Shown here: in pieces, positions 1-46,990 of the stretch | Layout: every line of letters starts with the position of its first letter | Position numbering within the stretch: position 1 is the stretch's first letter | DNA from: a virus | Length of the DNA: 46,990 bases | IMG/VR virus record: IMGVR_UViG_3300032180_000013 | Coordinates: 1 to 46,990 of that record | Reading direction: 5' to 3' (one strand) | The notes under the pieces: model-generated | What the model saw: the letters and a program-made list of their open reading frames with translations, nothing else | Told to the model about the DNA's origin: nothing | The model's database searches: none | Made by a program: the position numbers and the translations under genes

Positions 1-13
1 AAGGAGAGTCAGA

Positions 14-409
14 ATGGGAATTACGCTCACGAAGACGCCGAACGTAACGAGTCTGGGAACGCCAGGCCAAAACGTGACCTGGACCATCAGGCTCACAGCC
101 GATCCCAGCGCTGGTGATAGCGGGGTGTTGCTGAGCGACCAGATCCCCACGGGTTGCGTTTACACCTCGGCGTCTCAAGACCCCAACGACGCCACGCAAT
201 TTGCGCAGACCAATCCCGGCGTGGGCACGGGCGGCACGGTGCAGTGGACAGCAGCGAGCTTGCCGGCTGGCTCGACGGCCACGTTCACGCTCGTTCTCTT
301 CGTGACGCATCACGCTTCTCCCCAGGTCACGAACAAAGTTCGTTACACGTCGGACAACGTTCCTTCTCCCGGAGTACAGGCTGTTTCCGTGCCCGTAACG
401 GTGCCATAG
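14..409 (+). CDS. DUF11-like beta-sandwich surface/virion protein
   Basis: 131 residues, starting at ATG 14 behind an excellent Shine-Dalgarno (AAGGAGAG). The composition is Thr/Val/Ser/Pro-rich with few charged residues, and motifs such as GQNVTWTIRLT and LSDQIPTGCVY resemble the DUF11/conserved-repeat class of immunoglobulin-like adhesion domains. The C-terminus (KVRYTSDNVPSPGVQ) is closely echoed in the next protein (NLRYTSDLIPSPGIQ), so the two look like a tandem domain duplication. There is no signal peptide, as expected for a virion protein assembled in the cytoplasm. The likely role is capsid or tail decoration or fibre; the exact function is not recognisable. Confidence 0.75.
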   Translation: MGITLTKTPNVTSLGTPGQNVTWTIRLTADPSAGDSGVLLSDQIPTGCVYTSASQDPNDATQFAQTNPGVGTGGTVQWTAASLPAGSTATFTLVLFVTHHASPQVTNKVRYTSDNVPSPGVQAVSVPVTVP

Positions 410-411
410 CA

Positions 412-1362
412 ATGGCCTATTCGGTCTCTATTGTCCCGGACAAAACCATCGTCCAGTGCGGCTACAACGTCACGTACACGCTGACTCTCTCATCGGTAGG
501 CGGCGATGCCGCAGACACAACGGTCCTGTTTCAGTTTGGGGCAAATTCGAGTCGGGCCTTCGTTTCCGCCGCGCAGCTTTCCGGGGCAACAACCTTCAGT
601 CCAAGTTTTCCGGTTGTCGGCAGCACAGGAAACGTGCGCTGGTCTGTTGCAAGTTGGCCGGCCAACGGCGAGGTGGACACCTTCCAGGTGGTGGTCACCG
701 ATATTGCCGGCCCAGCCCTCACGGAGAACCTTCGCTACACCTCGGACCTTATTCCCTCACCGGGCATTCAGCAGAACAGCACGGTAGTCGTAACCAGTCC
801 TCCGGTCCCCGAATTCCGCCACGGCCCAGCCATGTTCGGCGCTCCCTGGCTTCAGGGCTTACCTTTTGCCCGAACCGACGTGCTCCAGATTCCGGCGCTG
901 ACTCAAGGGCCGCTCCTGCCGGAGATCCACAGCGGCCCTCCCCTGCGCGGCGCTCCCTGGCTGCAACTTTTGCCTGGCACCCAGGCCGAGCAAAACCTGT
1001 TCGGCCCTCGCAACCCGCCCGCTCTGCCATTGCCGCTTGGACCTGGCCGGGGCCTGGCCCGTCCCTTCTTTCCGCGCGTCCCCGATACTGCCGACACACG
1101 CCGCTTGAGCCGGCTCACCGAGAACCTGACCTCGATGCTCAACTCGCTTATCAGTCAGGGCATACTCCAGCAGACCGCGGCGCAGGCGTGGACCTTACGC
1201 TCGCCGGCCATCAGCATGACGCGAGCGCCGCTGGCGACGGATGACATATCCGTGGGAGCGATTCCGGGCGCGTTGTGGCTGAACACGCTCTCAACCACTC
1301 TTTACATCTGCGTGAGCAACACGCAAAATGCAGCGGTATGGAAGCAGATTAATCTGTCGTGA
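412..1362 (+). CDS. Putative virion surface/fibre protein with duplicated DUF11-like domain
   Basis: 316 residues. I chose ATG 412 (MAYSVSIVPDK), two bases after the stop of the upstream gene; a longer in-frame opening inside that gene has no ribosome site. Residues 1-125 repeat the DUF11-like beta-domain of the upstream protein. Residues about 135-190 hold two copies of a Pro-rich motif (HGPAMFGAPWLQGLP and SGPPLRGAPWLQLLP). The C-terminal 50 residues (DDISVGAIPGALWLNT...VWKQI) resemble the small sugar-binding or knob-like ending common in phage fibre proteins. Probably an adhesion or decoration protein; no enzyme motif is seen. Confidence 0.72.
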   Translation: MAYSVSIVPDKTIVQCGYNVTYTLTLSSVGGDAADTTVLFQFGANSSRAFVSAAQLSGATTFSPSFPVVGSTGNVRWSVASWPANGEVDTFQVVVTDIAGPALTENLRYTSDLIPSPGIQQNSTVVVTSPPVPEFRHGPAMFGAPWLQGLPFARTDVLQIPALTQGPLLPEIHSGPPLRGAPWLQLLPGTQAEQNLFGPRNPPALPLPLGPGRGLARPFFPRVPDTADTRRLSRLTENLTSMLNSLISQGILQQTAAQAWTLRSPAISMTRAPLATDDISVGAIPGALWLNTLSTTLYICVSNTQNAAVWKQINLS

Positions 1363-1375
1363 GGTGAAGCATGCC
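1358..1375 (+). promoter_or_regulatory. Late-gene junction element, variant copy 1 (CGTGAGGTGAAGCATGCC)
   Basis: An 18-nt sequence spanning the stop of the upstream gene (TGA 1360-1362) and the ATG at 1371. It is identical to 45735-45752, which also joins two virion genes. AGGTGAAGC acts as the ribosome site and resembles the GAGCAGGTGAAGC element at 34143. Confidence 0.5.
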
Positions 1376-2450
1376 GATCAGTTTCCAACAGCCCTCGCCT
1401 TTAGCCCCAGGTTTCACGGCAGGTGCCGGCGCTGCCCAGCAATACTCGCGCGACCTTCCCACGCTCGCCTCCATGTACGAGCGCCTGTTCGGGCCTCGCG
1501 GCGGCGGAGGCGGCGGTCATCATCCTGGACCAGCAACCTTCCAGCAGAATTTCAGCCAACGCGGGCCGGCGGCGCAGGGGATCGGCGGGGGCGGGCAACA
1601 GCAACAAGCCCAGCCACTAAACGCGGCCGAGCGAATTCACATGGCCCGCCTGCAAGCCGGTCTGGCTGCCGTCGACCGCGCCATGTTCGACGGCTCTATC
1701 ACTCCTCAAGAGGGACAGCAGTACAAGCTGCAAATCCAGACCGGCTTGAACCCGCTCATGCAAAAGCAACAGGCCGCCACAGCGCAGATGAAACAAGAAC
1801 AAGCCAAGATGGTCCATGAGCAAGCCGCGCAACTTGAAGGCATCCGCCAAGGCAACGCCGAAGCCCGTGCCAAGGGCTTACCATTTGCCATGTCCGAAAT
1901 CAACGTGGGCGGGCGCAAGCACACCGTCTTTAGCGACGATCAGGGCAAGTTCCATGACCTCAGCCAGGCTCAGGCCGATTCCGACGTCGCCCGCGCCAAG
2001 GCGATCGCGCAGCAAGAGCTTGCCGAGCGGAAGCACCGGCAGACGGCCTGGCATCAAGCTGGCCAGGCAGCGCTAGCCACACTGAGCAAGGTCAAAAAGC
2101 ATGACGAGCAAGGCAATGAACTTCCGGTCGATGAGAACGAATTGCGCGAGTTGACGAAGCGGAACTATGCCAACAGCCCGCAAGGCCAGAAAGACGAAGC
2201 CGACTTCTGGGCGACGCAGGGGCCTGGCGCGGTTCCTGGCTCAGCGCCCCAGACTCCCCCGCCGGCCGCGCCGGTTGCTGCGCCACCTGGCCGAGCTCCA
2301 ATCTCGGAAGATTCGAGGAAGGCAATCCACGAGGCCATGAAGAAGCACATGCCCGAAATGGTCGGCGATCAGTTGCTCCAGCCATTGCCATCCAGCCCCG
2401 AAGGACAGCAAGGCGAGCAAGCGCCGCAAGGACAAGAAGGCGAAGAGTAA
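1371..2450 (+). CDS. Hypothetical virion protein, Gln/Ala-rich and helical
   Basis: 359 residues from ATG 1371 with AGGTGAAGC just upstream. The N-terminal 80 residues are low complexity (GGGGGG run, Gln stretches). Residues 85-240 are Gln/Ala/Lys/Glu-rich and almost certainly a long alpha-helical or coiled-coil region. The C-terminus is Pro-rich, then acidic. It lies between surface-type proteins and the giant 1898-residue protein, a place where podoviruses keep internal virion proteins. I do not recognise a family. A core or ejection protein is possible by position and composition only. Confidence 0.7.
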   Translation: MPISFQQPSPLAPGFTAGAGAAQQYSRDLPTLASMYERLFGPRGGGGGGHHPGPATFQQNFSQRGPAAQGIGGGGQQQQAQPLNAAERIHMARLQAGLAAVDRAMFDGSITPQEGQQYKLQIQTGLNPLMQKQQAATAQMKQEQAKMVHEQAAQLEGIRQGNAEARAKGLPFAMSEINVGGRKHTVFSDDQGKFHDLSQAQADSDVARAKAIAQQELAERKHRQTAWHQAGQAALATLSKVKKHDEQGNELPVDENELRELTKRNYANSPQGQKDEADFWATQGPGAVPGSAPQTPPPAAPVAAPPGRAPISEDSRKAIHEAMKKHMPEMVGDQLLQPLPSSPEGQQGEQAPQGQEGEE

Positions 2451-2468
2451 GAGCAGGTAGAAACGATT
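2451..2468 (+). promoter_or_regulatory. GAGCAGGTA late-gene junction element
   Basis: GAGCAGGTAGAAACGATT directly after the TAA of the upstream gene and 25 nt before the GTG start at 2476. The same 18 bases occur at 24730, again 25 nt before a GTG start. Confidence 0.55.
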
Positions 2469-2475
2469 TGGTTGG

Positions 2476-5400
2476 GTGGCTGACGATCCGGTTCTCGATC
2501 CCACAGTCCCGCAAGTATACGATCCGGCCTCTCTCGACGCCTTCTCCAGGCTCGGGGTGGATTCGTCGGCCGAGTCCCTCCAAGCTGCCGGCTACCAGCG
2601 CGGAGTCTACCGCCAACAAGATTTCCCTCCACCTATATCCAACTTGGCGGGCTATCAACGTGGCGACCTCACCGAGCCAGATCAGGCAAAACTCGGCGAG
2701 CTGGGCCAGGGCTTGAGTCAGTACCTCCTCGATCCGGGCTTCATGTCCCGGCATCCCGATCTGCCCGATCCAACTCAGGGTCAGTACCGCGATCCCCAGA
2801 CCGGGGAGCTGCCGCGCAACTTCAACGGCGACGAGTCGATCAAGAGTTACGCGCACAAAGCCCGCAAGGCTTACGAGGAAGCTCTGGGCCAAGCCGGCGT
2901 CAGCGCCGCGGATTTGCAAGTCTTCGGCGATGCCTTCGAGAAGAAAGCGGAGCTGGCGGCGCGGCAATACTCGCTGTCAGCAATGGCCCGCACGCATCCG
3001 GGCCTCGGGACCGCGATGGACTTGCTCACGGGCGGAATGGAGAACGTGCCTTTCGCCGGCCGGGGCTTCACCTTCGGCATGGAGCACATTGCCAAGGACA
3101 GTTACGACCGCATCGCCAAGGGCGAAGGCGACATCGGCGATTACCGTCTCGTAGCGGCGGCCATGGCGCGGCAGTCGGCAGAAGAACAGCGCGGTACGCT
3201 CAGCAAGCTCCTTCGTGGCGCCGCTCGTTTCGGTACAGCGTCGATGGAGTTCAGCGCTTTTGCCGGCGCGGACCCAGCCAAAGCTGCAACGCTGATGGGC
3301 GGACTCGGGACGGCGACACGCTTTACCGCAGCCATGCTGCCTATCAACGTGGCGATGGGCCTGGCCGACGACAAACCGCTTTCACAAATCGGCAAGGAGC
3401 AAGCGGGCGAGGCGATCAGCAATTATCTGTTCACAGTCATGGGCGGCATGGGCGGCGCCAGCAGACTTCCGCCCGGAGTGATGGCCAAGGCCGGAGATGC
3501 CATCGCCGGCGCTTTAAAGATGCTCTCAGCCAGCGAGATTTCCAGCGACTCCAACTACGCGCTGGGCGCCAGCGGGCATGCCGGGCCTCTAGCAACGCTG
3601 CTTGCCGCGAAAACCCCCGAAGAGAAACAACGGGCCATCCAGCAAATCATCCAGGAAGGCGGCGCCATAGGGCTGTTCGAGTTGTTCATGAAAGGCGCCC
3701 ATAGTGCTCCCGAATTGGCGAACGCCTGGGTCTCCAAGACCGCCCATGACACCCTGCAACAACGAAACGGCGAGGCTCCTTTCACGGCCACGGAAGGGAT
3801 CAAGTTCGCCGATCTGTTGCGGAAGGGCCGATCCTACGACCAGGCCAAAACGGAGGTGCTAAGGGGCCGAGAACCGCCCGCCCCGGAGTACACGCATCCG
3901 GTCGTGGAAGGGCAAGAAGGCGGCAAGGAAACAACCGTCTACGGACGCCCTGTCAAAGTGGCAGAGGCCAAGGAAACGCCTAAAACGCTCCAGGAGCCCT
4001 CCGAAGCCGAAAAGGCTCCAGAAGTCCCTATTCAGGAATGGTCGCATACAGGCACTAAATTCCGCCAAGGAGAGGGCGGTCGGACAGAGGTTGTGGGCAA
4101 AGACGGCAAGGTTTACACCGTTTCCGGCGAGGCTGGAAAAGGCTCTCTGTCGGGTGAACCGTATGCTAAGATTCATGTGCATGATCCACAGGGAAACGAG
4201 GTCGGCAGCGTCAAGTTCGACAAGAGTGAAGACCCGACCAAACAAACAATCTCCGCCACCGATGCCAGGATACAAAAGGAATTCCAGGGCAAGGAAAAAG
4301 CCCCGCTGCGCCGCGGCCTCGTGGATGCGATGTACGACTTCATGCACGAGGAGGCCAGCCAGCCAGGCCACGATATGAGCGGCCGGCTGGTGCCGTCCAA
4401 AGACCTGTCGCCGGGCGGCAAGGCGATCTGGTCGCGTAACGCGGCCCTGGCGGAAGCCCGAATCTCCCCCGAAGCCAGGCAGCAGGCGCGTGCCAATGAC
4501 ATCCTCAAGGTCCACAATGAGAGTGTCGCCGACAAGAACGCAGTCCGGCGCGACGCATGGCGGGCGCTCAAAGAGCATGACGTACAGCCCGCAAACTATC
4601 GGCGGCAGTATGAAGACGCCTCCAAGGTGCCCGGTCTGGACGAGGTAGCCGGCAAGTTGGCTGAAGATCGGCCCGACCTACTCCGCCAGCCTGGCCAGGA
4701 GCCGTCCGACGTTTTGCATGATCTGTTGCGCGGCGGCATGGAGAGGCCGCTGACATTAGCCCAGGCCTATCAGAAGGCCGGCGAGCAGTTGGCCGGTGAG
4801 TTTAACCCGGAGGAACGCAATGGCGTCAAATCGGCGATTCAACGAGCGGGACTTGCTCCCGCCGCCGCTGAGAAACATGCTCGAAGCGTGGAAGCAGAAG
4901 TTGCTCGCGAGGCGGCGGCAGAAGAGGCACGAGAACAGGCGGAAGGCAGCGCTCGGGAACCGGGGCCAGGCGAATCCTCCCCAGGTGCCGCGCCGACTGA
5001 GGTTGCGCCAGGCGTCTCCTTCCGAACCGAGCCAGGACCAGGAGCCCCAAGACTCAGCGGGCGCCTGACGAGCGCTCTCCATAACTTCTTCGGCGGCGAA
5101 GAAGGCTCGGTCAAACTCTCTCCCCTCTGGGACGACTGGCTCAAGCGTAACGAAGAGCCGGAGAAGGAAGGCGGCGAGAAGATCGCCCGTCTCCGCGCCG
5201 CTCAGGCCGGAGTCGCCGGCAAACCCATCGCCCAGCCCGCTCAGGAACCCAAGCCTGGCAAACCGACGTTGGGGCAGGTCGAAGCTCAATTCACCCGAGC
5301 TGGCAATCAAGCCAAGGCCGTGCGCGAGCGCCTGGCCGAACTCGATCAGAAAGACCCCATCACCAAGACGCCGGCCGATCAGCCGCTTTCGGCTTCGGAC

Positions 5401-8172
5401 TGGCGGCAACGTGTCGTCCGTCTCCACGCCGACGCTTACCTGAAAACTCTCGGCGAGGCCCTACGTGAGCCGTCTGAAGCAAACCTGGCCAGGGCCGGCG
5501 ACGTGCTCATTAAGCTGGAAAGCATGGCCCGTTCACGCGGCATGGACGCCAGAGAGATGATCGACAAGGAATTGCCCGAACTCGGCAAACTTCGCAAGGA
5601 AGCCGGTTCATTGTTCGACCACTGGCTACAGCATCCCGAAGATTTACCGCACAGCGAGGAGGTCAAGAATGCCATACGGCAGTCCAGCAGCGTTGGGCAA
5701 CGTCTCGGTCACGAGCCGGCATCCATTCGACGTGGGATTGAGCAGAATTTACAGAGCGCGGAAGAATCAACTCGGTCTGCTGCTCAGGGTCCGGGAGCTA
5801 CACAACCCGGTACCCCGGAAGGTGCCGGGCTTCCCGAAACTGGTGGGACCCAGGCCGCTCCAGCAGCCGGGGATCAAGGTGCCCCAGCCCCAGGCGGTCA
5901 GGCCGGAGGTAACAAGTTAGGACTCGCGCTCTGGGATTTCGCCAAGGGGCAAGAAGGCAGCCTGAACATCAAGGCCGTTGGTAAGTGGTTCAGCGACAAG
6001 TTTAGCGATGCCAAGGACAAGCTTGCCAAGGAAGGCGGCGAGGTCGGCGATAGCCTGAAAGTTGCTTTTGCTCCGGCCACGCGCGGAGAACAGGCGGTCA
6101 AGGGCGCCGGGGTCATGCGCGAGAACCTAGCCGTGCTCGCCCGCCAGAAGGAAATCGCTCAGGAAACTCTCAAGGCCGGGCAGAGATATTTCGACCGCCA
6201 TATCAACGGCGCGCCTGACGAAGCTACGCGCAATCAGCGATTCCTTGACTTCGCCGATGCCTTTGAAAGCGGCAAGACACAAAACCTTCCCCAGGAGGTC
6301 CAGGACTTCGCCAAAACCATGCGCGAGTTAATCAACGATCGCGCCGGCAAACTTCAGAGCCGGGATCTGGTCCAGCCCTATATCGAAAACTACATGAGCC
6401 ACCTGTGGCAGAGACCTGGACAACAGCCGGGCGGCCCGGACATCGGCGCTATTCTCTCTTCACGCCGGCCGATGGCAGGCAAGGAAGGCTTTCGCCGCGA
6501 GCGCACCCTGCCGACCTATCGCGACGGCATCGAGGCGGGTTTGCAGCCGGTCGATTGGAACCCGGTGGGTCTAGTGCTCAAAAGTTTGGAGCAGATGGAC
6601 AAGTCGATCATGGCCCATGACGTGCGCCAGGAGCTCGGGGCCACGGGCCTGCGGCAGTTCGCCGGCCTGGGGCAATCGCCTCCGCAAGGCTGGGTGCGCG
6701 GCAACGATCCTGCCGATACGGTCCACCAGAACGCCGAGCAAGGCTTGATCCTGCGCGGGCATTATTACTATCCCGAGCCGGTAGCGCGTATCATTAACAA
6801 TCACCTTCAGCCGGGCCTGCGCGGCAACAAGGCTTATGATGTCGTGCGTGAAGTCGGCAACACGATGAACCAGTTCCAGCTCGGCTTCGGCGCCTTCCAC
6901 GCCGGCTTTGCGGTCATCGACACGCAAATCTCGGCGGCTGCGCTGGGATTGCAAGAAATCAGCCGCGGTGACTTCCTCAAAGGCGCCGGTCATCTTCTTG
7001 GAGCGCCCTTGGCTCCCATCAAGGCCCTGTGGCAGGGCTCGAAAGTCCTGCGTGAATATTACGCTCCCGGGTCGCAGGGAGCAGAGGCCGCTCAAGTGGT
7101 GCAGTGGCTTGAGGAAGCCGGCGGCCGGTCCAGAATGGATGCCTTCTACAAAGGCGATCACCTGCAACGCTTCCGCGATGCCATTCAAAGCATTCGCCAG
7201 GGGAAGGGCGGAGTCGGCAGCGCACTTTATAATGCCTTGCCGGCTTTGTCGGAAGCTCTCTCCAAACCCGTCATGGAGGCAATGGTGCCGCGCATGAAAC
7301 TTGGGGTATTCGCTGACATGGCCCGGTCGGAGATGGAACGCCTGGGGCCGATGTCCGATCCCAGCACTCGGCGGGCAGTGCTGGGGAAAGCTTGGGATAG
7401 CGTCGAGAACCGCCTGGGTCAGCTCACTTACGATAACCTTTTCTGGAACCGTGTAGTCAAGGATCTGGCGATGGTCGGCGTGCGCTCGGTCGGCTGGAAC
7501 CTGGGAACAGTCCGCGAACTTGGTGGTGGCGTCAAAGACATTCCTGGATCGGTGAAAGGCGTCTTGCAAGGAAAAGGAATCTCCCCACGCCTGGCTTACC
7601 TGGCCGCTCTGCCGTTGGTGCATGGTTTTTACGGCGCCATGTATCAGTACCTCGCAACCGGACAGTGGCCGCAAGAGTTGAAGGATTACTTCTTCCCCAG
7701 GACCGGACGAACGCGGCCGGACGGGACGCCGGATCGGATTAGCCTGCCATCCTACATGCGTGACGTGGCACATTTGACGAACCGCGCCGGAGAGGGGCCG
7801 ATGCGTGTTGGGCAGAACGCCTGGGAAATGGCGAAGTCCAAGCTGCATCCGTTCGTGGGTACTGTCGGGGAAATGTTGGACAATCAAGACTTCTACGGCG
7901 CCGCCATTCGCAACCCCGACGACTCGGCGGTCAGGCAATCCCTGGACACGGCAAAGCACATGCTCAAATCTTTCGAGCCGTTTTCGGTACGCGGCTTCCA
8001 GCAGCAGAAGCAGCAGGGGGCGCCGCTGGGGCAGCGCCTGCAAAGCTTTGTCGGCATGACGCCGGCGCCGTCCTACATCACGCACACTGCCGAGCAGCAA
8101 CGCGCCGCCGAGATGGGCCGGAGGGTCACGCTGTCCCCTCAGCAAAAAAGGAAGAAGGCGATGGGCCAGTGA
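2476..8172 (+). CDS. Giant (1898-residue) putative internal virion / polyvalent protein
   Basis: Starts at GTG 2476 (MADDPVLDP) and is the largest gene in the window. Visible parts: an N-terminal 200 residues with no known motif; two Gly/Ala-rich, partly hydrophobic stretches about residues 170-380 that could be membrane-interacting helices; a long charged, Pro/Glu/Ala-rich linker region (about 460-1130); and a helical region (about 1190-1800) containing QRYFDRHINGAPDEATRN and YIENYMSHLWQ. The end is Lys-rich. Such multi-domain proteins occur in podovirus-like phages as ejected inner-core proteins or as 'large polyvalent proteins'. I see no lysozyme, peptidase or polymerase catalytic motif. 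Function is inferred from size and position at the end of the late genes. Confidence 0.7.
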   Translation: MADDPVLDPTVPQVYDPASLDAFSRLGVDSSAESLQAAGYQRGVYRQQDFPPPISNLAGYQRGDLTEPDQAKLGELGQGLSQYLLDPGFMSRHPDLPDPTQGQYRDPQTGELPRNFNGDESIKSYAHKARKAYEEALGQAGVSAADLQVFGDAFEKKAELAARQYSLSAMARTHPGLGTAMDLLTGGMENVPFAGRGFTFGMEHIAKDSYDRIAKGEGDIGDYRLVAAAMARQSAEEQRGTLSKLLRGAARFGTASMEFSAFAGADPAKAATLMGGLGTATRFTAAMLPINVAMGLADDKPLSQIGKEQAGEAISNYLFTVMGGMGGASRLPPGVMAKAGDAIAGALKMLSASEISSDSNYALGASGHAGPLATLLAAKTPEEKQRAIQQIIQEGGAIGLFELFMKGAHSAPELANAWVSKTAHDTLQQRNGEAPFTATEGIKFADLLRKGRSYDQAKTEVLRGREPPAPEYTHPVVEGQEGGKETTVYGRPVKVAEAKETPKTLQEPSEAEKAPEVPIQEWSHTGTKFRQGEGGRTEVVGKDGKVYTVSGEAGKGSLSGEPYAKIHVHDPQGNEVGSVKFDKSEDPTKQTISATDARIQKEFQGKEKAPLRRGLVDAMYDFMHEEASQPGHDMSGRLVPSKDLSPGGKAIWSRNAALAEARISPEARQQARANDILKVHNESVADKNAVRRDAWRALKEHDVQPANYRRQYEDASKVPGLDEVAGKLAEDRPDLLRQPGQEPSDVLHDLLRGGMERPLTLAQAYQKAGEQLAGEFNPEERNGVKSAIQRAGLAPAAAEKHARSVEAEVAREAAAEEAREQAEGSAREPGPGESSPGAAPTEVAPGVSFRTEPGPGAPRLSGRLTSALHNFFGGEEGSVKLSPLWDDWLKRNEEPEKEGGEKIARLRAAQAGVAGKPIAQPAQEPKPGKPTLGQVEAQFTRAGNQAKAVRERLAELDQKDPITKTPADQPLSASDWRQRVVRLHADAYLKTLGEALREPSEANLARAGDVLIKLESMARSRGMDAREMIDKELPELGKLRKEAGSLFDHWLQHPEDLPHSEEVKNAIRQSSSVGQRLGHEPASIRRGIEQNLQSAEESTRSAAQGPGATQPGTPEGAGLPETGGTQAAPAAGDQGAPAPGGQAGGNKLGLALWDFAKGQEGSLNIKAVGKWFSDKFSDAKDKLAKEGGEVGDSLKVAFAPATRGEQAVKGAGVMRENLAVLARQKEIAQETLKAGQRYFDRHINGAPDEATRNQRFLDFADAFESGKTQNLPQEVQDFAKTMRELINDRAGKLQSRDLVQPYIENYMSHLWQRPGQQPGGPDIGAILSSRRPMAGKEGFRRERTLPTYRDGIEAGLQPVDWNPVGLVLKSLEQMDKSIMAHDVRQELGATGLRQFAGLGQSPPQGWVRGNDPADTVHQNAEQGLILRGHYYYPEPVARIINNHLQPGLRGNKAYDVVREVGNTMNQFQLGFGAFHAGFAVIDTQISAAALGLQEISRGDFLKGAGHLLGAPLAPIKALWQGSKVLREYYAPGSQGAEAAQVVQWLEEAGGRSRMDAFYKGDHLQRFRDAIQSIRQGKGGVGSALYNALPALSEALSKPVMEAMVPRMKLGVFADMARSEMERLGPMSDPSTRRAVLGKAWDSVENRLGQLTYDNLFWNRVVKDLAMVGVRSVGWNLGTVRELGGGVKDIPGSVKGVLQGKGISPRLAYLAALPLVHGFYGAMYQYLATGQWPQELKDYFFPRTGRTRPDGTPDRISLPSYMRDVAHLTNRAGEGPMRVGQNAWEMAKSKLHPFVGTVGEMLDNQDFYGAAIRNPDDSAVRQSLDTAKHMLKSFEPFSVRGFQQQKQQGAPLGQRLQSFVGMTPAPSYITHTAEQQRAAEMGRRVTLSPQQKRKKAMGQ

Positions 8173-8974
8173 GCGCGCTCGCGGGCTTTGGCGCTCTCAG
8201 AGAGGTTGGCTGCGCTCTCGTTTATTGGCGCTCTCCTCGATCATGGCTGCGCTCGCGTGGCATGGCACTCTCCGACTTTTTGGCTCGGCGCTCATAAGCT
8301 TTGGCACGCTCGGAATCAATGGCTGCGCTCCGGCGAGATGGCGCTCTCGTTCAGTTTGGCTGCGCTCCAGGACTATGGCACTCGCAAACACCTTGGCTTA
8401 GCGCTCTCAGGGTTTGGCACTCTCAAGGCATTAGGCTGCTCAAGCTACTTGGCGCTCTCTGCTTTTGTGGCTGGCGCTCCTGGCTCGTACCATGGCGCCC
8501 TCAAAGAACCTGGCTGCGCTCCTATATCGTGGCGCTCGCATACCATTTGGCTGAGCTCAATCTTCATGGTCCTCTCTGATGGACTGGCTGGGCGCTCACG
8601 CTTCATGGCACTCTCGTACATAATGGCTGCGCTCTAGCACGGTGGTACTCTCTCGCATATTGGCTGAGCGCTCCGATGGTTGGGTACACTCATTAGGCGT
8701 GGCTGCGCTCTCTCCGATTGGCACGCTCGCACCAAATGGCTGCGCTCAGGCTTCATGGTCCCCTCTATGTTTCTGGCTACGCTCTGGCGAGTTGGCACAC
8801 ACTTCCCTACTGGCTCGCTCCTAACTGTTGGCACTCTTCCACTTTTTGGCTACGCTCACTCAAGTTGGTGCTCTCTCAAAGCGTGGCTCAGCGCTCGTTT
8901 CTCATGGTGCTCTCATGTGTCATGGCTGCCCGCTCAGGGCTCTTGGAGCTCTCCAAGGACCTGGCTATGCGCCC
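8172..8974 (-). repeat. TIGR-like interspaced guide array, downstream of the Tas-like gene
   Basis: About 800 nt made of two alternating half repeats, each followed by 8 nt of unique sequence. On the plus strand the short half is TGGCRCTCTC (10 nt, variants TGGCACGCTC, TGGTCCCCTC) and the long half is TGGCTGCGCTC or TGGCTNNGCGCTC (11-13 nt). Example spacers: tcgtttat, ctcgatca, gcgtggca, cggcgaga. I count about 21 short and 22 long halves, a period of 37-39 nt; no spacer repeat was noticed. The last long half (8962-8974) contains the stop codon of the Tas-like gene. Probable transcript sense is the minus strand (GAGCGCAGCCA-N8-GAGAGCGCCA-N8), the direction of that gene. The two-repeat, two-spacer period fits published 36-nt dual-spacer tigRNAs. 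Confidence 0.82.
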
Positions 8975-11031
8975 ATCTCACGCAGCGACTTCCCCTCTTT
9001 TGGCATTGGCCAATTGGGCGGTTCGAGCAGATGCCGATGCCGTCCTTCCTCAACGTGGAAAATGTACGGCAATGGCGATGGTGCACCTTTATACCAATCG
9101 GCGTACATCGCCTGGTGAACGTGCGCCAGAAACAGCTTAGCTGCGTAGCGCCTGGCTCGTGCATGGATATGCGCCGGCGGCAGCTTGCCGACCGAGTAAG
9201 CCTTGAACGCCTCGGTGTCCTTACCGATCCGCTTCGCAGCCAACACTTGCTCCGCCTGCTCATTGAATAGCAGCCGCTCGTTGCGCTCGTGCTCCAGCGC
9301 CTTGCGGGTCACGAATATCTGACCGTAATAATCGTTCTTGTTGTTCTGCGTCTTCACAAAACTTTCCCCCGCCTTGAAGGCCACCAAAACCTTCAGGCCG
9401 GCATTCCACGGCCTTTTGGTCTTCTTCTCCCATTTGCAGGTCGGGTCAAGGCCGGCAAACCGCCAGAAGTGACCGGCAGTCGGCGCTTGGGTAATGTCCA
9501 GGTGCGCCAGCAAGCCGGCAGTGATGACGGGACCTATGCCGGTGATCGAATTGCACGTGCAGAGCCCGTCTTGGATGTAGGTATGGTGTTTCTGAACGTC
9601 AAGTGAATAGACTTGTCCGTCGTACCATTTAGACTCCATTTCAAATTTAGCAAACTTAGTGTGCGACCCGTGAGCAATTGTGGGCAACTGCATGATTTCT
9701 GGAATCAGGTTGACGGCGTGGACATCGAGGAGATGCCTGGCATTCGGCTTTGCCTGCGTCCCCTTTGAGTAAAGGGGAAATCGAATATCCTTGCCGTGGT
9801 CGATCAAGCATGCTGTGGCAGCAGTAAGTAATTTTGCCGGGTGGAACATGCCCCAGAGGATGGCTAAATTCTCACGAGTCAAAAAAGTGTTTTTGGAGTT
9901 GGGCGGCTCGAATGTGGCCGTAGGAATGCCATAAAACGCAGCAGCGTAGTTTTCGTAAATCGAGGCTTCTGATTCGACATCAAACATTTTCAAAATCCAC
10001 AGTCCGTCTGCCTTTTCCATTCTCGCTCGCGCTGTAACGCCTAACCGCCCTTGCTTGTGACCAACACGATGGACTAACAGCCTAGACCTGCCGATTCTAA
10101 AAACAAAGCCGCGCCTCATTAAGTAAACGACAAACTTGTTGCATGTTAGATCGGGGTCAATGTGCACGGGCCACTTATGGTTTGGTGTTGTTCGAGTCTC
10201 CTTACCACTGCATAAAATCGAGGTCATCTGTCCTGAGTACGGCCGGCATGCCACTTCGACAGCATGCCCATAGGCGAGCCGCTTGCCACTGATCTGCGAC
10301 TTTTTCCGATGATACGCAAACACCTGGTCGCCATTTTTCAGTTCAGATATTGGCACATCTCCCCGAAAAGTGGTGCGCACTAAAGAGTCCGGTGGTGAGC
10401 ACTTCAGCCAGCGGCCGACGCGGTACTCATCGGAGAACACGTCCAGCGCCCGCAAGATGTCGGACTCAAGGAACCTGTCACTGTCGAACATCCACTTCAG
10501 CAACCGATTCGGCTCACCCCTGGCGGAGCGGATTTGCCCGGCATCGCGGATGCGCCGGTTCTGGACTTGGTAATACCTGTCTACCAAGAACCGGGCAGCG
10601 CCTTTACCCAGGGTCCGGGCGGCGATTTTGAGATCTTTATCGAGGCGGGCGATGGCCTCAAACTGGCCGTTTCGCTCCAAGGATCTGGTACTCTCATGCC
10701 CTATGGCTGATCGCTCTCCTTGATTGGTGCCCTCATGCGTTATGGCTGAGCGCTCCTCCTCATTGGTACGCTCGTCATTGATGGCTGAGCGCTCTTTGGA
10801 TTTGGTGTTCTCCTGCGTGATGGCTCGGCGCTCTCGTTTTTTGGCTTTCTTCACGTTGTCCGTCCTTTCGCTCTTGTCAAATGGTCCTCTCTCTGGTTTG
10901 GCTGGGTCGCTCAATGGAGTTGGTGCCCTCTCGGCTGATGGCTGGCGCTCGTCCAGTATGACACTCGCAAACGTTTTGGCTAAGCTCATGGAACTTGGCG
11001 CTCTCGCCAACTTTGGCTGCGTCGCTCTCAC
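8965..11031 (-). CDS. Tas-like (Nop/IS110-like) RNA-guided protein interrupted by an intein
   Basis: Longest reading 688 residues from a GTG at 11031; the true start is unclear. Residues 1-120 are read through the upstream repeat array (recurring ERSAI motifs every 13 residues), and TTG 10678 is an alternative start near residue 118. Residues 122-210 are helical (RFLVDRYYQVQNRRIRDAGQ). Residues 211-494 are an intein. Residues 495-530 carry the helix-hairpin-helix signature SITGIGPVITAGLLAHLDI and FWRFAGLDP, typical of the IS110/IS116/IS902 C-terminal (Transposase_20) domain. Residues 610-640 contain a conserved-looking VGKLPPAHIHARARRYAAKLF. No DEDD/RuvC domain of an IS110 transposase and no HNH or RuvC nuclease is visible, so by architecture it resembles a nuclease-free Tas (TasA type). 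Spliced length would be about 404 residues or less. Flanked on both sides by guide-like arrays. Confidence 0.8.
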   Translation of the reverse strand: MRATQPKLARAPSSMSLAKTFASVILDERQPSAERAPTPLSDPAKPERGPFDKSERTDNVKKAKKRERRAITQENTKSKERSAINDERTNEEERSAITHEGTNQGERSAIGHESTRSLERNGQFEAIARLDKDLKIAARTLGKGAARFLVDRYYQVQNRRIRDAGQIRSARGEPNRLLKWMFDSDRFLESDILRALDVFSDEYRVGRWLKCSPPDSLVRTTFRGDVPISELKNGDQVFAYHRKKSQISGKRLAYGHAVEVACRPYSGQMTSILCSGKETRTTPNHKWPVHIDPDLTCNKFVVYLMRRGFVFRIGRSRLLVHRVGHKQGRLGVTARARMEKADGLWILKMFDVESEASIYENYAAAFYGIPTATFEPPNSKNTFLTRENLAILWGMFHPAKLLTAATACLIDHGKDIRFPLYSKGTQAKPNARHLLDVHAVNLIPEIMQLPTIAHGSHTKFAKFEMESKWYDGQVYSLDVQKHHTYIQDGLCTCNSITGIGPVITAGLLAHLDITQAPTAGHFWRFAGLDPTCKWEKKTKRPWNAGLKVLVAFKAGESFVKTQNNKNDYYGQIFVTRKALEHERNERLLFNEQAEQVLAAKRIGKDTEAFKAYSVGKLPPAHIHARARRYAAKLFLAHVHQAMYADWYKGAPSPLPYIFHVEEGRHRHLLEPPNWPMPKEGKSLREMGA
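9550..10401 (-). other. Intein (Hint domain) inside the Tas-like protein, 284 residues
   Basis: Translated residues 211-494. The N-terminal splice block begins with Cys211 (CSPPDSLVRTTFRGDVPISE, then LKNGDQVFAY), block B is RTTPNHKWPV with the usual Thr-x-x-His, and the C-terminal blocks are WYDGQVYSLDVQKHHTYIQDG then CTCN with Asn494 and Ser495 as the +1 residue. The penultimate residue is Cys instead of the usual His. About 165 residues between blocks B and F are longer than a mini-intein, but I cannot recognise LAGLIDADG or HNH homing-endonuclease motifs there. Removing it joins GRWLK to SITGIGPV, restoring the expected IS110-like domain, which supports true protein splicing. GC content seems lower than in the flanking gene. 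Confidence 0.85.
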
Positions 11032-11332
11032 CTATTGGCCCCCTCAATAGCTATGGCTGGTACGCTCCCACTAATCGGCTACGCTCCCTTACTGTGGTGC
11101 CCTCATGTTCAATGGCTTCGAGCTCATGCGTTTTGGTGCGCTCTGTCAACATGGCTGCGCTCCTAGTTTTTGGTTCCCTCCCTTCTTGTGGCTAAACGCT
11201 CCAGTCGAATGGTACGCTCCTACGCTTTGGCTTGGCGCTCGCTCGTCCTGGCACGCTCCGGTAGCATGGCTACGCTCAAACGTCCTGGTTCCCTCGCGGA
11301 GCTTGGCTGCAATCCTAACTGTTGGCTGTCTC
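10670..11332 (-). repeat. TIGR-like interspaced guide array, upstream of the Tas-like gene
   Basis: Same design as the array at 8172-8974: short halves such as TGGTACTCTC, TGGTGCCCTC, TGGTACGCTC (10 nt) alternate with long halves, here mostly 13 nt (TGGCTGAGCGCTC), separated by 8-nt unique spacers (atgcccta, tccttgat, atgcgtta, ctcctcat, gtcattga, tttggatt). About 16 short halves are visible. One degenerate long half (CCGTCCTTTCGCTC near 10860) and one degenerate end (near 11304-11332) are present. The part up to 11031 stays open in the frame of the Tas-like gene because the period is 39 nt (13 codons). Likely transcribed leftward ahead of that gene. Confidence 0.82.
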
Positions 11333-11410
11333 CTGCCTCTTCCTTGCCAGCCATTCGCTAATCTTGATCAAAATTGGCCAAGCTTTGCCTGACCCACGGA
11401 CAGTTCTCAT
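11315..11410 (-). CDS. Possible small leader peptide before the guide array
   Basis: 31 residues (MRTVRGSGKAWPILIKISEW...), ATG 11410, with a weak purine-rich stretch (GAGGGAAAGGG) 8 nt upstream. It stops in the first degenerate repeat of the array. Basic and helical in appearance, no recognised family. It could be chance; the reading frame stays open upstream to 11548. Confidence 0.3.
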   Translation of the reverse strand: MRTVRGSGKAWPILIKISEWLARKRQETANS

Positions 11411-11839
11411 AATACAACCCTTTCCCTCGTTGGAATGGTACGCGGCATGGTCTGACACAACAGCATGTAAGCGCAATGACCCCGCCCCCACCAGCCTTTT
11501 ATACGGCGGCCTCCAGCCGTGGACGTGCGGCTCCCTCTCCGCTGGCATAGTGCCAGATTACCGAATCAGTCCTTGTCGCTGTACTCGTTAGCGGTCACTG
11601 AAGACCATTGCCTCGGCGGTCGGTGGACTGAACACCGTTTGCTCAATTTGGAGCTATGTTTGTGCGGCAGGGTTGACGTTTTCGGGAGAACCCCGATAAA
11701 ATGTCCTTACCATGCCGCGGTTGACTTCGGCCAGGGCGAGCTTGTCACTCCCCTGGCCACTTTCTTTTCTCTTCTTCTACTCCGCCTCAGCGCTGTTGGC
11801 AAGGTCCTTTCTGGCCGCTCGTGCCGCCTAGGTGCCGGC
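11411..11839. other. Gap between the array/leader and the early operon end; hairpin seen
   Basis: No convincing gene on either strand. A perfect 8-bp inverted repeat (GGCCAGGG 11729-11736, CCCTGGCC 11751-11758, 14-nt loop) is followed on the plus strand by ACTTTCTTTTCTC, a weak terminator shape. A promoter-like TTGACG-N16-GATAAA (11673-11700, plus strand) stands 30 nt before it, so a short plus-strand RNA is conceivable. It may equally be the region where the leftward early operon ends and array transcription begins. Confidence 0.35.
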
Positions 11840-12076
11840 CTACGCGCTTCTCTTTCGGCCCTTGCGCTTAAAATAATCTGCCATTCCCACAGGCAAGCCC
11901 TTCTTGAAGTCCAGCAGCTTGAAGCCGATGAATGCGGTTATGTCCATCGACCCCAGCGGGTTTGCCTTGGCCTCTTTCCAATTCTTCTTGTCCTTCATGG
12001 CCTCGGCGCGGGTCCGATAGAGCCGAACCGGAATATCGTCAAAGTTGTGGATTGAAAATAAAAGCGTGCCGTTCAT
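11840..12076 (-). CDS. Hypothetical early protein (78 aa)
   Basis: Starts at ATG 12076 behind AAAGGATCGAC. Basic C-terminal tail (YFKRKGRKRSA) and a Lys-rich middle suggest nucleic-acid contact, but no family is recognised. It is the last member of the leftward early cluster before the guide-array locus, 10 nt after the VRR-NUC gene. Confidence 0.65.
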   Translation of the reverse strand: MNGTLLFSIHNFDDIPVRLYRTRAEAMKDKKNWKEAKANPLGSMDITAFIGFKLLDFKKGLPVGMADYFKRKGRKRSA

Positions 12077-12086
12077 GTCGATCCTT

Positions 12087-12425
12087 TCATTTGAGTATTC
12101 TTACGATCTCATCCCAATCGGAGGGACGCCAAAAATACGTTTCGACGCCAGGAACCTCGGCCAAAGCCCATATCCAGGCATCTTGGGCGTCTGTTGACTT
12201 TCCTGAATCGGATTTCAGTTCAGCGAAGATCAAGCGGCGGCCACGCACCAACACAGAGTCAGGAAAGCCAGGATCGCCTATAAACGCCGTTCTCCAGCCC
12301 TTGAGGGTCCGGCCAGGGCGGAAGTGAACGAAGCGCCACCCGCACGCCCTTGCCAGTTGGCAGACTTTTTGTTGCAGCGACTCTTCCGACTCGGGCGGCA
12401 GCTCAGCGGCTCGGCTTGCTCTCAT
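12087..12425 (-). CDS. VRR-NUC family nuclease
   Basis: 112 residues. I chose ATG 12425 because AGGAG stands 8 nt before it; an in-frame start at 12446 lacks such a site. The restriction-endonuclease-like core is visible: SLQQKVCQLARACGW (start of the domain), GFPDSVLV around residue 56 (catalytic Asp) and FAELKSD around 69-71 (E-x-K), followed by QDAWIWAL. The size and motif order match stand-alone VRR-NUC proteins of phages, thought to cut structured or branched DNA during replication or recombination. Fits with the recombination genes of the same leftward cluster. Confidence 0.85.
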   Translation of the reverse strand: MRASRAAELPPESEESLQQKVCQLARACGWRFVHFRPGRTLKGWRTAFIGDPGFPDSVLVRGRRLIFAELKSDSGKSTDAQDAWIWALAEVPGVETYFWRPSDWDEIVRILK

Positions 12426-12496
12426 GGGTGGCTCCTCTCGCGCCAACTTCCGGGGCGGACGCGCGGATCATTTCCAAGGCCCGCTCCTTGGTTTCA

Positions 12497-12679
12497 TTAC
12501 GCGCATTGGGCAGGCTCCTCAATATGGGCCTTGTGGTGCAAGTAAATCTCCAGCAGCGTTTCGCAGACTTCCTTGAGCGCTTCATCCGGCATGGCCATAA
12601 GCTGCAAGTGCAAAGATGCTCGCCAATAATCAGCCGGCGTCGGCGGTCGCGGGTCGCCTGTGCCAATGATGGGTTTCAT
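12497..12679 (-). CDS. Hypothetical early protein (60 aa)
   Basis: ATG 12679 (MKPIIGTGDPRPPTPADYW) follows GAGGAGCCCGAA. A Pro-rich start, then an acidic helical segment (MPDEALKEVCETLLEIYLHH). No recognised family. It sits between the SWIM protein gene and the VRR-NUC gene in the same orientation. Confidence 0.6.
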   Translation of the reverse strand: MKPIIGTGDPRPPTPADYWRASLHLQLMAMPDEALKEVCETLLEIYLHHKAHIEEPAQCA

Positions 12680-12689
12680 TTCGGGCTCC

Positions 12690-13010
12690 TCACAACAACC
12701 CAAACGCTCTCAGCGCCGCACAATGTTTGCACGGCTCCGGCGCGTTTTGCCTTCGGAAAATAAAATCCTGACATGTGCAGGACCAGTGCCCGCGCTCAGT
12801 CAAGGCCACGTCGTAAACCTTGCCATCCTTTTGCTCAAGTCTCCATGCCTTCTTGGCTACTCCTGGATGCGGATCGTGCCGGCGAAGGCGGTAATAAGTG
12901 GCCTTGCGGCCAGCCGTAATTTTCAGGATCAAGGCGAACTCTGGCTGGGCTCGGGTTTTGGCAGCCTTGGCCGGTACGGTTGGTTGAGCAGTGCCAGGGT
13001 TTCTCTCCAT
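12690..13010 (-). CDS. SWIM-type zinc-finger protein
   Basis: 106 residues. ATG 13010 lies 6 nt after GAGGAG; a GTG two codons upstream is too close to that site. Residues 74-100 (HWSCTCQDFIFRR then PEPCKHCAAL) form the SWIM pattern C-x-C-x(n)-C-x-H, a zinc-binding fold used for nucleic-acid or protein contact. The N-terminus is Pro/Ala/Lys-rich. Small SWIM proteins are common in phage early regions. Its start overlaps the end of the zinc-ribbon gene upstream by about 80 nt. Confidence 0.8.
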   Translation of the reverse strand: MERNPGTAQPTVPAKAAKTRAQPEFALILKITAGRKATYYRLRRHDPHPGVAKKAWRLEQKDGKVYDVALTERGHWSCTCQDFIFRRQNAPEPCKHCAALRAFGLL

Positions 13011-13123
13011 TGCCACTCCTCATAACATCCTTTCCCGCAACAGTGGGCTTGGCGGCCGTATGGCCTCATCCCATCCATCTCACTGCGGCAGATAGGGCAG
13101 TAAACTTTCATGTAGCCGAACAT
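12929..13123 (-). CDS. Small zinc-ribbon protein
   Basis: 64 residues (from ATG 13123; ATG 13111, MKVYCPICRSEM, is an alternative). The pattern CPIC...CCGKGCYEEWQWRETL gives two Cys pairs, consistent with a zinc ribbon. It overlaps the SWIM gene by 82 nt in another frame. Likely a nucleic-acid-binding accessory protein; function unknown. Confidence 0.7.
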   Translation of the reverse strand: MFGYMKVYCPICRSEMDGMRPYGRQAHCCGKGCYEEWQWRETLALLNQPYRPRLPKPEPSQSSP

Positions 13124-13145
13124 GGGTCAGAGTCCTCCGGGTAGA

Positions 13146-13385
13146 TCAGGGTGAACTCGGGGGCGGATTGCTCGGGCACACCAAATAAACCGGCTGAACA
13201 ACGCATTTCAGTGCCGGGATCTTGTCGGGTCGCCAGCGCACGTAAGTTGCTCCACAGCCTTCCGGGCAACCGAACGGCTCCATCGCGTTTTCGGTCGCAA
13301 CGCCCAACTCGCCTGCGGCTCCGCACGAGCAGTTGAAATCGAAATAGTCAACGCCGTCCTCAGTGCGCAGGAATTTGTTGCTCAT
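13146..13385 (-). CDS. Hypothetical Cys-containing early protein
   Basis: 79 residues, ATG 13385 overlapping the upstream stop (ATGA coupling). Cysteines in FNCSCGAAGELGV, FGCPEGCGATYVRW, LKCVV and LVCPSN suggest a metal-binding zinc-ribbon fold. No function recognised. Part of the leftward early cluster. Confidence 0.7.
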   Translation of the reverse strand: MSNKFLRTEDGVDYFDFNCSCGAAGELGVATENAMEPFGCPEGCGATYVRWRPDKIPALKCVVQPVYLVCPSNPPPSSP

Positions 13386-13642
13386 GCGTCGAAGTCCTCA
13401 GGGGCCTCGCCAGTTTTGTGGCGCTTGGTTTGGTTTTCGCAAAATGCGGCAATCTCGCGCAGGCAGTCTTCCTCCCAGACGGTATTCGGTGCCGCGAAGA
13501 AGCAGTATTTTCTCCAGGGGCCGTACCATCCCACCGCCCCGATGTCGCCAGCGGCGGGCGGCGAATCGTTTGACCGGACACGCCAAACGCGCGTCTTGCC
13601 CGACTTTGATAGCCCACCATCCTTGAAAGTAATCCAGCTCAT
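13382..13642 (-). CDS. Hypothetical early protein (86 aa)
   Basis: ATG 13642 overlaps the stop of the upstream HNH-like gene. The pattern SKSGKTRVWRVRS...IGAVGWYGPWRKYCFFAAPNTVWEEDC looks like a small beta-sheet domain recurrent in phages as an uncharacterised protein. No catalytic motif. Translationally coupled on both sides. Confidence 0.72.
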   Translation of the reverse strand: MSWITFKDGGLSKSGKTRVWRVRSNDSPPAAGDIGAVGWYGPWRKYCFFAAPNTVWEEDCLREIAAFCENQTKRHKTGEAPEDFDA

Positions 13643-13992
13643 GCTACGTCCTCCTCAGCGGCCTCGCACTTCGGTCGCCGCAACAGCTCGTAAAGGTATT
13701 CCCAAATCTGGTCCTGCAACATGCCCTCGCGCCGCGCGATGATTGCCTGAATGTCGGCTGGGTGAATGCGTCCTTCGTGCGCCGCTTGGTGGCAACTCAC
13801 CCACAGGCCGCAATAGTACCCTCTGCATAAGCCAGCCAAGTTGCACGGCACGTCCAGCCTTGAGCCTCCGCCCATGCCGCGCTTGATGAAAGCGTGGTGT
13901 GGGTCCGTGCCGTCCGGCGTGGGCCGATTGCAATACTCGCACCGTTCCGAGCGGCGGAAGCGGTCCAGGCAAACTTCGTCAATGATTATCAT
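13639..13992 (-). CDS. HNH-like nuclease / zinc protein of the early cluster
   Basis: 117 residues, ATG 13992. Cys and His residues are placed as in small HNH nucleases: CEYCNRPTPDGTDPHHAF (zinc Cys pair and the HH of the active centre), CNLAGLC and CGLWVSCHQAAHEG (second pair and final His). Such proteins in phage recombination clusters may process recombination intermediates. Unlike the three HNH genes in the late region, it is embedded in the early operon and coupled to its neighbours, so it is probably a resident gene and not a homing element. The C-terminal half is helical and acidic. Confidence 0.7.
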   Translation of the reverse strand: MIIIDEVCLDRFRRSERCEYCNRPTPDGTDPHHAFIKRGMGGGSRLDVPCNLAGLCRGYYCGLWVSCHQAAHEGRIHPADIQAIIARREGMLQDQIWEYLYELLRRPKCEAAEEDVA

Positions 13993-14557
13993 GGCTCTCC
14001 GGCTTGACCATCGCCTGAAGCTCTTTTGTCGGTGCCGAGTTTGGCTTTACTTCCGCGCTTTCGTTTTCGTCGCCGTCGCCGTAGCTGTCGCCGTAGCCGC
14101 AGCCGTAACCGTAGCCGTCGCCGTCGCCGTAGCCGTCGCCGTAGCCGCAGCCGTAACCGTAGCCGTCGCCGTAGCCGTCGCCGTAGCCGCAGCCGTAACC
14201 GTAGCCGTCGCCGTAGCCGTAGCCGTAGCCGCAGCCGTAACCGTAGCCGTCGCCGTAGCTGTCGCCGTAGCCGCAGCCGTAACCGTAGCCGTCGCCGTCG
14301 CCGTAGCCGTAGCCGTAGCCGTAGCCGTAGCCGTAGCCGTAGCCGTAGCCGCAGCCGTAGCCGTAGCCGCAGCCGTAGCCGTTAGCATTTGCTGCCTTGC
14401 CGATGTACTCACCGGCTTCGCCGGTTCGGTAATCGGCGGTTAGTCCGGCAATAATTTTGCCGTGATTCAATACCCAGTCATTCACTCCATCGGGGCAAGC
14501 GCCGGTCTCCAAGATGTCAAAGACGCTCACCCGCTCGCGGTATTGCGTCCAAGTCAT
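13979..14557 (-). CDS. Gly-Tyr repeat low-complexity protein
   Basis: 192 residues; ATG 14557 lies 7 nt after GGAGG (a GTG/ATG at 14572 is too close to it). Residues 1-55 form an ordinary folded-looking domain (TWTQYRERVSVFDILETGAC). Residues about 60-165 are an almost pure dipeptide repeat of Gly-Tyr with interspersed Cys, Asp and Ser (units such as GYGYGCGYGDGYGDGYG). The C-terminus is charged. The repeat is encoded by a GGCTACGGC-type minisatellite, so length variation by slippage is expected. Gly-Tyr-rich chains are known for self-association; Cys at regular spacing could bind metal or crosslink. Function unknown. Confidence 0.8.
   Translation of the reverse strand: MTWTQYRERVSVFDILETGACPDGVNDWVLNHGKIIAGLTADYRTGEAGEYIGKAANANGYGCGYGYGCGYGYGYGYGYGYGYGYGDGDGYGYGCGYGDSYGDGYGYGCGYGYGYGDGYGYGCGYGDGYGDGYGYGCGYGDGYGDGDGYGYGCGYGDSYGDGDENESAEVKPNSAPTKELQAMVKPESHDNH
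14069..14391 (-). repeat. GCCGTA/GCCGTC minisatellite coding the Gly-Tyr repeat
   Basis: About 320 nt of 6-nt units (plus strand GCCGTA, GCCGTC, GCCGCA) with a strong Tyr/Cys/Asp wobble pattern. The most uniform run is 14300-14350 (consecutive GCCGTA). The opposite strand and other frames also stay open, but these are by-products of the composition. Confidence 0.9.
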
Positions 14558-14829
14558 TTTGCCGCCTCCCATTTTTCGACAGCGGCGGTAGTGACTTCAA
14601 AAATTGCCGTGACCTTTCGCAACTCAATGTCAGCACGGGCCGAGATTTTGCTGGAAGAGGTCGGCCCAGTCTCCGCCAGCTCCATGATGCCTCGGGTGGT
14701 CCCCCAGTAGATTGCCATGCGGGCGCGTTTCAGGTGGATTACATCGCCGCTGGTGTCGGCAGCGTAACCGAAGAACACGCCGCGAAACTCGGTGCAGACG
14801 ATCACAGGACGCTCATTTGCTTTAGCCAT
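14554..14829 (-). CDS. Hypothetical phage protein, DUF6948-like
   Basis: 91 residues, ATG 14829 behind AAAAGGAGACC. The pattern VIVCTEFRGVFFGYAADTS, ARMAIYWGTTRGIMELAETG and KISARADIELRKVTAIFEVT matches my memory of a family often labelled DUF6948, found in phages and prophages; the label is not certain. The stop overlaps the start of the Gly-Tyr gene (ATGA). Confidence 0.75.
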   Translation of the reverse strand: MAKANERPVIVCTEFRGVFFGYAADTSGDVIHLKRARMAIYWGTTRGIMELAETGPTSSSKISARADIELRKVTAIFEVTTAAVEKWEAAK

Positions 14830-14842
14830 TTGGTCTCCTTTT

Positions 14843-14861
14843 AATGTGTGGTGCCTAACTA
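14843..14861 (-). repeat. Early-gene junction repeat, copy 1
   Basis: AATGTGTGGTGCCTAACTA on the plus strand; on the coding strand TAGTTAGGCACCACACATT, starting with the stop codon of the 43-aa gene and ending just before the ribosome site of the next. 18 of 19 bases match 15008-15026. Confidence 0.7.
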
Positions 14862-14990
14862 AACTGAAAAAGAGCCGACCTCAATCCACTGAACGCCGGT
14901 GAGGCCGAAATCGACCCAGCCCGCCCAGCGAATCGGCACCTTGCCGTCGATGGTGAAACGCCACTCAACCGGCATAAGAACTCCAATCAT
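14859..14990 (-). CDS. Hypothetical short early protein (43 aa)
   Basis: ATG 14990 stands 5 nt behind AAAGGAGCGACC, an ideal ribosome site, and the gene ends at TAG 14859. The sequence MIGVLMPVEWRFTIDGK... has alternating hydrophobic/polar residues and four Trp, suggesting a small beta-sheet protein. No recognised family. Flanked on both sides by the 19-nt junction repeat. Confidence 0.65.
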   Translation of the reverse strand: MIGVLMPVEWRFTIDGKVPIRWAGWVDFGLTGVQWIEVGSFSV

Positions 14991-15007
14991 GGTCGCTCCT
15001 TTCGCTG

Positions 15008-15026
15008 AATGTGTGGTGCCCAACTA
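15008..15026 (-). repeat. Early-gene junction repeat, copy 2
   Basis: AATGTGTGGTGCCCAACTA, one base different from 14843-14861. On the coding strand it again begins with the TAG of the upstream gene and runs up to the next ribosome site. Confidence 0.7.
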
Positions 15027-15215
15027 CTCCCGCGCCGGCTTCGACAGGTCATCGAATATCCGCGCTAACACGTTGTCGATTTTGTTGCTCTGGTTCTCGA
15101 TGCGCCGCCACTTCCACTCCGCCTCTTCCCCGTTCCGGCTAATGAAGCCGTCGAGGCAGATTGAGCGCAGAACATGGCGGTACTTTTCGATAAACTCATC
15201 TCGGCTCGTGGGCAT
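15024..15215 (-). CDS. Hypothetical early protein (63 aa)
   Basis: I chose ATG 15215 (MPTSRDEFIEKYRHV) because AGGAGAG lies 6 nt upstream; the longer start at 15233 has no such site. Charged helical protein (EEAEWKWRRIENQSNKIDNV). No recognised family. Confidence 0.62.
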   Translation of the reverse strand: MPTSRDEFIEKYRHVLRSICLDGFISRNGEEAEWKWRRIENQSNKIDNVLARIFDDLSKPARE

Positions 15216-15504
15216 CCGTGCTCTCCTCGGCATGGCTGCGCTTGTTTGGCAGGATGTACGTCAAGTCCTCGCACTTCAGCCCCAAACTTCGTCCCGCCCA
15301 TTTCAACAACCGTTTCAACCTCTGCTCCCACGGCTCCGAGTGCGGCATGATTCGCAAAGTCACCTGGACCAACTCCGGTTCAGGCCCCGCGCCGGCTTGC
15401 GTCTGCCCAGCTACCGGCGCGGGGGAAGGTATCTTGCAGGCCGCCTTGGCTTCGGCGTACCAGTTGGGCGGCAGTTTGTACTGGTCGCGACGACGGCGGG
15501 TCAT
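15196..15504 (-). CDS. Hypothetical early protein (102 aa)
   Basis: ATG 15504 (MTRRRRDQYKLPPNWYAEAK) overlaps the upstream stop. A basic start, a Pro/Ala/Gly linker (PAPVAGQTQAGAGPEPE), then a folded-looking part (PHSEPWEQRLKRLLKWAGRSLGLKC). The end overlaps the next gene by 20 nt. Function unknown. Confidence 0.65.
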   Translation of the reverse strand: MTRRRRDQYKLPPNWYAEAKAACKIPSPAPVAGQTQAGAGPEPELVQVTLRIMPHSEPWEQRLKRLLKWAGRSLGLKCEDLTYILPNKRSHAEESTDAHEPR

Positions 15505-15965
15505 GTCTTCCTCGGAAATGGCCTTTGGGGAGCTTCGGCTTCATCGGCATCAAGCACGATGCGCATTGGGCCTCGCTCATCCTCCAGGCCGAAGTTAAAG
15601 ACTCCCTTGGGCACACACCACAGATAGAAGCGATTCGATGGATCACGCAACCGAGACTCGGCTGGGTACAGTTCGACCGCTTCCCATTCGTCGCCGAGCA
15701 GGGCGTTCTTCAGTTGCTGAAAGTCTCGCCAGTCATGCCGCGACGTCTCGTCGATTGACGAAATGGAAATCGTTGCCCAGGGTCCGCCGCCAATTGGGAA
15801 GCCGGAAGGATAGTCCTTCACGCATCCATAGTAAGTATCGTTTTCCCACTGCTGTCCCCATTCGGTAAGCGAGCCGTAGCGGATCTTGCCCAGCTCAAAG
15901 CTTGAGCGTTCGAGGTGAAAGAACACCTTGCCGTCATCGCTGACGCACTTTTGGCGGTGGGTCAT
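15501..15965 (-). CDS. Phage family DUF7694-like protein
   Basis: 154 residues, start ATG 15965 (MTHRQKCVSDDGK) overlapping the stop of the upstream gene (ATGA). The central segment SRHDWRDFQQLKNALLGDEW and AVELYPAESRLRDPSNRF, followed by RGPMRIVLDADE, is a conserved pattern I associate with an uncharacterised family seen in many phage early regions (I believe DUF7694). No catalytic motif. Confidence 0.72.
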   Translation of the reverse strand: MTHRQKCVSDDGKVFFHLERSSFELGKIRYGSLTEWGQQWENDTYYGCVKDYPSGFPIGGGPWATISISSIDETSRHDWRDFQQLKNALLGDEWEAVELYPAESRLRDPSNRFYLWCVPKGVFNFGLEDERGPMRIVLDADEAEAPQRPFPRKT

Positions 15966-16780
15966 GTCTTCTTCCTCGCTGGGCAGCACAGATGGTGATT
16001 CCGATATAACTCGCTTGTGTCGGCTTCGGGATCGTACTTCACATGTTCCGCCCGGTTGTCCTTGCCGATCCTGAATTGGCCTCCGCCAGGCTCGGCGTTG
16101 AGCGGCATTCGCTTCCCCTTCTGCGTGGTCACCCACAGGATTTCCGCTTTGCAGAATTTGCACTTCCCCTTGGAAGCCGAGGGCGCTGGCTTTGTCGGCG
16201 CGGCATGGAGCAGCTTGTAGTTGACGGCGAGCATTTCGAGTCCTCGATAGGCTGCGTCAACGACTCCGGGCTTTGCGGCCTTGGTTTTAGCCAACATTTC
16301 CAGGTCTTTGCGGTACGCCTTCTCGGTTGCCGCGATGCGTTTCTCGTAGGGCTCGGGTTGGTCAAGGCCGGCATCCTCACGCGGCTCCGATTGCCGCATG
16401 GCCGCACAGTCCTTGCAACTTTTCTTCGGGCCGTTCAGCCGGCAGGACCGACAGTAGGTTTCGGAGGCCCAATTAAGCGCCTCGACAACTCCCATATTCT
16501 CCACTGAAGATAAGTGGACACGCAGGATCTCCCAATTATCGTCAACCCGCATGAGTCGGTGCGCTGTGCTACGCGGGATGTCCGTAGTATCAAGCTCCGG
16601 CAGCCAAGCTTTGCCTTCGGCAACGCATTGGTTTTTGAGCAAGTTCAGTTCCGCGCCAATGGCCCTCATTTGCTCAATGGTCAGGCGAATCTGGCGGGCG
16701 TACATTCCCCTAATCCTGGACTGGCGGTCCTTGATAGAGGTTGCCTTGCGTACTTCCGCTGGGGGATCGAGGGGATTCAT
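15962..16780 (-). CDS. DUF3102-like protein with C-terminal zinc ribbon
   Basis: 272 residues. ATG 16780 (MNPLDPPAEV) lies behind AAGGAGCAAAAGG; an upstream in-frame start has no site. Residues 20-85 (IRLTIEQMRAIGAELNLLKN ... STAHRLMRVDDNW) resemble DUF3102-type helical domains of phage regulatory or plasmid-maintenance proteins. A Cys cluster follows (YCRSCRLNGPKKSCKDCAAM), then a Lys-rich linker and a C-terminal zinc ribbon (CKFCKAEILWV ... KRMPLN ... CCPARK). Possibly a DNA-binding regulator; the assignment is by pattern only. Confidence 0.7.
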   Translation of the reverse strand: MNPLDPPAEVRKATSIKDRQSRIRGMYARQIRLTIEQMRAIGAELNLLKNQCVAEGKAWLPELDTTDIPRSTAHRLMRVDDNWEILRVHLSSVENMGVVEALNWASETYCRSCRLNGPKKSCKDCAAMRQSEPREDAGLDQPEPYEKRIAATEKAYRKDLEMLAKTKAAKPGVVDAAYRGLEMLAVNYKLLHAAPTKPAPSASKGKCKFCKAEILWVTTQKGKRMPLNAEPGGGQFRIGKDNRAEHVKYDPEADTSELYRNHHLCCPARKKT

Positions 16781-17174
16781 CCTTTTGCTCCTTCTTCGGA
16801 GGCACATAGTCCTTGGGTGGACTGATTTGCTCTTCTTCCTCTACGTGGCCTTCCAGGGTTTCACGTTCGGGCGGGCGATATTTCGGGCGCGGGTCGAGTT
16901 CGGTTTCTCGCTTGCGGTCGAGAAACGGTAGCCAGTGCTCCGGCAAATCTTGCAGCCGTCGCCAGCCCGTCTCGCCGACAAGTCTCCAGCCGGTGCAGCC
17001 GACAGGAATCCGCGGAACAACGTGCGCTGCATCCGTTTTGCCGCTGGTGCCGATGTAACGCACAGGCCGGCGCGGCAGGCAGGGCAAGACGACAATGCGG
17101 GTCATCCTGCCGCCAACTATAACCCCGCCCAGGCGGTACTCAAGCATATGTGGCAAGTCGTCGGGGAATTTCAT
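16710..17174 (-). CDS. Hypothetical early protein with charged tail (154 aa)
   Basis: ATG 17174 overlaps the upstream stop (ATGA coupling). Residues 1-90 look folded (PHMLEYRLGGVIVGGRMTR), with CTGWRLVGETGWRRLQDLP near 60-78. Residues 90-154 are Glu/Pro/Lys-rich and disordered. The last 71 nt overlap the next gene in a different frame. No family recognised. Confidence 0.62.
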   Translation of the reverse strand: MKFPDDLPHMLEYRLGGVIVGGRMTRIVVLPCLPRRPVRYIGTSGKTDAAHVVPRIPVGCTGWRLVGETGWRRLQDLPEHWLPFLDRKRETELDPRPKYRPPERETLEGHVEEEEQISPPKDYVPPKKEQKDESPRSPSGSTQGNLYQGPPVQD

Positions 17175-17395
17175 CTCCCCTCCGGGTCCATCTGGTCAGC
17201 GGCCCAGCGAGCGGCCACCAGCAGTTTCATTTGCGCCAGGCGCTCGGGTGTTACCTGGGACGGATCGCCTTCCGCGCGGATCTCGGCCCGGCAAGTGTCG
17301 CATTCCCAATAATGCTTGCCGACTGCGGCGCGCTCGGCAACCGTCGCCCGCAAGAATCCTCTTTTGATAACTTCTTTGCACTCGGCGCAGGTCAT
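17171..17395 (-). CDS. Small zinc-finger-like protein (74 aa)
   Basis: ATG 17395 (MTCAECKEVIKRGFLR) after GGGGAGCCGCCCAC. Two Cys pairs, CAEC and CDTC with His before the second (HYWECDTC), look like a zinc ribbon of about 40 residues, followed by a helical tail. Coupled to both neighbours by 4-nt overlaps. Confidence 0.7.
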   Translation of the reverse strand: MTCAECKEVIKRGFLRATVAERAAVGKHYWECDTCRAEIRAEGDPSQVTPERLAQMKLLVAARWAADQMDPEGR

Positions 17396-17613
17396 GTGGG
17401 CGGCTCCCCTATGTTTTTGCATTCGTTGAGGATGAAGTTCATTGCGAAGTCTACGTCTACTTGTGCCGACGATTTGTTTTCCATAGCGAACCGCCAAATT
17501 TGCAAGAAGGAACCTGCGGGCAAGGTAACGAGTAAAGCCAGCAAGCCATTGGCGAGGCTTTTGGCTTCTTCCTCATTGAGTTTGTCGATCAGTAGTCGCG
17601 CTTGGTTTTTCAT
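17392..17613 (-). CDS. Hypothetical early protein (73 aa)
   Basis: ATG 17613 (MKNQARLLIDKLNEEEAKSL) overlaps the upstream stop. Almost entirely helical; a hydrophobic stretch (LANGLLALLVTLPAGSFLQIW) could be a buried helix or a weak membrane segment. No recognised family. Confidence 0.65.
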   Translation of the reverse strand: MKNQARLLIDKLNEEEAKSLANGLLALLVTLPAGSFLQIWRFAMENKSSAQVDVDFAMNFILNECKNIGEPPT

Positions 17614-17813
17614 GAGCCGACTCGAACCTCCATGACATTCGGCGGTATGGCGTATTGGCGAAAGTTGGTTGACATTGGATGCCGGCTGATGACGCGGACC
17701 CCGGGTCCATCCATGCCGCACACGGTTGCGATCAGCTGGCCGTTATAGGTGACTTCGATTACATATTCGCCGTCGATCTCCAGGTGCGGGTTTAATTCGA
17801 GTTTGCTTTTCAC
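17610..17813 (-). CDS. Hypothetical early protein (67 aa)
   Basis: Start GTG 17813 (KSKLELNPHLEIDGEYVIEV) 5 nt behind GGAGGCGCAAC and overlapping the stop of the exonuclease gene. The sequence predicts a small beta-barrel. Position directly after the recombination nuclease suggests, but does not show, an accessory role. Confidence 0.65.
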   Translation of the reverse strand: MKSKLELNPHLEIDGEYVIEVTYNGQLIATVCGMDGPGVRVISRHPMSTNFRQYAIPPNVMEVRVGS

Positions 17814-18493
17814 GTTGCGCCTCCGGTCACTTCCGCAATGGCTGCCTTGAGTGTTTCGGTCAGCGGCCGATCCTCGATCTGGGCAAGCAAGTCCTGATAG
17901 CGCTTCCAAAACATTTCGAGCGCGTCTTTGAGCTTCTCGGTGTAGGCGTCGCGCGTGACATGCACGATGGTTGACTTGCTCGCGTTCCACGGGCAGTAAG
18001 AGATAAGGTCCCAGAACTCCAAGGCCGGCTCGATAGCAAGCGGGCCATGTGCCTGCGGTCGATGGTCCTCAGCGAAGCCGCCCTTCAGGAGGTAGCGGAT
18101 TAGCGCCTTGGGTTCGTGGCACTTGATTTCCAAACCGCCGTAGTAATTGCCGTGTTTATTCTTAAGTAGCCCATCCGGCGAAAAGCCGAATCGCCCGCAG
18201 TCAGAAATGCACAGCCCAACTTGATGCACATCGCAATTGGTCTGGAGTTCGTACCAGCCACGGGCTTCGGCTTCGAGTTGCAGGCCGCGCTCGCCGGCGC
18301 GGGACACATGGCCGTTAGTCACGGGCTCGCCGCTTAGTTTCTCGCCCAGGAGTTCGCAGATCAGTTCATCGGCCGAAGCGGACAGTTTGCCGGTTTTGGG
18401 CGTGATGATCTTGTCAAAACGGGAGGCAGTTGCTAGACCGCGGCGAGCTTCGAGCCATTCGCGGGAGCCCTGTTGGCATTCGATGATCTTCAT
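17810..18493 (-). CDS. YqaJ / lambda-exonuclease family recombination nuclease
   Basis: 227 residues from ATG 18493 (MKIIECQQGSREWLEARRG), overlapping the upstream stop. Family motifs in order: QGSREWLEARRGLATASRFD (residues 8-27, substrate-binding start of the domain), GERGLQLEAEA (68-78, metal-ligand Glu), FGFSPDGLL (103-110, Asp107), LEIKC (121-125, E-x-K) and EDHRPQAHG (142-150, catalytic Gln of the family). These form the PD-(D/E)xK active site of 5'-3' exonucleases that make single-stranded ends. Its partner annealing protein (ERF) is encoded just upstream, a classic phage two-gene recombination system. Confidence 0.92.
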   Translation of the reverse strand: MKIIECQQGSREWLEARRGLATASRFDKIITPKTGKLSASADELICELLGEKLSGEPVTNGHVSRAGERGLQLEAEARGWYELQTNCDVHQVGLCISDCGRFGFSPDGLLKNKHGNYYGGLEIKCHEPKALIRYLLKGGFAEDHRPQAHGPLAIEPALEFWDLISYCPWNASKSTIVHVTRDAYTEKLKDALEMFWKRYQDLLAQIEDRPLTETLKAAIAEVTGGAT

Positions 18494-18702
18494 GTGGGCC
18501 TCGATTCTGGAAGGGCGATTGATTCGTCCAAACCCCAATCGACGGTTTCGAGCTTTACGCGAATGACGCAGCGCGAGCCAAGCACAACCTCGAATCCATC
18601 GGGGTTGACCTTGCGAATTTCGCGGATGACGGCGATGTCGCGCATCTTGTCCACCATTGCGGCAAGAGCGCCGGCCATGAAAGCTTGCATCGGGTGTTTC
18701 AC
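18490..18702 (-). CDS. Hypothetical early protein between ERF and exonuclease (70 aa)
   Basis: Start chosen at GTG 18702, which overlaps the TGA of the ERF gene (GTGA), giving VKHPMQAFMAGALAAMVDKM. The N-terminal half is helical, the C-terminal half beta-like (FEVVLGSRCVIRVKLETV). Its place inside the recombination pair suggests co-translation; role unknown. Confidence 0.65.
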   Translation of the reverse strand: MKHPMQAFMAGALAAMVDKMRDIAVIREIRKVNPDGFEVVLGSRCVIRVKLETVDWGLDESIALPESRPT

Positions 18703-19478
18703 GAGCCTGCCTTCTTCCCGTTCTTCCTCTCGGTCGGCCATCTGTAGTTGGCGCACGCTTTCTCGAATTGCGCCCGGGTTACGGCTCCCAGGTGTTCGGC
18801 CCCGAGCCATTTCAAGAAGCGATCCAACGGAATCTTGTGTGTGCGAACTTGCTCGCCGAGATAGTCGGATAACTCCTGGGTGATGTAGGCGTTCGCCGAG
18901 TTGCCATCGTTGTCCTCGTCCGTCTCGGCCAAGTTGAAAATGTTCTTTGCGAGGTAGCGCCGCGCGTAGGAATAGGTTGAGCCCGTGCCCTGAAGCGCGG
19001 TCATGATGGCCTTTTCCTGTTGAGCGGATTTGCCGTCGCGAGGGAAGTCGCCTTGATAGCGTTCCTTGTGCCCTGCTTTATGGCGCACGTCGCAGAAGAT
19101 GCGCAGCATGCCCGATTCGACGGGCAGCGGTTCCTCTCCGAACGAGAGGCTGAAGCCGTGCTTGGAATAGATGGGACGGATTATCTCGTTGAGCCCTTCG
19201 TAGCTCGCGTACTTCTTGCCGGTTCGGCTGTTGTCCTTGTCGCGGACAATACCCGGCATCTCGGCCTGGCAAGTGTTCATCGCTTCGGCGTACGCCTGGC
19301 TCGCCTCATCGGCTTTCATGCTCCTGTATAGCTCGAAATACTCGCGCAGCTCGGCCGGCGCCAACTTGGCGTTGAGCGCGTGCTGGATTATTTCGAGCGG
19401 CGAGCGCAGAGTGATCGGGTGTTGCTCCAGGTCGTCGGTGACGCGCACCGATTCGGTTTCTGTGTCTGTAATCGTCAT
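18699..19478 (-). CDS. erf: ERF-family single-strand annealing protein
   Basis: 259 residues, ATG 19478 behind AAAGGAAGTGGAGT. The hallmark ERF core is visible: MPGIVRDKDNSRTGKKYASY near residues 74-93, the following NEIIRPIYSKHGFSLSF, and QGTGSTYSYARRYLAKNIFN near 160-180 with an acidic DEDNDGN. Proteins of this family coat single-stranded DNA and promote annealing in phage recombination. The last 60 residues contain a small C-terminal helical domain ending in a basic tail. Paired with the exonuclease downstream. Confidence 0.92.
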   Translation of the reverse strand: MTITDTETESVRVTDDLEQHPITLRSPLEIIQHALNAKLAPAELREYFELYRSMKADEASQAYAEAMNTCQAEMPGIVRDKDNSRTGKKYASYEGLNEIIRPIYSKHGFSLSFGEEPLPVESGMLRIFCDVRHKAGHKERYQGDFPRDGKSAQQEKAIMTALQGTGSTYSYARRYLAKNIFNLAETDEDNDGNSANAYITQELSDYLGEQVRTHKIPLDRFLKWLGAEHLGAVTRAQFEKACANYRWPTERKNGKKAGS

Positions 19479-19705
19479 ACTCCACTTCCTTTTGCGTAAT
19501 CGCCGGCCACTTTCTGGTTAGTTTTCGGCGAAAAAGTCACAGTGAACTCATCGCCCAACTCAGTGTTGTCTGGAATCAGAAAGCCTAAGATCCTGATGTC
19601 TTTGGCCATTGCATCGGCCTGTAGGAAATGCAGCGTTACCCGTGGCAGCCCGTCCGAGAATTGGCTGCCGTGATGCACGGCGATTATTTTGCAGGTCAGG
19701 GTCAT
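19475..19705 (-). CDS. Hypothetical early protein (76 aa)
   Basis: ATG 19705 (MTLTCKIIAVHHGSQF) stands 7 nt after GGAGGT and the gene overlaps the ERF start (ATGA). The strongly beta-like sequence suggests a small OB or beta-barrel fold (VTLHFLQADAMAKD, GDEFTVTFSPK). Possibly an ssDNA-related partner of the recombination pair; this is inference from place only. The reading frame continues upstream to 19981 without a stop, but the ribosome site decides the start. Confidence 0.65.
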   Translation of the reverse strand: MTLTCKIIAVHHGSQFSDGLPRVTLHFLQADAMAKDIRILGFLIPDNTELGDEFTVTFSPKTNQKVAGDYAKGSGV

Positions 19706-19914
19706 CGAGATACCTCCAAAAAAAATGTTAACCCCCGTCGCCCGAATCGAACGGGCTGTTCGGCCGCTCTCTTCGCCCGGCATGTCTCTTGCGCTATAGT
19801 CGGTGAGCACCATGACGGACTCGCGGCTCTGCACCAGCACGGGGTAAAACAGCGGCCGGGTCCTCGCATACACCCTGGCCGCGTAAACCGCCTTCCAGCG
19901 CGGAGGCGGAATTT

Positions 19915-20181
19915 CTAGCGGCGCGGCAGCCAGCTCGCTACAGCCAGCCAGGCTTTGACTTTTTCTTTGCTGCCCCAGCATTGGGCCGGCAGATCGTTGT
20001 AGATGTACAGAGCGATCTCCTGGAGCTGTTGCAGGCTGTTATCATCGGCCCGGCAAACGGCTTCCATGAAATTGTTTTCCAGAGCGAACGATAGAAAACC
20101 GCCGCACTCAATATGATCCCGCGCGTAGCGGTCGAGGGATTCTTTCAGTTTCGGATCAAGATTTTTCAAGTCTCTGGACAT
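19915..20181 (-). CDS. Hypothetical early protein (88 aa)
   Basis: ATG 20181 behind AGGAGAACCC. Helical, acidic protein (LKESLDRYARDHIECGGFLS, NSLQQLQEIALYIYNDLPAQ). Similar short phage proteins are common but unnamed to me. The 209 nt between its stop and the next gene's start hold no gene I can support. Confidence 0.68.
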   Translation of the reverse strand: MSRDLKNLDPKLKESLDRYARDHIECGGFLSFALENNFMEAVCRADDNSLQQLQEIALYIYNDLPAQCWGSKEKVKAWLAVASWLPRR

Positions 20182-20190
20182 GGGTTCTCC

Positions 20191-20532
20191 TCAAAAAGGC
20201 AGTTCCGGATTATCGGGCAGCGCGGGCTGGTTTCGCGCTGCCTCGTCAATTTCGCGCATCAACTCTTGCATGTTTTTTCTCCCCTGCTCATGCAACCCCC
20301 AATCGGCCCAGGCTTCGGGATCTTCGCAATAGGAGAGCATGCAGGTTTCGCAAACGCCTTTGGTGGCGTGCAGGCAGGCCGGTGTAACGGCGCGGCGCTC
20401 GGCCAAGTCTTCGAGCCATTCCTCGATTTCGCGCTGGATCGCTTCGGCGAGGCCCTGTACGTCGGGCAGGTCGTGTGGATGGTCGGCCAGGAAGTGCGCG
20501 GCCAGGTCGTAGCTTTTTTGGTCAACGCTCAT
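20191..20532 (-). CDS. Hypothetical early protein (113 aa)
   Basis: ATG 20532 overlaps the upstream stop by 4 nt. Acidic helical protein with a Cys pair region (KGVCETCMLSYCEDPEAW) that might bind a metal. It ends DNPELPF, an acidic/hydrophobic tail of a kind seen on phage DNA-handling proteins that dock to partners; whether it works that way here is unknown. Confidence 0.65.
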   Translation of the reverse strand: MSVDQKSYDLAAHFLADHPHDLPDVQGLAEAIQREIEEWLEDLAERRAVTPACLHATKGVCETCMLSYCEDPEAWADWGLHEQGRKNMQELMREIDEAARNQPALPDNPELPF

Positions 20533-20975
20533 CGCATGCTCTCCTCCAGGGCTTGTTTCAGCGGAATTGCCTCGCCGCTAGGACTGCCCTCAGAATCAGT
20601 ATTGTGCACGTAGACTTCAGGATCGTTCTCGCGCTTGCCGCAAACAACGACGTAGACATATTCAAGATCGCCGGGGTAATCGAGAATGACACCTACGCCG
20701 AGTTGGTTGAGAGGATGGTCTTCCCCCGGATATCGTTTGTGCCATTCGCTGTTCGCGTATTTGAGAGTCAGCCAAATGATGAATTTTGCCGCCAGGTAAG
20801 TGGGATCATCAAATCGAGTGTCGCCGTGCTTGGCGCATGCTTTTACGTCCTGGAAGAATTTTAAAAGATCAGCGCCAGCGCCGTTAGGGTAGCCGTCCGA
20901 ATGACGGTACACAAGCGCTAGCTTATCCTGATGATTCTTTGTGTGACCAAAGGCAATTGCGCATCGCGTGCTCAT
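20529..20975 (-). CDS. Hypothetical phage protein (148 aa, MSTRCAIAFG type)
   Basis: ATG 20975. The beginning MSTRCAIAFGHTKNHQDKL and ALVYRHSDGYPNG is a pattern I have met in phage proteins of unknown role (a beta start, then a conserved H-S-D-G-Y-P). The middle EDHPLNQLGVGVILDYPGD and EYVYVVVCGK are beta-rich. No catalytic centre is recognised. Confidence 0.7.
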   Translation of the reverse strand: MSTRCAIAFGHTKNHQDKLALVYRHSDGYPNGAGADLLKFFQDVKACAKHGDTRFDDPTYLAAKFIIWLTLKYANSEWHKRYPGEDHPLNQLGVGVILDYPGDLEYVYVVVCGKRENDPEVYVHNTDSEGSPSGEAIPLKQALEESMR

Positions 20976-20981
20976 GGATAG

Positions 20982-21197
20982 TCATTTCTCGTTGATGATG
21001 GGCTCGGGGTCCGGGTCGTAATCGCGCTCGGGTTTGGGCAAACGTCCGCTGCCGTCGCAAGGCTCGCACTTCGTCCATTCAGTGAACGGGAAGTACGACC
21101 GCTTGCCTGAGCCGTCGCAATCCGGGCAATCTTCGCCGTCATCGTCGTTTGGTCCGCCTGGGCCAGCCATCACCCAGGAGTCATAATCGAGTCCCAT
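20982..21197 (-). CDS. Small DnaJ-type zinc-knuckle protein
   Basis: 71 residues from ATG 21197 (MGLDYDSWVMAGPGG) with GGAGCAAGCT upstream. Two CxxCxGxG-like motifs, CPDCDGSGKR and CEPCDGSGRL, 19 residues apart, can bind one zinc ion as in the cysteine-rich domain of DnaJ. The N-terminus is acidic and Gly-rich, the C-terminus Asp/Pro-rich. A host-chaperone or RNA-related role is possible but unproven. Confidence 0.75.
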   Translation of the reverse strand: MGLDYDSWVMAGPGGPNDDDGEDCPDCDGSGKRSYFPFTEWTKCEPCDGSGRLPKPERDYDPDPEPIINEK

Positions 21198-21246
21198 AGC
21201 TTGCTCCAAAAAAGCGGGGCATCCGTGCCCCGTCCCAGCAGGAGAT

Positions 21247-21471
21247 TCAACGCCGCTGCCAGCCGCCCGGAACCCGACGCAACCGGCCGTAGCCACGATA
21301 GACCTGATCTTGCAAGACAGTGCCTCCCGTACTCAGGCTACCTGGCGAAAAATCCCTTTTGGTCGGCGGAGGTTTTTTGGCCGGTACAGGTTTGGCGGGT
21401 TTTTTCTCCCCAGCCGTTGCCGCAAATACGATCAAGAGCGCCAGAATCGGTCCAAACAGAAGTCGCCACAT
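21247..21471 (-). CDS. Small secreted or membrane-anchored Lys/Pro-rich protein
   Basis: 74 residues from ATG 21471 (MWRLLFGPILALLIVFAATA), 8 nt after GGAGG. The first 21 residues are a clear signal peptide or single membrane helix; then a Lys/Pro-rich linker (EKKPAKPVPAKKPPPTKR) and a short Gly/Arg tail. It could act in the host envelope (exclusion or lysis control). No family. Confidence 0.7.
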   Translation of the reverse strand: MWRLLFGPILALLIVFAATAGEKKPAKPVPAKKPPPTKRDFSPGSLSTGGTVLQDQVYRGYGRLRRVPGGWQRR

Positions 21472-21552
21472 AAAGGATTCCTCCAGGGGCGAAAGAAAAA
21501 GAACGCTGGGTAGATGTTGCCGAAAAGGGCATCCGTGCCCCTGCTTCATATC

Positions 21553-22596
21553 TCAGGCCCACGTCTTGGCGGGCAGTTGGAACACCTCGCCGCCGATTGC
21601 TTCCAACTCGGTTGCACGGTCGTAGCTCTCGACGTCTTGGCTGGCTCGGGTGATCGCGTTCCCCAGGCCGAACGCGGAAAGGTCGTGTCCCTCGATCAGG
21701 TGTTTGAGGACAGAGCCCTTTTCCCCGTCCGTGAAGCTGAACCGCTTGGCGGCCACTTCCAGGACCTCGGTAATGTCCTCAGGCAGTTGCTCGCCGGCTG
21801 CGCGGCGCATGGTCAGCAATTGCTTGTCGAGACGTTCCTGGGTGAGCACACCGGCTACCGTGTCCTGTACGGACATGAAGAAAGCTTTGTCGTTAGCCTG
21901 GCGCGTGGCGTCCGTGAAATACTCACGGGCATCCTCGATCAATTCATCCCCGCCGACTCGGCCGCCGACATGAGCGCGGCGGGTGACTTGCTCCATGATC
22001 GCGCCGTTAAGGCACACCAGGCGATAGGTGAGCGCGGCAACCTGCAAGCGCCCTTCGCCGATCTCCGAATTGCTCACCAGCAAACCGGCCTGGACTGTAT
22101 CGCCCTTGGCGACGTCGCCGCGGACTCGCTCCGTAGTTGCCTTCAGGTATAGCCGGCGTTCGGTAACGTCGCCGCTTAGGACCGTGGCGCCCAGGGCGGT
22201 CAGCTTGGGCAGGACGGTCTCGGCCAAGTCAAGGTTGTCGAGCGGCCGAAAGCGGTCGGAAAGAATCGCGCGAACCCCGCCGTCCAAGGTACGAATCATC
22301 TTCTTCGCCGGCTGCGCTTGCAGCCAGTGATTGGCGTTCCGGGCCAAGAGGTCCGGCGCCTGGGCGAGCATGCGGTCGTAATAAGGTTTCGGGATTTGCA
22401 GCGTGGCGCTGAGCTGCTGATGGGCGGTCTGCCGCAGGGGCATGCCGCCGTTTACTCCGTCCATGATGATCGGCGCCGAAGCGTCCGGCGTGGCCCGCAA
22501 GGACAGTCGCCGGGTATCGGCGATATAGTCCTTTTTGCTCTTGGCCTGGCGTTCGAGTTCGGTCGCAAGTTCGACTAATGTACGTCCACTTTTCAT
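21553..22596 (-). CDS. DUF932 phage/plasmid-like protein
   Basis: 347 residues. I prefer ATG 22596 (MKSGRTLVELATELE), 9 nt after GAAGGG, over an ATG at 22605 that sits on the site. The sequence follows DUF932: TAHQQLSATLQIPKPYYDRM, NHWLQAQPAKKMIRTLDGGV, RAILSDRFRPLDN, then the beta-rich VQAGLLVSNSEIGEGRLQVA and YRLVCLNGAIM. DUF932 proteins are common in phages and plasmids; no biochemical role is established to my knowledge. It has its own promoter and a long structured leader, so its expression seems specially controlled. Confidence 0.85.
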   Translation of the reverse strand: MKSGRTLVELATELERQAKSKKDYIADTRRLSLRATPDASAPIIMDGVNGGMPLRQTAHQQLSATLQIPKPYYDRMLAQAPDLLARNANHWLQAQPAKKMIRTLDGGVRAILSDRFRPLDNLDLAETVLPKLTALGATVLSGDVTERRLYLKATTERVRGDVAKGDTVQAGLLVSNSEIGEGRLQVAALTYRLVCLNGAIMEQVTRRAHVGGRVGGDELIEDAREYFTDATRQANDKAFFMSVQDTVAGVLTQERLDKQLLTMRRAAGEQLPEDITEVLEVAAKRFSFTDGEKGSVLKHLIEGHDLSAFGLGNAITRASQDVESYDRATELEAIGGEVFQLPAKTWA

Positions 22597-22771
22597 TGGG
22601 AACATCCCTTCAAAACAGGAACAGTTGCCGCGCCTGGAACAGCCAGGCAGACCGGCGGAGATCGCGGCAAACCCACCGCACGGGTGCGCCTTGGCGGGAT
22701 AGGATGGGCCGCCCGTGGGTGAGGTTTGCTCGTATTTTGGTCGCTGGGTAGACCCGCCAAGGTCTTTCAGG
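22597..22771 (-). ncRNA. Structured 5' leader RNA of the DUF932 gene (pseudoknot-capable)
   Basis: About 175 nt between the predicted transcription start (~22771) and the DUF932 start. Coding-strand pairings by eye: A = CCTTGGCGGG (22762-22753) with CCCGCCAAGG (22698-22689), 10 of 10; B = GCAAACC (22729-22723) with GGTTTGC (22673-22667), 7 of 7. Their order A-B-A'-B' is a pseudoknot. Also a hairpin GCCTGG/CCAGGC (22648-22643 with 22637-22632) enclosed by TTGCCGCG/CGCGGCAA (22670-22663 with 22632-22625), which shares bases with B', so two exclusive folds are possible. It ends 28 nt before the start codon. Could be a riboswitch-like, protein-binding or thermosensor leader; two open frames across it are an alternative explanation. 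Confidence 0.6.
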
Positions 22772-22777
22772 TCCGCA

Positions 22778-22807
22778 AGTATAGATCACAATGCGGGCAC
22801 TTGTCAA
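22778..22807 (-). promoter_or_regulatory. Sigma70-type promoter for the DUF932 gene
   Basis: On the minus strand TTGACA (22807-22802), 18-nt spacer, TATACT (22783-22778). The -35 is a perfect match and the -10 five of six to the bacterial consensus. It lies in the gap after the 70-aa gene (stop 22858) and points to the DUF932 gene. Confidence 0.8.
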
Positions 22808-22857
22808 ATGGAATTTTTGTCGGTCTACTCGCTGGATGCGTTTGCTCTCAAATCAGC

Positions 22858-23070
22858 TCAGGTTGCATCTATTTCGACAGCTTCCGCAGCAGTTGGCCGT
22901 TCATAACCTAAGCGTTCAAGCCATCCCGTCAAGAACACTCCTCCTGACTTGTGGTAGCCTGGATAGCTTGCGACATCGGCCTCTAGATTGCGCCCCTCAG
23001 GCTCCGCTAATAAATCGGCGCTAGCATCTGACCAATCCCCGCCGCTGGTAATCAGCACGATTCGCCTCAC
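22858..23070 (-). CDS. Hypothetical early protein (70 aa)
   Basis: GTG 23070 (RRIVLITSGGDWSDASADLL) with GGGGGAGATGGTCCC upstream; its start overlaps the upstream stop (GTGA). The start looks like a beta-alpha unit (IVLITSGGDWSD), the end acidic. No family recognised. Confidence 0.65.
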   Translation of the reverse strand: MRRIVLITSGGDWSDASADLLAEPEGRNLEADVASYPGYHKSGGVFLTGWLERLGYERPTAAEAVEIDAT

Positions 23071-23252
23071 GGGACCATCTCCCCCTGTTCAGGATTGACC
23101 GGCTCAGGCGCCGGTTTACGCTCCGACTTGCCCAGCTCCGGCCATAGATAGCCCTGTTCGCCCACCACCTGCCCGGGCCCGCCAAATAGATCGGGCTGGA
23201 GCAAGAGCGGATCGAGCTCGGGGTCATCGGTTGCAATGCGAACGCGGATCAT
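23067..23252 (-). CDS. Hypothetical early protein (61 aa)
   Basis: ATG 23252 (MIRVRIATDDPELDPLLLQP). Acidic, Pro-rich, probably partly disordered. It overlaps the next gene by 4 nt. Function unknown. Confidence 0.6.
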   Translation of the reverse strand: MIRVRIATDDPELDPLLLQPDLFGGPGQVVGEQGYLWPELGKSERKPAPEPVNPEQGEMVP

Positions 23253-23256
23253 TGGC

Positions 23257-23463
23257 TCAGACCCTCAATAAGTAGCACCAGAACCCCGCCAATGCCGCTA
23301 AAACCGCGTACACAGCCATTTGCTCGACTCGCCGCCAAATCCGCTCCTGAGCCCGTACCTTAACCTCATGCACTAACACCAGGCTTCGCAGCTCGCGCAC
23401 GGTCGCCGTTATCACGGCCGCTCCGTTGCTCGGGTCAAGGTGAATCGGCTGGAATTGCTGCAC
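23257..23463 (-). CDS. Small tail-anchored membrane protein
   Basis: 68 residues; GTG 23463 (QQFQPIHLDPSNGAAVI) behind GGAGGCCGAAC. Residues 48-67 (MAVYAVLAALAGFWCYLLRV) form one membrane helix at the very C-terminus after an amphipathic charged helix (VRAQERIWRRVEQ). Could be an early envelope protein; function unknown. Confidence 0.65.
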   Translation of the reverse strand: MQQFQPIHLDPSNGAAVITATVRELRSLVLVHEVKVRAQERIWRRVEQMAVYAVLAALAGFWCYLLRV

Positions 23464-23515
23464 GTTCGGCCTCCCCTCTTATTTCCTCGGTTTCCGCGTC
23501 AAAACACGCCAAACC

Positions 23516-23956
23516 CTACCCCAAACCCCCAAAACCTGTCAAATCGCGGCCTGGAAGCGTTCCGGCGGCCCTCTGGCGGGGATCTGAGCCACACCACCGG
23601 GGGGATTGAGGCGGAGGTTGGGGGAGTTGAACCCCGCTCTCTTGTTGAACTTGCGACGATTTTGGCTCTACAGTTTTTGGACGTTTTGGGCAGACTTCGC
23701 AGTCACGGATGCCGAGTCGTATGCAGCGGTCGAGGCAATGTGGTTCAGTAATAGATGGGGGTATTTCAGGGCGGTTTGTATTTACAATTGGCGGAGTTGG
23801 CGGGTTTTGGACTGAGTTGGGAGATTCTGTTGGTTTTTTGTCAATACACCTGCTGAGGACGAATTTGGAGAGGTCCAGACCGCAAGCTTCGGCTCCCATT
23901 CTCACGAGGGTTTTTTCTTCTTCGGAGCAGCGAACGATGAGGAAGGTGGTCTTCAT
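23516..23956 (-). CDS. Ribbon-helix-helix-like regulator, first gene of the leftward cluster
   Basis: 146 residues, ATG 23956. Residues 1-38 (MKTTFLIVRCSEEEKTLVRM, AEACGLDLSKFVLSRC) have the beta-strand plus two-helix shape of MobC/Arc-type ribbon-helix-helix DNA-binding domains. The rest is Pro/Ser/Gln-rich and disordered, with a Cys cluster (CLDRC, RDCEVC). It faces the rightward genes across a 52-nt gap, where a regulator would be expected. A role in repressing either direction is inference. Confidence 0.68.
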   Translation of the reverse strand: MKTTFLIVRCSEEEKTLVRMGAEACGLDLSKFVLSRCIDKKPTESPNSVQNPPTPPIVNTNRPEIPPSITEPHCLDRCIRLGIRDCEVCPKRPKTVEPKSSQVQQESGVQLPQPPPQSPRWCGSDPRQRAAGTLPGRDLTGFGGLG

Positions 23957-24008
23957 TCTGTGGAAGGTACGGCTTGTATATACACGGCGTCAAGGGTAGT
24001 ATTTCGGC
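23957..24008. promoter_or_regulatory. Divergent early/late intergenic region with TGTATATACA palindrome
   Basis: A 52-nt gap between the leftward regulator gene and the rightward packaging genes. It holds a perfect 10-bp palindrome TGTATATACA (23975-23984), A/T-rich in a GC-rich genome. This could be an operator or overlapping -10 elements. No well-spaced -35 was found. Confidence 0.4.
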
Positions 24009-24203
24009 ATGAGCGACGACGAAGTGCAAAAGTCGGGGGCGCCTAGGCAGCCGAGTTTCTCGATAAAGATCACTCGGAAGGGGATGATCGCGGCGATTCT
24101 TGTTGATAGTTTTCCGGGACTTGATCTTGATGATCTAGCTCCAGTGGTGGACCGGATTTATCGTGTGGTTGTATTGCCGCTGGAGAACAAGGAGCAAGGA
24201 TGA
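24009..24203 (+). CDS. Hypothetical protein, first gene of the rightward cluster
   Basis: 64 residues from ATG 24009, with weak ribosome site (AAGGG 14 nt upstream). Basic start, then PSFSIKITRKGMIAAILVDS and PGLDLDDLAPVVDRIYRVVV. It overlaps the next gene by ATGA. Possibly a small DNA-binding or packaging accessory protein; not recognised. Confidence 0.6.
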   Translation: MSDDEVQKSGAPRQPSFSIKITRKGMIAAILVDSFPGLDLDDLAPVVDRIYRVVVLPLENKEQG

Positions 24204-24523
24204 GCGAACCATCGGCCCTTCTGAAGGCCATGCGGCACGTAGCCAAGACGAAGCAGCCGGTCCAGGCTGGTGCTGAGCCGTCGGAGTTGCATGCCAAGTG
24301 CCGGCAGTACATGCTGGACGACTTCAAGGGGTTCATGCAAAAGCTGGCGGATCTGGAGAAGGCCCACGAGATTCGATTGGCCAAGGAGAGGGAGCGGAAG
24401 CAGGATGAGCCGAAGTCAGGGGAGCCGGCATTGCGTTATGAAATCCCAGAGCAGGTGAAGCGACTGCTGGATGAGGAATGGGCAAAGTTGGCAGAGTTTG
24501 AGGCAAAAAAGGAGAGCCCATGA
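24200..24523 (+). CDS. Hypothetical helical protein before terminase (possible small-terminase position)
   Basis: 107 residues, ATG 24200 coupled to the gene before and after (4-nt overlaps). Mostly charged helix (FMQKLADLEKAHEIRLAKER). It stands two genes before the large terminase, where small terminase subunits are often found, but I see no helix-turn-helix signature. Confidence 0.62.
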   Translation: MSEPSALLKAMRHVAKTKQPVQAGAEPSELHAKCRQYMLDDFKGFMQKLADLEKAHEIRLAKERERKQDEPKSGEPALRYEIPEQVKRLLDEEWAKLAEFEAKKESP

Positions 24524-24795
24524 CGTTGCTGGACCAAATGGCGAAGGCGTCTTACGGGGAGTTTTTGAAGCCGAGCTACGCGCATCGGTTCATATTAAAC
24601 TCGTCGGGCCGTCCGCTGGTCTGGGAACATCTTCGAGAGGAAGCCAAAGAGCAATGGCGCGGAGCAATTCGCGCGGCGATGGCAGCGATCCCTCCTTACG
24701 AATTGAGCATGAATTTGCTGAAAGCCTTAGAGCAGGTAGAAACGATTCCGCAGAGTGACGAGCCTTTCACCGCCCAAGGACCTCGCACGGAATAA
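24520..24795 (+). CDS. Hypothetical protein overlapping the terminase start (91 aa)
   Basis: ATG 24520 (MTLLDQMAKASYGEFLKPS). Contains SGRPLVWEHLREEAKEQWRG, a pattern seen in small phage proteins of unknown role. Its end overlaps the terminase start by 41 nt, and the GAGCAGGTA element (24730) lies inside its coding sequence. Confidence 0.65.
   Translation: MTLLDQMAKASYGEFLKPSYAHRFILNSSGRPLVWEHLREEAKEQWRGAIRAAMAAIPPYELSMNLLKALEQVETIPQSDEPFTAQGPRTE
24730..24747 (+). promoter_or_regulatory. GAGCAGGTA late-gene junction element before terminase
   Basis: GAGCAGGTAGAAACGATT, identical over 18 nt to 2451-2468 and, like it, 25 nt before a GTG start (24755). Unlike other copies it lies inside an open reading frame, so selection seems to act on the nucleotide sequence. 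Confidence 0.55.
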
Positions 24796-26602
24796 ACTTT
24801 TCCGCGCCTTCCTCCTGGACCGCGCTCAGAAGTCGGTCGCCGTGCAGCGTTACCTGATGCAGCGCTGCAAAGACGATCTTCTCTTTTTCATCAATGCTTT
24901 CGTCTGGCAGTTCAACCCCAATTCAATCGGTGAAGCCAGCCAGGAAATCGGCCCGTTCATTACCTGGGATTTTCAGGATGAGGCTTGCCGGGCGGTCTTG
25001 GAGTGTCTGGCCGAGCGCCGCGACCTGGTGATCGAGAAGAGCCGCGAGATGGGCGCAAGCTGGCTGTGCCTGCTCATCATGCTCTGGTTCTTCTTGTTCC
25101 ATCCCTGGAAGAAGTTTCTTTGCATTTCGCGCAATGAGGATGCGGTCGATACGCCGGGCGACTCGGATTGTCTTTTCTGGAAACTGGATTTTGTTATCGA
25201 GCGTTTGCCGGACTGGATGGTCGCGGGCCGGGTGAAGCGGCAGAAGTTGGTCTTCACCAATCCTATGCTGGGCGGCGCGATCACCGGGCAGGCATCGACC
25301 TCAAAGGCTGGCGTGGGCGGCCGCGCCACGGCCATGTTCATCGACGAGTACAGCCTGTTCGACAACGGCAAGGATTACGACGTTCTGCATCACACCGCCA
25401 ACACCACGGCCTGCCGGATTTTTAACGGCACGCAGCGCGGCGTTGACAAGGCGTTCTATGAATTGACCCAGCGCGTCGATTACCGGAAGTTGCAGATGCA
25501 CTGGACCCAGCATCCGGACAAGCGCCGCGGTCTCTACCGCTATCGCGACGGCAAGATCGAAGTGCTCGACAAGCAGCACCAATTCCCCAAGGACTTCAAC
25601 TTCGTCATGAGCGAGGCGCCGACCGGTGGGATGCGCCCGGGTCTGCGCTCGCCTTATTACGACGATCAGTGCATCCGCCAGGGAAGTCAGCGGGCCGTGG
25701 CGATGAATTTGGACGGCGATGCTTCGGGGGCCATGTGGCAGTATTTCGACGCGATCATGGTGAGGAGACTTCAGGCTGAAACCACGCGCGATCCGGTTTG
25801 GGTAGGGGAGTTGCACTTCGATCCCGATGACGGTAAGCCGCTGGAACTGCTGCCGGTGAAAGACGGTCACTTGAAACTGTGGATTAATCCCACGCCGGCC
25901 GGCAGAGTGCCGAAGGCCCTTTATGGGGCGGGCTCGGATGTTTCCCAGGGGACCGGAGCCACGCCGTCGGTGTGGGAGTGCATCAACTGCCTGACCGGAG
26001 AGCAGGTGGCGGAATACGTCAATGCCCATATTGAGCCGAAGTTGTTTGCCGTCCTGTGCGTGGCCCTGTGCTGGCTGTTTTGCACCGAAGACGGCGAGGG
26101 GGCGCGGTTCGCCTGGGAGAAGGCCGGGCCTGGCGTGCCGTTCGGCAAGCGCGTTATGGAGCTGGGCTACACGAACGTCTTGAAGCGCGAGAACGAGAGT
26201 AAATTCCCCGGAGCCGAAAGGAGCAACTCCGATTGGTCGCGGCCGGGCTGGTTCCCAACGACCGAGGCGAAGCTGCTTTTGCTGGATGAATACCGCGCGG
26301 CTTTGCAGAGCCGAGACTGTGTGGTGCGCTCGCATGCCTGTCTTGAAGAGTGCCTGCGCTTCAAATATAACTCGGATGGTAAGATCGAACACAACCTGGA
26401 ATCCGGTGGTGACAACCCCACGGGGGCGCGGGAGAATCATGGTGACCTGACGATTGGCATGGCCCTGGCCTGGAAGATGGCGAGACGGTTCGTCACGAAG
26501 CGCGTGGACGCCGAAGGGCAGCAGCAGGTTATCGCTGGGTCGCTGGCGTGGCGCAAGTTGCTGGTCGATCAGCGGGAACGAGAAGCTCAGGTGTGGACCT
26601 AG
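24755..26602 (+). CDS. terL: Terminase large subunit (DNA-packaging ATPase/nuclease)
   Basis: 615 residues from GTG 24755. The ATPase part shows FITWDFQDEACRAVLECLAE, a variant Walker A EKSREMGASW (residues 94-103) and Walker B MFIDE (194-198), followed by the coupling region (NTTACRIFNGTQRG). The nuclease part shows YGAGSDVSQGTG with an acidic ligand near residue 395, and the C-terminal HGDLTIGMALAWKMA with Asp near 568, as in RNase-H-like terminase nucleases. The protein pumps the genome into the prohead with the portal, encoded one small gene downstream. Full length for the family. Confidence 0.93.
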   Translation: MTSLSPPKDLARNKLFRAFLLDRAQKSVAVQRYLMQRCKDDLLFFINAFVWQFNPNSIGEASQEIGPFITWDFQDEACRAVLECLAERRDLVIEKSREMGASWLCLLIMLWFFLFHPWKKFLCISRNEDAVDTPGDSDCLFWKLDFVIERLPDWMVAGRVKRQKLVFTNPMLGGAITGQASTSKAGVGGRATAMFIDEYSLFDNGKDYDVLHHTANTTACRIFNGTQRGVDKAFYELTQRVDYRKLQMHWTQHPDKRRGLYRYRDGKIEVLDKQHQFPKDFNFVMSEAPTGGMRPGLRSPYYDDQCIRQGSQRAVAMNLDGDASGAMWQYFDAIMVRRLQAETTRDPVWVGELHFDPDDGKPLELLPVKDGHLKLWINPTPAGRVPKALYGAGSDVSQGTGATPSVWECINCLTGEQVAEYVNAHIEPKLFAVLCVALCWLFCTEDGEGARFAWEKAGPGVPFGKRVMELGYTNVLKRENESKFPGAERSNSDWSRPGWFPTTEAKLLLLDEYRAALQSRDCVVRSHACLEECLRFKYNSDGKIEHNLESGGDNPTGARENHGDLTIGMALAWKMARRFVTKRVDAEGQQQVIAGSLAWRKLLVDQREREAQVWT

Positions 26603-26610
26603 AGCAGGTA
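26602..26610 (+). promoter_or_regulatory. GAGCAGGTA late-gene junction element
   Basis: Overlaps the TAG stop of the terminase gene and lies 23 nt before GTG 26625. Here, as at 26809, the start is preceded by GCTC. Confidence 0.5.
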
Positions 26611-26624
26611 GACCGGAACGGCTC

Positions 26625-26809
26625 GTGCTGGGACTCTCCATCGGCCAACTGCTGATCTACATTGTCGTCATCGCCGCCTGCGTGGCTTGGTGTATGTTGC
26701 GCTGCGGCAATTCGGCGTCGGCATTCCCGGCTGGGTGGTGCAGATATTCTGGATCGTTGTGGTAGCTTTTGTGGTCATCTTCGCGATCAAGCTGGTGATG
26801 AGTTTCTAG
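26625..26809 (+). pseudogene. Small two-helix membrane protein, split by an apparent 1-nt frameshift
   Basis: From GTG 26625 the frame reads VLGLSIGQLLIYIVVIAACVA, a membrane helix, and then turns into unlikely sequence. The +2 frame, from about 26686, reads LVYVALRQFGVGIPGWVVQI then FWIVVVAFVVIFAIKLVMSF to TAG 26807. Together they make a plausible 61-residue protein with two membrane helices if one base is missing near 26686. Neither part alone is convincing. Either a sequencing/assembly error or a real inactivation. Between terminase and portal; a holin-like role is possible but unproven. Confidence 0.6.
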
Positions 26810-26817
26810 AGCAGGTA
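26809..26817 (+). promoter_or_regulatory. GAGCAGGTA late-gene junction element before portal
   Basis: Starts on the last base of the stop codon of the small membrane gene. The next start-like GTG (26826) is 17 nt downstream but out of frame with the portal. Confidence 0.5.
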
Positions 26818-26874
26818 AAGCGCTCGTGATTTCTGGCACGCATATCCGGCTCGATTGATATTCCCAAGCTCACG

Positions 26875-28638
26875 ATGGCGATGCAGCGCTCGCGGCTGGT
26901 CCTGCGCCGCTACCGCGAGAACCGCCGCGAAGCCGTAAGGCAGATGGTCGGCTTCCACTGGTCCGAAGAAGGCTCCAAGCAAACCGTTCCCGTCAACCTG
27001 ATCGCCCAGTACGTCGGTATCGTCGGCCCGAAGCTGATCGCCAAAGCGCCGCGCGTCAGCCTCTCCACTTTCGATCGCGCTCACAAAGCCACGGTCAGCG
27101 CTTGCCAGTCCTGGGCCAATAAAGAGATTGAAGACCTGCGCCTGGCCAACACCTACCAGCGCGTGGTGCTCGATGCGCTCTTCTCCATCGGCGTCTTGAA
27201 GGTCGCGCTGGGCACTCCCGCCGATGCCGCGCGCATGTCGTGGACCCTCGGGGCCGGCAGCGTCTTCGCGGAGCGCGTCGATCTTGATGATTTTGTCTTC
27301 GACATTCACGCCCGGGATTTCCAGGAAGTGAGCTTCATCGGCCACCGCTTTCGTGTGCCGCTGGAGGCAATCCGTGACTCGAAAATCTACTCGAAAGCGC
27401 GCAAGGAACTCGAACCATCCTACGACCCGCCCTACAACCTGGAAGGAGATGAACGAATCAGCCTGCTCGGTCGAACGTACCTTGGAGTCGATACGGAAGA
27501 ATTTGAGGACGCTGTTGACCTCTGGGAAGTGTACCTTCCCAGGCACAGGCTCGTGCTTACTCTGGCGGATGATTCGCTTACTGGACCGTCAGGCACGGGA
27601 GCTGGAGGCCCTAAAGATCCTCTGCGAGAGCAGCGCTGGCTCGGTCCCGACAGCGGACCCTACCATGTGCTCGCTTACGGCCTGGTGCCGGGGAACGTTA
27701 TGCCGAAATCGCCGGTGATGGATCTGATCGACCAGCACCTCTTCGCCAACAACTTGTACCGCAAACTGATGCGCCAGGCCGAGCGGCAGAAAGATAACCT
27801 GTGGATCTCCGGCGGCGCCGACGCGGACGGCAACAGGATTGTCAACGCGGACGACGGCGAAGCCTACAAGGTCGATAACCCCGAGAAGATCCGGCCGACG
27901 AGTTTGGGCGGTCCGAATCAATCGCTATTGGCGATGTTCCAGCAGAATTATGATTTGTTCAATCGCACGGCCGGCAACCTGGAGCTGATGGGCGGCACGG
28001 CACCGCAAAGCCGGACGTTGGGCCAGGACAAGATGCTCAACGCCAATGCCAGCGGCTTGATTCAGGAAATGCAGGAGACGACGACCAACTTTGTGTCGGC
28101 GAGTTTGAAGGCCATGTGCTGGTACTGGTGGCACGATCCGTACAAGGTCATGCGCACCACGCATTCATTGCCGGGTATGCCTGAGTTTTCGATTCCCCGC
28201 CGCGTGCATCCGGCTGAGCGGCAGAAGGTCAACTTCGCTGATCTGGACATCCGCGTCGATCCTTACTCGACCCGCGCCAAGAGCCCGGAAGAGCGATTGC
28301 AGCAGATGAACATGGTCGTGACCCAGATTGTGATTCCCATGATGCAGTTGCTGGTGCAGCAGGGGATCAACTTCGACATGAACGCGTATCTCCAGAAGGT
28401 CGGCCAGTACCTCGACATGCCGGACCTGGCGGACATCCTCACGATCATGGAGCCGCCGGAGCAGGACTCACCTTCGGCGGGCGGGCATGGGCGGACCATG
28501 CCGCAATCCACAAGCCGGAGTTATGAGCGGCACTCCTCCGGAGCAGCCTCAAGATATGGGATGGATTTAGGTCGGATCAACGCAATGAAGCCGAATGGAC
28601 AGAACGGGACGCCGCAGCCTTCTGGGATGGGACAATGA
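26875..28638 (+). CDS. Portal protein
   Basis: 587 residues from ATG 26875 (MAMQRSRLVLRRYRENRREA); the frame is open upstream to 26830, so the start is uncertain. The N-terminus with YRENRREAVRQMVGFHW and PVNLIAQYVGIVGPKLIAKA, the middle AYGLVPGNVMPKSPVMDLID, LFANNLYRKLMRQAERQKDN and the helical NLELMGGTAPQSRTLGQDKM are the typical path of podovirus-type portals, the dodecamer at the capsid vertex through which DNA enters and leaves. Family length is usual. The last 60 residues are low complexity. It follows terminase, and the next gene overlaps by ATGA. Confidence 0.88.
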   Translation: MAMQRSRLVLRRYRENRREAVRQMVGFHWSEEGSKQTVPVNLIAQYVGIVGPKLIAKAPRVSLSTFDRAHKATVSACQSWANKEIEDLRLANTYQRVVLDALFSIGVLKVALGTPADAARMSWTLGAGSVFAERVDLDDFVFDIHARDFQEVSFIGHRFRVPLEAIRDSKIYSKARKELEPSYDPPYNLEGDERISLLGRTYLGVDTEEFEDAVDLWEVYLPRHRLVLTLADDSLTGPSGTGAGGPKDPLREQRWLGPDSGPYHVLAYGLVPGNVMPKSPVMDLIDQHLFANNLYRKLMRQAERQKDNLWISGGADADGNRIVNADDGEAYKVDNPEKIRPTSLGGPNQSLLAMFQQNYDLFNRTAGNLELMGGTAPQSRTLGQDKMLNANASGLIQEMQETTTNFVSASLKAMCWYWWHDPYKVMRTTHSLPGMPEFSIPRRVHPAERQKVNFADLDIRVDPYSTRAKSPEERLQQMNMVVTQIVIPMMQLLVQQGINFDMNAYLQKVGQYLDMPDLADILTIMEPPEQDSPSAGGHGRTMPQSTSRSYERHSSGAASRYGMDLGRINAMKPNGQNGTPQPSGMGQ

Positions 28639-28994
28639 ACGACATCCGCGATGCGCTGGACCAGTTTTATCGTTCGCTCCACCAGCGCCGCGGCACTGGC
28701 CGCGCTGGCGCAAGCTTCCGTGGCTTCAAGCCGATCAAGTCGGATGCCCTCGCGGTGCATCCCGCACAAGTCAAGGAAGCCGAAGCCGATGCCAAAAAAA
28801 AAGGCGTGCCTGTAGAATTCATGAAGGACGGAAGGCCGGTGTTTACGAGTCGGTCTCAACGCAAGCGATATATGCAGATTTATGGTTTCTTCGATCGCGC
28901 TGGCGGTTATGGCGACGCGCAGCCGGGACAATTCAAGGGGAGCGACACGGCTTCGGGACCGCCGTCGGAACGCGAGTTGCGGAGCGAGTATTGA
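28635..28994 (+). CDS. Hypothetical late protein (119 aa)
   Basis: ATG 28635 overlaps the portal stop. Basic, with VPVEFMKDGRPVFTSRSQRK then RYMQIYGFFDRAGGYGDAQP. Phages often carry a small protein of this shape after the portal; no function is known to me. Confidence 0.68.
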   Translation: MNDIRDALDQFYRSLHQRRGTGRAGASFRGFKPIKSDALAVHPAQVKEAEADAKKKGVPVEFMKDGRPVFTSRSQRKRYMQIYGFFDRAGGYGDAQPGQFKGSDTASGPPSERELRSEY

Positions 28995-29003
28995 GGTGAA
29001 TGG

Positions 29004-29453
29004 ATGCTTTTTGCAGACGGCAACGGGGCCATACCCGATCCGACTCCCGCTCAAGTTGGCGTCTGGGTATTGATCGCCGTGGCGGCCTTGACCGCCATCT
29101 CCACGGCGATCCAGGTAATCCTGGGCTGGCGCAAGCTCACGCCGACCATCGCCGCGCTGCCGGTAACGCAGGAACAGTTCGAGAAGATGTCGTCGGGCTT
29201 GACAGTGTTTGCTACCAAAGCGGACACGATTCATCTCGAACAGTCGATCAAGGATTTGCGCGAGAACACCGAGGAGCGGATTCACCGGCTGGAAGACGGG
29301 CTGTGGAAGCGCGTGCATGACCTGACGAACAAGATGCAGCCGATGGTGACGCGCTTGGTCGTGATCGAGATGATGGTAAGGATGATCGCCAGAAAAAGCG
29401 GCATCGAGGTGCCGGAAGTAAAACCAAGTGGCCTGCCCGAAGTCCCTGAGTGA
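29004..29453 (+). CDS. Membrane protein with coiled coil (holin/spanin-like?)
   Basis: 149 residues from ATG 29004 with GAGGTGAA upstream. One N-terminal membrane helix (VGVWVLIAVAALTAISTAIQ, about 18-38) followed by a basic stop-transfer, then a long charged helix (DLRENTEERIHRLEDGLWKR) predicted coiled coil, and a Pro-rich end. A single-span protein with a coiled coil in the late region fits holin-like or inner-spanin-like roles; neither is proved. Confidence 0.65.
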   Translation: MLFADGNGAIPDPTPAQVGVWVLIAVAALTAISTAIQVILGWRKLTPTIAALPVTQEQFEKMSSGLTVFATKADTIHLEQSIKDLRENTEERIHRLEDGLWKRVHDLTNKMQPMVTRLVVIEMMVRMIARKSGIEVPEVKPSGLPEVPE

Positions 29454-29456
29454 GAA

Positions 29457-30278
29457 ATGCCGATGCCTGATGCAACCCCGATGCCGACACCAACACCTGC
29501 ACCAACGCTGGCTTCATCATCGACGTTTCTCCTTGGTTCGCTGTGCGGCCTGGTCGCGGCGGTCCTCTTGACTGGTGCTGGCCTGGGTGTGTGGTGGTGG
29601 GTTAAGACTGCTCCCATTCCTGGTCCGGACATCGTAGTCCCGGCGGCCGTGCAGGCGCAACCCGGGCGCATCGTTGAAATCGACATCCAGACCCGCGCTG
29701 CGGATTTACAATGGGACTCGAAGAATGATCCGGGTGAGTGGGATCTGATTACTATTGAAGCGGGCCGGAAAAACTTCTTCGTGGCGCCGACGTCGGGAGT
29801 TTATAACCTCCAGGTGCGCGGCGTCTTGGCGGGCAAGATCGCTGGGCCGTTCTCGTGCGTGGTCACTGTTGGTAAGCCAGTGCCTCCGGTTCCTCCCGTT
29901 CCACCAATACCTCCGACCCCGCCGCAGCCTCCGGCTCCGATCCCCGGCGACGGCCTGCGCGTGCTGATGATCTACGACGCCGAAGCGCTGGGGAAGCTGC
30001 CGGCCGGACAGCGCGAAGTGCTCTACTCGGAAACCTTGCGCGGCTGGCTCAGGGAACATACCGCCAAGGGACCGGACGGAAAGTCTCCCGAATGGCGAGC
30101 GCTGCCGGCCAATGAGGACATGAGCGCCGAGTCAAAGACTTGGCAGGATGCGATGAAGCGTGACCGGAAGTTGCTGCCATGGCTGATTATCTCCAACGGC
30201 AAGACCGGCTATGAAGGGCCGCTGCCGGCGAGCATGGATGAGACCATGAAGCTTCTCCAAAAGTACGCCGGAGGCTGA
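29457..30278 (+). CDS. Membrane-anchored protein with Pro-rich linker
   Basis: 273 residues from ATG 29457 (MPMPDATPMPTPTPAPTLAS). A membrane helix at about 24-47 (LLGSLCGLVAAVLLTGAGLG), a beta-sandwich-like domain (ADLQWDSKNDPGEWDLITIE, GVYNLQVRGVLAGKIAG), a linker made of PPVPPVPPIPPTPPQPPAP, then an alpha/beta domain beginning DGLRVLMIYDAEALGKLPAG and containing LLPWLIISNGKTGYEGPLP, reminiscent of a thioredoxin-like fold without its Cys pair. Probably displayed in the envelope or attached to the particle; function unknown. Confidence 0.68.
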   Translation: MPMPDATPMPTPTPAPTLASSSTFLLGSLCGLVAAVLLTGAGLGVWWWVKTAPIPGPDIVVPAAVQAQPGRIVEIDIQTRAADLQWDSKNDPGEWDLITIEAGRKNFFVAPTSGVYNLQVRGVLAGKIAGPFSCVVTVGKPVPPVPPVPPIPPTPPQPPAPIPGDGLRVLMIYDAEALGKLPAGQREVLYSETLRGWLREHTAKGPDGKSPEWRALPANEDMSAESKTWQDAMKRDRKLLPWLIISNGKTGYEGPLPASMDETMKLLQKYAGG

Positions 30279-30279
30279 T

Positions 30280-30465
30280 ATGCCCTATCTGCTTTTCGGT
30301 GCGCGGCAGTCGGAGACGCAAGGCGGCTGGAAGGACCTCCGTGCCGGATTCCCAACCTTGTGGCAAGCTACCCAGGAGGCAGCGATCATCGACCCGATTG
30401 TGGACTGGTGGCATGTCGTAGACGCACAGGCGGGCGAGATCGTCAAATCGAAAGAGAAACCTTAG
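30280..30465 (+). CDS. Hypothetical late protein (61 aa)
   Basis: ATG 30280, directly after the upstream stop. Contains YLLFGARQSETQGGWKDLRA and VDWWHVVDAQAGEIVKSKEK; looks like a small beta-sheet protein. It stands immediately before the protease gene. Confidence 0.62.
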   Translation: MPYLLFGARQSETQGGWKDLRAGFPTLWQATQEAAIIDPIVDWWHVVDAQAGEIVKSKEKP

Positions 30466-30466
30466 C

Positions 30467-31276
30467 ATGGCCGACCTCATCACCATCGACGACGACACCC
30501 CGGAGTTCCACCTTCTGCCGCACATCGGGCCGGACGGCTTGATGCGTGCCAAGGGCCTCGTGCCGCGCGATTGGGACAAGCACCCCCAAGGCTGCCTCGC
30601 CATGGCACCGTCCTTCGACCTGGACTTGATTCCCGAAAGCGAATGGCCGGCGCGCATCGCGGAGCAGGAGGCAACTCAGTCGAGCTTGCAGCACATTCGC
30701 GACAAGGGCAATTTCGGCGGGCAGATCCAGAGCTACGACCAGAACGGCAAAGGTTACTGCTGGGCGCATTCGAGTACCTCGGCGGTCACGTTGGCGCGCG
30801 CGGTGAACAATGAGCCGTATGTCCCTCTGTCGGCGTATGCCGTGGCGTGCATCATCAAGAACTACCGCGATGAAGGCGGCAACGGCATCGACTCGATCCA
30901 GTTCATTGCCGACCGTGGAATCCCTTCGGCGCAGTTCTGGCCGATGCAGTCGATGGACCGCTCACATGATAATCCGCAGACTTGGGCCAACGCGGGCTTG
31001 CACAAATGCGTAAAGTTTTTAGACTGCTCCGATGACCAGAGCTTGCGCCGGCAACAGATAGCGACGGCGTTGTTGTTGAACTTGCCGGTGATTGGAGACG
31101 CGGACTGGTGGGGGCACTCAATTTGTTTCACTCGCCTTCTCGGCCCGCATAAGACCAGAATTTGGAACAGTTGGGGCGACTCTTGGTCTCAGGCAGGCAT
31201 GGGCGACCTTGCGGATTCAAAAGCTTTCCCAGATGCGGCTTGGGTAGTCGTTGTCGAAGCTGTTTCGCAGAGCTAA
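30467..31276 (+). CDS. Papain-like (C1 family) cysteine protease
   Basis: 269 residues, ATG 30467. The complete papain catalytic set is in order: Gln92 (oxyanion hole) six residues before Cys98 in SYDQNGKGYCWAHSSTSAV, His217 in DWWGHSICFTRL and Asn234 in RIWNSWGDSWSQAGMG, the last closely matching the family N-S-W-G-x-x-W. The first 80 residues may be a propeptide or a docking domain. No signal peptide is seen. C1 peptidases are unusual in tailed phages; it may mature virion proteins, act in lysis or cut host proteins. Located between membrane-type late genes and an inserted homing endonuclease gene. Confidence 0.88.
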   Translation: MADLITIDDDTPEFHLLPHIGPDGLMRAKGLVPRDWDKHPQGCLAMAPSFDLDLIPESEWPARIAEQEATQSSLQHIRDKGNFGGQIQSYDQNGKGYCWAHSSTSAVTLARAVNNEPYVPLSAYAVACIIKNYRDEGGNGIDSIQFIADRGIPSAQFWPMQSMDRSHDNPQTWANAGLHKCVKFLDCSDDQSLRRQQIATALLLNLPVIGDADWWGHSICFTRLLGPHKTRIWNSWGDSWSQAGMGDLADSKAFPDAAWVVVVEAVSQS

Positions 31277-31824
31277 ATATGTTTCCAACTTCTTCGATTC
31301 GCAATGCTACTGATAGTCGGCACGCCAACTCCGAACTCTGCCGCCAGTTCGCGCAAAGATGCTCCTGCGGTTCGGCGCGCACGAATTGCAAGAACTTGTT
31401 TCTCAGTAAGTTTTACCAAAGGATGCCTTTCGCCTTTTATGTGACGGTCATTCCTCTGATTGTCAGCGCGGTTTTCTTCTGGCGTGCCCCAGCGCAAGTT
31501 GTCGAGCCGATTGTTGGCTGGATTCCCGTCGAGATGCCTAGATTCCATCCCGAGAGGACATGGCCCAATAAAAGATTGAAGAATGAGCCGATGTACGCGG
31601 CAACTTTGCGCCTTGCCGTTATGCACGAGGTTAAGGTAGAGATAGGCGCGCCCAGCCGTGCGGTCCTTCTTGACGCTCGCCTTCAGTCGGTGCCACTTAT
31701 CTGTAAGCAGGGTTCCCCAGCGGCAAGTTCGCCAACGGCTCCACACGGAACCATCATCCCCGACCCGGTAGCCAGGAAATCCGGTGATGTCTCGGTATTG
31801 GACTGTAGAATTATCTTCAGACAT
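31273..31824 (-). CDS. HNH homing endonuclease (NUMOD4-HNH-HTH)
   Basis: 183 residues, leftward, convergent with the protease gene (the stops overlap). Domains in order: NUMOD4 motif YRDITGFPGYRVGDDGSV (about 10-27), HNH_3 core (CRVHRLILQSFIG, then ESRHLDGNPANNRLDNLRWG near 93-112), and a C-terminal helix-turn-helix (KLTEKQVLAIRARRTAGASL, LAAEFGVGVPTISSI). This is the usual architecture of free-standing phage homing endonucleases such as the I-HmuI relatives. Orientation against its neighbours supports insertion as a selfish element. Confidence 0.9.
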   Translation of the reverse strand: MSEDNSTVQYRDITGFPGYRVGDDGSVWSRWRTCRWGTLLTDKWHRLKASVKKDRTAGRAYLYLNLVHNGKAQSCRVHRLILQSFIGPCPLGMESRHLDGNPANNRLDNLRWGTPEENRADNQRNDRHIKGERHPLVKLTEKQVLAIRARRTAGASLRELAAEFGVGVPTISSIANRRSWKHI

Positions 31825-31934
31825 GGCTCGCTCCTATCCAGCGGGTTGTGTTCAGGGCCGGGCGTAGCGTAATAGACTGCGCCCAGCCTGCTTCATTATA
31901 TATGGCGGTTTCGACAACCTAAAGGAGATCATTC

Positions 31935-32096
31935 ATGGCGAAGAAAAAGGATGAGAAATGCCCGTGCTGCAAGACCGATCCGAAAACGTGCGACTGCGCC
32001 AGGTGCCCATGCGGTTGCAAGGCGCTGTGCAGCGGTTGCAAGAAATGCACGGTCTGCTGCGAATGCCCGGTCCAGGAGGAAGCGAGCCCCGCATGA
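31935..32096 (+). CDS. Metallothionein-like Cys-rich peptide
   Basis: 53 residues, ATG 31935 behind a perfect AAAGGAGA; ends at TGA 32094-32096, which overlaps the next ATG. It contains 14 cysteines within residues 9-45 (CPCCKTD, TCDCARCPCGCKALC, CSGCKKCTVCCECP), i.e. C-x-C-C and C-x-C clusters with Lys between them and no aromatic residue. That composition is typical of metallothioneins and could bind several Zn or Cu ions. Not similar by eye to a named bacterial metallothionein family. The function (metal storage, host stress or virion metal supply) is inference. Confidence 0.75.
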   Translation: MAKKKDEKCPCCKTDPKTCDCARCPCGCKALCSGCKKCTVCCECPVQEEASPA

Positions 32097-32278
32097 AAAC
32101 TGAAACACTGATCTCCAAGAAGCTGTTCCTCGCCCGCGTGATTTTCCTTCGCTTCGGCCTCAACCGCTTTGCGAAGGATGTCAACAATCTTTTGGCGCAA
32201 GGCTACAATCTGAAAGGCTTCCAACTTCACCACGGCCTCTTGCGCACGTTCCTGTTCGCCGAGTTGGAGAAACCATGA
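32093..32278 (+). CDS. Small DUF1737-like protein (61 aa)
   Basis: ATG 32093 overlaps the Cys-rich gene (ATGA), MKTETLISKKLFLARVIFLR. The segment RFAKDVNNLLAQGYNLKGFQ resembles the short domain with VN-x-L-x-x-G-(W/Y) seen in DUF1737-type proteins. The stop overlaps the next ATG. Confidence 0.6.
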   Translation: MKTETLISKKLFLARVIFLRFGLNRFAKDVNNLLAQGYNLKGFQLHHGLLRTFLFAELEKP

Positions 32279-32679
32279 TCTGGATAGGCATTATCTTTGG
32301 TTTGCTCGGCTTGCTCCTGACCTGGCTCAAGGGCGTCAACTCGCTTACGACCGAGCAAATGAGGAAGCTTAACGGCATTATCTTCCGGGCTCGACAACTG
32401 GAAGTCACTGCGGTCCCTCTGGGGTGCGAGCCCGGTGGCGTTGAGATGACGACTATGGTTCCCGAGCGCGCCGGCATCTCCGCTCTGCCGACCGATCCGC
32501 AGGCCATGCGCGGAACGATCATCGGCGGCATCGACGGGGCGCTTGGTCATACGTTCCTCATCACCGGCGACAACCGCCGACTCATGACCGGCATGCGCAA
32601 TTACTGGGCGCAAGCCGATGTCGTGCAATTGAACACTCTAATTGCCCTTTTACCTCAAGGAGAAATACATGGACCCTGA
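32275..32679 (+). CDS. Putative membrane-anchored late protein (134 aa)
   Basis: ATG 32275 (MIWIGIIFGLLGLLLTWLKG): one N-terminal membrane helix. The remainder (TVVPERAGISALPTDP-like region, then IGGIDGALGHTFLITGDNRR) is soluble. It overlaps the following gene by 11 nt. No family recognised; with the following small proteins it may form a lysis or envelope module. Confidence 0.62.
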   Translation: MIWIGIIFGLLGLLLTWLKGVNSLTTEQMRKLNGIIFRARQLEVTAVPLGCEPGGVEMTTMVPERAGISALPTDPQAMRGTIIGGIDGALGHTFLITGDNRRLMTGMRNYWAQADVVQLNTLIALLPQGEIHGP

Positions 32680-32845
32680 AAAACTGAAGACGGCGATAAA
32701 GACGGCCGATGCGCCGGCACTGGAAGCTCTGGTCGATTCGCTGTTTGCCGGCCTGGAGGCACGCACCACGAACCCGATTATTCTGGGCTTGCTCAAAGGG
32801 GCGAACACGATCCTGGATTTGGTGCTGTCGAAGTACGGGCTATGA
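32669..32845 (+). CDS. Hypothetical helical late protein (58 aa)
   Basis: ATG 32669 (MDPEKLKTAIKTADAPALEA) behind AAGGAGAAATAC; an upstream in-frame start at 32642 lacks a site. Amphipathic helices with a hydrophobic C-terminal half (TNPIILGLLKGANTILDLVL). Function unknown. Confidence 0.68.
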   Translation: MDPEKLKTAIKTADAPALEALVDSLFAGLEARTTNPIILGLLKGANTILDLVLSKYGL

Positions 32846-32920
32846 CGACGAGGGGGTGGGGTGGGCGGCTTTTGTAAAGGTGGGCAGCTTGCCCTGCCCT
32901 TTTATTCTCGGAGGTTTACC

Positions 32921-33316
32921 ATGAAAACTTTCCTGCGCTTGCTAGGCGACCTGTGCCTGCAACTTGCGCCGCTGCTTTTTGTTCTCGCCATCATCGCGGT
33001 CTGCACGTGCTATGTTGTCGGCCAGGAGTTGCCGCGCAAACGCGATTACGTCGATCTGCCGCGTGCCCGCGATTATGTTGAGACGGCCACGGTGGCAAAC
33101 AAGATTGAGGAGGTGATGTCCAATGAGCCGGCCAGACAGGGCGCATCCTCCAACATGCATATGCCAGGCGTGCATGTGACTCCGGCGAGGCAAGAGCCAG
33201 TTGCCTCGCCATCTGAGGATGATGCCGAAGAGCGCCGCGAACGCCTGAGGCAGTATCGACGAACTTTTAACCCCTGGACCTTCGACTGGAACCGCTCCTG
33301 CACCACGGGCAACTGA
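32921..33316 (+). CDS. Membrane-anchored/secreted late protein (131 aa)
   Basis: ATG 32921 (MKTFLRLLGDLCLQLAPLLF) behind GGAGGTTTACC. Residues 12-33 form a membrane helix or uncleaved signal, ending VVGQELP. Then charged sequence with duplicated motif KRDYVDLPRARDYVET, and a basic C-terminal half (EERRERLRQYRRTFNPWTFD). A spanin-like or envelope role is possible. Confidence 0.66.
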   Translation: MKTFLRLLGDLCLQLAPLLFVLAIIAVCTCYVVGQELPRKRDYVDLPRARDYVETATVANKIEEVMSNEPARQGASSNMHMPGVHVTPARQEPVASPSEDDAEERRERLRQYRRTFNPWTFDWNRSCTTGN

Positions 33317-33335
33317 AGGTAATGGAGGCCGGGCC

Positions 33336-33476
33336 GTGCGCCTGCTCGCGATCTTGTTGGGGCATTGCCTTGAAGGAGCCGAAGCGATTCCCCGGCTCCT
33401 CAAGGCGAACCGCCTGACCGAGCGGCGCTTACGACGGCTCTTTTACGGAGAGCAGATTTTGGCGGTGGCGTTTTGA
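33336..33476 (+). CDS. Hypothetical small basic late protein (46 aa)
   Basis: GTG 33336 (RLLAILLGHCLEGAEAIPRL), strongly basic centre (KANRLTERRLRRLFYGEQI). Weak upstream site (GGAGG 33325). It ends in the 20-nt repeat and its TGA overlaps the next ATG. No family. Confidence 0.5.
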   Translation: MRLLAILLGHCLEGAEAIPRLLKANRLTERRLRRLFYGEQILAVAF

Positions 33477-33480
33477 TGAC
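33461..33480 (+). repeat. Direct repeat at a gene junction, copy 1
   Basis: GGCGGTGGCGTTTTGATGAC, covering a stop codon and the next ATG. 19 of 20 bases match 33591-33610, 130 nt downstream, also at an ATG. Confidence 0.75.
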
Positions 33481-33586
33481 TGACTTAGTTAATGGTGGAG
33501 CTGCCATTCTTGCCATGACGATCATGGTAGGTTTTGTCGGAGTGGTCCTTTGGCTTATCAGCGCCAGCGATAATGACCCGGATTGA
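33476..33586 (+). CDS. Small membrane protein (36 aa)
   Basis: ATG 33476 to TGA 33586: MTDLVNGGAAILAMTIMVGF then VGVVLWLISASDNDPD. One membrane helix with acidic C-terminus. Shares its start context with the next small membrane gene. Confidence 0.6.
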   Translation: MTDLVNGGAAILAMTIMVGFVGVVLWLISASDNDPD

Positions 33587-33590
33587 GTAA

Positions 33591-33610
33591 GGCGGTGGCG
33601 TTTTAATGAC
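33591..33610 (+). repeat. Direct repeat at a gene junction, copy 2
   Basis: GGCGGTGGCGTTTTAATGAC, one base different from 33461-33480; contains the ATG of the next small membrane gene. Confidence 0.75.
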
Positions 33611-33713
33611 GGGGCTTGCTATCGGCGGCTGCGTTGCTGTGCTGGTTCTTGTTCTCTGCCTGATCGGCTGGGTCGTGATCGCCTGGCTCTTGGGGGAGGA
33701 GGACTTTGACTGA
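33606..33713 (+). CDS. Small membrane protein (35 aa)
   Basis: ATG 33606 to TGA 33713: MTGLAIGGCVAVLVLVLCLI then GWVVIAWLLGEEDFD. One membrane helix with an acidic tail. Similar layout to the 36-aa neighbour, so the pair could be a duplication. The stop overlaps the next ATG. Confidence 0.6.
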   Translation: MTGLAIGGCVAVLVLVLCLIGWVVIAWLLGEEDFD

Positions 33714-34084
33714 TGGCCAATGAGATTACGTTGACGGCCTCGCTGTCATGCAACAAGCCGTCGATCATGGGCTCGGCGACCGCGCGCAGCATCGCAAGCT
33801 TGCTGCGAAGCATGACCGGCACAACCTATATCCAGGACACGATGTTGGTCCCCACCTCGGCGACGGTGGTTGCCCTAGGCGGCGTCACGAATCCGCATTG
33901 GAGTTTTTTCATGAACCTTGACGCCACCAACTACCTTCAATTACAGAATGGTGCCTCGGGGGCTGTCTTTCTCCGGCTGGCTGCGGGCGACTTTTTCCTC
34001 GGCCCACTCGACCAAGCATGCGTGCCTTATGCCATCGCCAACACGGCCGCCTGCCAGATGGAATACCTCATTTTGGCAGCCTGA
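33713..34084 (+). CDS. Small virion/decoration-like protein (123 aa)
   Basis: ATG 33713, with GGAGGAGG 14 nt upstream. Uncharged beta-rich sequence (EITLTASLSCNKPSIMGSAT, TVVALGGVTNPHWSFFMNLD, GAVFLRLAAGDFFLGPLDQA) typical of small capsid decoration or fibre-base proteins. Located before scaffold and capsid genes. Related in style to the 145-aa protein at 41342. Confidence 0.68.
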   Translation: MANEITLTASLSCNKPSIMGSATARSIASLLRSMTGTTYIQDTMLVPTSATVVALGGVTNPHWSFFMNLDATNYLQLQNGASGAVFLRLAAGDFFLGPLDQACVPYAIANTAACQMEYLILAA

Positions 34085-34142
34085 ACTTGACCAAGTGCCC
34101 TTTGCTCTTTAGACTTCTGTAAATCGACCGGCCACCGAACCA

Positions 34143-34156
34143 GAGCAGGTGAAGCG
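34143..34156 (+). promoter_or_regulatory. GAGCAGGT late-gene junction element before scaffold
   Basis: GAGCAGGTGAAGCG, 23 nt before GTG 34166. It shares GGTGAAGC with the variant elements at 1358 and 45735. Confidence 0.5.
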
Positions 34157-34165
34157 AATGGATAC

Positions 34166-35254
34166 GTGCCGGAATCTGATCCCAAGCCGGCGGCAGAACC
34201 CGCCAAGACTCTTGTAGACGAATATGATCTCGGCAATACGACCAATAATGCCGAGCCCGCTGGTGTACCTCCATCGAGTGAGCCTTCGGCTGAGTTCACG
34301 CAGCCGGAGGCTCCATTATCTTCCCGTCCTGTTCCACCGAAAGATCCAGTCACCGGCCGTTTCGTGCCGCGCGAGCCGACTCAACAAGAACCAGCTCAGC
34401 AGCGCCGGCATGCGCCGTCCATCGTGCATGACGCGCTGGAGTTCGGCATCCCCGAAGAAGAGATTGAAACTACCGACCCCGGCGAGTTGCAGCGCACGGT
34501 CTTGCACATGCGCCGTCAGGCCCAGAAGCTCAGCCAGGAAAACAACCGCATCCGCCTGATGCAGTCGGGCGGGGAGAACGCCGAGCGCCCGCTGTTCTCC
34601 GCCGAGCCAGGTGTTCCCGTTCCTCAGCAACCGAGCGCTGCTCAAATGGCACCGGCAGCGCCGGCTGCTGAGGCCGATCCGTTCGACACTCTGATCGAGG
34701 CCGGCTACGACAAGGATCTGCTTGCGCCGATCAAGGCCCTGCGCGCCGAAGTGCTGGAGCTGCGCCAGCTCAAACAGCAGGTGCAATCCCTGACACAGCG
34801 CGAAGTGATTCGCCACAACCTCACCCTCGCCGATCAGATCGACCGCGCCTTCGCTTCCCTGCCCGCCGAGTTTGAATCGGTGCTGGGCAAACAGCCGCGC
34901 CATGAAATCGAACCGGGATCGGCGGAAGGCCGGAGACGCATCGCCGTGCTCAACGAAGTCCAGAGCATGGCCAAACAGCCCGGCACGCTGGAACAGAAAA
35001 TCAGCCGCGCTGCCAAGCTTCTTTATGGCACCAACACGCCGGCTGCGCCAGCCGCACCTGAGTCGGCTCGCAATGGTTTGCCAGCCAATGAAGAATGGGA
35101 TCGCGCCGCCCTGGCTCGACCGACGCAGCGCCGCGGCGCCAACGAACCGAAGGGCCGTGAGCTCGCCGAGCGCAGCGTGGCCGCCGCCCTGCGCGAGCTG
35201 GAGTCTGACTCCCAGGCCAACGGCGATTTGCCCGCAGACAGTTTCCTCGAATAG
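34166..35254 (+). CDS. Scaffolding-like protein
   Basis: 362 residues from GTG 34166. Disordered, Pro/Glu/Ala-rich N-terminus; helical middle (TVLHMRRQAQKLSQENNRIR and LEVLELRQLKQQ-type coiled coil near 190-215); charged basic end (RPTQRRGANEPKGRELAERS). Size, composition and place directly before the capsid gene are those of phage scaffolding proteins, which guide prohead assembly and leave before packaging. There is no protease domain inside. Confidence 0.8.
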   Translation: MPESDPKPAAEPAKTLVDEYDLGNTTNNAEPAGVPPSSEPSAEFTQPEAPLSSRPVPPKDPVTGRFVPREPTQQEPAQQRRHAPSIVHDALEFGIPEEEIETTDPGELQRTVLHMRRQAQKLSQENNRIRLMQSGGENAERPLFSAEPGVPVPQQPSAAQMAPAAPAAEADPFDTLIEAGYDKDLLAPIKALRAEVLELRQLKQQVQSLTQREVIRHNLTLADQIDRAFASLPAEFESVLGKQPRHEIEPGSAEGRRRIAVLNEVQSMAKQPGTLEQKISRAAKLLYGTNTPAAPAAPESARNGLPANEEWDRAALARPTQRRGANEPKGRELAERSVAAALRELESDSQANGDLPADSFLE

Positions 35255-35258
35255 GCAA

Positions 35259-35268
35259 GAGCAGGTAA
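35259..35268 (+). promoter_or_regulatory. GAGCAGGTAA late-gene junction element before capsid
   Basis: 22 nt before GTG 35281. It is followed by CAGGAGTTCCCC, in which AGGAG serves as the ribosome site, so the element itself is not the primary Shine-Dalgarno here. Confidence 0.5.
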
Positions 35269-35280
35269 CAGGAGTTCCCC

Positions 35281-36333
35281 GTGGTAGCCCCGAATGCCTT
35301 GACCGCTGTTGCCTTGGGCGATCTGGTCAATACTACCCTGCGCGATCTCGGCGAGATGCGCTTCACGGAAATCGCCACCGATCTCCAGAAGCACACCGCC
35401 ATGCGGAACCTCTTGAAGAAGAGCCGCATTCAACTGGAATCGGGCTTCGGCGTGCAATGGGATGTGATGGTGAATCAGACCGGCGCTGCCGCCAACGTCG
35501 GCCTGGCTGCCGGCGATAACGTCAACATCGTGGACGTGATGGTCCAGGCGACCGCGGATTGGCGGAACTCGACGACGAACTACGCAATCATCGGCCAAGA
35601 AATCGACATGAACCGCGAGCCGCGCAGGATTGTAAATCTTGTGCAGACCCGCCGCATCGCAGCGCTTATCTCACTCGCCGAATTGATGGAAGCGAATTTC
35701 TGGGGACCTCCCGTCGCGTTTACGGACAACGTGACTCCCTGGGGAGTCTATACCTGGGTAGTAAAGAACGCGACCGAAGGATTCAACGGCGGCGCCCCTT
35801 CAGGCTTCACAACCATCGGCCTCAACCCAACGACGTACCCGCGCTGGAATAACTGGACCTACCAATACACCAGCGTCTCGCGCGATGACTTGATCCGGCA
35901 CTGGAGGAAGGCGGCGACGTTCACCGACTTCCAGCCTCCAGTCGATGGCATCCCGACATTCAACACCGGCGACCAGTACGGCTGGTACACAAACTACGGC
36001 GTCATCGGGCCGCTCGAAGAAGCGCTCGAATCGCAGAACGACAACTTGGGAACCGATGTCGCTTCGATGGACGGCAAGGTCATGTTCCGCCGCGTCGGTG
36101 TGACGTGGATTCCGAAACTGGAAGCGGACACAACTAACCCCGTCTTTGGTCTTAATTGGGGCTGGTTCAAGACCTTCATCCTGCGCGGCTGGTGGCTCAA
36201 GGAAACCCGCGTGCCTGTGTATCCGGGGCAGCATACGATGAGCGCGCATTTTGTGGACGCAACTTATCAGTTTATAACGAGAAACCGCCGCTGTCATGCG
36301 GTCCTTTCAACGGGGACGACCAACCCAAGTTGA
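35281..36333 (+). CDS. Major capsid protein (HK97-fold type)
   Basis: 350 residues from GTG 35281. The N-terminal helix region (LVNTTLRDLGEMRFTEIATD, KHTAMRNLLKKSRIQLESG), WDVMVNQTGAAANVGLA, the HWRKAATFTDFQPPVDGIPT segment and the C-terminal LRGWWLKETRVPVYPGQHTM fit phage capsid proteins of podovirus-like phages; the product is acidic-neutral and rich in aromatic residues. Located just after scaffold, as usual. No cleaved delta domain is needed because a separate scaffold gene exists. A homing endonuclease gene sits immediately downstream. Confidence 0.88.
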   Translation: MVAPNALTAVALGDLVNTTLRDLGEMRFTEIATDLQKHTAMRNLLKKSRIQLESGFGVQWDVMVNQTGAAANVGLAAGDNVNIVDVMVQATADWRNSTTNYAIIGQEIDMNREPRRIVNLVQTRRIAALISLAELMEANFWGPPVAFTDNVTPWGVYTWVVKNATEGFNGGAPSGFTTIGLNPTTYPRWNNWTYQYTSVSRDDLIRHWRKAATFTDFQPPVDGIPTFNTGDQYGWYTNYGVIGPLEEALESQNDNLGTDVASMDGKVMFRRVGVTWIPKLEADTTNPVFGLNWGWFKTFILRGWWLKETRVPVYPGQHTMSAHFVDATYQFITRNRRCHAVLSTGTTNPS

Positions 36334-36345
36334 ATAAACGTTTGT

Positions 36346-36831
36346 TTATGCGTGTTGTTGGAGATAGGAGATAGCCGCCCGAAGGAGTTGAAGGTCCTCA
36401 TTGAATAGGCCGATTCGCCTGTTGCAAAGAGAACAAAGGAGCCCGCGAAGTTTCCCGGTGCGATGGTTATGGTCGAGCGAAAGGCGACGAACAGTTTTGG
36501 TGTATGGGCTAATGTGCTGCTCTGCGCCTTTGCAGATTGCGCAGCGGCCGTTCTGCGCTTCGACCATCGCGTCGTACTGGGCGACGGTGATCCCGAAGTC
36601 TCGCTTCAAGTTGCGAGACCGAATCAGTCGCTTGCCCGCAGGCGTTGCAAAGAATTCGCGGACGTTCTTCCTTTGGCACTGTTTGCAATAGCTGTACGGA
36701 TAGTTGCGGCCGTTGTTGGAACTTCGAGCTACGTGAAAAGAATCAAGCGGCAACTTACGCTTGCAACGTTTGCAACGTTTTTTGCCAGTCACCAAATAAC
36801 TGAGTTGCGTCTGCGGTCTGCCGGTTCGCAT
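36346..36831 (-). CDS. Recombination endonuclease VII-like HNH homing endonuclease
   Basis: 161 residues, leftward, start ATG 36831 (MRTGRPQTQLSYLVTGKKRC) with AGGAGA 7 nt before it; a longer frame begins at 36885. Zinc Cys pairs CKRCKRKLPLDSF and CKQCQRKNVREFF precede the endonuclease VII domain: KRDFGITVAQYDAMVEAQNG, RCAICKG, RLSLDHNHRTGKLRGLLCSL and CNRRIGLF. In phages such genes are usually free-standing homing endonucleases. Inserted between capsid and the next virion gene against the direction of transcription. Confidence 0.9.
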   Translation of the reverse strand: MRTGRPQTQLSYLVTGKKRCKRCKRKLPLDSFHVARSSNNGRNYPYSYCKQCQRKNVREFFATPAGKRLIRSRNLKRDFGITVAQYDAMVEAQNGRCAICKGAEQHISPYTKTVRRLSLDHNHRTGKLRGLLCSLCNRRIGLFNEDLQLLRAAISYLQQHA

Positions 36832-36885
36832 GGTTGTCTCCTGAGTGGGCTTACAACTATAGCTTGAGACCTCGAAAGTAGTCAA

Positions 36886-37419
36886 ATGGACCCGCGCCTA
36901 TCACAGCCGTTCTCAATCGACCACGAAGGCAAGCCCGCCGCTCGCAGTGCGAACCTGTCTCCGCTCATGAAAGCGAAGATGGCGACGGCGCACGAGGAAG
37001 GCGGCAAGGTCAATGCCTGCCCGTTCGGCTGCCAAGTGGTCGATCTCGACGAGCACGGTTACTGCCGGCATCTGATCGGCTTCACCAACTCGACGCCCGA
37101 ACAGTGCCAGGCCGGCGAAGGACTGTACGAGCCGATGGTCAGGCGCATGGATGGCCGTGTGGTGCAGGTCGAACGCGAAAAGATAAAAGAGCAGGGCGTC
37201 GATCACGAGGACAAAAAGAAAAGATGGAGCTGGGGCAAGGCTACGCTCCCCAAAGTTTTGCCCTCGGATGTCCTGGTCCGCATCACCAGCAGCTACCGCG
37301 TCTACCGCAATGATCCACCGGCCGCGCCCAAGGCTGAAGAGCCCGCGAAGCCCAAGCGCAAGAGCCGTCCGAAGAAAACTCAGTCACCGGAGCCGGCGCC
37401 TGAACCGGCCGCGACCTAA
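36886..37419 (+). CDS. Zinc-motif late protein with basic tail (177 aa)
   Basis: ATG 36886 (MDPRLSQPFSIDHEGKPAAR). A compact metal motif, CPFGCQVVDLDEHGYCRHLIG (C-x3-C-x10-C-x-H), lies near residues 45-64. The middle is charged; the end is a Lys/Pro/Ala tail of the histone type (KPKRKSRPKKTQSPEPAPEP). The regulatory space before it is occupied by the inserted endonuclease gene. Possibly a capsid-associated or DNA-contacting virion protein. Confidence 0.68.
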   Translation: MDPRLSQPFSIDHEGKPAARSANLSPLMKAKMATAHEEGGKVNACPFGCQVVDLDEHGYCRHLIGFTNSTPEQCQAGEGLYEPMVRRMDGRVVQVEREKIKEQGVDHEDKKKRWSWGKATLPKVLPSDVLVRITSSYRVYRNDPPAAPKAEEPAKPKRKSRPKKTQSPEPAPEPAAT

Positions 37420-37426
37420 GAGCCAA

Positions 37427-37438
37427 GAGCAGGTAAAG
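37427..37438 (+). promoter_or_regulatory. GAGCAGGTAAAG late-gene junction element
   Basis: 24 nt before ATG 37451; the following GGGAAGTTCCCCG resembles the sequence after the copy at 35259 (GGAGTTCCCCG), so similarity extends beyond the core. Confidence 0.5.
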
Positions 37439-37450
37439 GGAAGTTCCCCG

Positions 37451-38479
37451 ATGGCCGTTAAAACGATTTCTTACGGCGCCAATGCCCCGACCGGCAGCCT
37501 CGCCTCCGCGGTCAACACCGAACGCGGGCCGAGCGAGTTTATTTGGGAAGCGCCCGGCTCGCCGAACGCCTGGATAGAAGACTTCCTTCAGGACCCTCGC
37601 CTGGGGATGCACTTCTTCGACGACTTCCTGAATATCGGCGGCTTCCCCGCTGCGGCCACAGCCGCCTCGCTCAGTATCGGTAACTGGTCGCTCTACGCCG
37701 GCTCGAATGCCGGTCCCCTGGTTGACGCCTCAATCGTCGGTGGAGCGATTCAGTTCGTTCCATCCTCAGGCACGGTCTCCACGGGCGCCTCGAATACCCA
37801 GGTAACGCTGAACTCCCAGATCGGCGCTTACCAATTCATCACCAACTCCTCGGGCAACTCGGCGCTTCAGGGCCGGCTTGCTTTCGAGTGCCGCGTAGCT
37901 CTGACCTCAGTAACGTCGGGCCAGCGCGATGCCTTCATTGGTTTGGCCGACGTAGGTGCTCCCAGCAGCAATAACCCGTTCACGGTGGTCTCGGCCGGCA
38001 GCTCCCAGATGCTGACGACGACGCGGAACTTGATCGGCTTCTACAACGCCGACTCCGGGCGCGGGCAGGATTGGGCATTTGTGTTCCAGCTTGCTTCGAC
38101 GGCGCCGGTATTCAGCACGGGCTTGACTTCATTGGTCTCAACCGTGCTCGGCAGCGCGATCGGCGCCGGCACCTATTACAAGCTCGGCTTCGTATTTGAT
38201 CCGTTCGCGCCGACGCAGCAGATCACCACGGCCGGCACCGGGCAGACCGCGGGCAACACCGCCAAGGCCATGCTCAAGGTGTTCGTCAACGGCGTGCAGG
38301 CAGCAACCTTCCTGACGCAGAAGGACAATATTTTGACGGCCTCGTTCCCGACCGGCATCATGGGGCCGATCATTTCTTTCGCCAACGTGTCAAACTCGGG
38401 GACCAGTAACTCGGCCACGAACCTCGCCGGACTAATGAACGTGGATTGGGTCCGGGTCGCTCAGAACTTGCTCGCCTAA
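37451..38479 (+). CDS. Structural protein with jelly-roll-like domain
   Basis: 342 residues from ATG 37451 (MAVKTISYGANAPTGSLASA); longer readings start inside the upstream gene without a site. Residues 60-340 are uncharged and beta-rich (WSLYAGSNAGPLVDASIVGG, RLAFECRVALTSVTSGQRDA, YYKLGFVFDPFAPTQQ, MLKVFVNGVQAATFL), the pattern of concanavalin/LamG-like jelly rolls used as capsid decoration or fibre domains. An ending such as MNVDWVRVAQNLLA is common in such phage proteins. Third virion gene after the capsid; it may be abundant in the particle. Confidence 0.75.
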   Translation: MAVKTISYGANAPTGSLASAVNTERGPSEFIWEAPGSPNAWIEDFLQDPRLGMHFFDDFLNIGGFPAAATAASLSIGNWSLYAGSNAGPLVDASIVGGAIQFVPSSGTVSTGASNTQVTLNSQIGAYQFITNSSGNSALQGRLAFECRVALTSVTSGQRDAFIGLADVGAPSSNNPFTVVSAGSSQMLTTTRNLIGFYNADSGRGQDWAFVFQLASTAPVFSTGLTSLVSTVLGSAIGAGTYYKLGFVFDPFAPTQQITTAGTGQTAGNTAKAMLKVFVNGVQAATFLTQKDNILTASFPTGIMGPIISFANVSNSGTSNSATNLAGLMNVDWVRVAQNLLA

Positions 38480-38488
38480 GGAGCCCGC

Positions 38489-39304
38489 ATGCAGGTAGCG
38501 GAAGCAGAAAAAGCCCAGGCCAACGGCCAGCGCCAGGGCCTTGTACCCGCCAAGACCAAAGTGATCGCCGTCTTGACGCCGACCCTGGGGATGGTGTCGA
38601 TTCACTGGACCGTAGCGATCCAAAATCTGCTCTGGCCCATGAACGTGGGCAAAGGATTTATCCCCGGCATGGATCAAGTCGGCAACGAAGTCGGTGAGAT
38701 GCGCAACAAACTCGTGGCCCTCGTCCTGGAGCAGGCTCAGAAAAGCGGCCATGACCTGGAAGGGATCTTCTGGATCGACGACGACGTGATCGTCAACAAG
38801 ATGGCCCTGCTGAAGTTGGCTTCCCATGATCGCGACATCGCTGCGGGCGTTTACTTTTGCAAGGGGGACCTGGGCGAGCCGCTGATCTTCTCGGGCGGTC
38901 AGACAGGGACGATGAAGTTTCTGCCTGACGAAACCTTTGAAGCCTGGGGCTGGGCGCAGGGGCTCTCCTATGTGCGGGCCGAAGTGTACACGCGCATGGC
39001 GGAAGACCTTGACCTGGGCAAGGACAAGTACGGCAATCCGTGCTGGTACAAGAAGCCCGACTTCGGCATCGACGAAACCACCGGACAGATGACCGTGGGG
39101 GGCACGGAAGACTTCCACTTCTTCACCAACGCCAACAAACTCGGTTATCGCTGCCTGGTGGACTGCTCGAAATTCGCTTTTGGTTGGCACTACGACCATG
39201 CGGCGAAGACGGCTTACCCGAAGAGGCAATGGGAGCAGTACATTCGGCGGGAGCCGGTGATTTGGCCGGCAACACGCTCTCATCCGGAGGTGATATGGGA
39301 TTGA
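38489..39304 (+). CDS. GT-A fold glycosyltransferase-like protein
   Basis: 271 residues, ATG 38489 with AAGGAG upstream. A Rossmann-like start (KTKVIAVLTPTLGMVSIHW), the RNKLVA motif (72-77), the DxD-type metal motif GIFWIDDDV with Asp97-99, GVYFCKGDLGEPL and a late acidic pair in GGTEDFHFFTNANKLGYRC (Glu207-Asp208) fit family-2-like GT-A transferases that use a nucleotide sugar. Located in the virion block together with a methyltransferase, so it may modify capsid or fibre proteins or host surface sugars. The substrate cannot be read from sequence. Confidence 0.85.
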   Translation: MQVAEAEKAQANGQRQGLVPAKTKVIAVLTPTLGMVSIHWTVAIQNLLWPMNVGKGFIPGMDQVGNEVGEMRNKLVALVLEQAQKSGHDLEGIFWIDDDVIVNKMALLKLASHDRDIAAGVYFCKGDLGEPLIFSGGQTGTMKFLPDETFEAWGWAQGLSYVRAEVYTRMAEDLDLGKDKYGNPCWYKKPDFGIDETTGQMTVGGTEDFHFFTNANKLGYRCLVDCSKFAFGWHYDHAAKTAYPKRQWEQYIRREPVIWPATRSHPEVIWD

Positions 39305-39993
39305 AATACCTCCTCCATGCTGGCTGCGGTTCCAAGACCAACAAGCCGCCTTACGAGTTCGCGGCCTACAAGGAAGTGCGCCTCGACTGCAACCCGCAGG
39401 TTGCCCCTGACGTTGTAGCCTCCATCGTCGCCATGCCCATGATCGCGGACGCAAGCTATGACGCACTCTTCGCCTCGCATGTGCTGGAGCATCTGTACGC
39501 GCACGAGGTGGCCATGGCTCTCTTGGAATTTGCGCGAGTCTTAAAGCCGGGCGGCAAGATCATGATTCAGGTGCCGGACCTTGAAGCGGTCGGCTCACGG
39601 CTGGCGCTCGATCAGGCCGACCATGTGGTTTACACGAGCCATATCGGCGCGATCACACCCCTGGACATCCTCTATGGACATCAAGGCTCTGTCGGCACCG
39701 GCAACCTCTTCATGGCGCACAAGACCGGCTTCACGCGCTCGGTCCTGAAGACCCGTTTGCAGGCGGCCGGTTTCAGCAAAGTCGAGCTGGAGCGGGAACA
39801 GTTTGAAATAAAAGCACGCGCCCATAAACCGGAGGTTTCCGATGCACAAGAAGAAAGAACCGGACGAGAAGGAACCGTCCCACGAGAAGCACCCGAAGAA
39901 AAAGCCGAGCGTGGAGCAGCGCCTAACGGCCATCGAGAAGTTCCTGAACGAACACTTCGGGAGACCGGGCTGCCCTGTGCCGCAGGAGGATGA
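39295..39993 (+). CDS. Class I SAM-dependent methyltransferase
   Basis: 232 residues; ATG 39295 (MGLKYLLHAGCGSKTN) directly after GGAGGTGAT and overlapping the transferase gene by 10 nt. Motif I HAGCGS (8-13), the acidic residue after the second strand in RLDCNP (Asp31), DALFASHVLEHLYAHEV (57-73) and LKPGGKIMIQVPD (83-95) are those of Methyltransf_11-type enzymes. Residues 182-232 are translated through the next gene in another frame and look like random Arg/Glu/Gly-rich sequence, probably a late extension. May methylate a sugar made by the neighbouring transferase. Confidence 0.88.
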   Translation: MGLKYLLHAGCGSKTNKPPYEFAAYKEVRLDCNPQVAPDVVASIVAMPMIADASYDALFASHVLEHLYAHEVAMALLEFARVLKPGGKIMIQVPDLEAVGSRLALDQADHVVYTSHIGAITPLDILYGHQGSVGTGNLFMAHKTGFTRSVLKTRLQAAGFSKVELEREQFEIKARAHKPEVSDAQEERTGREGTVPREAPEEKAERGAAPNGHREVPERTLRETGLPCAAGG

Positions 39994-40033
39994 CGATGCC
40001 GGCCAAGAGCGAGGCACAGAGGAAGTATCTTAA
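39842..40033 (+). CDS. Lys/Glu-rich small late protein (63 aa)
   Basis: ATG 39842 with GGAGGTTTCCG just upstream. Very charged (MHKKKEPDEKEPSHEKHPKK) followed by a helix (VEQRLTAIEKFLNEHFG). The first 152 nt overlap the methyltransferase tail in another frame. The clear ribosome site supports it as a true gene. Function unknown. Confidence 0.65.
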   Translation: MHKKKEPDEKEPSHEKHPKKKPSVEQRLTAIEKFLNEHFGRPGCPVPQEDDDAGQERGTEEVS

Positions 40034-40136
40034 CTGGCGCTTCGGGCATGGCTGGGTGAAAAAACATCATTTCGACAACAAGGGCAAGCTGCCGAAGCGA
40101 GTCGGTAAGAAGCCCAAACGAAAGCGAGGCAAGTAA
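39996..40136 (+). CDS. Small very basic protein (46 aa)
   Basis: ATG 39996 behind AGGAGG; MPAKSEAQRKYLNWRFGHGW then KKHHFDNKGKLPKRVG and a run of Lys/Arg. This start is common among short phage structural proteins of unknown role. The stop overlaps the next ATG (TAATG). Confidence 0.68.
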   Translation: MPAKSEAQRKYLNWRFGHGWVKKHHFDNKGKLPKRVGKKPKRKRGK

Positions 40137-40429
40137 TGGCCAAGAAGAAAAAGGGTGCCAGCTTCGGCATGGCCGACGAGTACGAAGGCCACCTCGGCAA
40201 GAAGCACAAGGGCGACGGCGCACACCACACGCCGCCCGCGCATCTTGCTCATCCGCATCGGGGGCCGCACGGTATCCCGATGGGCATGATGGGGCCGAAC
40301 CAGGACCGAGCCCAGAACGAACACAACGAGCACTTGTCGCTCGGCGGACACAGCTTTGGAGAAGATGAGGAGTACGGCGGGCCGGGGTCAAGCCACCATC
40401 TTGGTGACAATGTGTGCGACGAGGATTGA
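40136..40429 (+). CDS. His/Gly-rich late protein (97 aa)
   Basis: ATG 40136 (MAKKKKGASFGMADEYEGHL). 16 or more His residues, Gly- and Pro-rich middle (HTPPAHLAHPHRGPHGIPMG), acidic end. Likely unstructured and able to bind metal ions. Placed between small basic proteins and the adaptor gene. The 92 nt after it hold no gene I can support. Confidence 0.65.
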   Translation: MAKKKKGASFGMADEYEGHLGKKHKGDGAHHTPPAHLAHPHRGPHGIPMGMMGPNQDRAQNEHNEHLSLGGHSFGEDEEYGGPGSSHHLGDNVCDED

Positions 40430-40521
40430 TGCCTCCGACATGCTGCGTCGGGAGATCCGGCGAGGGGCTGTATCGAACTGCCTCATGAAACAAACGTGGG
40501 CATCTTTGCTCACGAGGATTA

Positions 40522-41331
40522 ATGGCAGAATCAACGCTAAGTCTGAGCTTCAACGACCTCTCCGGGGAAACCGGTCTTTTTTTGGGGTACGGTCGCGGTG
40601 CCGCCAACAACGACCCGCCTTGGAGCTCTCAGCAGCAAGCCGTTATCGACTCCTGCGTCAAGAGCGGCCTCCGCCAGTTTTACTTTCCGCCTCCTCTCCA
40701 GGGCGAGCGCACGAGTTACGACTGGTCCTTTCTTCGGCCGACCGCCTCGCTGGCATTGCCCAACGCCACGCAAGTAGTTCCGCTCCCTGATGATTTCGGC
40801 GGCTTCGAGGGAGAGGCCACGCTGCTCTCAAGCCAGAGCCAGATGTGGTGGCCGATCAAGCTGACCAGCGAGCAGCGCATCCGCGCCGAGTATTCGGCGG
40901 TCCCTTCGGCAACCGGACGGCCGCTCATAATTGCCTTGCAGCCGATCAAGGGAACAACCGGCACTCAGGGGCAGCGCTGGCAACTGACCGTCTTCCCGCA
41001 GAGCGATGCTGCCTACACGCTTCAGTTCCAGTATTACATCTTGCCCGATTACTTGACCGGCGCGTTCCCGTACGCACTCGGCGGAGCGGAGCACGTCGAG
41101 ACAATCCTGGAGAGCTGCCTGGCGATTGCCGAGCAACGCCTGGACGACTCGATGGGCGTACACACGCAGCTCTTTCAGCAGCGCCTGGCGGCATCGGTGG
41201 CGAAGGACCGGCAAAGCAAGCCGCAGACGATGGGCTACATGCGTGATCTTTCGGACATGCGCCGCGGCTATCCGTGGCGGCCGGATCTGCACGGCTATGC
41301 GTCGATCACCGTTGGCGGCACACAGTTTTGA
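40522..41331 (+). CDS. Head-tail adaptor-like protein
   Basis: 269 residues, ATG 40522 with CGAGGATTA upstream. The start LSLSFNDLSGETGLFLGYGR and the helix QQQAVIDSCVKSGLRQFYFP, followed by a beta-rich centre (VVPLPDDFGGFEGEATLL, WQLTVFPQSDAAYTLQF) and a helical ending (LESCLAIAEQRLDDSMGVHT), resemble connector/adaptor proteins that dock under the portal in podovirus-like phages. Position after capsid genes agrees. Not certain at family level. Confidence 0.68.
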   Translation: MAESTLSLSFNDLSGETGLFLGYGRGAANNDPPWSSQQQAVIDSCVKSGLRQFYFPPPLQGERTSYDWSFLRPTASLALPNATQVVPLPDDFGGFEGEATLLSSQSQMWWPIKLTSEQRIRAEYSAVPSATGRPLIIALQPIKGTTGTQGQRWQLTVFPQSDAAYTLQFQYYILPDYLTGAFPYALGGAEHVETILESCLAIAEQRLDDSMGVHTQLFQQRLAASVAKDRQSKPQTMGYMRDLSDMRRGYPWRPDLHGYASITVGGTQF

Positions 41332-41341
41332 AAGGTGAGCC

Positions 41342-41779
41342 ATGAACGCGCGCGCATTGAGACGCTTTGAGTTGTCGCTGCCCAACGACGTGTACATTCT
41401 GGGCGTGACGCCGATCACACTCCAGAGCGACATTCACGAATGGCGCACCGGGCTCATCACCATCTCAACCATCGTCGTCAACCTGCCCAAGGCCAATGGC
41501 TCAGGCACGGAAATCTGGCTGGCTCTGGGCCTCGCCGCTGTTAGCGTGGCAATCAAAACCACCGACACCTTCCAGGGATTCATCGACATCGGCGTTGTCG
41601 GCTCGACTGCCAAGAACGTGTTCACGGCTGGCGGACTGAAGAACATCACCTTGAACGGCTCGACTCAGGGCGGCTCGAATACCGGCGACCAGCTCATGTT
41701 CACCGACATCAAGAGCGGAGTGTGGTCGGTTTGTGCCCAGGTTGTCGGCACGGGTTCGCCGGCGACACCTTTTAGTTGA
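41342..41779 (+). CDS. Small virion beta-protein (145 aa)
   Basis: ATG 41342 with AAGGTGAGCC. Low charge, beta-rich (VYILGVTPITLQSDIHEWRT, AVSVAIKTTDTFQGFIDIGV), with a Gly/Thr/Ser-rich end. Similar in style to the 123-aa protein at 33713 and the 198-aa protein at 42175. Possibly a tail or decoration component. Confidence 0.66.
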   Translation: MNARALRRFELSLPNDVYILGVTPITLQSDIHEWRTGLITISTIVVNLPKANGSGTEIWLALGLAAVSVAIKTTDTFQGFIDIGVVGSTAKNVFTAGGLKNITLNGSTQGGSNTGDQLMFTDIKSGVWSVCAQVVGTGSPATPFS

Positions 41780-41789
41780 TTCTTTAGGA

Positions 41790-41798
41790 GAGCAGGTA
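41790..41798 (+). promoter_or_regulatory. GAGCAGGTA element merged with the start codon
   Basis: Its last A is the first base of ATG 41798. This is the shortest distance of all copies (8 nt); GGAGAGCAGGT provides the ribosome site. Confidence 0.5.
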
Positions 41799-42052
41799 TG
41801 GAAAAACAGAACGGGGAAGTCAAGCAGCTTCCCACCATCATGATCGGCTGGGACGAAGAGGCGCAAGTGGTGCGCCTGCACTTTCAGCCGGAGCAGTTTC
41901 AGAAATGGGAGTTTGTCCTTGCGATCCTCGACATGGCCAGGCGCGAGGCAGAAGGGCAATTGGCTCTGGGCCGAGCGCAGGCCGTAGGTCAGCTAATGCA
42001 ACAGGCCCAGCAGGACGCCGCTGTGAAGCAGCAAATTCTGCGGGGCCGCTAA
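41798..42052 (+). CDS. Hypothetical late protein (84 aa)
   Basis: ATG 41798. A beta-hairpin-like first half (QLPTIMIGWDEEAQVVRLHF) and a Gln/Ala-rich helix in the second (LGRAQAVGQLMQQAQQDAAV). Recurrent type of small phage protein; function unknown. A terminator follows. Confidence 0.68.
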   Translation: MEKQNGEVKQLPTIMIGWDEEAQVVRLHFQPEQFQKWEFVLAILDMARREAEGQLALGRAQAVGQLMQQAQQDAAVKQQILRGR

Positions 42053-42087
42053 GAAGGGCGCCGCCCTTGGCGACGTATGGGGCCTGA

Positions 42088-42125
42088 AACCTGCTAGCTC
42101 TGTGAAGTCAGGGGCGGTTTTTATT
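42088..42125 (+). terminator. Possible first of two tandem terminators
   Basis: AAACCTG...CAGGGGCGGTTTTTATTTT: an imperfect stem with a large loop followed by a T-rich run. Weaker than the next hairpin. Confidence 0.4.
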
Positions 42126-42127
42126 TT

Positions 42128-42163
42128 ATGCCGCCGGCTCGGTCGGCCGGCGGCATTTCTTTT
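42128..42163 (+). terminator. Rho-independent terminator
   Basis: A perfect 11-bp stem ATGCCGCCGGC (42128-42138) and GCCGGCGGCAT (42146-42156), 7-nt loop, followed by TTCTTTT. It divides the head/adaptor block from the fibre/tail block and ends just before the ribosome site of the gene at 42175. Confidence 0.8.
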
Positions 42164-42174
42164 GGGAGACCAGT

Positions 42175-42771
42175 GTGCAAATCGATACACGCGGCGGCCG
42201 GTTCGCCATCTCCAATCCGGGCGGGAATGTGGCCCGTAACGGTATCGTAGAACCTGTGCCGTTCTCGACAATCACGGCACCAACTCCGCAACAGAACGCT
42301 CCCTCAACCGGCGTCGTCACAACCAATCAACTGACCGATGGCGTGATCGAGATGGCCGGCGACGGCGCTACGGGGCCTGGGGGCCTGACAGCGAACTCGC
42401 TCCAGATGATCCCCTATGGGACCGGCTCAGCGACCAACACGTTCACGATGAAGGCTTACGGCTGGCGGCGCACGGGTGGAGTCGGCGCGAACTTGACCGG
42501 CCTTTGGGTGCCGTACCTGCTTGCCTCATTCACGGTCACTCTCGGCACAGCGACGGGTGTTGGCGGATGCGACGTGAATGCCAGCCAGCTCCTAGCGACG
42601 ACGATCGCGCTGGTGACCGGCAACGCCAACGTCTCCAACGAAATCCTATCGCCCACGGGCAACGTGATCGCGCACATTATTCTGGATGCCAAGGGCGCGG
42701 CTTACGTCGAGCTGCGCTTCTCGACTGGCGGTGTGGCAACGGACTGCAATTGCATGGTTGCGAAGGTGTGA
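42175..42771 (+). CDS. Virion fibre/tail-like beta-protein (198 aa)
   Basis: GTG 42175 (QIDTRGGRFAISNPGGNVAR) with GGGAGACC before it. Uncharged, Thr/Gly/Ala-rich, beta-type (ASFTVTLGTATGVGGCDVNA, GNVIAHIILDAKGAAYVELR). The end VATDCNCMVAKV is typical of a family of small phage surface proteins. Function by composition and place only. Confidence 0.68.
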   Translation: MQIDTRGGRFAISNPGGNVARNGIVEPVPFSTITAPTPQQNAPSTGVVTTNQLTDGVIEMAGDGATGPGGLTANSLQMIPYGTGSATNTFTMKAYGWRRTGGVGANLTGLWVPYLLASFTVTLGTATGVGGCDVNASQLLATTIALVTGNANVSNEILSPTGNVIAHIILDAKGAAYVELRFSTGGVATDCNCMVAKV

Positions 42772-42772
42772 T

Positions 42773-42925
42773 ATGCCGATGCGGCGGTTGGAACTTGAAC
42801 TCAGTAGCAGCGTCGGGCGCATTGCGACGTTGGATGTCGTCGAGGTAGCAGATCCGACCGCTGGCGTGCTGTGGAATAACCTGAGCGTGAATTGGGAAGC
42901 GTGGACTTTAGGTTGGGGCAGCTAG
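42773..42925 (+). CDS. Hypothetical late protein (50 aa)
   Basis: ATG 42773, one base after the upstream stop (MPMRRLELELSSSVGRIATL). A small beta domain with three Trp at the end (WNNLSVNWEAWTLGWGS). The last 18 nt overlap the 3' end of the leftward HNH gene. Confidence 0.6.
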   Translation: MPMRRLELELSSSVGRIATLDVVEVADPTAGVLWNNLSVNWEAWTLGWGS

Positions 42926-43393
42926 GCGTAAACATTTTGGCAACCCTCGATCTGCTCTTACATGACATCGAGGACATAAGGGAATTACATCAAGATGGTG
43001 CTCTCGTTCATAGCCAAGATGATGATGGTAACCATAAGCCTTGCCTCCGCAATGAGCACAAGGGAGACTCCTGGCCGGTGGAATATAGCCAGAAGCCACG
43101 GCATGCTTGATGCGCCGTTGGGCAGAATACTTAATCGTCCGATGTTGCTTTGTCCTTTTGTAGTGGTTCCTTCCGGCTCTGTATTTTGCCGTCTTCATGT
43201 GTTTATGCATTCTCGCCAGAGATGCTGCCCGGCCTCGTTCGCTTATCGCGTAGCGGCTGTAGGCCAGATTGCGGCAATCCCGGCAGTCTGCCTTATGACC
43301 ATCTTTCCTATTCCTGGACCGATGGAACTCGTCAAGCGGCTTGGTGACTTTGCAGGTACGGCAAACCTTGCCAACTACAATAAGTTCAGCCAT
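42908..43393 (-). CDS. HNH endonuclease, free-standing (161 aa)
   Basis: Leftward, ATG 43393 (MAELIVVGKVCRTCKVTKPL). An N-terminal zinc ribbon (CRTCKVTKPLDEFHRSRNR, CRDCRNLAYS), a basic helical linker and a C-terminal HNH-like centre (LPCAHCGGKAYGYHHHLGYE, DVIPLCPRCHVRAD). The third free-standing nuclease inserted against late transcription; it separates the 50-aa gene from the 217-aa gene. Confidence 0.85.
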   Translation of the reverse strand: MAELIVVGKVCRTCKVTKPLDEFHRSRNRKDGHKADCRDCRNLAYSRYAISERGRAASLARMHKHMKTAKYRAGRNHYKRTKQHRTIKYSAQRRIKHAVASGYIPPARSLPCAHCGGKAYGYHHHLGYEREHHLDVIPLCPRCHVRADRGLPKCLRLAAPT

Positions 43394-43518
43394 GATGTGG
43401 CCCTCCGATTAGGGTTGCATGTGGTTAGGGCCGCAAAGCCTGTAACGAGGCTTCTCGGCCCGTCATATTTTACCGCCAATGCCGGCCGGAGGCTATCATC
43501 GCTGGACTGACAGGGCTC

Positions 43519-44172
43519 TTGCCCAAGAACACGTATGGGGATCTGGTGCAGCTCAACAATGGCGGCGCCGGCATTCCGGCTGCGCTCCAGCGCCTTCAGG
43601 ACGGCCTGGGCACCAACACCGGCCTGGCTCTCTCCACTACCCAGATCGGCATCGGTGGAACCGACCTTGGCCTCAAACGCTTGGCCGCAGCGGTAGCCGC
43701 TGTGACTGATGGCGGCGCGACCAATCTTGGCTGGCTGCAAGAGGCTGGTTATGCCGCGCTGGCGGCGAACTTCACTGATGCAATCGGAACTCTTATAAAC
43801 ACAAACCTGTCCTTCACCGTCATCGCCGGGCGCAGCTATCAGATCAGCGGTCTGCTTCAGGTATCGAACTCGTTGGCGGCCGATGGCTCGCAATTCAATT
43901 TCGCGGGCGGAGCTTGCACGGCAACGACGTTCTTCATGGCTTGTAACAACATCGGCTCGGTTGTGGCCGGTACGGTCACGAGTACAACCCTGGCCGGCGT
44001 CATCAACTATACGACCAACACCGGCACGGATTATTTAGTCCTGAGCGGGTATTTGAAGGTGAACGCGGGCGGCACGTTCATCATGAAGGCGGCGACGAAC
44101 ACGCACGTCTCCGGGACCATGACCCTTGGCGCCGGGAGTTGGCTGGCCCTGACGGATACGCCGACTCTTTAG
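43519..44172 (+). CDS. Virion fibre-like protein (217 aa), start uncertain
   Basis: Given from TTG 43519 (PKNTYGDLVQLNNGGAGIPA). The frame is open further upstream without ATG; GGAGG at 43488-43492 would suit a start around 43498 (ATC), adding IAGLTGL. The sequence AALQRLQDGLGTNTGLALST, QFNFAGGACTATTFFMACNN and KVNAGGTFIMKAATNTHVSG is of the phage fibre/decoration type. The upstream HNH gene may have displaced the original start. Confidence 0.68.
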   Translation: MPKNTYGDLVQLNNGGAGIPAALQRLQDGLGTNTGLALSTTQIGIGGTDLGLKRLAAAVAAVTDGGATNLGWLQEAGYAALAANFTDAIGTLINTNLSFTVIAGRSYQISGLLQVSNSLAADGSQFNFAGGACTATTFFMACNNIGSVVAGTVTSTTLAGVINYTTNTGTDYLVLSGYLKVNAGGTFIMKAATNTHVSGTMTLGAGSWLALTDTPTL

Positions 44173-44181
44173 GAGCTTCGT

Positions 44182-44634
44182 GTGCCGGACAAAATTGACA
44201 TGGCACTCTGGCGACAATGCTTGGCGGCCGTTCCAGGCGGGCCAATCCCTCCGCATGCGCTGCCCTTCCGCTGCCGGATCTTGGTGGACGGGAATATTGT
44301 GCTGATCGTCGATGGAGACAAAGTAAAACTTCGACCAGACTCCCCGGAAGACAAAGAGCATCCGCACCTCGATTTTGTCGAGGGCGCAAACGACATGGAG
44401 GCCGGGTGGGTACGACGCGAGTTTGGGACAAAGGTGCTGTTACTTGACGGCGACTTGCATCCGCGAAGTTGGCCATTCGTTCTAATGCATGAGGCAGTGG
44501 AGCGCCGACTGATGGCCGGAGGCATGTCCTACAACCGGGCGCATGTGCAAGCCAATGCTGTTGAACGGCATCTCCGGCTGACCATTCACGCACACATGGG
44601 AGCAAGGGCCAATGCCCGACCAAGAGCAGTTTAG
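44182..44634 (+). CDS. Hypothetical late protein with HExxE motif (150 aa)
   Basis: GTG 44182 (PDKIDMALWRQCLAAVPGGP) behind AGGAGCTTC. A beta-type middle (RCRILVDGNIVLIVDGDKVK), and a helical end with FVLMHEAVERRLMAGGMSYN (His-Glu-x-x-Glu) then RAHVQANAVE. His-Glu and distant His could bind a metal as in metalloproteases, but the motif is not the full HExxH. The last 23 nt overlap the next gene. Confidence 0.62.
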   Translation: MPDKIDMALWRQCLAAVPGGPIPPHALPFRCRILVDGNIVLIVDGDKVKLRPDSPEDKEHPHLDFVEGANDMEAGWVRREFGTKVLLLDGDLHPRSWPFVLMHEAVERRLMAGGMSYNRAHVQANAVERHLRLTIHAHMGARANARPRAV

Positions 44635-45739
44635 TGACATACTTTTCCCAGTCCGTGGGGTTGACCTGTACCAGGCGTTCGCGCTCCAGCGGCCCGGCAC
44701 AACTCCGGTCGGCATCAACGTCCGCGCCTATGAACCGTCCACGCAGCGCGGCAGGGGCGGCGCACGAGCTGGGCTCGTGAAGTACATCCCTCAGCAGCTC
44801 CCGCTGACCTTCAACTCGACAGCCACGCGCAAGATCCAGCATTTGAATTACATTGTCGATCCAACGCCGGCCGGGCTCGACGACATCGACTCGACGGACA
44901 GCGATGCCGTAGATGACCCGTCCGATCCGGGGACAGGCGACACGCAAGACCCCAACGATCACCGCGTCCGCTGGCACGTGCGCCGGCGCAAGGTCCGGCG
45001 CGGCGGCTGGGGACGGCGACCGAACCGCAACACCCAGCGGAAAAAGCTGCGGACTTTCGAGCAGCAGGCTTCGGTGGTCCGCTTCCGGCCCTTCGGCGAT
45101 GAATCCAACGCCTCCTATACGGCTGGGCTGGCATTCCCCGGAAACGTCAAGGCCAACAGTCTCTTGATCTGCGCCCTGGAGCGAGACGGGCAGATCGACG
45201 AAACCGATCCTACGCCGACCGTCTCGGACACGCTGGGCAACACCTACACTCTCTTGGCCCATAAGTTCGCCGGGATCTTCAACGACCTGATGATCTACCT
45301 GTTCTATACCGTCAATACGCACGGGCCGGGAGCGAACACGGTCAACTTCACGGTCTTCCCTGGGGCCTTCACCACGCTTGAGAACAATAGCCAGGCGATC
45401 CTCGAATACTCTGGATTCGCTCCGTCCTCGCCGGCAGATTCGGTTTCCACCAACAGCGGAACAACGAGCGCCTTCGATACGGGATCGGTGCCGGTGACTC
45501 TGCCGCTGTCGCCGCGCAATGAAATGATCTTGGCCGTCTTTGCGAGTTACAACATCAACGGCCAGACCTTCTCAGCCAGTCCGTACAAGATCCGCTCGAA
45601 CCCGACGCCTCCGCAAAGCCCCTACTCGCGGATCGTGGTGGCCGATCATATTGACGTGGACGCGGCTGAAGACGGAATTGTGACTGCGGGCCAGAACGCC
45701 AACTGGCAGGGCATTGGCGCTTCCTTCAAACCAGCGTGA
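44612..45739 (+). CDS. Tail/virion protein sharing an N-terminal module with the next gene
   Basis: 375 residues from ATG 44612 (MPDQEQFSDILFPVRGVDLY). Residues 6-60 (FPVRGVDLYQAFALQRPG ... VNVRAYEPSTQRGRGGARA-like, then GLVKYIP) parallel residues 10-73 of the next protein. Then an acidic stretch (DDIDSTDSDAVDDPSDPGTG), a strongly basic stretch (RWHVRRRKVRRGGWGRRPNR), and a 200-residue beta-rich domain (LAFPGNVKANSLLICALERD, ILEYSGFAPSSPADSVSTNS) of the type seen in tail and fibre proteins. Likely part of a tail hub or fibre. Confidence 0.72.
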   Translation: MPDQEQFSDILFPVRGVDLYQAFALQRPGTTPVGINVRAYEPSTQRGRGGARAGLVKYIPQQLPLTFNSTATRKIQHLNYIVDPTPAGLDDIDSTDSDAVDDPSDPGTGDTQDPNDHRVRWHVRRRKVRRGGWGRRPNRNTQRKKLRTFEQQASVVRFRPFGDESNASYTAGLAFPGNVKANSLLICALERDGQIDETDPTPTVSDTLGNTYTLLAHKFAGIFNDLMIYLFYTVNTHGPGANTVNFTVFPGAFTTLENNSQAILEYSGFAPSSPADSVSTNSGTTSAFDTGSVPVTLPLSPRNEMILAVFASYNINGQTFSASPYKIRSNPTPPQSPYSRIVVADHIDVDAAEDGIVTAGQNANWQGIGASFKPA

Positions 45740-45752
45740 GGTGAAGCATGCC
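45735..45752 (+). promoter_or_regulatory. Late-gene junction element, variant copy 2 (CGTGAGGTGAAGCATGCC)
   Basis: Identical over 18 nt to 1358-1375 and in the same place: stop codon, AGGTGAAGC ribosome site, start codon. Confidence 0.5.
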
Positions 45753-46990
45753 CGCCAGTCCGAGCCTAGCTCAGACAGATAAGTTCCAGGACTTGAGCTT
45801 CCCCACGGCCGGCATCGATCTGTCCAGCGGCTTCCAGCGGCAACTGCCCAAGCAGATGTTGAACCAGCTCTGGGGCCGAACGTGCAGGGCTGGTTTGAAC
45901 GTGCGGGGGTTTGATGCCGGCAGCCAGCGCTTTCGCGGGGGAAGCAGGCCAGGGTTGGTGAAGTACATTCCGGCAGCAGTGATTGCGGGCTGGATTCTAC
46001 AGGACTTGAATGTGCTGGTCGAAACCAGCACGCCGCCGGGTTCCATCATGGCACAGATAAGCCAGTCCGGGCGCGTGGTTACTCTGGTCACGGTGAGCCA
46101 GGGGCAGGTGTTCTACGCCAACTCCGGCGACATCGTTTGGACCCAGGCGACCAACAATACCGGACTGAACCCGCCGCTCAATTACACCGGCATCATCTAC
46201 TCCTCGGCCCTGAACCAGAAACTCTGGTTTGCGGACGGGATCAACTGGTGCTACTTCAACCCGAATGACGGCACGGTCAACACCTGGGCTCCCTCGGGCG
46301 GGGCGCTGCCGGTAGATGACAAGAACAACACGCCGCGCCTGATCGCGACCTGGCGCGGTAGGATTGTGCTCTCGGGGCTGATCGACGATCCGCAAGATTG
46401 GTTCATGAGCAAGGTGAACGATGCAACCAATTTCGACTATTCGCCTCTCTCCCCATCGCCCGCTCAGGCCATTGCCGGCAACAATGCTCCCACAGGTTTC
46501 GTTGGCGACGTTCTTACCGCTCTTGTTCCCTACACCGACGACGTGCTCTATATGGGAGGCGACCACTCTATCTACCGCTTCTCCGGCGATCCGATGGCCG
46601 GCGGGCAGATCGACCTCGTGAGTTCGGACATCGGCATGGCCTGGGGCAAAGCGTTCTGCAAAGACCCCTACGGCAATCTCTACTTCATGTCGAACAAGAC
46701 CGGCATCTACATGATCGAGCCCGGCTCAGCGCCGCAAAGGATCAGCCAGCCCATCGAGCAATTGGTCAACAACATCGACACGGGCGCGAACAACATCGTG
46801 TTTTTGTGGAACGACCGCTTCCAGGGCTTGCACGTTTTCATCACGGCCTTGGCTGGGCCGGCGGTGACCACGCACCTTTTCTGGGAGCAAAGGACTGGGG
46901 CCTGGTGGCAGGACTCTTTTGCCAACACGAATTTGGACCCGTTGGTCGTTGTCACGTTTGATGGAAATACCCCAGGGGATCGGCATCCGC
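45748..46990 (+). CDS. Tail-tube/hub-like protein, cut by the right edge
   Basis: ATG 45748, open to the end of the window without a stop (414 codons seen). The N-terminus FQDLSFPTAGIDLSSGFQRQ ... LNVRGFDAGSQRFRGGSRPG then LVKYIP is shared with the gene before. From residue about 120 the sequence reads like the beta-propeller-rich body of podovirus tail proteins (LNQKLWFADGINWCYFNPND, PRLIATWRGRIVLSGLIDDP, DDVLYMGGDHSIYRFSGDPM, FCKDPYGNLYFMSNKTGIYM), comparable to tail tubular protein B / tail nozzle. Function by pattern and place. Confidence 0.75.
   Translation, partial: MPASPSLAQTDKFQDLSFPTAGIDLSSGFQRQLPKQMLNQLWGRTCRAGLNVRGFDAGSQRFRGGSRPGLVKYIPAAVIAGWILQDLNVLVETSTPPGSIMAQISQSGRVVTLVTVSQGQVFYANSGDIVWTQATNNTGLNPPLNYTGIIYSSALNQKLWFADGINWCYFNPNDGTVNTWAPSGGALPVDDKNNTPRLIATWRGRIVLSGLIDDPQDWFMSKVNDATNFDYSPLSPSPAQAIAGNNAPTGFVGDVLTALVPYTDDVLYMGGDHSIYRFSGDPMAGGQIDLVSSDIGMAWGKAFCKDPYGNLYFMSNKTGIYMIEPGSAPQRISQPIEQLVNNIDTGANNIVFLWNDRFQGLHVFITALAGPAVTTHLFWEQRTGAWWQDSFANTNLDPLVVVTFDGNTPGDRHP

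Follow-up and report, generated by a model that had tools for sequence, protein, structure and literature searches.

A covarying leader RNA with candidate alternative pairings behind the leftward early promoter of related uncultured phages

The leftward early operon of an uncultured phage, represented by a 46,990-nt stretch of viral DNA (IMG/VR record IMGVR_UViG_3300032180_000013, positions 1 to 46,990; hereafter the window), is preceded by a putative untranslated leader in which the loop of a local hairpin (P1) can pair with a 10-nt segment (A') exposed in the loop of a second, longer hairpin (P2). The same layout was found behind TTGACA promoters in five related uncultured phages, giving five distinct sequences in six loci; as read from their letters, these share the promoter-like sequence, P1, the A/A' helix and P2, with compensatory changes in P1 and A/A'. 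The pairing itself is well supported, and the fold is genuine, without a counterpart in RNA databases: no Rfam family matched at the gathering score, in line with the novelty suggested in a first-pass annotation of this DNA, and with a lax limit (cmscan to E = 10) the only hit, to a miRNA model, scored far short of the gathering limit and lay on the opposite strand. We propose, with a probability of roughly 0.4, that the leader is a cis-acting two-state RNA element that would control elongation or termination in the early operon, as put does in phage HK022.

The element lies on the minus strand (the first-pass annotation had given no strand), and its parts are listed in Table 1. The promoter pointed out earlier proved to be the top promoter-like site on either strand of positions 8000-22900; judged from its -10 box, transcription would start at about 22771. 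An AAGGG sequence is found at 22610-22606, 9 nt upstream of the likely DUF932 start. The perfect 10-bp helix described earlier was recovered as well: A comprises the P1 loop plus the two closing pairs of P1, and A' is exactly complementary to all of it. These two segments are the only exact copies of the 10-mer in the window. The reported order A-B-A'-B' also holds behind the promoter, as A, the 5' arm of P2, A' and the 3' arm of P2. The interlaced 7-bp helix is present, but as the outer part, at the base, of the 17-bp P2 stem (7+4+6 bp with two single-base bulges), and the nested hairpin thought to compete with it is not kept in the relatives; the conserved alternative pairing is P1, which excludes the ends of the A/A' helix. 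The MFE z-score of the leader fold against shuffles is -2.6 in the window and likewise -2.6 in its relative L002.

Table 1. Features of the leader and the operon behind it, in window coordinates.
Feature	Position	Strand	Remark
Sigma-70-type promoter of the leftward early operon, TTGACA (22807-22802)-N18-TATACT (22783-22778)	22778..22807	-	11/12 matches
Untranslated leader	22597..22771	-	inferred from promoter position
Local hairpin P1, AGACC-UUGGCG-GGUCU	22750..22765	-	two outer pairs covary
A, CCUUGGCGGG, 5' strand of the long-range 10-bp helix (22762-22753 with 22698-22689)	22753..22762	-	
A', CCCGCCAAGG, 3' strand of the long-range 10-bp helix, within the P2 loop	22689..22698	-	
P2, 17-bp hairpin whose loop holds A' (22729-22712 with 22684-22667)	22667..22729	-	
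3' hairpin GCCUGG-CUGUU-CCAGGC ahead of the ribosome-binding site	22632..22648	-	
DUF932 / phrog_1362 protein, first gene of the operon here, varying among relatives	21553..22596	-	
Intrinsic-terminator-like hairpin CGGGGCACGGATGCCCCG + CTTTTTT within this operon, ahead of the Erf and exonuclease genes	21205..21232	-	

A protein search with DUF932 identified one close viral relative (L002), and a search with a capsid-like protein added nine more viral records. The L002 leader differs from that of the window at many places: CCUUCGCCGG/CCGGCGAAGG replaces CCUUGGCGGG/CCCGCCAAGG, the 17-bp P2 has another sequence, and cross-pairing between the two leaders is much weaker. The G002 leader, 74% alike over its best stretch of 134 nt, carries the pair CCUUGGUCGG/CCGACCAAGG and the P1 hairpin GAAACC-UUGGUC-GGUUUC, while that of G006 follows TTGACA-N18-TATTAT and carries CCUGGCAGGG/CCCUGCCAGG with the P1 hairpin GUCC-UGGCAG-GGAC. 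Scanning the viral_contigs set for the promoter plus the 5' half returned 25 stretches, only four of which had the exact partner strand: the record of L002, G002, and two further loci, L190 (genome G014; CCUUGGCCGG/CCGGCCAAGG) and L192 (genome G015), the latter with the same element as G002 ahead of a different first gene. In all relatives TTGACA and a -10-like hexamer lie upstream and a long hairpin of different sequence occupies the P2 position. The geometry is constant, with A 38-46 nt past the start of TTGACA, a gap of 42-55 nt between A and A', and A' in the loop of the long hairpin. Spacings between the parts differ by non-multiples of three, so that a conserved reading frame, which would have turned the leader into a gene, does not explain the element.

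A window-type terminase, about half identical, is encoded in G001, G002, G006, G014 and G015. It is also present in G005 and G009, where no element matched the strict descriptor (CC-N6-GG, P1 with 4 bp or more, and an exact complement 30-120 nt further on), and no such leader was found in the terminase relatives L040-L042. The searches revealed no close cultured relative of the capsid or the terminase, and all members are uncultured. Exact-sequence scans gave no match for the P2 arm and only L002 for the start-codon block; the loop pattern gave 26 chance matches in genome_contigs, all without the partner strand. At position 6688 (plus strand) of G005 (the record of L131), in L155, a similar layout comprises a larger P1-like hairpin (CTCGCCCGGCC..GGCCGGGCGAG) with 9 loop nucleotides (CCGGGCTTG) complementary to the loop of the next hairpin (CACCGCC..GGCGGTG), both directly ahead of a ribosome-binding site and ATG; from its letters, this is a possible divergent seventh member.

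The proposal of a structured leader RNA with alternative pairings, for which a covariation test had been suggested, was supported by that test. In the alignment used for the pair counts, which joins the P1/A and A' blocks by artificial spacers and leans towards structure because it was read off the sequences by pairing partner, all 60 of 60 cells of the outer P1 and A/A' pairs (exact letters, five distinct sequences) are paired, and 7 of the 12 pairs have changes on both sides; both outer P1 pairs (2/2) and 5/6 loop positions change together with their partners. The covariation score is 0.55 versus 0.145 in shuffles, and at most 0.125 when slid; none of 500 shuffles reached this or any other of the measures. 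Four bases, CC and GG, pair in P1 as well as in A/A', and none of them varies in the sequences (5/5). That these double-duty bases are fixed, while single-helix positions vary with their partners, would be expected if both pairings matter; in five related sequences this is suggestive of, and not proof for, two alternating folds of one RNA. Among 4000 dinucleotide shuffles of the window leader, 40 contained any 10-bp perfect inverted repeat at that range and none contained the motif itself, a hairpin with CC-N6-GG together with the complement. With all six leaders shuffled, 4000 times each, the descriptor arose 0, 0, 0, 0, 0 and 1 times, and 1.1 Mb of fetched sequence, to which L190 and L192 were added later and read separately, contained it only at element loci and in one palindrome.

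The leader had also been proposed as a possible RNA class of DUF932 genes, preceding a small phage gene, and neither part of this holds. The first gene in the window encodes 347 aa (likely start 22596); it matches phrog_1362 (E = 2e-50), its homologues are annotated as DUF932, and its Pfam score for DUF932 (PF06067) is 22.4 bits against a gathering cut-off of 23. The first 59 residues are shared by L002 (92% identical), after which the gene is cut off. Other genes follow the element in the remaining relatives: an unknown ORF in G006, small zinc-ribbon-like or unknown ORFs in G002 and G015 (with no DUF932 recognisable in the G002 record), and in G014 an ORF that, judged by eye, is ParB-like. 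Upstream of about 88 other DUF932 homologues (some 80 viral ones with 39-53% identity and 8 from plasmids or phages) the pseudoknot is absent, and among the leaders of the roughly 80 homologues only those of the window and L002 stand out for interlaced helices. Since the element is kept without a constant DUF932 gene and is absent at other DUF932 loci, it is a leader of the early operon in one phage group, not an element of the DUF932 gene. The predicted structure of the DUF932 protein (pLDDT 91.7) had no PDB match below E 0.07 in Foldseek and none with Z above 5.1 in VIA-align, a result that does not show a new fold; the fold therefore gives no hint of RNA binding.

Several side observations concern DUF932 loci. 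The first 182 nt of the DUF932 region (window 22434-22615) are 87% identical to G001 27461-27642, in a genome that is elsewhere mostly 65-80% identical to the window and has lost the rest of the gene. Very strong hairpins lie right before the ribosome-binding site of many DUF932 genes (e.g. L055, L107, L092, L103 and L008), with z below -3 in 19/85 DUF932 upstream regions versus 15/153 control gene starts. In an unrelated DUF932-bearing phage (L063, 3888-4030, plus strand), a hairpin lies behind a TTGACA promoter, and its loop pairs over 9 nt with that of a 10-bp hairpin that ends with TTTTTT ahead of the ribosome-binding site, the same layout as that of the element but with a true terminator.

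According to the proposed cis-acting model, P1 would form immediately upon transcription. Once about 60 nt more have been made, A' would emerge in the P2 hairpin and pair with the P1 loop; the closing pairs of P1 would open, and the 10-bp helix would be locked inside P2 as an H-type pseudoknot. We infer the transcription start, this order of folding and the two-state behaviour, and a fixed pseudoknot may form instead, without switching. The first gene changes among relatives while promoter and element stay, which argues for an action on the transcript or the elongating polymerase, and hence on termination or elongation through the early operon, not on the translation of one gene. We prefer an effect on elongation or termination on three grounds: the element goes with the early promoter, it does not depend on which gene comes first, and terminator-like hairpins lie inside the operon behind it with no other good promoter between. 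In the two operons read at length, strong hairpins of this type lie ahead of the Erf gene, at +1595 (window) and at +200 and +2240 (L002), and no other good promoter was found on the operon strand between the leader and the Erf gene. Terminator-like hairpins are not enriched on the operon strand, being equally common on the opposite one, and the antitermination part therefore rests on these two operons. It also counts against an effect on elongation or termination that the window, G006, G014 and G015 have no terminator-like hairpin between the element and the first gene, and that each genome scanned has one copy of the descriptor, with none for a rightward operon, versus two put sites in HK022. 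A bolder version of the cis-acting model, which we consider doubtful, would make these self-kissing early leaders the first set of members of a new class of phage RNA switches, in which the double-duty bases would switch between a U-turn hairpin and a pseudoknot and so allow or halt the whole early operon, with A/A' setting self/non-self specificity among related phages.

Further features were observed in the window. A GGGCACGGATGCCC hairpin with T-runs occurs twice on the minus strand, behind DUF932 (21540-21523) and before the next gene (21232-21205). A 688-aa ORF (8965-11031, minus strand) contains an IS110-type Transposase_20 region near its end and has no counterpart in the co-linear relative G001, and a small ORF (23516-23956, minus strand) is weakly similar to MobA/MbpA proteins of plasmid mobilisation (E about 3e-4, a match far short of the cut-off).

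The leader might instead act in trans, as the antisense CI RNA of phage P4 or c4 RNA of phages P1/P7 do, which appears unlikely. P2 would be cut out as a small RNA and its A' loop would pair with A of newly made leaders, either stopping early transcription or providing feedback or immunity with a specificity set by the A/A' sequence. The P1 loop of all variants bears a YUNR motif of the U-turn type (within UUGGCG in the window), a feature described for antisense target loops, and most relatives have an A/A' of their own, with five sequences among the six loci. The layout of promoter, A, and A' in a stable hairpin equals that of seqA followed by CI RNA in P4 (PMC4825925). However, none of the six leaders has a downstream complement of at least 6 bases to A', where P4 has seqC in addition to seqA; the window proteins that were scanned included no recognisable integrase or repressor, and intramolecular pairing would be favoured over intermolecular pairing.

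That the structure starts within about 10 nt of the inferred start, is very stable and is independent of the first gene would suit a 5' end that shields the early mRNA from host ribonucleases without any switching. A plain hairpin would be enough for this purpose, leaving the long-range A/A' helix and the frozen double-duty bases unexplained, and we regard this function as improbable. That the element controls only the first gene, through translation or attenuation, has a rather low probability as well: in G015, G006 and G014 the distance from the end of P2 to the start codon is about 18-35 nt, and in L002 the counterpart of the 3' hairpin, just before the start codon, ends with a U-tract and is terminator-like, but this U-tract is absent from the other relatives, the element ends at least 70 nt before the start codon in the window and L002, and the first gene differs in nearly every relative. 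An element acting as DNA, either paired repressor operators or a single-strand structure at an origin, is very improbable. A and A' are inverted copies of one 10-mer, and two operators would change together too; yet neither the window nor the L002 genome has more exact copies that could serve as repeated operator sites, A' is not in a palindrome, the position behind the promoter is fixed, and the outer P1 pairs and P2, which are no copies of A, keep pairing with changed sequence as well. Finally, chance pairing in a G+C-rich leader, compatible with a lone 10-bp inverted repeat in about 1% of shuffles, is refuted for P1, A/A' and P2 by compensatory changes across six loci.

To our knowledge, protein-independent RNA control of a phage early operon has been described for very few systems (HK022 put and P4 CI RNA), and a further such element, its pairing backed by compensatory changes and each base of its layout specified, would show early-operon RNA leaders to be more widespread. 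Little besides the promoter and the rule of pairing is conserved in such elements, and RNA searches that rely on sequence therefore miss them. The leader of T4 gene 32 also has a pseudoknot near the 5' end of a phage mRNA, where it nucleates binding of the first gene's own protein, whereas the first gene behind the present element is not constant. In c4 RNA of phages P1/P7, too, a phage transcript begins with a structured RNA of the antisense type, whose targets lie downstream of it; the c4 model (RF01695) gave no covariance-model match with cmscan to E = 10. The immunity region of P4 contains seqA, CI RNA with seqB, and seqC (PMC4825925). Like the present element, it is an untranslated early leader in which an upstream segment is complementary to the exposed segment of a downstream hairpin; unlike P4, the six leaders searched have no second target of the seqC type, and no gene for lysogeny was recognised. 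The excerpted text of PMC9378689 describes put of HK022 as a sequence-conserved element of about 70 nt with two stem-loops, present at two sites per genome (putL and putR, for the leftward and rightward operons), which acts without dependence on the first gene and makes RNA polymerase terminator-resistant via the zinc-binding domain of beta'. The present element is longer (about 110 nt), was found in one copy, is hardly conserved in sequence, and has a 10-bp A/A' helix, while no long-range loop-loop helix is reported for put in that excerpt. It shares with put, as portrayed there (PMC9378689), the position directly behind an early phage promoter, independence of the first gene, two stem-loops, and terminators downstream.
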